From Acanthopleura granulata (taxonomy: Eukaryota > Mollusca > Polyplacophora > Chitonida > Chitonidae), in contig JABBOT010000010.1 of the NCBI GenBank assembly GCA_016165875.1, positions 11,059,498-11,123,497 on the forward strand: 64,000 nt of DNA, given 5' to 3'. Both the position numbers and the translations under genes were made by a program. This document shows, piece after piece, positions 1 through 64,000 of the stretch. The first letter of the stretch is position 1. The number at the start of each line of letters is the position of its first letter. The notes under the pieces were generated by a model that worked only from the letters and a program-made list of their open reading frames with translations, was not told the origin of the DNA and did not search any database.

Positions 1-1282
1 TAGGTACTTCAATAAATATCTTCTTTTGTCAGTTTTCTAAATGATATAGCACCTTGTGGTCAGCACACACTTTCTTTTTCCATTTACCGCCATGTTAACT
101 ACAATTATTTATCAATTAAAGAAAATCGGCAGGCCGAATTTCCTTCGTTTTTGCACAAAGAATAAAGCCTAAGACACACGACGACCATTGAAAAGTACGG
201 GATTTATGCATGGTGATGTTTTCCTACCAGGTCACAAGGTGGGAAACCCCCTAATTAATAGTGCCAAACAAGCTGCTGGCGTCATTAAACTCCACACCCA
301 TGTCAATATTGTTAACAATATGCATTAAAAAATTATCTATGTCATTTTCTAACACTATAAACACAGGTCTTTCAATCACAAAAAGAAATATCCACAGCCC
401 CTAATAATAACCAGTGCATGTGCCTTCTTACCGTTAAGTGCCATCCAGTTTGACCACCATGAATAGGGCCTATAGGTGTAAACACATTGAAAAATACCCT
501 TACTATTTATGGAGTCATTTCACAAAGAACTCACAGCTAAAACTTTATTCCCTAACTTGTGTGGGCCCAAAAGACACATCCTCTCAAATAACTAGATGCT
601 TGGCCTACAGCATATCCAAATATCATCAGGCGTAAACCACCATTTTGTCCAAATAAATGAGGTACAATGCACGTATAGCGTCCTATTGCCATAGAAACAG
701 TGTTGGGATCACTTGCTGATTGGGTAATATTTTCTTCTGTTTAATTGCAGCAACAAGTGATGGACATTTTCCCACCCATTATTTGTCACAGTTTATACCT
801 GCAAAATTACCTGGCACTACTTGAATACACTTCAGAGATACACCCAATGCCCACCCGTTCCCATCCTTTTCTGTGCGCCTGAGTCTTGAATACAAAATGG
901 AATTAGTCTTTTCGTACCTATAGATTGTTGACCTGGAACACTGTGTTTTCAGAAGTTCTGCTGGCAAGAAATGCCAAACCGCTGTATGTTTCCCTAGTCG
1001 TACGTGCACGCAATTTCAAAGTATGTTGTAGTCTGGCTTTTGCTGCTGGAAATACTATATACATTGTGGCTTTTGGTTATTCAAGCAGAATAGAGCTTTT
1101 CTTCCTTTCCTAAGTTGGAAACGTTATTTCAGTGTCATTGCACCAAACCAGTGTTTCTTAACAGCAGAACAACTAGTTGCACGACACCTGGAGATATGAA
1201 CAACCAGCGTTTGATACATTTGACAGGTGGTAAAGGCTTCAAACACGCAATGAAATATTCTTTGCCAAGTTTGCAAAAGAAA

Positions 1283-1354
1283 TTCCCATGCGGGGAATCG
1301 AACCCCGGCCGCCGCGGTGAAAGCGCGGAATACTAACCACTAGACCACATGGGA
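1283..1354 (-). tRNA. tRNA-Glu (UUC), unit 1, D-stem mismatch
   Basis: The minus strand folds as a 72-nt cloverleaf with acceptor stem TCCCATG/CATGGGA, discriminator A, anticodon-loop sequence CTTTCAC (anticodon UUC) and B box GGTTCGATTCC. An A-box match (TGGTCTAGTGG) is present. A TTTCTTTT run follows the 3' end and fits a Pol III terminator. Unlike every other copy, the base that pairs with C12 in the D stem (G23) is a T, so this gene may fold or work less well. Confidence 0.88.
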
Positions 1355-2691
1355 ATGCTGAATATGACGTCGAAAATAAGAGAAATGAAATATCTTCTCG
1401 TCGTCTGAGTAGGTACTTCAATAAATATCTTCTTTTGTCAGTTTTCTAAATGATATAGCACCTTGTGGTCAGCACACACTTTCTTTTTCCATTTACCGCC
1501 ATGTTAACTACAATTATTTATCAATTAAAGAAAATCGGCAGGCCGAATTTCCTTCGTTTTTGCACAAAGAATAAAGCCTAAGACACACGACGACCATTGA
1601 AAAGTACGGGATTTATGCATGGTGATGTTTTCCTACCAGGTCACAAGGTGGGAAACCCCCTAATTAATAGTGCCAAACAAGCTGCTGGCGTCATTAAACT
1701 CCACACCCATGTCAATATTGTTAACAATATGCATTAAAAAATTATCTATGTCATTTTCTAACACTATAAACACAGGTCTTTCAATCACAAAAAGAAATAT
1801 CCACAGCCCCTAATAATAACCAGTGCATGTGCCTTCTTACCGTTAAGTGCCATCCAGTTTGACCACCATGAATAGGGCCTATAGGTGTAAACACACTGAA
1901 AAATACCCTTACTATTTATGGAGTCATTTCACAAAGAACTCACAGCTAAAACTTTATTCCCTAACTTGTGTGGGCCCAAAAGACACATCCTCTCAAATAA
2001 CTAGATGCTTGGCCTACAGCATATCCAAATATCATCAGGCGTAAACCACCATTTTGTCCAAATAAATGAGGTACAATGCACGTATAGCGTCCTATTGCCA
2101 TAGAAACAGTGTTGGGATCACTTGCTGATTGGGTAATATTTTGTTCTGTTTAATTGCAGCAACAAGTGATGGACATTTTTCCACCCATTATTTGTCACAG
2201 TTTATACCTGCAAAATTACCTGGCACTACTTGAATACACTTCAGAGATACAGCCAATGCCCACCCGTTCCCATCCTTTTCTGTGCGCCTGAGTCTTGAAT
2301 ACAAAATGGAATTAGTCTTTTCGTACCTATAGATTGTTGACCTGGAACACTGTGTTTCCAGAAGTTCTGCTGGCAAGAAATGCCAAACCGCTGTATGTTT
2401 CCCTAGTCGTACGTGCACGCAATTTCAAAGTATGTTGTAGTCTGGCTTTTGCTGCTGGAAATACTATATACATTGTGGCTTTTGGTTATTCAAGCAGAAT
2501 AGAGCTTTTCTTCCTTTCCTAAGTTGGAAACGTTATTTCAGTGTCATTGCACCAAACCAGTGTTTCTTAACAGCAGAACAACTAGTTGCACGACACCTGG
2601 AGATATGAACAACCAGCGTTTGATACATTTGACAGGTGGTAAAGGCTTCAAACACGCAATGAAATATTCTTTGCCAAGTTTGCAAAAGAAA

Positions 2692-2763
2692 TTCCCATGC
2701 GGGGAATCGAACCCCGGCCGCCGCGGTGAGAGCGCGGAATCCTAACCACTAGACCACATGGGA
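2692..2763 (-). tRNA. tRNA-Glu (CUC), unit 2
   Basis: A 72-nt cloverleaf with perfect 7-bp acceptor stem, anticodon stem CCGCG/CGCGG around loop CTCTCAC (anticodon CUC), intact A and B boxes and a T-run terminator just downstream on the minus strand. It differs from the unit 3 gene by a single base, the first anticodon base. Confidence 0.95.
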
Positions 2764-4100
2764 ATGCTGAATATCACGTCGAAAATAAGAGAAATGAAAT
2801 ATCTTCTCGTCGTCTGAGTACGTACTTCAGTAAATATCTTCTTTTGTCAGTTTTCTAAATGATATAGCAACTTGTGGTCAGCACACACTTTCTTTTTCCA
2901 TTTACCGCCATGTTAACTACAATTATTTATCAATTAAAGAAAATCGGCAGGCCGAATTTCCTTCGTTTTTGCACAGAGAATAAAGCCTAAGACACACGAC
3001 GACCATTCAAAAGCACGGGATTTATGCATGGTGATGTTTTTCTACCAGGTCACAAGGTGGGAAACCCCCTAATTAATAGTGCCAAACAAGCTGCTGGCGT
3101 CATTAAACTCCACACCCATGTCAATATTGTTAACAATATGCATTAAAAAATTATCTATGTCATTTTCTAACACTATAAACACAGGTCTTTCAATCACAAA
3201 AAGAAATATCCACAGCCCCTAATAATAACCAGTGCATGTGCCTTCTTACCGTTAAGTGCCATCCAGTTTGACCACCATGAAAAGGGCCTATATGTGGAAA
3301 CACACTGAAAAATACCCTTACTATTTATGGAGTCATTTCACAAAGAACTCGCACCTAAAACTTTATTCCCTAACTTGTGTGGGCCCAAAAGACACATCCT
3401 CTCAAATAACTAGATGCTTGGCCTACAGCATATCCAAATATCATCAGGCGTAAACCACCATTTTGTCCAAATAAATGAGGTACAATGCACGTATAGCGTC
3501 CTATTGCCATAGAAACAGTGTTGGGATCACTTGCTGATTGGGTAATATTTTGTTCTGTTTCATTGCAGCAACAAGTGATGGACATTTTTCCACCCATTAT
3601 TTGTCACAGTTTATACCTGCAAAATTACCTGGCACTACTTGAATACACTTCAGAGATACAGCCAATGCCCACCCGTTCCCATCCTTTTCTGTGCGCCTGA
3701 GTCTTGAATACAAAATGGAATTAGTCTTTTCGTACCTATAGATTGTTGACCTGGAACACTGTGTTTCCAGAAGTTCTGCTGGCAAGAAATGCCAAACCGC
3801 TGTATGTTTCCCTAGTCGTACGTGCACGCAATTTCAAAGTATGTTGTAGTCTGGCTTTTGCTGCTGGAAATACTATATACATTGTGGCTTTTGGTTATTC
3901 AAGCAGAATAGAGCTTTTCTTCCTTTCCTAAGTTGGAAACGTTATTTCAGTGTCATTGCACCAAACCAGTGTTTCTTAACAGCAGAACAACTAGTTGCAC
4001 GACACCTGGAGATATGAACAACCAGCGTTTGATACATTTGACAGGTGGTAAAGGCTTCAAACACGCAATGAAATATTCTTTGCCAAGTTTGCAAAAGAAA

Positions 4101-4172
4101 TTCCCATGCGGGGAATCGAACCCCGGCCGCCGCGGTGAAAGCGCGGAATCCTAACCACTAGACCACATGGGA
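4101..4172 (-). tRNA. tRNA-Glu (UUC), unit 3
   Basis: An intact 72-nt cloverleaf with anticodon loop CTTTCAC (UUC). The body is identical to the CUC copies except for the wobble base. The Pol III terminator run TTTCTTTT follows. Confidence 0.95.
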
Positions 4173-5501
4173 ATGCTGAATATGACGTCGAAAATAAGAG
4201 AAATGAAATATCTTCTCGTCGTCTGAGTAGGTACTTCAATAAACATGTTCTTTTGTCAGTTTTCTAAATGATATAGCAACTTGTGGTCAGCACACACTTT
4301 CTTTTTCCATTTACCGCCATGTTAACTACAATTATTTATCAATTAAAGAAAATCGGCAGGCCGAATTTCCTTCGTTTTTGCACAAAGAATAAAGCCTAAG
4401 ACACACGACGACCATTGAAAAGTACGGGATTTATGCATGGTGATGTTTTCCTACCAGGTCACAAGGTAGGAAACCCCCTAATTAATAGTGCCAAACAAGC
4501 TCCTGGCGTCATTAAACTCCACACCCATGTCAATATTGTTAACAATATGCATTAAAAAATTATCTATGTCATTTTCTAACACTATAAACACAGGTCTTTC
4601 AATCACAAAAAGAAATATCCACAGCCCCTAATAATAACCAGTGCATGTGCCTTCTTACCGTTAAGTGCCATCCAGTTTGACCACCATGAATAGGGCCTAT
4701 ATGTGGAAACACACTGAAAAATACCCTTACTATTTATGGAGTCATTTCACAAAGAACTCGCACCTAAAACTTTATTCCCTAACTTGTGTGGGCCCAAAAG
4801 ACACATACTCTCAAATAACTAGATGCTTGGCCTACAGCATATCCAAATATCATCAGGGGTAGACCACCATTTTGTCCAAATAAATGAGGTACAATGCACG
4901 TATAGCGTCCTATTGCCATAGAAACAGTGTTGGGATCACTTGCTGATTGGGTAATATTTTCTTCTGTTTAATTGCAGCCACAAGTGATGGACATTTTCCC
5001 ACCCATTATTTGTCATAGTTTATACCTGCAAAATTACCTGGCACTACTTGAATACACTTCAGAGATACAGCCAATGCCCACCCGTTCCCATCCTTTTCTG
5101 TGCGCCTGAGTCTTGAATACAAAATGGAATTAGTCTTTTCGTACCTATAGATTGCTGATCTGAAATTTTCAGAAGTTCTCCTGGCAAGAATGCCAAACCG
5201 CTGTATGTTCCCCTAGTCGTACGTGCACGCAATTTCAAAGTATGTTGTAGTCTGGCTTTTGCTGCTGGAAATACTATATACATTGTGGCTTTTGGTTTTT
5301 CAAGCAGAATAGAGCTTTTCTTCCTTTCCTAAGTTGGAAACGTTATTTCAGTGTCATTGCACCAAACCAATGTTTCTTAACAGCACAACAACTAATTGCA
5401 CGACACCTGGAGATATGAACAACCAGCGTTTGATACATTTGACAGGTGGTAAAGGCTTCAAACACGCAATGAAATATTCTTTGCCAAGTTTGCAAAAGAA
5501 A

Positions 5502-5573
5502 TTCCCATGCGGGGAATCGAACCCCGGCCGCCGCGGTGAAAGCGCGGAATCCTAACCACTAGACCACATGGGA
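5502..5573 (-). tRNA. tRNA-Glu (UUC), unit 4
   Basis: An intact 72-nt cloverleaf with anticodon UUC, complete A and B boxes and a T-run terminator. It is the last UUC copy going rightwards; all later readable copies are CUC. Confidence 0.95.
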
Positions 5574-6903
5574 ATGCTGAATATCACGTCGAAAATAAGA
5601 GAAATGAAATATCTTCTCGTCGTCTGAGTAGGTACTTCAATAAATATCTTCTTTTGTCAGTTTTCTAAATGATATAGCACCTTGTGGTCAGCACACACTT
5701 TCTTTTTCCATTTACCGCCATGTTAACTACAATTATTTATCAATTAAAGAAAATCGGCAGGCCGAATTTCCTTCGTTTTTGCACAAAGAATAAAGCCTAA
5801 GACACACGACGACCATTCAAAAGTACGGGATTTATGCATGGTGATGTTTTTCTACCAGGTCACAAGGTGGGAAACCCCCTAATTAATAGTGCCAAACAAG
5901 CTGCTGGCGTCATTAAACTCCACACCCATGTCAATATTGTTAACAATATGCATTAAAAAATTATCTATGTCATTTTTCTAACACTATAAACACAGGTCTT
6001 TCAATCACAAAAAGAAATATCCACAGCCCCTAATAATAACCAGTGCATGTGCCTTCTTACCGTTAAGTGCCATCCAGTTTGACCACCATGAATAGGGCCT
6101 ATATGTGGAAACACACTGAAAAATACCCTTACTATTTATGGAGTCATTTCACAAAGAACTCGCACCTAAAACTTTATTCCCTAACTTGTGTGGGCCCAAA
6201 AGACACATACTCTCAAATAACTAGATGCTTGGCCTACACCATATCCAAATATCATCAGGGGTAGACCACCATTTTGTCCAAATAAATCAGGTACAATGCA
6301 CGTATAGCGTCCTATTGCCATAGAAACAGTGTTGGGATCACTTGCTGATTGGGTAATATTTTCTTCTGTTTAATTGCAGCCACAAGTGATGGACATTTTC
6401 CCACCCATTATTTGTCATAGTTTATACCTGCAAAATTACCTGGCACTACTTGAATACACTTCAGAGATACAGCCAATGCCCACCCGTTCCCATCCTTTTC
6501 TGTGCGCCTGAGTCTTGAATACAAAATGGAATTAGTCTTTTCGTACCTATAGATTGCTGATCTGGAATTTTCAGAAGTTCTGCTGGCAAGAATGCCAAAC
6601 CGCTGTATGTTCCCCTAGTCGTACGTGCACGCAATTTCAAAGTATGTTGTAGTCTGGCTTTTGCTGCTGGAAATACTATATACATTGTGGCTTTTGGTTT
6701 TTCAAGCAGAATAGAGCTTTTCTTCCTTTCCTAAGTTGGAAACGTTATTTCAGTGTCATTGCACCAAACCAATGTTTCTTAACAGCAGAACAACTAATTG
6801 CACGACACCTGGAGATATGAACAACCAGCGTTTGATACATTTGACAGGTGGTAAAGGCTTCAAACACGCAATGAAATATTCTTTGCCAAGTTTGCAAAAG
6901 AAA

Positions 6904-6975
6904 TTCCCATGCGGGGAATCGAACCCCGGCCGCCGCGGTGAGAGCGCGGAATCCTAACCACTAGACCACATGGGA
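6904..6975 (-). tRNA. tRNA-Glu (CUC), unit 5
   Basis: An intact 72-nt cloverleaf with anticodon CUC and a T-run terminator. Its spacer belongs to the attgctgatctgg subtype. Confidence 0.95.
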
Positions 6976-8304
6976 ATGCTGAATATCACGTCGAAAATAA
7001 GAGAAATGAAATATCTTCTCGTCGTCTGAGTAGGTACTTCAATAAATATCTTCTTTTGTCAGTTTTCTAAATGATATAGCACCTTGTGGTCAGCACACAC
7101 TTTCTTTTTCCATTTACCGCCATGTTAACTACAATTATTTATCAATTAAAGAAAATCGGCAGGCCGAATTTCCTTCGTTTTTGCACAAAGAATAAAGCCT
7201 AAGACACACGACGACCATTCAAAAGTACGGGATTTATGCATGGTGATGTTTTCCTACCAGGTCACAAGGTAGGAAACCCCCTAATTAATAGTGCCAAACA
7301 AGCTGCTGGCGTCATTAAACTCCACACCCATGTCAATATTGTTAACAATATGCATTAAAAAATTATCTATGTCATTTTCTAACACTATAAACACAGGTCT
7401 TTCAATCACAAAAAGAAATATCCACAGCCCCTAATAATAACCAGTGCATGTGCCTTCTTACCGTTAAGTGCCATCCAGTTTGACCACCATGAATAGGGCC
7501 TATAGGTGTAAACACATTGAAAAATACCCTTACTATTTATGAAGTCATTTCACAAAGAACTCACAGCTAAAACTTTATTCCCCAACTTGTGTGGGCCCAA
7601 AAGACACATACTCTCAAATAACTAGATGCTTGGCCTACAGGATATCCAAATATCATCAGGGGTAGACCACCATTTTGTCCAAATAAATCAGGTACAATGC
7701 ACGTATAGCGTCCTATTGCCATAGAAACAGTGTTGGGATCACTTGCTGATTGGGTAATATTTTCTTCTGTTTAATTGCAGCAACAAGTGATGGACATTTT
7801 CCCACCCATTATTTGTCATAGTTTATACCTGCAAAATTACCTGGCACTACTTGAATACACTTCAGAGATACAGCCAATGCCCACCCGTTCCCATCCTTTT
7901 CTGTGCGCCTGAGTCTTGAATACAAAATGGAATTAGTCTTTTCGTACCTATAGATTGCTGATCTGGAATTTTCAGAAGTTCTGCTGGCAAGAATGCCAAA
8001 CCGCTGTATGTTCCCCTAGTCGTACGTGCACGCAATTTCAAAGTATGTTGTAGTCTGGCTTTTGCTGCTGGAAATACTATATACATTGTGGCTTTTGGTT
8101 TTTCAAGCAGAATAGAGCTTTTCTTCCTTTCCTAAGTTGGAAACGTTATTTCAGTGTCATTGCACCAAACCAATGTTTCTTAACAGCAGAACAACTAATT
8201 GCACGACACCTGGAGATATGAACAACCAGCGTTTGATACATTTGACAGGTGGTAAAGGCTTCAAACACGCAATGAAATATTCTTTGCCAAGTTTGCAAAA
8301 GAAA

Positions 8305-8376
8305 TTCCCATGCGGGGAATCGAACCCCGGCCGCCGCGGTGAGAGCGCGGAATCCTAACCACTAGACCACATGGGA
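8305..8376 (-). tRNA. tRNA-Glu (CUC), unit 6
   Basis: An intact 72-nt cloverleaf with anticodon CUC and a T-run terminator. The unit shares diagnostic spacer variants with unit 9, three units on (for example cctacaggatatcc at about 7634 and about 11842). Confidence 0.95.
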
Positions 8377-9705
8377 ATGCTGAATATCACGTCGAAAATA
8401 AGAGAAATGAAATATCTTCTCGTCGTCTGAGTAGGTACTTCAATAAATATCTTCTTTTGTCAGTTTTCTAAATGATATAGCACCTTGTGGTCAGCACACA
8501 CTTTCTTTTTCCATTTACCGCCATGTTAACTACAATTATTTATCAATTAAAGAAAATCGGCAGGCCGAATTTCCTTCGTTTTTGCACAAAGAATAAAGCC
8601 TAAGACACACGACGACCATTCAAAAGTACGGGATTTATGCATGGTGATGTTTTCCTACCAGGTCACAAGGTAGGAAACCCCCTAATTAATAGTGCCAAAC
8701 AAGCTGCTGGCGTCATTAAACTCCACACCCATGTCAATATTGTTAACAATATGCATTAAAAAATTATCTATGTCATTTTCTAACACTATAAACACAGGTC
8801 TTTCAATCACAAAAAGAAATATCCACAGCCCCTAATAATAACCAGTGCATGTGCCTTCTTACCGTTAAGTGCCATCCAGTTTGACCACCATGAATAGGGC
8901 CTATAGGTGTAAACACATTGAAAAATACCCTTACTATTTATGAAGTCATTTCACAAAGAACTCACAGCTAAAACTTTATTCCCCAACTTGTGTGGGCCCA
9001 AAAGACACATACTCTCAAATAACTAGATGCTTGGCCTACACCATATCCAAATATCATCAGGGGTAGACCACCATTTTGTCCAAATAAATCAGGTACAATG
9101 CACGTATAGCGTCCTATTGCCATAGAAACAGTGTTGGGATCACTTGCTGATTGGGTAATATTTTCTTCTGTTTAATTGCAGCCACAAGTGATGGACATTT
9201 TCCCACCCATTATTTGTCATAGTTTATACCTGCAAAATTACCTGGCACTACTTGAATACACTTCAGAGATACAGCCAATGCCCACCCGTTCCCATCCTTT
9301 TCTGTGCGCCTGAGTCTTGAATACAAAATGGAATTAGTCTTTTCGTACCTATAGATTGCTGATCTGGAATTTTCAGAAGTTCTGCTGGCAAGAATGCCAA
9401 ACCGCTGTATGTTCCCCTAGTCGTACGTGCACGCAATTTCAAAGTATGTTGTAGTCTGGCTTTTGCTGCTGGAAATACTATATACATTGTGGCTTTTGGT
9501 TTTTCAAGCAGAATAGAGCTTTTCTTCCTTTCCTAAGTTGGAAACGTTATTTCAGTGTCATTGCACCAAACCAATGTTTCTTAACAGCAGAACAACTAAT
9601 TGCACGACACCTGGAGATATGAACAACCAGCGTTTGATACATTTGACAGGTGGTAAAGGCTTCAAACACGCAATGAAATATTCTTTGCCAAGTTTGCAAA
9701 AGAAA

Positions 9706-9777
9706 TTCCCATGCGGGGAATCGAACCCCGGCCGCCGCGGTGAGAGCGCGGAATCCTAACCACTAGACCACATGGGA
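9706..9777 (-). tRNA. tRNA-Glu (CUC), unit 7
   Basis: An intact 72-nt cloverleaf with anticodon CUC and a T-run terminator. The unit is nearly identical to its left neighbour. Confidence 0.95.
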
Positions 9778-11110
9778 ATGCTGAATATCACGTCGAAAAT
9801 AAGAGAAATGAAATATCTTCTCGTCGTCTGAGTAGGTACTTCAATAAATATCTTCTTTTGTCAGTTTTCTAAATGATATAGCACCTTGTGGTCAGCACAC
9901 ACTTTCTTTTTCCATTTACCGCCATGTTAACTACAATTATTTATCAATTAAAGAAAATCGGCAGGCCGAATTTCCTTCGTTTTTGCACAAAGAATAAAGC
10001 CTAAGACACACGACGACCATTCAAAAGTACGGGATTTATGCATGGTGATGTTTTTCTACCAGGTCACAAGGTGGGAAACCCCCTAATTAATAGTGCCAAA
10101 CAAGCTGCTGGCGTCATTAAACTCCACACCCATGTCAATATTGTTAACAATATGCATTAAAAAATTATCTATGTCATTTTCTAACACTATAAACACAGGT
10201 CTTTCAATCACAAAAAGAAATATCCACAGCCCCTAATAATAACCAGTGCATGTGCCTTCTTACCGTTAAGTGCCATCCAGTTTGACCACCATGAATAGGG
10301 CCTATAGGTGTAAACACATTGAAAAATACCCTTACTATTTATGAGTCATTTCACAAAGAACTCACCTAAAACTTTATTCCCTAACTTGTGTGGGCCCAAA
10401 AGACACATACTCTCAAATAACTAGATGCTTGGCCTCCACCATATCCAAATATCATCAGGGGTAGACCACCATTTTGTCCAAATAAATCAGGTACAATGCA
10501 CGTATAGCGTCCTATTGCCATAGAAACAGTGTTGGGATCACTTGCTGATTGGGTAATATTTTCTTCTGTTTAATTGCAGCCACAAGTGATGGACATTTTC
10601 CCACCCATTATTTGTCACAGTTTATACCTGCAAAATTACCTGGCACTACTTGAATACACTTCAGAGATACAGCCAATGCCCACCCGTTCCCATCCTTTTC
10701 TGTGCGCCTGAGTCTTGAATACAAAATGGAATTAGTCTTTTCGTACCTATAGATTGTTGACCTGGAACACTGTGTTTCCAGAAGTTCTGCTGGCAAGAAT
10801 GCCAAACCGCTGTATGTTTCCCTAGTCGTACGTGCACGCAATTTCAAAGTATGTTGTAGTCTGGCTTTTGCTGCTGGAAATACTATATACATTGTGGCTT
10901 TTGGTTATTCAAGCAGAATAGAGCTTTTCTTCCTTTCCTAAGTTGGAAACGTTATTTCAGTGTCATTGCACCAAACCAATGTTTCTTAACAGCACAACAA
11001 CTAATTGCACGACACCTGGAGATATGAACAACCAGCGTTTGATACATTTGACAGGTGGTAAAGGCTTCAAACACGCAATGAAATATTCTTTGCCAAGTTT
11101 GCAAAAGAAA

Positions 11111-11182
11111 TTCCCATGCGGGGAATCGAACCCCGGCCGCCGCGGTGAGAGCGCGGAATCCTAACCACTAGACCACATGGGA
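11111..11182 (-). tRNA. tRNA-Glu (CUC), unit 8
   Basis: An intact 72-nt cloverleaf with anticodon CUC and a T-run terminator. The spacer of this unit combines variants of both subtypes (the attgttgacctgg block with otherwise left-array variants), which suggests recombination or gene conversion between units. Confidence 0.95.
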
Positions 11183-12511
11183 ATGCTGAATATCACGTCG
11201 AAAATAAGAGAAATGAAATATCTTCTCGTCGTCTGAGTAGGTACTTCAATAAATATCTTCTTTTGTCAGTTTTCTAAATGATATAGCACCTTGTGGTCAG
11301 CACACACTTTCTTTTTCCATTTACCGCCATGTTAACTACAATTATTTATCAATTAAAGAAAATCGGCAGGCCGAATTTCCTTCGTTTTTGCACAAAGAAT
11401 AAAGCCTAAGACACACGACGACCATTGAAAAGTACGGGATTTATGCATGGTGATGTTTTCCTACCAGGTCACAAGGTAGGAAACCCCCTAATTAATAGTG
11501 CCAAACAAGCTGCTGGCGTCATTAAACTCCACACCCATGTCAATATTGTTAACAATATGCATTAAAAAATTATCTATGTCATTTTCTAACACTATAAACA
11601 CAGGTCTTTCAATCACAAAAAGAAATATCCACAGCCCCTAATAATAACCAGTGCATGTGCCTTCTTACCGTTAAGTGCCATCCAGTTTGACCACCATGAA
11701 TAGGGCCTATAGGTGTAAACACACTGAAAAATACCCTTACTATTTATGAAGTCATTTCACAAAGAACTCACAGCTAAAACTTTATTCCCCAACTTGTGTG
11801 GGCCCAAAAGACACATACTCTCAAATAACTAGATGCTTGGCCTACAGGATATCCAAATATCATCAGGGGTAGACCACCATTTTGTCCAAATAAATGAGGT
11901 ACAATGCACGTATAGCGTCCTATTGCCATAGAAACAGTGTTGGGATCACTTGCTGATTGGGTAATATTTTCTTCTGTTTAATTGCAGCAACAAGTGATGG
12001 ACATTTTCCCACCCATTATTTGTCACAGTTTATACCTGCAAAATTACCTGGCACTACTTGAATACACTTCAGAGATACAGCCAATGCCCACCCGTTCCCA
12101 TCCTTTTCTGTGCGCCTGAGTCTTGAATACAAAATGGAATTAGTCTTTTCGTACCTATAGATTGCTGATCTGGAATTTTCAGAAGTTCTGCTGGCAAGAA
12201 TGCCAAACCGCTGTATGTTCCCCTAGTCGTACGTGCACGCAATTTCAAAGTATGTTGTAGTCTGGCTTTTGCTGCTGGAAATACTATATACATTGTGGCT
12301 TTTGGTTTTTCAAGCAGAATAGAGCTTTTCTTCCTTTCCTAAGTTGGAAACGTTATTTCAGTGTCATTGCACCAAACCAATGTTTCTTAACAGCAGAACA
12401 ACTAATTGCACGACACCTGGAGATATGAACAACCAGCGTTTGATACATTTGACAGGTGGTAAAGGCTTCAAACACGCAATGAAATATTCTTTGCCAAGTT
12501 TGCAAAAGAAA

Positions 12512-12583
12512 TTCCCATGCGGGGAATCGAACCCCGGCCGCCGCGGTGAGAGCGCGGAATCCTAACCACTAGACCACATGGGA
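12512..12583 (-). tRNA. tRNA-Glu (CUC), unit 9
   Basis: An intact 72-nt cloverleaf with anticodon CUC and a T-run terminator. Confidence 0.95.
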
Positions 12584-13910
12584 ATGCTGAATATCACGTC
12601 GAAAATAAGAGAAATGAAATATCTTCTCGTCGTCTGAGTAGGTACTTCAATAAATATCTTCTTTTGTCAGTTTTCTAAATGATATAGCACCTTGTGGTCA
12701 GCACACACTTTCTTTTTCCATTTACCGCCATGTTAACTACAATTATTTATCAATTAAAGAAAATCGGCAGGCCGAATTTCCTTCGTTTTTGCACAAAGAA
12801 TAAAGCCTAAGACACACGACGACCATTCAAAAGTACGGGATTTATGCATGGTGATGTTTTCCTACCAGGTCACAAGGTAGGAAACCCCCTAATTAATAGT
12901 GCCAAACAAGCTGCTGGCGTCATTAAACTCCACACCCATGTCAATATTGTTAACAATATGCATTAAAAAATTATCTATGTCATTTTCTAACACTATAAAC
13001 ACAGGTCTTTCAATCACAAAAAGAAATATCCACAGCCCCTAATAATAACCAGTGCATGTGCCTTCTTACCGTTAAGTGCCATCCAGTTTGACCACCATGA
13101 ATAGGGCCTATAGGTGTAAACACATTGAAAAATACCCTTACTATTTATGAAGTCATTTCACAAAGAACTCACTGCTAAAACTTTATTCCCTAACTTGTGT
13201 GGGCCCTAAGACACATACTCTCAAATAACTAGATGCTTGGCCTACACCATATCCAAATATCATCAGGGGTAGACCACCATTTTGTCCAAATAAATCAGGT
13301 ACAATGCACGTATAGCGTCCTATTGCCATAGAAACAGTGTTGGGATCACTTGCTGATTGGGTAATATTTTCTTCTGTTTAATTGCAGCCACAAGTGATGG
13401 ACATTTTCCCACCCATTATTTGTCATAGTTTATACCTGCAAAATTACCTGGCACTACTTGAATACACTTCAGAGATACAGCCAATGCCCACCCGTTCCCA
13501 TCCTTTTCTGTGCGCCTGAGTCTTGAATACAAAATGGAATTAGTCTTTTCGTACCTATAGATTGCTGATCTGGAATTTTCAGAAGTTCTGCTGGCAAGAA
13601 TGCCAAACCGCTGTATGTTCCCCTAGTCGTACGTGCACGCAATTTCAAAGTATGTTGTAGTCTGGCTTTTGCTGCTGGAAATACTATATACATTGTGGCT
13701 TTTGGTTATTCAAGCAGAATAGAGCTTTTCTTCCTTTCCTAAGTTGGAAACGTTATTTCAGTGTCATTGCACCAAACCAATGTTTCTTAACAGCACAACA
13801 ACTAATTGCACGACACCTGGAGATATGAACAACCAGCGTTTGATACATTTGACAGGTGGTAAAGGCTCAAACACGCAATGAAATATTCTTTGCCAAGTTT
13901 GCAAAAGAAA

Positions 13911-13983
13911 TTCCATGCGGGGAATCGAACCCCGGCCGCCGCGGTGAGCGCGGAATCCCTAACACCACTGGAGCCACATGGGA
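13911..13983 (-). pseudogene. Broken tRNA-Glu copy, unit 10
   Basis: This aligns with the other tRNA-Glu genes but has several indels. One C is missing from the 3' acceptor strand, two bases are missing from the anticodon loop (leaving CTCAC between the CCGCG/CGCGG stem), and there are three single-base insertions in the 5' half. As written it cannot make a normal tRNA. The indels continue in the flanking spacer to about 14215, so a local assembly error is as likely as a true pseudogene. Confidence 0.85.
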
Positions 13984-15324
13984 ATGCTGAATATCACGTC
14001 GAAGCCAAAGTAAAATATCTTCTCGTCGTCTGAGTAAGGTACTTCAATAAATATCTTCTTTTTTGTCAGTTTTCTAAATGATGATATAGCACCTTGTGGT
14101 CAGCACACACTTTTCTTTCCATTTACCGCCATGTTAACTACAATTCATTTACTCAATTAAAGAAATCAGCGAGGCCGAATTTCCTTCGTTTTTGCACAAA
14201 GAATAAAGCCCTAAGACACACGACGACCATTCAAAAGTACGGGATTTATGCATGGTGATGTTTTTCTACCGGGTCACAAAGTGGGAAACCCCCTAATTAA
14301 TAGTGCCAAACAAGCTACTGGCGTCATTCAACTCCACACCCATGTCAATATTGTTAACAATGTGCATTAAAAAATTATCTATGTCATTTTCTAACACTAT
14401 AAACACATGTCTTTCAATCACAAAAAGAAATATCCACAGCCCCTAATAATAACCAGTGCATGTGCCTTCTTACCGTTAAGTGCCATCCAGTTTGACCACC
14501 ATGAATAGGGCCTATAGGTGTAAACACACTGAAAAATACCCTTACTATTTATGGAGTCATTTCACAAAGAACTCGCACCTAAAACTTTATTCCCTAACTT
14601 GTGTGGGCCCAAAAGACACATACTCTCAAATAGCTAGATGCTTGGCCTACACCATATCCAAATATCATCAGGGGTAGACCACCATTTTGTCCAAATAAAT
14701 GAGGTACAATGCACGTATAGCGTCCTATTGCCATAGAAACAGTGTTGGGATCACTTGCTGATTGGGTAATATTTTCTTCTGTTTAATTGCAGCCACAAGT
14801 GATGGACATTTTTCCACCCATTATTTGTCATAGTTTATACCTGCAAAATGACCTGGCACTACTTGAATATACTTCAGAGATACAGCCAATGCCCACCCGT
14901 TCCCATCCTTTTCTGTGCGCCTGAGTCTTGAATACAAAATGGAATTAGCCTTGTCGTACCTATAGATTGTTGACCTGGAACACTGTGTTTTCACAAGTTC
15001 TGCTGGCAAGAAATGCCAAACCGCTGTATGTTTCCCTAGTCGTACGTGCACGCAATTTCAAAGTATGTTGTAGTCTGGCTTTTGCTGCTGGAAATACTAT
15101 ATACATTGTGGCTCTTGGTTTTTCAAGCAGAATAGAGCTTTTCTTCCTTTCCTAAGTTGGAAACGTTATTTCAGTGTCATTGCACCAAACCAGTGTTTCT
15201 TAACAGCACAACAACTAGTTGCAAGACACCTGGAGATATGAACAACCAGCGTTTGATACATTTGACAGGTGGTAAAGGCTTCAAACACGCAATGAAATAT
15301 TCTTTGCCAAGTTTGCAAAAGAAA

Positions 15325-15396
15325 TTCCCATGCGGGGAATCGAACCCCGGCCGCCGCGGTGAGAGCGCGGAATCCTAACCACTAGACCACATGGGA
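15325..15396 (-). tRNA. tRNA-Glu (CUC), unit 11
   Basis: An intact 72-nt cloverleaf with anticodon CUC and a T-run terminator. It is the first unit of the right-hand set, marked by aacaatgtgc in the spacer instead of aacaatatgc. Confidence 0.95.
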
Positions 15397-16733
15397 ATGC
15401 TGAATATCACGTCGAAAATAAGAGAAATGAAATATCTTCTCGTCGCCTGAGTAGATACTTCAATAAACATGTTCTTTTGTCAGTTTTCTAAATGATATAG
15501 CACCTTGTGGTCAGCACACACTTTCTTTTTCCATTTACCGCCATGTTAACTACAATTATTTATCTAGTAAAGAAAATCGGCAGGCCGAATTTCCTTCGTT
15601 TTTGAACAAAGAATAAAGCCTAAGACACACGACGACCATTCAAAAGTACGGGATTTATGCATGGTGATGTTTTTCTACCGGGTCACAAAGTGGGAAACCC
15701 CCTAATTAATAGTGCCAAACAAGCTGCTGGCGTCATTAAACTCCACACCCATGGCAATATTGTTAACAATGTGCATTAAAAAATTATCTATGTCATTTTC
15801 TAACACTATAAACACAGGTCTTTCAATCACAAAAAGAAATATCCACAGCCCCTAATAATAATCAGTGCATGTGCCTTCTTACCGTTAAGTGCCATCCAGT
15901 TTGACCACCATGAATAGGGCCTATAGGTGTAAACACACTGAAAAATACCCTTACTATTTATGGAGTCATTTCACAAAGAACTCGCACCTAAAACTTTATT
16001 CCCTAACTTGTGTGGGCCCAAAAGACACATACTCTCAAATAACTAGATGCTTGGCCTACACCATATCCAAATATCATCAGGGGTAGACCACCATTTTGTC
16101 CAAATAAATGAGGTACAATGCACGTATAGCGTCCTATTGCCATAGAAACAGTGTTGGGATCACTTGCTGATTGGGTAATATTTTCTTCTGTTTAATTGCA
16201 GCCACAAGTGATGGACATTTTTCCACCCATTATTTGTCATAGTTTATACCTGCAAAATCACCTGGCACTACTTGAATACACTTCAGAGATACAGCCAATG
16301 CCCACCCGTTCCCATCCTTTTCTGTGCGCCTGGGTTTTGAATACAAAATGGAATTAGTCTTTTCGTACCTATAGATTGTTGACCTGGAACACTGTGTTTT
16401 CACAAGTTCTGCTGGCAAGAAATGCCAAACCGCTGTATGTTTCCCTAGTCGTACGTGCACGCAATTTCAAAGTATGTTGTAGTCTGGCTTTTGCTGCTGG
16501 AAATACTATATACATTGTGGCTCTTGGTTTTTCAAGCAGAATAGAGCTTTTCTTCCTTTCCTAAGTTGGAAACGTTATTTCAGTGTCATTGCACCAAACC
16601 AGTGTTTCTTAACAGCACAACAACTAGTTGCAAGACACCTGGAGATATGAACAACCAGCGTTTGATACATTTGACAGGTGGTAAAGGCTTCAAACACGCA
16701 ATGAAATATTCTTTGCCAAGTTTGCAAAATAAA

Positions 16734-16805
16734 TTCCCATGCGGGGAATCGAACCCCGGCCGCCGCGGTGAGAGCGCGGAATCCTAACCACTAGACCACA
16801 TGGGA
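16734..16805 (-). tRNA. tRNA-Glu (CUC), unit 12
   Basis: An intact 72-nt cloverleaf with anticodon CUC. The base run after the 3' end is TTTATTTT rather than TTTCTTTT, which still leaves four consecutive T residues as terminator. Confidence 0.95.
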
Positions 16806-18094
16806 ATGCTGAATATCACGTCGAAAATAAGAGAAATGAAATATCTTCTCGTCGCCTGAGTAGATACTTCAATAAACATGTTCTTTTGTCAGTTTTCTAA
16901 ATGATATAGCACCTTGTGGTCAGCACACGCTTTCTTTTTCCATTTACCGCCATGTTAACTACAATTATTTATCTAGTAAAGAAAATCGGCAGGCCGAATT
17001 CAAAAGTACGGGATTTATGCATGGTGATGTTTTTCTACCGGGTCACAAAGTGGGGAAACCCCCTAATTAATAGTGCCAAACAAGCTGCTGGCGTCATTAA
17101 ACTCCACACCCATGTCAATATTGTTAACAATGTGCATTAAAAAATTATCTATGTCATTTTCTAACACTATAAACACAGGTCTTTCAATCACAAAAAGAAA
17201 TATCCACAGCCCCTAATAATAATCAGTGCATGTGCCTTCTTACCGTTAAGTGCCATCCAGTTTGACCACCATGAATAGGGCCTATAGGTGTAAACACATT
17301 GAAAAATACCCTTACTATTTATGGAGTCATTTCACAAAGAACTCGCACCTAAAACTTTATTCCCTAACTTGTGTGGGCCCAAAAGACACATACTCTCAAA
17401 TAACTAGATGCTTGGCCTACACCATATCCAAATATCATCAGGGGTAGACCACCATTTTGTCCAAATAAATGAGGTACAATGCACGTATAGCGTCCTATTG
17501 CCATAGAAACAGTGTTGGGATCACTTGCTGATTGGGTAATATTTTCTTCTGTTTAATTGCAGCCACAAGTGATGGACATTTTTCCACCCATTATTTGTCA
17601 TAGTTTATACCTGCAAAATCACCTGGCACTACTTGAATACACTTCAGAGATACAGCCAATGCCCACCCGTTCCCATCCTTTTCTGTGCGCCTGGGTTTTG
17701 AATACAAAATGGAATTAGTCTTTTCGTACCTATAGATTGTTGACCTGGAACACTGTGTTTTCACAAGTTCTGCTGGCAAGAAATGCCAAACCGCTGTATG
17801 TTTCCCTAGTCGTACGTGCACGCAATTTCAAAGTATGTTGTAGTCTGGCTTTTGCTGCTGGAAATACTATATACATTGTGGCTCTTGGTTTTTCAAGCAG
17901 AATAGAGCTTTTCTTCCTTTCCTAAGTTGGAAACGTTATTTCAGTGTCATTGCACCAAACCAGTGTTTCTTAACAGCACAACAACTAGTTGCAAGACACC
18001 TGGAGATATGAACAACCAGCGTTTGATACATTTGACAGGTGGTAAAGGCTTCAAACACGCAATGAAATATTCTTTGCCAAGTTTGCAAAAGAAA

Positions 18095-18166
18095 TTCCCA
18101 TGCGGGGAATCGAACCCCGGCCGCCGCGGTGAGAGCGCGGAATCCTAACCACTAGACCACATGGGA
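18095..18166 (-). tRNA. tRNA-Glu (CUC), unit 13
   Basis: An intact 72-nt cloverleaf with anticodon CUC and a T-run terminator. Its unit is short (1361 bp) because about 48 bp of spacer is absent at about 16999. Confidence 0.95.
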
Positions 18167-19502
18167 ATGCTGAATATCACGTCGAAAATAAGAGAAATGA
18201 AATATCTTCTCGTCGTCTGAGTAGGTACTTCAATAAATATCTTCTTTTGTCAGTTTTCTAAATGATATAGCACCTTGTGGTCAGCACACACTTTCTTTTT
18301 CCATTTACCGCCATGTTAACTACAATTATTTATCTAGTAAAGAAAATCGGCAGGCCGAATTTCCTTCGTTTTTGCACAAAGAATAAAGCTTAAGACACAC
18401 GACGACCATTCAAAAGTACGGGATTTATGCATGGTGATGTTTTTCTACCGGGTCACAAAGTGGGAAACCCCCTAATTAATAGTGCCAAACAAGCTACTGG
18501 CGTCATTCAACTCCACACCCATGTCAATATTGTTAACAATGTGCATTAAAAAATTATCTATGTCATTTTCTAACACTATAAACACAGGTCTTTCAATCAC
18601 AAAAAGAAATATCCACAGCCCCTAATAATAACCAGTGCATGTGCCTTCTTACCGTTAAGTGCCATCCAGTTTGACCACCATGAATAGGGCCTATAGGTGT
18701 AAACACACTGAAAAATACCCTTACTATTTATGGAGTCATTTCACAAAGAACTCGCACCTAAAACTTTATTCCCTAACTTGTGTGGGCCCAAAAGACACAT
18801 ACTCTCAAATAACTAGATGCTTGGCCTACACCATATCCAAATATCATCAGGGGTAGACCACCATTTTGTCCAAATAAATGAGGTACAATGCACGTATAGC
18901 GTCCTATTGCCATAGAAACAGTGTTGGGATCACTTGCTGATTGGGTAATATTTTCTTCTGTTTAATTGCAGCCACAAGTGATGGACATTTTTCCACCCAT
19001 TATTTGTCATAGTTTATACCTGCAAAATCACCTGGCACTACTTGAATACACTTCAGAGATACAGCCAATGCCCACCCGTTCCCATCCTTTTCTGTGCGCC
19101 TGAGTCTTGAATACAAAATGGAATTAGTCTTTTCGTACCTATAGATTGTTGACCTGGAACACTGTGTTTTCACAAGTTCTGCTGGCAAGAATGCCAAACC
19201 GCTGTATGTTTCCCTAGTCGTACGTGCACGCAATTTCAAAGTATGTTGTAGTCTGGCTTTTGCTGCTGGAAATACTATATACATTGTGGCTTTTGGTTTT
19301 TCAAGCAGAATAGAGCTTTTCTTCCTTTCCTAAGTTGGAAACGTTATTTCAGTGTCATTGCACCAAACCAGTGTTTCTTAACAGCACAACAACTAGTTGC
19401 AAGACACCTGGAGATATGAACAACCAGCGTTTGATACATTTGACAGGTGGTAAAGGCTTCAAACACGCAATGAAATATTCTTTGCCAAGTTTGCAAAATA
19501 AA

Positions 19503-19574
19503 TTCCCATGCGGGGAATCGAACCCCGGCCGCCGCGGTGAGAGCGCGGAATCCTAACCACTAGACCACATGGGA
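19503..19574 (-). tRNA. tRNA-Glu (CUC), unit 14
   Basis: An intact 72-nt cloverleaf with anticodon CUC and terminator TTTATTTT, shared with unit 12. Confidence 0.95.
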
Positions 19575-20912
19575 ATGCTGAATATGACGTCGAAAATAAG
19601 AGAAATGAAATATCTTCTCGTCGCCTGAGTAGATACTTCAATAAACATGTTCTTTTGTCAGTTTTCTAAATGATATAGCACCTTGTGGTCAGCACACACT
19701 TTCTTTTTCCATTTACCGCCATGTTAACTACAATTATTTATCTAGTAAAGAAAATCGGCAGGCCGAATTTCCTTCGTTTTTGAACAAAGAATAAAGCCTA
19801 AGACACACGACGACCATTCAAAAGTACGGGATTTATGCATGGTGATGTTTTTCTACCGGGTCACAAAGTGGGAAACCCCCTAATTAATAGTGCCAAACAA
19901 GCTGCTGGCGTCATTAAACTCCACACCCATGGCAATATTGTTAACAATATGCATTAAAAAAATTATCTATGTCATTTTCTAACACTATAAACACAGGTCT
20001 TTCAATCACAAAAAGAAATATCCACAGCCCCTAATAATAATCAGTGCATGTGCCTTCTTACCGTTAAGTGCCATCCAGTTTGACCACCATGAATAGGGCC
20101 TATAGGTGTAAACACACTGAAAAATACCCTTACTATTTATGGAGTCATTTCACAAAGAACTCGCACCTAAAACTTTATTCCCTAACTTGTGTGGGCCCAA
20201 AAGACACATACTCTCAAATAACTAGATGCTTGGCCTACACCATATCCAAATATCATCAGGGGTAGACCACCATTTTGTCCAAATAAATGAGGTACAATGC
20301 ACGTATAGCGTCCTATTGCCATAGAAACAGTGTTGGGATCACTTGCTGATTGGGTAATATTTTCTTCTGTTTAATTGCAGCCACAAGTGATGGACATTTT
20401 TCCACCCATTATTTGTCATAGTTTATACCTGCAAAATCACCTGGCACTACTTGAATACACTTCAGAGATACAGCCAATGCCCACCCGTTCCCATCCTTTT
20501 CTGTGCGCCTGGGTTTTGAATACAAAATGGAATTAGTCTTTTCGTACCTATAGATTGTTGACCTGGAACACTGTGTTTTCACAAGTTCTGCTGGCAAGAA
20601 ATGCCAAACCGCTGTATGTTTCCCTAGTCGTACGTGCACGCAATTTCAAAGTATGTTGTAGTCTGGCTTTTGCTGCTGGAAATACTATATACATTGTGGC
20701 TCTTGGTTTTTCAAGCAGAATAGAGCTTTTCTTCCTTTCCTAAGTTGGAAACGTTATTTCAGTGTCATTGCACCAAACCAGTGTTTCTTAACAGCACAAC
20801 AACTAGTTGCAAGACACCTGGAGATATGAACAACCAGCGTTTGATACATTTGACAGGTGGTAAAGGCTTCAAACACGCAATGAAATATTCTTTGCCAAGT
20901 TTGCAAAAGAAA

Positions 20913-20963
20913 TTCCCATGCGGGGAATCGAACCCCGGCCGCCGCGGTGAGAGCGCGGAATCC
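20913..20963 (-). pseudogene. tRNA-Glu unit 15, 3' part, cut by LINE
   Basis: These 51 nt are tRNA nucleotides 22-72, including the CUC anticodon and B box. The gene is interrupted by the non-LTR element at 20964-26315. The matching 5' part is at 26316-26347; nucleotides 22-32 occur on both sides as the target-site duplication. Confidence 0.95.
20953..20963. repeat. Target-site duplication, left copy
   Basis: The 11 bp gcgcggaatcc adjoin the T-run (A tail) of the LINE and are repeated exactly at 26316-26326 on the other side. They cover tRNA nucleotides 22-32. Confidence 0.93.
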
Positions 20964-21112
20964 TTTTTTTTTTTTTCTTGAGAAATGTTTTATTTCCTTC
21001 AGTATACATGAAACGGTACAGACATTTTCTTACAAGTTTGCCCTGAGATTAAAAACATTTTTATCACAGTGTTAGGGCTTCCATTAATATCTTGTACACA
21101 GCTTTCCAGTGT

Positions 21113-24100
21113 CTAATCTGGCAAGTTTATAATTAGTTCACCAGTAGCATTTATCTTGATGAAAGGATTTGTGTTCAAGTAGTGCTTGTTAAACAAATCT
21201 TTACGTTTTCCCCAATACAAACTAGAGGAAATTATATTTGTTTTTAATAAGGACTTAAATAAAGCCTTAACTGACCCTTGTTTTCCGTCATACACCATCA
21301 CATTTCTTGTTTTGTACATTGCCAATCTGGCCAAACTGCAGACAATATTGACAAAAACGAAATTTACATTTTTCACCTTCCTCGTTACTCCGAACAGCAA
21401 GAGCTCCTGGTGAGACATCTGGTTTAAAACGCTTGGGTGAACAGAACGGAATAATGTTTCCAGAATATCGCAGATATATTTTATAAAGTCTGAATTATTA
21501 GGACAATTAGTAAATAAATGAAGCAAGTCTTCTACATCACCATCACACAGATTACATGTGTCACAGTCAACTAAACCGATGCGGAAAAGCTTTTCTTTCG
21601 TGTAAACGACATTATGAAGAATTTTCCAGTCCAGCTGTACCGATTCTGGACTCTTTCCAGGGAGACCTACAAGTGGCCACACAATGCCAAGATCAAAATT
21701 AGGAAACACCCTGCTCCAGTATCTCACAGAGGCTGGTTCCCTTATCAAATGTTGTCTGATATATCTGTACAAAATACCTGTTGTGAATGTATGCAGTTGA
21801 AAAACAGTCCCCTTCACAGTGATACAGGGTTCACTCTCTCTCTCAGAGCAATTATTGATTCTACCCAATATATTTAGCCATTCCATTGGTATCGCAGACT
21901 TTATAGCGCGATACACAGTAACAACTTTAGAAATATTTGCATCCGGACATTCATCTAACACCATCTCAACAATAGCACTTTCTGGAAGAAACCCGGAGAT
22001 AACAATATAGAGAAAATCCTTAATACAAAACAACTTTGCTCTAATAAAAAAGTCGAAGGTTTGAGCGTGTTGCTCTATAGCGATGTTTGGATTATAGAAA
22101 ATAGGTTGATAAAGAATCTGTTGTGCATTTATAATACACACAGTTACATTTTTCCGCAGGTCTGACCAGACTAACATCATTTCGGCGTAAAAAGGAGGAA
22201 TACCGCACAACAGGGATTTATTCAATGACATATAAAACAAAGGCATGTATAGGTTCAGATTTTGCCATCTCGATAAGAAAAACTTGAAGAAGGTCTTCCA
22301 TACAGCAGACCGGGTATCATCGAAAAAACGGCCCATAAATTTCAGCCGCAAAGCCTTCACTTTGCTCCGTATATCTGGCAGACCTAAACCACCTTTAGTC
22401 CTGTCATTTATAATCGTTCCGTAAGACACCAAATGAGCCTTATCGCCCCAAACAAAATCCATGCACATTTGTTTTACATCTTGTAAAATAACATCTGGGG
22501 CTGGTAAAACGGCCACGTTGTACCAGAATCTAGACAATAATAAGGACATTATAATTGCCACTTTGCCTTGCAAGGACAATTTGCGTTGTTTCCACATATT
22601 AACAGCGCACTTTACACTTTTGAGCTTTTCTGTCCAATTTCGCTCATTGCATACGTTTTGGTTCGGACCAAGATGCACGCCTAAGACTTTTATTGAGTCC
22701 TTTACAACAGGAATGTTTTCGATTTTGTCAACGTTGTCATTAATACCACAACAATAAATTTCAGATTTTTCAAAATTTACCTTGGCATTTGAAGCCTCAC
22801 AATATTTATTGACAGCACGCAACACACTTTTAACCGAAGAACGATTACACACCGTTACAGTTGCGTCGTCTGCATGCTGAAATAGCAAACATTGTGTGTT
22901 CATGCCAGGGATATCGATACCCTTTACATCTGGTGATCGTCTTAATAATGAGCCTAAAGGCTCAACGCTAAGAACATACAATAGTGCGGATATGGGGCAA
23001 CCCTGTCGCACAGATTTACATACGGAAAAATATTGGGTCACATGCCCATTGCACTTTACAGAAGACCTTATGTCGGTGTAGAAAATTGAAATCCACCTGC
23101 GAAAGTTATCACCAAATCCATACTGTGTTAAAACATCATTTAAAAACCCATGTGCTACTCGGTCGAAGGCTTTCTCTTGATCGAGTTTAATAAAATATGC
23201 TTCGACTTCATCGTTTTCTACATAGTACAAGGCATCACGTAGACTGCATATTGTGTAGGCTATATCCCTACCGGGAACACAACATGTTTGACATTCATTA
23301 ACGATAGTTCCAATGACTCTCTTAAGTCGGTTGGCCATACACCTAGAAATTATTTTATAATCCACGTTGAGTAGGCTGATTGGGCGCCAGTTTTTAAGGA
23401 GGGACCTGTCTCCTCTCTGCTTATAAATAAGTGAAATAACTCCACTTTGCATTACTCTTGTCAGCTGCCCTCTGTTGAAGATATCCTCATAAACATCAAA
23501 AAGAATTGGGCCTAAAAGTCCCCAAAAGTGGCGATAAAACTCCACCGTCAATCCGTCATTACCCGGGCTTTTATTACCGGCCATACCACCCAAGGATGTT
23601 GTCATTTCTTCCAATGTTAGAGGCTGCTCGCACAGGAGCCTATCTTCTTCATTTAAGGATACATCTATAGACCCTAACACAGATTTCTTGGCTTCTTCAT
23701 CAATCGGGTCGTACTTGTACAAGCTACTATAATATGAGTACACTTCACCCAAAATGCCTCTACAATCTGATCCATTATTGCCATTTGACGCCGTCAAGCT
23801 TTTTATGGTTTTATCTTGTTGTTGGTGTTTTTCCAAATTCAGGAAATACTTTGTGTTTTTATCACTCTCGTGTACATAGAGGGCTTTAGATCGTAAAATA
23901 GCACCCTTACACTTCTCCTTTTCAAAAACCTCGAGTTCCCCCTCAAGTTGCACAATATACTTTAAATCATAATTAGGCACAACACTGGCACGTCTATACT
24001 CATGGTCTAATTTTCTCTGAATAGCATTAATTTCTTCGTATTTTTTCTTCTGACGTCTTTTGCCATATGACTGTGAAAAGGTCTTGATTTTGTACTTAAG

Positions 24101-25009
24101 GTTATCCCACCATGTACAAATGTCGTAAACATACAACGGACAAGTCAACTGTTTGTCAATTAGCTGATTCACGGCAGAGCAAAAACCATCGTCATTTAAC
24201 AACGTGTTATTAAAAACATATAGGCCAGGGCCTCTTTCCACACTAGAAAATTCAAACTTTGCATAGACGATGGAATGGTCACTATAGGGAGAAAATTTTA
24301 TATGGACGTATTGACAACTAGCCAACAACTGCCTAGAAATTAAACAATGATCTATTCTACTCTGGCGCAACACACCGTCCACATGACGGCGCCACGTAAA
24401 ACCAGTTTTATCAGGATGTCTTGTACGCCACAAATCTGCTAGATTGTAAGTCTGCATAGTATTGCATAATACCGCCCTAGACTTATCGGACTCCAAACTA
24501 AGGCTTGAGCGATCCTCCCGTGCAAAAACCGTGTTAAAATCGCCCATCATGATGAGAGGTCTATCGCTCACTACATGCACTAGATTTTTAAAAAAGTCAG
24601 TTCTCTCCCCAACAGAATTCGGAGCGAAAACATTGATGACATCGATTTCATGTCCCTGAATAGAAATTGTTACCTTAATACAACGACCTGAGTCACTGAA
24701 ATAAACGTCCTTAATGTAATGTTTATGTTGTTTTCTGATCACAAAGGCTACACCTTTAAACTTGTCTGGAGAATTACTATAATATATATCGCCGTCGATA
24801 ACGTGTTTAATGTTTTCTATGAAAGCATCATCCCAGTGTGTTTCCTGTAGCGCAATAAGGTCTGAAGTAATATGATGGTTCAGAACTTCCTTTAACTTAT
24901 TTATATCCCTGAGTCCATTACAATTCAATGTGGCAAAAGTAAACATAAGAAAAAGAGTGAAAAAGCATAGACATACCGCCATGATGACAATTCTTAAGAG
25001 GAAAACCAT
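21113..25009 (-). CDS. LINE ORF2: APE endonuclease-reverse transcriptase
   Basis: A 1298-aa polyprotein that should nick target DNA and reverse-transcribe the element RNA. The APE-type endonuclease spans about residues 25-250: NCNG near 29-32, QETHWDD with Glu56, GDFN at 156-159, SRIDH at 217-221 and SDH at 243-245. Reverse transcriptase follows, with SPGNDGL, NWRPISLLN, KAFDRV, RQGCP and the active-site box at 712-715. That box reads HADD instead of the usual YADD or FADD. A CX2CX8HX4C-type zinc-binding C-terminus lies at about 1145-1165 (CNLCDGDVEDLLHLFTNCP). The first ~24 residues are hydrophobic and precede the endonuclease fold; translation could also begin at Met22. No frameshift or internal stop is seen. 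Confidence 0.95.
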   Translation of the reverse strand: MVFLLRIVIMAVCLCFFTLFLMFTFATLNCNGLRDINKLKEVLNHHITSDLIALQETHWDDAFIENIKHVIDGDIYYSNSPDKFKGVAFVIRKQHKHYIKDVYFSDSGRCIKVTISIQGHEIDVINVFAPNSVGERTDFFKNLVHVVSDRPLIMMGDFNTVFAREDRSSLSLESDKSRAVLCNTMQTYNLADLWRTRHPDKTGFTWRRHVDGVLRQSRIDHCLISRQLLASCQYVHIKFSPYSDHSIVYAKFEFSSVERGPGLYVFNNTLLNDDGFCSAVNQLIDKQLTCPLYVYDICTWWDNLKYKIKTFSQSYGKRRQKKKYEEINAIQRKLDHEYRRASVVPNYDLKYIVQLEGELEVFEKEKCKGAILRSKALYVHESDKNTKYFLNLEKHQQQDKTIKSLTASNGNNGSDCRGILGEVYSYYSSLYKYDPIDEEAKKSVLGSIDVSLNEEDRLLCEQPLTLEEMTTSLGGMAGNKSPGNDGLTVEFYRHFWGLLGPILFDVYEDIFNRGQLTRVMQSGVISLIYKQRGDRSLLKNWRPISLLNVDYKIISRCMANRLKRVIGTIVNECQTCCVPGRDIAYTICSLRDALYYVENDEVEAYFIKLDQEKAFDRVAHGFLNDVLTQYGFGDNFRRWISIFYTDIRSSVKCNGHVTQYFSVCKSVRQGCPISALLYVLSVEPLGSLLRRSPDVKGIDIPGMNTQCLLFQHADDATVTVCNRSSVKSVLRAVNKYCEASNAKVNFEKSEIYCCGINDNVDKIENIPVVKDSIKVLGVHLGPNQNVCNERNWTEKLKSVKCAVNMWKQRKLSLQGKVAIIMSLLLSRFWYNVAVLPAPDVILQDVKQMCMDFVWGDKAHLVSYGTIINDRTKGGLGLPDIRSKVKALRLKFMGRFFDDTRSAVWKTFFKFFLSRWQNLNLYMPLFYMSLNKSLLCGIPPFYAEMMLVWSDLRKNVTVCIINAQQILYQPIFYNPNIAIEQHAQTFDFFIRAKLFCIKDFLYIVISGFLPESAIVEMVLDECPDANISKVVTVYRAIKSAIPMEWLNILGRINNCSERESEPCITVKGTVFQLHTFTTGILYRYIRQHLIREPASVRYWSRVFPNFDLGIVWPLVGLPGKSPESVQLDWKILHNVVYTKEKLFRIGLVDCDTCNLCDGDVEDLLHLFTNCPNNSDFIKYICDILETLFRSVHPSVLNQMSHQELLLFGVTRKVKNVNFVFVNIVCSLARLAMYKTRNVMVYDGKQGSVKALFKSLLKTNIISSSLYWGKRKDLFNKHYLNTNPFIKINATGELIINLPD

Positions 25010-25019
25010 TAGTGTCAGT

Positions 25020-26213
25020 TTACATATTATCCTTCTTCTTGTATGGGACCATCCTTCTCGCTTTGTTTAGATTCGGCTGGGGTTTGTACCGTCGTCTACG
25101 TTTGCTGATCACCTCAGAAAATCCCGATCCTTGTGAGGAGTCTATGTCTCCACAATCGCTGTCTCTCCCCTCCTCTTGGTCAACCCTCATCGCACCACTT
25201 GTTACCCTGCAGTCCGGGTCATTGTTGTCGCCACCACACTCAGGGAGAACAGGCACGAGATCTCCGCTCTCCAGCGCCTGCTGCTCTGGATCTGCTCTTT
25301 CATTACCGGTCGTTGCCGCGAGCTGGGTCTCAAGAATATCTGGGTTGTTGAGCTCGGGCGCTTGCAGGCTTTCATGCCTACCTTCGTCGTCGTGAACTGT
25401 TGTCGCCTTGTTGGCCATCCGTTCATCATTCTCCGATTGTGAGCACTGGCAAGTAAACATGTTACAGGTGCCACATCCTTTGTGTTCATTGCATATGCAA
25501 GGGGAACAGTTGCAATCGAAACACCCTTCGCAGTAACACCTTTCACCTGCTTTACCACAATTCTCACACCGGGGGGTGGCGCACGCCTTTGCCATGTGGC
25601 CTTGGCGCAAACAGGTATGGCAGCGAAATTCTGGGCAATCCTTAAATAAATGATCGTCGGACAAGCACAAGGAGCAGACCTTTACTTGATTGTCATGTAC
25701 AACACGAAAGTATTCGTAGCTGTTTCCCGTGCTAAACTTCATGGCATACGGCAACGATTTCACATTTGGTGGAAGAACAACACGCACATACCTTGTTCCA
25801 TCGGCTATATTGGTACCTTTGTAAAAGCGCCGTTTGATTTCCGTCACCGTTTCCACATTCATTTCCAAGAGTTTGGCTCTAATTTCGCTGTCCTGCACAT
25901 AGCTCGATAAGTGCATGAATGACACGACCACAGACCTTCTTGTAACCTCTGTGCACGAACACTCCTGGCCCTCTACCGTAATCCCATCTTTCAATAAATC
26001 ACACACTTCTTTCTCTGCCACAGTAATCTCGAACCCAACGGTACCTTTCGGCACACATGCAAGAAGACTGTTTAGTCCACAAACATGTTCAATTTCCGCA
26101 ATCACCTTTTCAGCCGATATTCTCCTGTTGTCTCCAACCTCCACAAGTAACGATAAATCCTTCTGGTACAAACTTCTATTCCGGGAATGCCGATTCATGT
26201 TTGAGGAGGCCAT
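25020..26213 (-). CDS. LINE ORF1, CCHC zinc-knuckle protein
   Basis: A 397-aa ORF1 protein, expected to bind the element RNA as a ribonucleoprotein particle. The start is the ATG at 26213-26211; the frame stays open further upstream into the tRNA sequence, but only non-ATG codons lie there. Two CX2CX4HX4C knuckles are visible at about residues 179-220 (CSLCLSDDHLFKDC and CHTCLRQGHMAKAC). A further Cys-rich stretch follows to about residue 265. The N-terminal half has no recognised motif but aligns with the decayed ORF1 at 29530-30781 (shared: SFLHL/SFMHL, EIKRR, RYVRV). The C-terminus is acidic and then basic (SKRRRRYKP). The stop lies 10 bp before the ORF2 start. Confidence 0.88.
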   Translation of the reverse strand: MASSNMNRHSRNRSLYQKDLSLLVEVGDNRRISAEKVIAEIEHVCGLNSLLACVPKGTVGFEITVAEKEVCDLLKDGITVEGQECSCTEVTRRSVVVSFMHLSSYVQDSEIRAKLLEMNVETVTEIKRRFYKGTNIADGTRYVRVVLPPNVKSLPYAMKFSTGNSYEYFRVVHDNQVKVCSLCLSDDHLFKDCPEFRCHTCLRQGHMAKACATPRCENCGKAGERCYCEGCFDCNCSPCICNEHKGCGTCNMFTCQCSQSENDERMANKATTVHDDEGRHESLQAPELNNPDILETQLAATTGNERADPEQQALESGDLVPVLPECGGDNNDPDCRVTSGAMRVDQEEGRDSDCGDIDSSQGSGFSEVISKRRRRYKPQPNLNKARRMVPYKKKDNM

Positions 26214-26315
26214 ACCGAAAAAGCCAGGCCCCTCGGGAAAACAACGCCAACAACAACAACAACTCGCGACACACAAAACATGTCCGACCACCAAGGCAGT
26301 CACAGCCGAACCTCT

Positions 26316-26326
26316 GCGCGGAATCC
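26316..26326. repeat. Target-site duplication, right copy
   Basis: An exact copy of the 11-bp sequence at 20953-20963. It directly follows the 5' end of the LINE and continues into the tRNA 5' half. Confidence 0.93.
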
Positions 26327-26347
26327 TAACCACTAGACCACATGGGA
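26316..26347 (-). pseudogene. tRNA-Glu unit 15, 5' part, cut by LINE
   Basis: These 32 nt are tRNA nucleotides 1-32, including the 5' acceptor strand, D arm and A box. They lie immediately upstream, in the element's sense, of the LINE 5' end. With the piece at 20913-20963 they account for a complete gene plus an 11-nt duplication. Confidence 0.95.
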
Positions 26348-27642
26348 ATGCTGAATATCACGTCGAAAATAAGAGAAATGAAATATCTTCTCGTCGTCTG
26401 AGTAGGTACTTCAATAAATATCTTCTTTTGTCAGTTTTCTAAATGATATAGCACCTTGTGGTCAGCACACACTTTCTTTTTCCATTTACCGCCATGTTAA
26501 CTACAATTATTTATCAATTAAAGAAAATCGGCAGGCCGAATTTCCTTCGTTTTTGCACAAAGAATAAAGCCTAAGACACACGACGACCATTCAAAAGTAC
26601 GGGATTTATGCATGGTGATGTTTTTCTACCGGGTCACAAGGTGGGAAACCCCCTAATTAATAGTGCCAAACAAGCTGCTGGCGTCATTAAACTCCACACC
26701 CATGTCAATATTGTTAACAATATGCATTAAAAAATTATCTATGTCATTTTCTAACACTATAAACACAGGTCTTTCAATCACAAAAAGAAATATCCACAGC
26801 CCCTAATAATAACCAGTGCATGTGCCTTCTTACCGTTAAGTGCCATCCAGTGTGACCACCATGAATAGGGCCTATGGGTGTAAACACACTGAAAAATACC
26901 CTTACTATTTATGGAGTCATTTCACAAAGAACACCCACCTAAAACTGTATTCCCTAACTTGTGTGGGCCCAACAGATACTCTCAAATAACTAGATGCTTG
27001 GCCTACACCATATCCAAATATCATCAGTGGTAGACCACCATTTTGTCCAAATAAATGAGGTAGAATGCACGTGTATCGTCCTATTGCCATAGAAACAGTG
27101 TTGGGATCACTTGCTGATTGGGTAATATTTTGTTCTGTTTAATTGCAGCCACAAGTGATGGACATTTTTCCACCCATTATTTGTCATAGTTTATACCTGC
27201 AAAATCACCTGGCACTACTTGAATACACTTCAGAGATACAGCCAATGCCCACCCGTTCCCATCCTTTTCTGTGCGCCTGAGTCTTGAATACAAACTGGAA
27301 TTAGTATTTTCGTACCTATAGATTGTTGACCTGGAACACTGTGTTTTCACAAGTTCTGCTGGCAAGAATGCCAAACCGCTGTATGTTTCCCTAGTCGTAC
27401 GTGCACGCAATTTCAAAGTATGTTGTAGTCTGGCTTTTTCTGCTGGAAATACTATATACATTGTAGCTCTTGGTTTTTCAAGCAGAATAGAGCTTTTCTT
27501 CCTTCCCTAAGTTGGAAACGTTATTTCAGTGTCATTGGACCAAGCCAGTGTTTCTTAACAGCAGAACAACTAGTTGCAAGACACCTGGAGATATGAACAA
27601 CCAGCGTTTGATACATTTGACAGGTGGTAAAGGCTTCAAACA
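26348..27642. repeat. Array unit 16, tRNA part replaced
   Basis: A spacer unit of the right-hand subtype with more private changes than units 11-15 (for example acagatactctc at about 26971). It runs normally until the block just before the tRNA gene. There it switches at about 27640-27650 into reverse-transcriptase sequence of the second LINE. The expected tRNA gene is missing. The join falls at a short shared aaggctt, which suggests a deletion between unit and LINE rather than a clean insertion. Confidence 0.85.
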
Positions 27643-27649
27643 CTTTCAT

Positions 27650-29465
27650 AAAATATGCTTCCACATTATCATTCTCAACATAATACATAGCATCTCTAAG
27701 ACTGCAAATAGTATCTGTTACATCTCTACCTGGAATACAGCAGGTTTGACCATAACTGATGATAGTGCTCATTACATTCTAAAGCCTATTAGCCATACAC
27801 CTAGAGATGATTTTGTAATCTACATTAAGTAGGCTAATTGGTCTCCAATTCTTGAGTTGGGACTTGTCTCCACTTGTCTTGTATATCAGGGATATTACAC
27901 CGCTTTTCATAACCCTCGTTAATTGCCCCGTGTTAAAGATTTCCTCACACTGTTCGTACTAAACCGGGCCCAAAATGTCCCAAAAATGGATATAAAAATT
28001 CACCTGTAAGCCCGTCATTACCAGGGCTCTTGTTTTTAGACATACCCTTCAGAGCATCAAATATTTCAATGGTTGGTCACACTGGTTAGCTTCCTCCTCG
28101 CTCAATGTAACATTGACTTTTGACAATACATTTTCCATAGCTTCCTCATTAATATCATCTTTTTTGTACAAATCAGAGTAAAAATCATGCACACAATCCA
28201 AGATATCTTCATAACGGCTTCCAATCTTACCACAGGGTAAAACTAAAGGCCTGATTAGTTTATCTCCTTGCTTAAACTTTACTAGGTTAAGAAAATATTT
28301 TCTATTTTTATCACTTTCGTGCACATAAAGGGATTTTGATCTCAAAATAGCGCCTCTATAGTTGGCCTTTTTCAATGGAATCTAGCTCTGCTCTAAGTTC
28401 CAGAATGCGCTTAAGGTCGTACCCTGCTATAGCGCTTACGCGACGATATTCATTATCTATATACCTCTGAATTTCATTGATTTTCTCATATTCTTCTTTT
28501 TTCCGTTTTCCCCATAGCGCTTAGCAAACACTTTCAACAGTTATTTCAAACTGTCCCACCAAAGGCAAATATTTTCAACAGAGAGTGAGCATGTCAACTC
28601 TCTGTCGATCATTTCATAAATGCCGTCACAAAAACCTCATCATACAGGAGAGTATTATTAAATATATAAAAGCCTGGGCCTCTCTCTACACATGTAAAAT
28701 CACATTTAAGGTAAACAATGGAATGGTCACTATAGGGCGTATTTTTTATATTCACAGTTTGACACTTTGACAATAGCTCTTGAGAAACTAAACAATAGTC
28801 CTTTCGGCTCTGGAGTAACATCCCTCCTACTACACGTCGCCATGTAAAGCTCGTCTTGTCCGCGTGTCTAACACGCCCCACTTCCTCGAAATTGAAATTT
28901 TGCATAAGGTTATGTAATTTAAATCTAGACTTATTATTTTCTAATACATATTTTGACCTATCCTTCTTAGATAACACCACTCGCCACGATATGGCTGAGA
29001 TATTGCCGATGTGGCGTTAAGCCATAGTCATTCATTCTTAGACAACACCGTGTTGAAATCGCCCAATACAATAACAGGTCTGTCACCCAGCAGTTTAGCA
29101 CAATTTTGGGAAAATTTCACTCTTTCATTTATGCAATTTGGTGCATAAACATTTATAACATTAAATTCTTTTCCATTAATCTCAACACTGATCTTCATCC
29201 AACGTCCAGCTTCATCATGCAAGCAAGACCTGTTAGCAATCCCTTTCCGTATAACGAAGGTTACACCTCGGTAACTCCCGAGAGAACTACTATAATACAG
29301 ATCACCCTCTAACATATGTTTTACACGGTTAATAAAAACATCGTCCCAGTGAGTTTCTTGCATGGCAAGTTCTTGCATCTTATTAATATTTCAAAGACCA
29401 TTACAGTTTACAGTGGCGAAACAGAATATTGTGATAGAAAGAGAAAACAGCATACCTCCATAGTT
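27650..29465 (-). pseudogene. Degenerate ORF2 (APE and part of RT)
   Basis: Fragments in shifting frames match the intact ORF2. The endonuclease pieces are at 29028-29378 (QETHWDDVF, VLGDFNTV) and 28609-28980 (SRKDY in place of SRIDH; PYSDHSIVYLK). The linker is at 28049-28375 (SKSLYVHESDKN) and an RT piece is at 27650-27772 (CCIPGRDVTDTICSLRDA). A hydrophobic leader before FATVNCNGL is also present near 29400-29450. The catalytic RT block and C-terminus are missing. Confidence 0.9.
28979..29034 (+). repeat. SINE tail fragment nested in second LINE
   Basis: About 56 bp containing ggctgagatattgccgatg and ending in cattcat repeats. It is flanked by a 15-bp duplication with one mismatch (28964-28978 and 29035-29049, ttcttagayaacacc). 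The sequence resembles the 3' end of a dispersed SINE that I recall from molluscan genomes; a similar piece lies at 44714-44763. Confidence 0.65.
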
Positions 29466-29499
29466 ACAATTATGCAAAAACTTGTTGTCGATTATAAGG

Positions 29500-30781
29500 C
29501 CAGACCTGCGCGTCCCACATCTGTAGGTTTAGCATAAGGAGCTTTCCTGTACTTTGCTTTGGCCAGATTCGGTACGGGTACAATTCTTCTCCTTCTTTGC
29601 ACGGCTTGTCCGTTTCGCTTGTTCACCTTTTTGTTTGTTTTGACAAAACACCAGCTTTTTCGCCAGTGCCGTTGTCCTCACAGTTCTCCCCCGTCGCCGC
29701 TCGATTTGGACCGCCCCATTCTTCGCTACATTGTTTCAACTTGAGACACATGCTGTCCCCCCTCCCCGCCCCATTCCACCCATCTCATCGCTGCCCGTTT
29801 CCCTCTGATATAAATCACCCGTCTCCAAATCCACTGATTTTTCTACCTGAGACTTTTGTATCTGCATGGGTGCACGTCCTGTTTCTTGGTTTTCAGGCCT
29901 ACAACTTGAAACGTTGCCCTCCCCCACGGCTGGGCTTTCTACGAAGTTTTTCTGGCTTTCCCCTTCTGCTGATTCCTCCATTTCGTTCTCTACAAAGCCA
30001 CTTGAGCACGCATAGTCCAACATTCCGCAGTACTGACACAAACGATCCGGACTGTCACATATACGATCTTTTGTTCCACAAACTTCGCATTAGGTGCAAC
30101 CACACTTGGTTCCATAGCTCAAACAGTCCACATACCTTTCAGCTTGGCACGCTCGTGCAACATCACCTTGACCTCAGCACTTAAAGCATGTAAACTCAGA
30201 GCCCTGCCTGAACAAATGGTCCTCCGAAAGGCATAAAGAGCAGACTTTTTTTATTGTCGTGTATCACTTTAAAATACTCCGAACTGTTTCCACTTGTAAA
30301 TTTCATTGCACACGGTGGCGAGTTTTTGTTACCTGGAAGCTGTACTCTTACATACCTCGCACTGTGTGCAATTGATGTTCCGGGAGGGTAGCGCCTTTTG
30401 ATCTCTGAGATTACTTCCGCTCCAACACTGTTCAACTTTTCCACAGTTTCATCGACCTTCACATGTGCTGGTAAATGCAGAAATGAGACCATCACAGTTC
30501 TTTGTGAAACACCCATGCAAGCATAATTTATACCGCGAATCCATAGTCCGTCACTCGGTAGGTCACATGAAGCTTTGCCAGACAGCCTGAAACAGTGTTA
30601 TTCCATACTGGCATCCGGTTTTCGGCACACATGCCAATACTGCACTCAGGCCACAGCTTTCCCCAAACACATGGATAACGCTTTCTGCAGGCACCTTCTG
30701 CCTATCTTCCACATCCAGCAGGATTGTAAAATCCTTACTATAATGTTTCTCCTGCCTTCTCCGGCCTTGTGGGAAGGCCAT
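29500..30781 (-). pseudogene. Degenerate ORF1 of second LINE
   Basis: It starts at the ATG at 30781 (MAFPQGRRR) and is broken into several frames. It is recognised by similarity to the intact ORF1: KDFTILLDVEDRQKV, CGLSAVLACVPK, then RTVMVSFLHLPAHV, EIKRRYPPGTSIA, RYVRVQLPG and EYFKVIHDN. The zinc-knuckle region is damaged. The C-terminal basic tail is still visible (RRRIVPVPNLAKAKY). Confidence 0.85.
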
Positions 30782-30876
30782 GCTTGACTTCAAGCAGGTA
30801 CCTGAACTACGCCACAAACAAACAACACTGAGGTCTCAAAAACACATACGATCACCTCGGCTGTCTGCACGGACTC

Positions 30877-30903
30877 CCGAGGAATATTAACCACCTCATG
30901 GGA
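30877..30903 (-). pseudogene. tRNA-Glu 5' remnant at second LINE 5' end
   Basis: The bases gaggaatattaaccacc, then catggga, correspond to the tRNA 5' half with small deletions. Spacer in array order follows (tgctga, then gacgtcgaaaataa). This marks where the second LINE entered a tRNA-Glu gene. Confidence 0.75.
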
Positions 30904-31359
30904 GTGCTGAAGGTGACGTCGAAAATAACAGAAATGTAATATCTTCTCGTCGTTTGAGTAGGTATGTTCAATAAATCTGCTCTTTTGTCAGTTTTCTAGA
31001 TGAAATAGCAGCTTCTGGTCAGCAGACACTTTTTTTTTCGATTTACCGCCACGTTAACTAAAATTATTCATCAATTAAAGAAAATCTGCAGGCCGAATTT
31101 CCTTTCTATTTGCAGAGAGAATAAAACCCAAGACACACAACGAGCATTTAAAAACACGGGGTTATGTATGGCAATTTTTTCTACAAGGCCACAAAATGTG
31201 TAACCCCCTAATTAATAGTGCCAAACAAGCTGGATGTGTCAAATTCCACGCCCATGTCAATATTGTTAACAATCTGCATTAGAAAATTATCCATGTAATT
31301 TTCTAACACTACAAACACAAGTCTCTGAATTACAGAAAATCCACAGCTCCTAATACAGA

Positions 31360-31865
31360 CCCTCACAAATATCAAAATCTCTTTTCAAATTATTAATTTC
31401 GTATATGCCATCATGCCTTTCATTAGTGGCACAGCCGATTCAATTAAAATCGCCACCTAAAATAACCAACTCACTACCCTGCATCACAGTATCTAAATTA
31501 GATATAAATTGTTTTCTTTCCGTCGGATTATCAGCGGCATATACACAAACAAAGTTTAAAGCCGTCTTGTTGAGTTCAACCCTAAGGCTTATGTAACGAC
31601 CGTTAGGGCACCTTTGTACTTTCCGCGTTATGCAATCTACCGTATACCTAATAATTATTCCTACCTCACAACTTCGATTTGACCCATACGCCCAACTTGC
31701 ATCGCTCGGGATTTGCAAGTATTTAGCGAAGTGTGTTTTCTGTAAGAACAGCACACCACTTTCTCTATGTTTTTCTTTCGAAGGATTTCGTAAACTATTA
31801 ACATTGAAAATCGCAAAACGATTATTATTTAAGCTGATTAAACAAATAAGTAAAGGATCAAGGTT
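31360..31865 (-). mobile_element. Third LINE fragment, APE endonuclease region
   Basis: Minus-strand frames give FAIFNVNSLRN, then LFLQKTHF, a region to FVCVYAADNPTERKQF, and VILGGDFN followed by a stop and IGCATNERHDGIYEI. This is the N-terminal half of an APE-type LINE endonuclease, clearly different from the first two elements. It interrupts a decayed array unit in the spacer, not in the tRNA gene. No RT part is present. Confidence 0.8.
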
Positions 31866-32000
31866 TAATGTAAGCAGAAGAACTATTTGTCGAGTTGGGA
31901 GACACGTTCAGGTATGAACAACCAGCGTTTGGTAGATTTGAAAGGTGTGAAAGGCTTCAAATACGGAATGAAAATATGTTTGCGAATTTTGATATATAAA

Positions 32001-32067
32001 TTCCCATGCGGGGAACAGAAACCCGGCCGTTGCGGCCGAGGAATCCTAACCACTGGACCACACTGGA
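32001..32067 (-). pseudogene. Degenerate tRNA-Glu at array edge
   Basis: It begins ttcccatgcggggaa as in the functional copies and ends near ccactggaccacactgga. The anticodon stem-loop is largely lost (67 bp instead of 72), so it is not a working tRNA gene. Confidence 0.88.
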
Positions 32068-32540
32068 ATGTTGAAGTTGATGTCGCAAATAAGAGAAATA
32101 AATTATCTTCTCGTCGTCTGAGAGGAAAGTTCAACAAGTCTGCTCTTGTGTCACTTTTCTACATGAAATAGTAGCCTCTGTTCAGCAGACACAGTTTCTT
32201 TCCCCAATTATTTATAAATTGCAGAAAATCTCCAGGCCGATTCTCGTTTGTATTTGGAGACAGAATAAAACCCAAGACATTTTCTTCCTTCTGGTATCAG
32301 GAAATGTCACTTTATTGCCATTGGAACAAGCCGGTGGTTAAAGCAAGCAGAACACGTTCAGATATGAACAACAATCGTTGGGTAGATTTGACAGGTGATA
32401 AACTCCGGAATGAAAAATTGTTTGCGAACTTTTCAAAACAAATTGCAATGTTAGCAGACACAGTTTCTTTTCCCACTTATTTATAAACTGAAGAAAATCT
32501 CCGGGCCGAATTTTGTTTGTATTTGCAGACAGAATGAAAC

Positions 32541-32691
32541 CTATAATGTTTAAAACATCATAACAGGCTGGTTATTCTGGTTGTAAAACATCGGCTGGTT
32601 TATTGTCTGTCTGCACACTATGAGAGCACGTGCTCAGAGAATGATGTCGTGTTACAGTTATATGTGCGACATTACATCTCTCCTTTTTTTT
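32541..32691 (-). repeat. Putative polypurine tract and 3' LTR of gypsy element
   Basis: On the minus strand a purine run (AAAAAAAAGGAGAGA, 32691-32677) is followed directly by TGTAATGTCGCAC. This is the layout expected of a polypurine tract and the TG start of a 3' LTR. An AATAAA lies further on (about 32600). The LTR end was not located exactly; it must lie before the array sequence near 32541. No second LTR is seen in the window. Confidence 0.5.
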
Positions 32692-33339
32692 GAATTAGAA
32701 CTTTCTTGAATAGACATGACGAGGAGACTACCTTAAACGCCTGGAAATCAGTGCAGACAACCATCTATGAACACTACATCATTTGAACGGATTTAACTTG
32801 AAAATATCTTAACAGTCTGAATAAAATGTTCATTTTGAGTCAAATCCGGAACTGAAATGTTCACAGTACTCATGGCAAATTGCCTTAATGTCTTTGGAGT
32901 ACATTCAGATAATCATGAAATCTGATAAGGGTCAATGTTATGCTTGACTGAGGAAATCCAATGAAATAGAAATAAAGTATTTGAGGTACAAATGTAACGT
33001 AACGTAATGCCTCTGAGAATATGTTCGACATTTTGTTGACTTGAATTATAAAGTGTCATTTGACAGAGAGAAGACTAACTTTAAAACAGTGTCTTTTAGA
33101 AGGACACAGTTTTCAAATGGCTTTCAGAGCACAAAATCCTGGAAACGGACTGGAAGTTTCTTCTCTCGTGCGGATTTCCGTGTTACACTTGATGAGGATT
33201 TCAGACAGGACCGAAGGCTTGGAGGGTTGTTATTAACAGTTCAATTTCTGTTGGATTCTCTGTTAGGTACATCAGAATAGTGTTCTTGGGTTGACAGAGA
33301 AATGTCAAGGTCAGCTTCCTCTTCCTCTTCTATGGATGG

Positions 33340-34300
33340 GTAAACTTCAGCGTTGACTGGTTTGAAGAGTGAAGTATTGCGGGTTACTTGACGTTTTCCG
33401 CGACGCGCTGTTAGCATACTTGCCTTTCCTCTGTACAACGGTGTCGGGATTAGTGTCAAACGGTGTAGACAATTTGTTTCTACGATGTTGTTTCATGAGC
33501 ACGGTATCGCCGACGGACATTTTGCTGTAGGATTTGGATTTTAGCTTTGCTCGTTGTATCATGGTTGGCAATACTGCTGTGAATGTCGGATTTGTCTCAT
33601 CTGACGACCAGTCAGGGCCTCGAAGGGAGAAACTTTCGCTGAAGAATGTGGCGTGGCACGATAGTGACTCAGAAATTTGTGTACCTCCTGTTTCCAGTTG
33701 CCTCGTTCAGCTGTTGTCGTGCGAATGCTTTTGTTGAGTGTGGACGTAAAGCGTTCGACTTCATCATTCGCCTCTAGCCGGAGAAGGGGTATTCGGCGAT
33801 GTTCAAATCCTAAATACGCAGCGAAATTCTTAAAGTCTTGGCTATTGAATGGCGAGCTATTGTCAGTCTTGAGGATGTGCGTGATACATTGCCTAGCGAA
33901 GATGACATCTAATTTCGGTATGACTGACCTAGCGGATATGGACGTGGCGGTTTCTGTGTCAGGAAATCAACTGTATTCGTCAATAGCAACGAATATTGTA
34001 GGCACCTGAGGGAAAGGGTCCTGTGAGGTCCACAGCTATTTCTTCCCAGAGACCGGTTGGCAGTGTCGTCATGTGCAACGATTCGCGTCTATTCGAATGA
34101 CGATTGGATGCCTGGTTTTTTAGACGCAATTCGACCATCTTGTCGATATGTGGAAACCACACTTTCTGCCTGAGTAATTCTTTCGTCTTTACAACATCCT
34201 GATGCCCAATATGGACAAAGTCAACGGCCTTGACCTTGAGAGACTCGGGAATAACAAGGCGGTTACCACGAATAACAGCTCCATTACACACGCCTGTTTC
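33340..34300 (-). pseudogene. Gypsy integrase remnant
   Basis: Pieces of one integrase lie in different frames: the N-terminal zinc-finger part and start of the catalytic core (34291-33980), the mid part (about 33660-33560) and the C-terminal domain (33571-33347 and 33459-33241). The core catalytic aspartate region VDLTGPFP is readable, but the frame is broken shortly after. Not functional. Confidence 0.82.
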
Positions 34301-34372
34301 ACTGTTTTACTGTTGCAAAAATTTCTCACATCAGGATTGGTCCAATCACCTGTTGGAACTGACTTTATCAAA

Positions 34373-34527
34373 TTTATTTATTTCTTTATTTGATTGGTGT
34401 TTTACGCCGTACTGAAGAATATTTCACTTATACGACGACGGCCAGCATTATGGTGGGAGGAAACCGGGCAGAGCCCGGGGGAAACCCACGACCATCCGCA
34501 GGTTACTGGCAGACCTTGCCACGTACG
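34373..34527 (-). mobile_element. tRNA-derived SINE nested in gypsy fragment
   Basis: A 155-bp SINE in minus orientation, with an A/T-rich tail (aataaataaa type) at its low-coordinate end. It is flanked by a perfect 12-bp duplication gactttatcaaa (34361-34372 and 34528-34539). It contains the segment with ccagcattatggtgggagga that I recall as widespread in molluscan genomes. Plus-strand relatives lie in the PPP4R3 introns (53405-53545, 54775-55018, 55275-55398, 55869-56088). Confidence 0.85.
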
Positions 34528-34859
34528 GACTTTATCAAAAGTTGCATTGCTGGGTCATTTTGTGTGTTCACTCGAACTTCCTCCACAACCATGACCTATG
34601 AAACAGCGTTATGAACAATGTAGTTTACATAGGCCTCTGCAACATTATCTGATGTGGGGACAGCGCACGGATGTCTAATAATGAAGTCAGCAGGTTTGTA
34701 GTTGTCTCTCCCTGGACGATATACTAACTTAATAATGGTTTAAAAGTGTTAGGGCTTGAAATATAGCCATGAAAAGTTCAAGTCATTTTCACAAACCCCC
34801 AAATTCTCTTTCAAGGGGGATACAAGAATTTGAAAGAAACTCAGAAAATGTATATCATG

Positions 34860-37130
34860 AATCGACGGAATCTCCGGCCCGAATTAACTCATCCACACCA
34901 ACTCTGGTGGATCATACATACAAATGTATCCTGGGATGAAAAGTTGCAAGTTCGCGTCCCAGTTCTTGCCATAGGTGATCATTTGCCAATCTGTATCACT
35001 CTTACATTAACGGTCAACATCAGTTTCAATGACAGTCAATTTCACCGTGACCTAATGGATGTACCCTGGGGAAGTATAGATCACATCATAAATCCTGAAA
35101 CGGCTATAAATGGATGGTCAAATATATTCTGATATATTCTAACGAGGCGAGTAAATAAAGGATATTGTACAGTGAAGGATGAATACCATAAATATTGTTC
35201 GAGTGAATGATATCATTTCCACCTCTCACGAAGAGACTCCTGGGTTATCATTCCCACCTCTCACGAGAACAATATTTATGGTATCCAGCCTTCAATCTGC
35301 AATATTCTATTTATTAGTTATACCCTAACGGTATCATGATTTTGTGTACTTTAAAAACTTTTCAGCATATTTTTTCCAGCCGTAGGCGGTCACAGGCATC
35401 CCTAGAGCGTGATGTTGTGTACATGAAGTGTTATATGACGCCGTGTCTTCTTGTGTGACGGGAGATTGTAGCAGTTGATTAAACTTGCATTATGACGTCA
35501 TTCCGTTGAGATCAGATTGGAACTTTATAAAATAAAATGTTTCTTCTTTGACATCGTGACTTCTGGGTGTGAAAAAACGAAATGTGATATTCCACTGCAA
35601 TGAAAATAACAGTTTTATCAGTGAAAGACATGCTGAGATTTCACTGACGTATAAATAATACAACGCGTTTCAAAATCGTTATGTGTCAATGAAGACATTC
35701 TAAATTCTATGTTTCAAAGAGATATGTATAAAAGTAGGTGAGGCGAATAAGTGCGTGTACAAAGACGTGCCACTGTTCATATGACTTCAAAGAAAACGCA
35801 TCTACTCCCAACAAGTCCTTGGAGATCTTGCTAAAATATAATCCTGAACAAAACAGTCTGCAGTCTGATTCTATCGCTGTTGAGGACGACAACGTAATAA
35901 ATGGCCCAGCTTCTATAAGCAATATCTTCAATACGTTTTTCTCTAAGTCGTTCAGCATTTGATAGATAGTAATAACATGGCCAAGAAAATTTTGTCCCAA
36001 ATCTTGACAAACTCAAGGGACAAATGGACGAGAAAGTTCCGCATGATACTTTTTACTCAATTAAATACATGTATCTCGTGTTGCTCTTTTACAATACCAT
36101 TTAAACCTTGACAAAAATAAGGCAAGTGGCGTAGACAGCATCAGTGGTAGCCTCCGCCCATCGGCTGCGTCTTTTATTGCAAAATCTCTGATCATGCTAA
36201 TTAGCAAATTTATATCTTATCACCAACTCTTTTCCAGATAAGTGGAAGATGTCCGTCCATTCCAAAGGATAAAGTTGAAACCTGTTGTCCTACATCTGTC
36301 GCGCCCATTGTTTCGAAAATGATTCAACAGCATGTGAATAATAACGTGCATAAGTATCTCACAAATTTCAAATGACTGCATGGTAATGAGTCTGGTTTTC
36401 GCTCAATACAATCGTATGAAACTGTACGGCTAAAAATCGTGGAAATCTCGCGTAGGGCAATAGACAAGGAGGAAATGAATGGAATTGTGTTTTTGAACTT
36501 CAAGTAGGCATTCGATACTGTTAATCATGATATCGTTAATCATTAACAAACCCAAAGTGTACAAATTTCCCCCAACTTCTATTGTCTTCTTTTTCCAGTA
36601 CTACCTATTTAACACACAACAGAAGGTTCCTGTGGAAGGAGAGATGTCTGATGCTATGGATATTAAGACTGGTCTCCCCCAATTTTCCATACTGGGGCCT
36701 TTACTTTTTTTCTATACATAAATGATCAATTATTATTTGTGAAAGACAGCGGCAATTTGATTGTCACCTTCACTTATAACACAACTACAGTATATACTGG
36801 TCCTCAAGAGAGTGTCTGAGATATAGCCCAAGGTTAACATCAGTATGGTCAGAATTAAAGACAAGTATGACAAGAACTCATGTTCATTAATCCTCAAAAA
36901 TCTAAAGACATGATGTGGGTTCCACACAAGGATTGAAGTTAATCAAAGGTCGATTAACACGTCCGTGTATAGTGATGTTTTCTGTAAATCTTATGTTCTT
37001 CCTCGCTTTGATTATTGCTGTTCGGTGTGGGGAAACTGTTCAATTACAAGTGGAGAACAAATAGTCTACTTACAGAAGAGCGGCTTGTTTAGCTCTACAC
37101 AAAAGATGAACACATATAGAAAAACTTAAC
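34860..37130 (+). mobile_element. Degraded CR1/Jockey-like LINE
   Basis: Plus-strand pieces occur in order: the endonuclease C-terminus (about 34890-35000, STPTLVDHTY and AIGDHLPICITL), a linker (FHRDLMDVPWGSIDHI; PASISNIFNTFFSKSF at 35900-35950), and reverse transcriptase blocks. The RT blocks are KASGVDSISG near 36120, NFK-stop-AFDTVNHD near 36495-36530, TGLPQFSILGPLLFF near 36670-36715 and LPRFDYCCSVWGN near 36990-37030. Stops and frameshifts are frequent. A hairpin element sits within it at 35149-35317. The clade is a guess from motif style. Confidence 0.75.
35149..35317. repeat. Hairpin (fold-back) element in LINE remnant
   Basis: Arms of about 51 bp (35149-35200 and 35267-35317) are inverted copies with few mismatches; the core ataccataaatattgttc and its complement match perfectly. 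The loop of about 66 bp carries a direct repeat of cacctctcacgag-like sequence. The structure is typical of a small MITE or fold-back element. No target-site duplication was confirmed. Confidence 0.65.
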
Positions 37131-37796
37131 AATAATATAATATTTTGCAGAATGAGAATTTTTTTTAACTTCGGAGCTTACAGGTACATATGCCCCTGCG
37201 TGTGTTTTGTGACAAGTGTGACTTTGTATCACACCGTGAGAAAATTCCCAAAATACAACACTGACTCAATTATACCCGCAGGACTAAATAGCTAAATATG
37301 ATGTACTGTGCATAAATCACACCAAGTACACTAGAGAGGATACTGAAACAAAACACTGATTCAAAACAGACAACGCTTGCAGGTAGTTTATGAAGTGAAC
37401 GGACATGCCTTGTTGGTACATGTAAGCCCACTTTCAACTTAGTGGACAATGTTGATAATAAGGCTATCTACAACATGATAATCATTCAGACATAGGCCTG
37501 CTGTGTACATATCATTTCACTTTGTGTTCGCCTTGTTATTTCAAATAAATTTATTCAGGTCATCTCATTAGAGAAGGAAAAAGCACAAAAATTGTGAAGA
37601 AAAAAAATCCGATGGAAGACTTTGAAAAAGTTGATTGTAAATAAGGCCTTCAATGTTTTTTTTCCTCTGATTTTTCTTTAATTAATAAATGTCATCTGAA
37701 ATGACTGTTGTGGAGACCACATTTGTATATATATCATCTAGACGCAGTAATAGGGTGTGATGCAGAGTGTAAATTTGTGGCCTTTATTCCAACTCA
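37131..37796. other. Intergenic stretch, nothing recognised
   Basis: AT-rich sequence without a credible ORF, RNA gene or clear repeat. The first ~200 bp may still be the worn 3' end of the LINE to the left. Confidence 0.5.
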
Positions 37797-38520
37797 TGTG
37801 TAAAATGTGGATCATGTGGATCAAAGGGACCATGCCAGCATGGGATCATCCGACTAAGGGATCTTACCATTAAGATATCATGCCAGCATGGGATCATCCG
37901 ACTAAGGGATCTTACCATTAAGATATCATGCCATCATGGGATCATACCAGTAACGGGTCACTAGTAAGGGAACATACCTGTAAGGGATCATACCAGTCAG
38001 GGATCATACTAGTAATGGGTCATACCATTAGGGAATCATGCCAGAGCGGGGTCATGCCAGTAAGGTATCATGCCATCATGGGATCATACCAGTAACGGGT
38101 CATATACTAGTAAGGGATCATACCTGTAAGGGATCATACCAGTAGGGGATCAAACTAGTAATGGGTCATACCATTAGGGAATCATGTCAGAGTGGGATCA
38201 TACCAGTAAGGTATCATGCCTTCATGGGATCATACCAGTAATAGATCATGCCAGTCAGAGATCATACCATTAAGGGATCATGCCAGCGTGGGATCATGAG
38301 ACACTTTCACAAAACTTGGTAAATCACTTCTCTCGTGGCTTTTCTCGTAAAAGACGTCGTGAAAGTTATAACGTCATAAGGCTGTGTGATTTACGAGAAA
38401 AGTTAGGAAAAACTGATTTAGGAAGTTTTGTGAAAGTGTCTCATGATCCCTTACTGGCATGATCCCATTTACGATTTACGGTATTTTGTGAAAGTGTGTC
38501 AGTAATGGATCATACCAGTA
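37797..38520. repeat. Minisatellite with ~16-bp unit
   Basis: Degenerate repeats of gggatcataccagtaa (16 bp) fill this stretch. Longer blocks are duplicated as well: a ~49-bp block twice at 37825-37925 and a block of roughly 130-150 bp twice at about 37930-38225. A palindromic segment interrupts it at 38291-38449. Confidence 0.9.
38291..38449. repeat. Palindromic segment inside minisatellite
   Basis: The 20-bp arm at 38298-38317 is exactly complementary to 38423-38442, and weaker pairing continues inwards (cttttctcgtaaa in both arms) and outwards into ggatcat/atgatcc. On its right the minisatellite motif runs in the reverse orientation for about two units. A partial third copy (attttgtgaaagtgtgtc) lies at about 38484-38501. 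Confidence 0.75.
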
Positions 38521-40130
38521 AGGCTGATCTGAGCTATTCTCTCACTTCACAAATCAAAGTTTCCTCAGCAAATGTTAGCAGTATTTAGGCCAGTAGGCAT
38601 GTGCTCATAAGCCATACCACCACCCCACTTTAGTGTTATTTCCATTACCGGCAGTAGGTCCGGTTACTTGATACCATTTAATGTGAGCCAATCATGTTTA
38701 GTCTCAAATGCACAGCCATGTTCTGCCTCTATCAGCGCAATATCTGTCTTCTTTATATATTTACTTTTAATCTACTTTCCAATTTGTGAATAAGCTTTCT
38801 GAGTGATTCCTTTGATATACTGATACGAGAAAGGAAAATTGGATACAGCCAAGATCTACAATTCCTGTTTTAAACACTGGTTGCAAGATTGTAGATTATA
38901 AGATCAGAGAGCAGCTGCAATCAAAAGTCGAACAGTGTAAGAGCTAGGCTACATGTGCATGTCACAAGTATAGAGCCTATCTATAACCTACACGTAGACC
39001 TAGTGAAAGTGCCCCCGGGACACTAAGCCCCCCCCCCCCGCTCCCTTTGGACATAGCCCATACCCCCGGATCTTCACCGCCTCCCTTCCCGGAAAATTTC
39101 CCTCACATTCATATTCATACAGACATGCAAATATGTACAATGTATACTTATAATTAAGGGAAAATACTTACATTGCCGTTATGCTACGTTACCTCTCAGG
39201 TTTAAGTTATGCAATTAATAACTAAAAAATGAATAAAGAAATATTCATTAAGACTATATAAACGTGTATTTATGAAAGTTTACATATACTTTCAGTTCTC
39301 AGTAGTTTACATTTACAGTTCTCCAAAATGGGGTTTAAATATTGATTTACACTTTAAATGCTATGTAATGTACTGGTGAAGACTCCTATATTTCATGTGC
39401 TGGAGCACAGGAGATACCCGGTACTGGCATGACTGGATCAACCCTAGACTTGCGCTGGCAGCACCACATATATAGAACAATAAGTATAGAGAAGAATACA
39501 ATCAATAATAATTCCACAATGAGGGGAAATGATTGAAGCATATATGTAAGCTTTCATAAAACAGTAGCTACATGCAGCCTTACAGAATATTTATTCATTC
39601 ATTTTAGTAATTAATTGCTTAACTTTAACCCTACACCTACAGTGAAACATATTGATGACTTCCTCCATAATGGTGTTTAAGTATCTGTACACAAATATTT
39701 TGGAACATGGCTCTTAGCTGTTAGTCTATCTTTTATCTTGACTTTTAAATTTACCTTATATGATTCATTTACAAGTATATTCAGTTAACTGGATGAAACC
39801 TTTCTAAGTGCAACGGGCCTACTGACCGAAAAGAAAAAAGAAAGACAAAACAACAAACCCACATCAACTTCCATAAGCCAACCGTTCTTTCTAATCTCCA
39901 TAGCCTTTGATCTCATTTCTTGGAAACATCAATTTAATTAAAGTAGCTTGAAATATATAAAATAGTTTAGAGTATATATATATTTACATAGTAAAGATCC
40001 GTCCTTACATATCTGCACTTGATGTTGCATGATTCAATTCATATTGTCAACGTGGTTACCTCCCTTCCATTTTGAAGTTTCCAGCGGGAAACCTTGCGAG
40101 ACGAAAGGAATCCCCGTAGAATTACTATTA
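38521..40130. other. Intergenic stretch upstream of PPP4R3
   Basis: No ORF, RNA gene or recognised transposon was found. There is a C14 run near 39030 and a short TA-rich run near 39975. The last few hundred bases must hold the upstream promoter of PPP4R3, but no TATA box stands out. Confidence 0.5.
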
Positions 40131-40136
40131 GCCATT

Positions 40137-40151
40137 CAATATGGCGGCAAG
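40137..40151 (+). promoter_or_regulatory. Possible YY1-type site near PPP4R3 start
   Basis: The sequence caatatggcggcaag contains the ATGGCGGC core bound by YY1 in animal promoters. It lies about 320 bp upstream of the start codon, where the transcription start of a housekeeping gene would be expected. This is a motif match only. Confidence 0.3.
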
Positions 40152-40460
40152 TTAGGGCTAAGTGTTTATCGGAAGTGTTTTTCAACGACTGATGCTAGAG
40201 ATAAGGTATGCTCTTGTGGGAGATTGATACTACCATTTCTTGACAATAACCAGGCTTCATGTTTAATCACATTGCACCAGTTGTTGTGAAATGGTTTCAT
40301 TTTCAAAATTTTTTCTCCAGATCCCATGCGCTGTGGTATTTTGGTTGAGAAGAGGGAAGGCCTTTCCGACGGGGTCTGCTCCCCTGTCAAGTCGACGGTT
40401 AATCCGAATGTTGGGGAAAAACAACGGAGTGTTACCGTTTTGTGATAGCAAGCAATAACG

Positions 40461-59192
<18,732 letters not shown>

Positions 59193-61085
59193 CCCAGACC
59201 TCCTCGCCTCGTCACCTAGCCAACAAATAATGTACTCTTGTGTGTGGCTTGCCTACAAGCGAGATGCTTGGGAGACAAGACTACCAGAGCAAAGTGGTGA
59301 ATGAGAGACGCCTGCATCAGAACTGTGACAGTGAAAAGCGGGCGCTAGAACTGTGACGATGAGACAAGTGCATCAGAAGTTAACTGAGATGTGTGGAGCA
59401 GAACTGTGAATGATAAACTGTGGCTGCTGTGGGCAGAGTAGACAGCCTATTAGGGACAAATTGGAATATATTATTTGTTAATTTTAAATAGGAGACCTAG
59501 TACTATTGGGGTAAGGATAGAGGATGGGTCATGGTCCCAGGATTGTCCTTGACCCCACATGAGACTGCTGACCTCTGACCTTGTTGACAGACGTGTAGAC
59601 ATGTTTATCATTCCAAAGCGACCTTGACCTCAGTGTTGGGTTCTCCTCGTGACCTGTATTTCTCACTCTCCCTCTCTGCTTCTTCCCATGGAGCCTCGCA
59701 TGTGCTCGTCTTTATGAACTGCTACCCTGCACTCAAGGGCCTGCACCAAAACCCTGTCTCTCAGGCCTTGACAAACACAGTGGACCAATCCTTCAGTTGC
59801 TCTTCTGATTCTCTGGCTAGCTGTGAACAAAGTTCATGTTCTCTCTTAATTGTACGTGTAATTCAGATGTTATTTTTGTAGCGAAAGATGATTGTGTGCA
59901 AGTTTGCCATCAAGTTTTACGAATTTAGGTCATAATTTATAAGATTTGAAGACATCATTTGACTGTTGTATTTTCTGACAAACACATGAGGCTATGTCCA
60001 GAGTAATATATGTCTAGATTTTGTATAGAAAATCATTGGTGACACAAAATTCTGTGGTTTTTATTTCTGTATCTCAAAGTGTATGTGTGTGAATTAGTAG
60101 ACTGTGGTAATGTAAATATATTTTAAAGGAAAGCCTGCTGCATTGTGCTATGAAGTTCATTCTTATCACTGGCTGATTTACTCTATGTGTTACTCTGTGG
60201 TCTCAGATACAGTGTCAGTGCTGTGAACTAATCACCAGCTTGACAAGAGTGGTGAACTGTCCAGGCTCTAGACCCTGCTAATTACAAAGCTGATCAGGTG
60301 ACAGACAAGAATGAAGGAACATCAGTAATGGACACTGTACTGTCCAGGTGCAATAGACACAATATAAGTGAGACACAATAAGTTAACTGCTAAGTTGTTT
60401 GCTGGATTATGTTTATTACTGGTTGAGCGAGGACATCGGACATTGGTTTCTTCAATCTGAATCCTAGACAAATAAAAACCATCCAGCTGTGTGTGTGTCA
60501 TGGCAACATTTTGTTAAACCTTGTGTGGAAGTCTGATATGTCATCTGGATTTTTACCTGTATTTCAGTCAAACATGTAAGAGCTCCTCTACAAAGCTAGT
60601 CTTTGTACTTGATCTGCTCTTATTGTGCCGAGGGTGTGGTTAGTGTCTGGCTGCTGTGTGGTCAGTAGTGTAGTGCTTCCAAGACAAACCTCTGACAGTC
60701 GTCCCTGCTGACTTATCCCACATTGTGCACAAACTTCACATAACCACTGGCCATTATGGCTTGTCACAAAATTCAGATTCCAGTTGAATCCTGGTCACCA
60801 TATGTTGTCTGAGAGTGTCAGGCCTAAGAGTAAAATCTCCAGTCCATACGTGGTTGTGTGACCAGTGGCTGATGCATGCTGGCTTCATGGCCCGCGGGCT
60901 GGCTCCATGCCTGGGTAGTAATGAGAGATTGGAGGGTAAGGCTCTCAACGGCAGCACAGTCACAGATTTACTTGTTTTTATCATCACAACCTGTGTACAG
61001 AGGAACAGCATGGCTGCCGCCAGTAACAACCACATGGGATAATGTATAAACTTGATTGTATAATAAATCTTTTCCTGTATAAAGA
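59193..61085 (+). other. PPP4R3 3' untranslated region (putative)
   Basis: The stop codon TAA at 59190-59192 is followed by about 1.9 kb without exon-like features. AATAAA hexamers at 60471-60476 and 61062-61067 are both plausible polyadenylation signals; the later one is followed by an AT-rich stretch. The exact 3' end is inferred. Confidence 0.5.
61062..61067 (+). terminator. Candidate polyadenylation signal of PPP4R3
   Basis: The hexamer AATAAA lies in taataaatcttttcc, 1.87 kb after the stop codon. The hexamer at 60471 is an alternative. Confidence 0.4.
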
Positions 61086-61224
61086 GTAGTATATGTTATA
61101 CAATAATTATTACAGATATATAATGCTAGTTGTGATTGTCATTGATGCATATATTGCATGTCTACTTCTGTTGAGTGTGGTGGTTCAAGAGCTGTAGATG
61201 GGGATTTGTTGTGGCTTGATACAA

Positions 61225-61460
61225 GCAGTGAATGGATGGATGGGTGGGTGATTGTGTGGATGGTTGTTGAAGTATACACGGGTGTATGGGTGATTGTATG
61301 GATGGGTGATGAAATTTACGTAAATGGTTTGTGAAATATGCATGGATCGTTGGGTGGCTTTGAAATATACTTGAATGGGTGGTTGTCTATATGGCTGCCG
61401 ACATGTGCATGGATGGGTGGATGGTTGTCTGTATGGTTGGTGAGATATGCATGGATGGCT
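61225..61460 (+). repeat. Degenerate GGATGG-type tandem repeat
   Basis: Imperfect repeats of ggatgggtgg and ggttg with interspersed gaaatatgcatggat blocks of irregular length. Confidence 0.75.
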
Positions 61461-64000
61461 TGGTATGACAGTACTTGCAAGGCGACACATTGTCCCTACA
61501 GCTTCTACCTCCTTGTCTGAATCCTACAATCACTGACCAACACTTCAATTCCACCCATTGAAAACTCCTTGAAAATGTTCAGTGGAAAGTACATGTATTT
61601 TGTATATTTTCCATTAGACACATTGAGAAAATGTTGAACCAGCTTTAGTTTAACGCCTATAGTGCAGAAATCCAGAATAGATTTTCCAAACTTTGAAGTG
61701 TTTGATGTATCTACTGTTACAATTCATAAGTATTCATCACATTTGATACCGTTGCTGTTTTTACAGTTTATCTGTGTGTGTTTGTATTAAGAGCGTGTGA
61801 GTGAATGAGGGGATTGGTATCATTCGCAGATTTTTCATCTGTATCAGTCAGAAATTTTTTTACCGTGTAACATTCAAATCATGTTTAATAAATGCATTAC
61901 AAGTATTTTTTTGCTGGTTTGGTCTGGTGGAATTTTAGTTTCTTTACAGGAAACCTCATTTAATTCCGTCATACTGGTATTTTCCTTGTTCTCCATGTGC
62001 GGTCAGTGGTCTAAAGCTCAACCTATACTATCAAGTCAGTCATTAGGCCAATGGTCTAATGATTTCACTCGTCTCTAAAGATGTAGTTTTTTGGGTGAAT
62101 TTTTAGATCATTCATATTATATTGTTGATACTTGGCACTTTAAAGTTAGTACCAGCAGTATCAAAAGGGGCAAAGAATTTCCCGCGGAGCAGTGAAGTAG
62201 GAATTCAGTACCTGCCAGTTTTATGCTTCTTGGATCTTCAACACATGTATGCTCATGTGACCCTGTTCTCTCCTGGCAGCACTGTTGGCCTTTGGGCAGG
62301 GAAAAGGTTACAAGTATGTCTCAAAATTAATAATTAAGATCATCTGACTGTTAGATCAGTTGTCCATCAAATACCCCATGTGATCAGAAAACGCTTTTGT
62401 TTTGATGACATAAAAAAATGGTAACTTTGTGGTCTCACAGCACACTACTTGTCCTCCACTTTTATGGTGTAAGTATCTGTATATCACGTGGAAAAAATTG
62501 TCACTTACTTGCCAATTGTTGATGGCTTACACCAAGTGTGGTTATAATGAACAATCAAATAATCCTCCCAGTGTCCAATAGCGTCCGCAGGTTTTGACTT
62601 TCGTCATTACAACAGGGCGAGGTCTCATCAAATGATGTTGCCATTTTCAGGCTTGGTAGAGTAACTTCCCTATAACTTCCCTGACAGCTTGTGTGTTGAG
62701 AAGAATCTAGTCAGAATTTTGTTTCTGTTGCCTAAAATGATATCCAGCATCGCAAGAAAGCACATTTCAGGTGTTTTATTTCATCTTTTTGGCTAAATTG
62801 TCAATATGGTATATACCAACTCATGTTAAATCGTGCTTGTTGACACTACCATGTCGTAAAGTGGAGACGTCCCGTCACAAAGGGGGCATCAGGTTGTTGT
62901 GAACATGAACATCAACCCTTTCCTGTGTGCCCTACCACATCTACCCATTCACCAGGGACAGGCCTTACATAAACAATGCATGCAAAATCCAATCCCACCG
63001 TAGACCACCCATAAGGGGACAGGGATAAAAATAACCAAGGCGAGAAGAAACCAAGCAGCTTGGTGATCAGTACTTCAGTTTAAATTCCAGCCTGTTGACC
63101 TGACAGCTGGCTGACAGAAAAGGCGGGTCTACAAATCGTCCACTACACTTATGCAAAGTTTCAGGACAATCTGTTTTAAACCTGTATAAAACTGTTGACA
63201 AGCTCTCATTTTTGGGAATTCTGGATGTCACCTTCACTGGGTTCCTTTTGCCATGTTGTTGACAGCTGTTGTATATGGGAAATGTTCTTTAGTCCTCATA
63301 TGACTCAAAAAATCATTAAGCAAAGAAATAAACAGATGAACTTAAAATGAAATTAATTCTAAAATCCTGCTAAAAAAAGGAAAAAAAAAAAGAAACCCTT
63401 AGACATCTTCACCATTGCTCATGTACCAAGTTACGGCACAATCCAACCCAGGTCTGTTGGCAAGGACTTCTTTAAGCAAAGAAATACACAGATCAACTTT
63501 AAATGAAATCAACTCTAAAAATCCTGCCAAAAAAACCAAAAGGAAAAAGAACAAGCAGGCATCTTCACCAAAACTTGTGCACCAAGTTACGGCACAATCC
63601 AACGTAGGTCTGTTGGTGAGGAATGCTTTAATCCTTGTTCCCCTTGAGATGAGCATTGGCAGGACAAATTGTCACACTGATTAACTCTGACCTGTGTGTT
63701 CGAGAGCCTCGTGTTATATCGTTTGCAAATCAACCCTTTTGGTTGTGGCTGGAGATGTCCTGATCGGGATTAGTGAGTAGGGTACTGGACAAAACCAGTA
63801 CGGATGGTCCTCCTTCTTTGAGCACATGGCATCTACTCATTCATATTATTTTGGTTCTGATGGTCAAAACATGTCAATATCTTGTTGGCGAGCGTTCCAT
63901 TAAGTTAACAGTAATTCATGTTTATGATCTGCAGAGCCCTATGGTTCTTATTGTAACATCTGCAGCACTTAGGTTTTTCTCAACATCAACGCAGGCACAA
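61461..64000. other. Intergenic stretch after PPP4R3
   Basis: No convincing ORF, splice pattern, RNA gene or transposon was found, apart from the duplication at about 63318-63630. Confidence 0.5.
63318..63630 (+). repeat. Tandem duplication, ~155-bp unit
   Basis: The order aagcaaagaaata, an A-rich stretch, catcttcacca, then accaagttacggcacaatccaa and ggtctgttgg occurs twice, starting near 63318 and 63475. The copies differ by small changes and A-run lengths. Confidence 0.82.

Follow-up and report, generated by a model that had tools for sequence, protein, structure and literature searches.

Structure of the element and its host array

The DNA analysed is a 64,000-nt stretch of the Acanthopleura granulata genome (hereafter, the window), and copies of the element were searched for in the 607-Mb assembly of the same host. 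In the window, a LINE splits one tRNA-Glu gene of a tandem array. The features, in window coordinates, are as follows.

1..27643, reverse strand: tRNA-Glu tandem array of ca. 1.4-kb units, with the element inside one unit
20913..20963, reverse strand: 3′ part of the split tRNA-Glu gene (nt 22 to the end)
20953..20963, no strand assigned: target duplication GCGCGGAATCC, copy adjoining the 3′ end of the element
20964..26315, reverse strand: LINE of 5352 bp, 5′ end at 26315
20964..20976, reverse strand: A tail (T13 on the forward strand), one A of which is possibly A21 of the tRNA
21113..25009, reverse strand: ORF2, 1298 aa, stop-free, with APE endonuclease, reverse transcriptase, and a weak C-terminal zf-RVT match
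22670..23398, reverse strand: reverse transcriptase domain (PF00078), ORF2 residues 538–780
24275..24934, reverse strand: APE-type endonuclease domain (PF03372; L1 endonuclease), ORF2 residues 26–245
25020..26213, reverse strand: ORF1, 397 aa (ATG at 26213), with predicted RRM-like folds and CCHC-type cysteine motifs
26316..26326, no strand assigned: target duplication GCGCGGAATCC, copy adjoining the 5′ end of the element
26316..26347, reverse strand: 5′ part of the split tRNA-Glu gene (nt 1–32)

The sequence and the ORFs confirm a preliminary description of this locus, in which an uninterrupted two-ORF LINE of 5,352 bp ends in a 13-nt A tail and is flanked by an exact duplication of 11 bp. 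Its placing of a nick between tRNA nt 21 and 22 was also right, with an ambiguity of one base because A21 is indistinguishable from the A tail. The two ends of the window copy differ on reading, one being a 5′ start and the other a 3′ A tail. When the flanks were joined in silico, ARAGORN read them as tRNA-Glu(CTC). The window holds 13 intact tRNA-Glu genes, and full array units, ca. 1.4 kb long, were 95.6–98.9% alike to the query unit. The element query used by the scripts was 20965–26316, which is shifted by one base.

Proteins of the element and its affiliation

ORF2 combines an APE endonuclease and a reverse transcriptase in one ORF (PF03372 and PF00078), as expected of an L1-group LINE, and a comparison with solved structures gave L1 ORF2p as the best relatives (2.4e-81, against 1.9e-11 for R2). 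ORF1, which had no match in Pfam, carries conserved CX2CX4HX4C motifs. CCHC zinc motifs in ORF1 are a criterion for the Tx1 clade, to which Keno, Mutsu, and Dewa belong, though they are not exclusive to it. An A tail and target duplications of variable length, which are signs of target-primed insertion, are present. Judged from its sequence, the family is an APE-type, L1-group LINE, and the APE endonuclease and L1-like reverse transcriptase are compatible with a Tx1/L1 affiliation.

In a tree of 47 hand-chosen reverse transcriptase rows, all other than named Tx1 sequences, the window copy and the protein relatives P0001, P0002, and P0082 grouped together with support, and the sole anchor, the Keno-like L002, fell outside on a long branch. 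L002 is an element in U2 snRNA whose reverse transcriptase (32%) is too distant to show clade membership; in L001 (41%), ARAGORN found no tRNA. A search for related loci yielded none in viral contigs and two in genome contigs, both in bacterial MAGs, and the junction pattern had one match in viral contigs (L003), which is without a tRNA. When P0028, which like P0047 and P0052 is a Mytilus relative, was searched against the host assembly (36 of 1155 candidates scored), 32 of the 39 rows fell within loci of the tRNA-targeting family. The remaining seven were at five other places, and P0095, searched against the same assembly, gave largely the same places as P0028.

Insertion of genome copies into tRNA genes

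We scored 40 of 55 candidates for the 5′ end of the element and 40 of 63 for the 3′ end in the host genome, so that 15 and 23 first-look candidates, respectively, were left unscored. The copies were 84–100% alike at the 5′ end and 93–100% at the 3′ end. Among the 47 3′ ends that we read, 44 keep an A-rich tail, and in every one of these the tail is followed by the 3′ part of a tRNA in the tRNA orientation. Forty-three tailed copies lie within tRNA genes that represent 15 isotypes (Glu, Ile, Arg, Ser, Gln, Phe, Asp, Lys, Leu, Trp, Met, Thr, Val, Gly, and Asn), and one (L080) is in a tRNA-like dispersed repeat, distinct from a plain tRNA gene and also seen in the 5′ flank L018; this repeat is hit at the homologous GGTTA|GCGCG site. 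From this repeat, an A/B-box-like sequence may be enough as a target. The three other ends (L064, L085, and L088) lack ca. 47 terminal nt, A tail included, and lie outside tRNA; a C53 satellite is common to two of them.

The join was directly after A21 (nt 21|22), just 3′ of the A box, in 33 of the 44 tailed copies, and at most 2 nt from the A21 position in 37. Against a set of 54 intact tRNA genes (window and L012–L031), 37 of the 44 tailed 3′ flanks gave a match; in 31 of these the match runs from nt 20–26 to the 3′ part of the gene, and six match only near the 3′ end (Leu: L055, L058, L059, L072, and L081; Gly: L073). An exact B box was present in 34/44 tailed 3′ flanks, counted without the false row L052, compared with 0/43 in the next 70 bp.

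The Met, Gly, Asn, and Phe isotypes and the Ile-TAT of L029 are our own readings of the anticodon arm; ARAGORN labelled the neighbours that match the Met flanks 'SeC' and those that match the Ile-TAT flanks 'Leu'. In L029, L056, and L062, where the script had picked another frame, the anticodon offset was read manually. Rfam, applied to seven 3′ slices (L056, L062, L073, L075, L080, L082, and L084) of split tRNAs that miss half of the structure, gave one tRNA match, L082, below the gathering score. The tRNA family search of the genome returned 51,663 first-look candidates, a figure that is not a gene count. A search of the assembly for COX1 found none, and the PP4R3 matches with names, among those listed, do not place the host.

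5′ joins and target duplications

The 5′ joins were mostly within the anticodon arm. By BLAST, 26 of the 40 5′ flanks matched an intact tRNA gene, mostly from nt 1–4 through nt 26–37, compared with 2 of 80 upstream control windows. In the other 14 flanks, BLAST matched no intact tRNA; seven of them are tRNA-like by eye, and L019, L023, L036, L041, L042, L045, and L051 had no tRNA likeness by BLAST or eye. An A-box pattern test on the 5′ flanks was too loose (33/40 vs 25/80 in the controls), and BLAST to intact tRNAs was used in its place.

Flank pairs could be joined in 13 of 16 cases, and ARAGORN read a tRNA in 8 of the 13 (Glu, Ile, Arg, Ser, three Asp, and Lys); L022, L023, and L031 gave no clean duplication in this analysis. 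In a set of 26 flank pairs, a clean target duplication was found in 12. Eleven of these are 10–15 bp long, and that of L016 has 24 bp; the other 14 pairs, including L035 with a spurious 7-bp match, had none. At the 5′ joins of L015 and L044, there are pieces read as other tRNAs.

tRNA genes as the target class

The preliminary description had proposed a LINE specific to tRNA-Glu, to be checked on the flanks of other copies. These flanks bore out the site specificity, those of the tailed copies being not unrelated, but not the choice of Glu, which accounts for only 3 of the 44. Three tailed copies, namely the window copy (L012), an older one in the same C10 array (L071), and another older one (L066), speak for a tRNA-Glu-specific family, a reading that we count as refuted by the 14 other isotypes and to which we leave practically no probability. 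Since copies of one family share a tRNA position across 15 isotypes and are not confined to a single one, the target is the class of tRNA genes and not tRNA-Glu. The spread of these 15 isotypes over many contigs likewise refutes an origin by chance or copying, in which one or a few insertions in tRNA arrays would have been multiplied when the arrays were amplified or wrongly assembled. Near-identical flanks in a few pairs and the clustering of many matches in arrays would suit such an artefact, but the Asp copies differ in duplication length and in extra bases at the 5′ join, and the copies range over the degrees of likeness given above; its chance is very small.

The LINE thus probably finds its targets as members of the tRNA gene class and not by the sequence of one gene. 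The A box plus A21, together with an A at −1, was found in 12 of 12 tabulated targets. In 63.8 kb of tRNA-masked host DNA, the A-box-plus-A21 pattern also occurred at 47 places, from which ca. 450,000 non-tRNA matches per genome are extrapolated. Because the shared pattern recurs so often outside tRNA genes, local sequence alone would be insufficient for the aim, and by exclusion we propose that the element is tethered to the Pol III apparatus. We give a probability of about 0.6 to the reading that this L1-group LINE, found in at least 15 tRNA isotypes and mostly after nt 21, docks on the Pol III apparatus and nicks beside A21.

A rather unlikely alternative is that ORF2 alone recognises conserved tRNA-gene bases (the A box, G18G19, A21, perhaps the D-stem and beyond) without a host factor; in a variant, several domains may read a longer gapped motif. 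Base-exact joins in 33/44 copies, the pattern common to all 12 tabulated sites, and the use of the tRNA-like repeat at its homologous site agree with such direct reading, and Dada DNA transposons are argued to locate tRNA sites by primary sequence (PMC8869645). However, none of the 44 tailed copies lies outside tRNA or tRNA-like sequence despite the abundance of the pattern, and the spacing from GG to A21 varies by 1–3 nt. The LINE might instead be guided by the transcript of the tRNA gene, or by an R-loop where such genes are transcribed, and not by Pol III proteins. This would give the same class-wide targeting and is in line with the tRNA pieces at the 5′ joins of L015 and L044, but no base-pairing of the element RNA with the targets was noticed; we consider it improbable.

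If the LINE docks on the Pol III apparatus that marks tRNA genes, a host factor on these genes (TFIIIC, TFIIIB, or Pol III) would provide class recognition and the endonuclease the exact base. The ORF2 endonuclease would probably nick the template strand beside A21 first, target-primed reverse transcription would then start from the A tail, and the other strand would be cut ca. 10–15 nt downstream. We see even odds that the Pol III machinery gives the gene class and the element endonuclease the nucleotide, with insertion inside the promoter-bearing gene. The site-specific LINEs known so far read one sequence, and the tethered ones insert close to their targets but not in them. The proposed mechanism would join two known aiming strategies, tethering beside Pol III genes and base-exact cutting of one sequence, in one element. 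If true, class-wide recognition of tRNA genes would be a new way of aiming for LINEs. A family able to hit any tRNA gene at one internal base would show how a LINE can broaden its targets from a single gene family to tRNA genes in general, and it makes the choice between tether and sequence directly testable, since its many natural targets have one position in common.

Comparison with known elements

According to PMC5911963 and PMC5006619, the dictyostelid TRE5, TRE3, and NLTR-A/B are L1-clade LINEs at tRNA genes, and TRE5 ORF1 is reported to contact TFIIIB. These LINEs resemble the chiton LINE in being APE-type and aimed at tRNA genes as a class; however, they insert outside the gene, 2–64 bp upstream or 40–150 bp downstream, whereas the chiton LINE inserts inside it, mostly at nt 21|22. 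A tRNA-Glu-specific non-LTR element, LIN25_SM of planaria, is already in print among NeSL-related families, as are LIN15_SM for tRNA-Arg and NeSL-1_TV for tRNA-Pro; the same paper ascribes a restriction-like endonuclease to those target-specific elements that belong to neither the Tx1 nor the R1 clade (PMC4640811). All three are non-LTR and reported as tRNA-gene-specific like the chiton LINE, but one isotype is named per family against 15 here, and the NeSL-related tRNA LINEs would have a restriction-like endonuclease in contrast to the N-terminal APE endonuclease of the chiton LINE.

In PMC3706591 and PMC4640811, Keno targets U2 snRNA, Mutsu 5S rRNA, and Dewa a tRNA-Leu spacer, and the latter source gives an APE-type endonuclease for Keno and the target-specific elements of the Tx1 clade. 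These are site-specific LINEs as well, each with one target given there, whereas the chiton LINE uses any of 15 isotypes. Dada DNA transposons likewise enter tRNA genes at homologous positions, and some of their families use two isotypes (PMC3706591 and PMC8869645), but with a DDE transposase and 6–7 bp duplications, and at nt 8–13 or in the anticodon region, not at 21|22. We recognised no report of a LINE in many tRNA isotypes among the papers listed, a scope that excludes Repbase Reports and most subscription journals, and none in the accessible parts of the mollusc LINE papers PMC10294476 and PMC11203168.

Arrays and duplicate copies

The findings also bear on tRNA gene arrays, in that arrays of several isotypes in the host genome hold split tRNA genes. 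At least one intact tRNA gene, often of the isotype hit, was present in the fetched flanks of 16 of the 20 fully fetched loci, which fits the earlier suggestion that the tandem array is a safe niche; tandem tRNA arrays would make each insertion cheap for the host. Several pairs probably go back to a single insertion each: L058/L059 and L033/L037, the latter with identical 5′ flanks, and perhaps also L076/L077 and L068/L078. One array with interleaved Ser and Ile genes holds both L013 (Ile) and L017 (Ser), and each follows the orientation of its own tRNA.

Structure of the LINE copy and its tRNA-Glu array

The LINE copy in the window (locus L012) and its two ORFs have the following positions.

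20964–26315, minus strand: LINE element, 5352 bp (sequence reading)
25020–26213, minus strand: ORF1, 397 aa (ORF search)
21113–25009, minus strand: ORF2, 1298 aa, no stop (ORF search)

This copy ends in a 13-nt A tail and is flanked on both sides by the exact 11-bp duplication GCGCGGAATCC. ORF2 contains APE endonuclease and reverse transcriptase (RT) domains, together with a weak C-terminal zf-RVT match under the Pfam cut-off. Its best relatives among solved structures were L1 ORF2p (E = 2.4e-81, versus 1.9e-11 for R2), and the window copy grouped with the protein relatives P0001, P0002, and P0082 in an RT tree. Membership of the LINE in the L1 group is supported, and it is a likely candidate for the Tx1 clade. 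P0082 (ORF2, 54%) and P0123 (ORF1, 52%) are relatives encoded on contigs of size 16,486 each, probably one contig. A Pfam search found no domain in ORF1. The predicted ORF1 model (mean pLDDT 65.9; 84–95 per ten-residue block over residues 21–220) resembled UP1, NONO, and similar tandem-RRM proteins in Foldseek, with low TM-scores, and conserved CCHC-type motifs lie C-terminal to the RRM-like part.

The target array is a tandem repeat of a ca. 1.4-kb unit with 13 intact tRNA-Glu genes within the window, and matches to it occur at 10.98 to 11.09 Mb of the same contig. The LINE splits one unit, and its joined flanks restore tRNA-Glu(CTC). An older second insertion (L071, G000:C10:10984600-10985100) occupies the same tRNA-Glu site in the array, at a distance of ca. 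95 kb from L012. One array member at 13911–13984 is a degenerate tRNA-Glu that ARAGORN missed; it showed no insertion by eye. Elsewhere in the window are an 84% alike array-unit fragment outside the array (30905–31355), an exon of a PP4R3/SMEK-like gene whose relatives contain PF04802 (43574–44191), and minisatellite arrays (37824–38298, 53781–54203, and 58384–59082).

Insertion into tRNA genes of many isotypes

The host assembly (606.5 Mb) was searched with both ends of the LINE. The 5′ 521 bp gave at least 40 scored places (40 of 55 candidates; 84–100% alike) and the 3′ 523 bp at least 40 (40 of 63 candidates; 93–100% alike), both counts being lower bounds. From the 5′ search, the first 20 loci were taken whole and the other 20 as 5′ slices. 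The 3′ sample comprised 19 slices and one array site, then 18 slices from the 3′ search, the extension L090, and a further array site, L091, whose sequence terminates in N; a place on C78 was left out on the 3′ side. We analyzed 47 3′ ends, namely 40 from the 3′ search plus L024, L029, L054, L058, L066, L071, and L090. The ends left out as unreadable were those of L014, L015, L018, and L067, which run into N, of L021, where the element is broken, and of L057, L060, L063, and L070, which fell outside the slices. The ends of L052, L061, and L069, also outside their slices, were represented by L081, L088, and L090. ORF2-like frames also occur outside the loci examined, at C8:16628268, C11:13399890, C11:13356184, C8:2905010, and C11:13274747.

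An A-rich tail was kept in 44 of the 47 ends, and 43 of these 44 then entered a tRNA gene: Leu (7), Gln (6), Val (5), Asp (4), Glu (3), Ile (3), Arg (2), Phe (2), Lys (2), Trp (2), Thr (2), Asn (2), Ser (1), Met (1), and Gly (1). The 3′ flanks of 37/44 matched one of the 54 intact tRNA genes that ARAGORN detected in the window and L012–L031, directly backing 11 isotypes; no match to these 54 was found for L024, L030, L056, L075, L080, L082, and L084. Met, Gly, Asn, and Phe were assigned by reading the anticodon arm, and L019, L024, and L031, whose anticodons have drifted, from the remaining sequence. The remaining A-tailed end, L080, was read as lying in a tRNA-like dispersed repeat because its pieces match 24 other places. 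L064, L085, and L088 lack the last ca. 47 nt of the LINE, and none of these three is in a tRNA. Among the C53 loci (L042, L045, L064, and L088), two are truncated alike at the 3′ end and lie inside a common satellite, not in a tRNA.

Position of insertion and target site duplications

Positions were counted back from the anticodon (nt 34). As far as the A shared between A21 and the tail permits, the 3′ join was at nt 21|22 in 33/44 copies, with 12 nt before the anticodon in 26 (L029 by our reading) and 11 nt in seven, where A22 is merged with the tail. L024, L062, L081, and L089 begin 1–2 nt earlier, giving 37/44 within 2 nt of 21|22. Outside this range are L020, L027, L056, and L084 (after A23 or A24) and L074 (26|27), and the join of L066 is ambiguous. 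In each of the two Lys copies the join is at A23 (L056 by our reading). L080 has no tRNA numbering and, read together with the 5′ flank of L018, fits GGTTA|GCGCG.

On the 5′ side, 26/40 flanks matched an intact tRNA, compared with 2/80 upstream control windows. The match started at nt 1–4 in 23 of the 26 and ended at nt 26–37 except in L016 (46) and L032 (15). A clean exact duplication was present in 12/26 flank pairs (11 of 10–15 bp, and one of 24 bp in the Arg copy L016) and absent from 14, including one spurious match. Another method applied to 16 pairs gave duplications of 7–16 bp in 12, among them a spurious match in L019, one of 26 bp in L016, and none for L022, L023, and L031.

The Asp copies differ from one another in extra 5′-join bases and duplication lengths and are therefore separate insertions. 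Being near-identical, L058/L059 are likely duplicates of one insertion, as are L033/L037, judged by 5′ flanks; L076/L077 and L068/L078 are perhaps duplicate pairs. The 5′ and 3′ flanks disagree in L019, L020 (Ser-like 5′, Gln 3′), L022, and L023, which points to aberrant insertion or to copies having recombined with each other; L019 also abuts an inverted LINE fragment head-on. At the 5′ junctions of L015 and L044, a run of G followed by a stretch read as belonging to a different tRNA (Asn-like in L015, of no assigned isotype in L044) separates the split tRNA from the LINE, as if the parent RNA had begun inside the tRNA gene hosting the parent copy.

Class targeting and local sequence

Intact tRNA genes were present in the flanks of 16/20 wholly fetched loci and absent from those of L019, L023, L024, and L030. 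L013 and L017 share an array of interleaved Ser and Ile genes, in which L013 interrupts an Ile gene and L017 a Ser gene on the opposite strand. An A-box-plus-A21 pattern fitted all 12 tabulated targets. When tRNA genes and the LINE were masked, 63.8 kb of host DNA still contained 47 matches to this pattern, ca. 450,000 per genome by extrapolation, and 0/44 A-tailed copies used such a site outside tRNA or tRNA-like sequence. It is therefore unlikely that local sequence by itself fully specifies the target. By exclusion, the LINE may be brought there by a host factor that tethers it to Pol III genes, with the LINE endonuclease then picking the exact base.

Comparison with known systems

Dictyostelid TRE and NLTR LINEs are described as inserting beside tRNA genes, with TRE5 ORF1 reportedly contacting TFIIIB (PMC5911963, PMC5006619), whereas the Acanthopleura LINE inserts inside tRNA genes. 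LIN25_SM, LIN15_SM, and NeSL-1_TV, among NeSL-related families, are reported in one tRNA isotype each (PMC4640811), in contrast to 15 isotypes here. Dada DNA transposons lie inside tRNA genes, and certain families hit two isotypes (PMC8869645, PMC3706591). Among the literature matches listed, no LINE in many tRNA isotypes was found.

A Keno-like LINE lies in U2 snRNA at 3490–5340 of L002, a contig filed in a gamma-proteobacterial symbiont MAG and likely eukaryotic contamination. Its RT is 32% alike to that of the window LINE, and its A-rich tail precedes AGTATCTG. The U2 consensus at this site (GUGUA|GUAUC) resembles the Asp tRNA site (GGTGA|GTATC); unless this likeness is coincidental, targeting of U2 and of tRNA genes could be connected through a common endonuclease preference.
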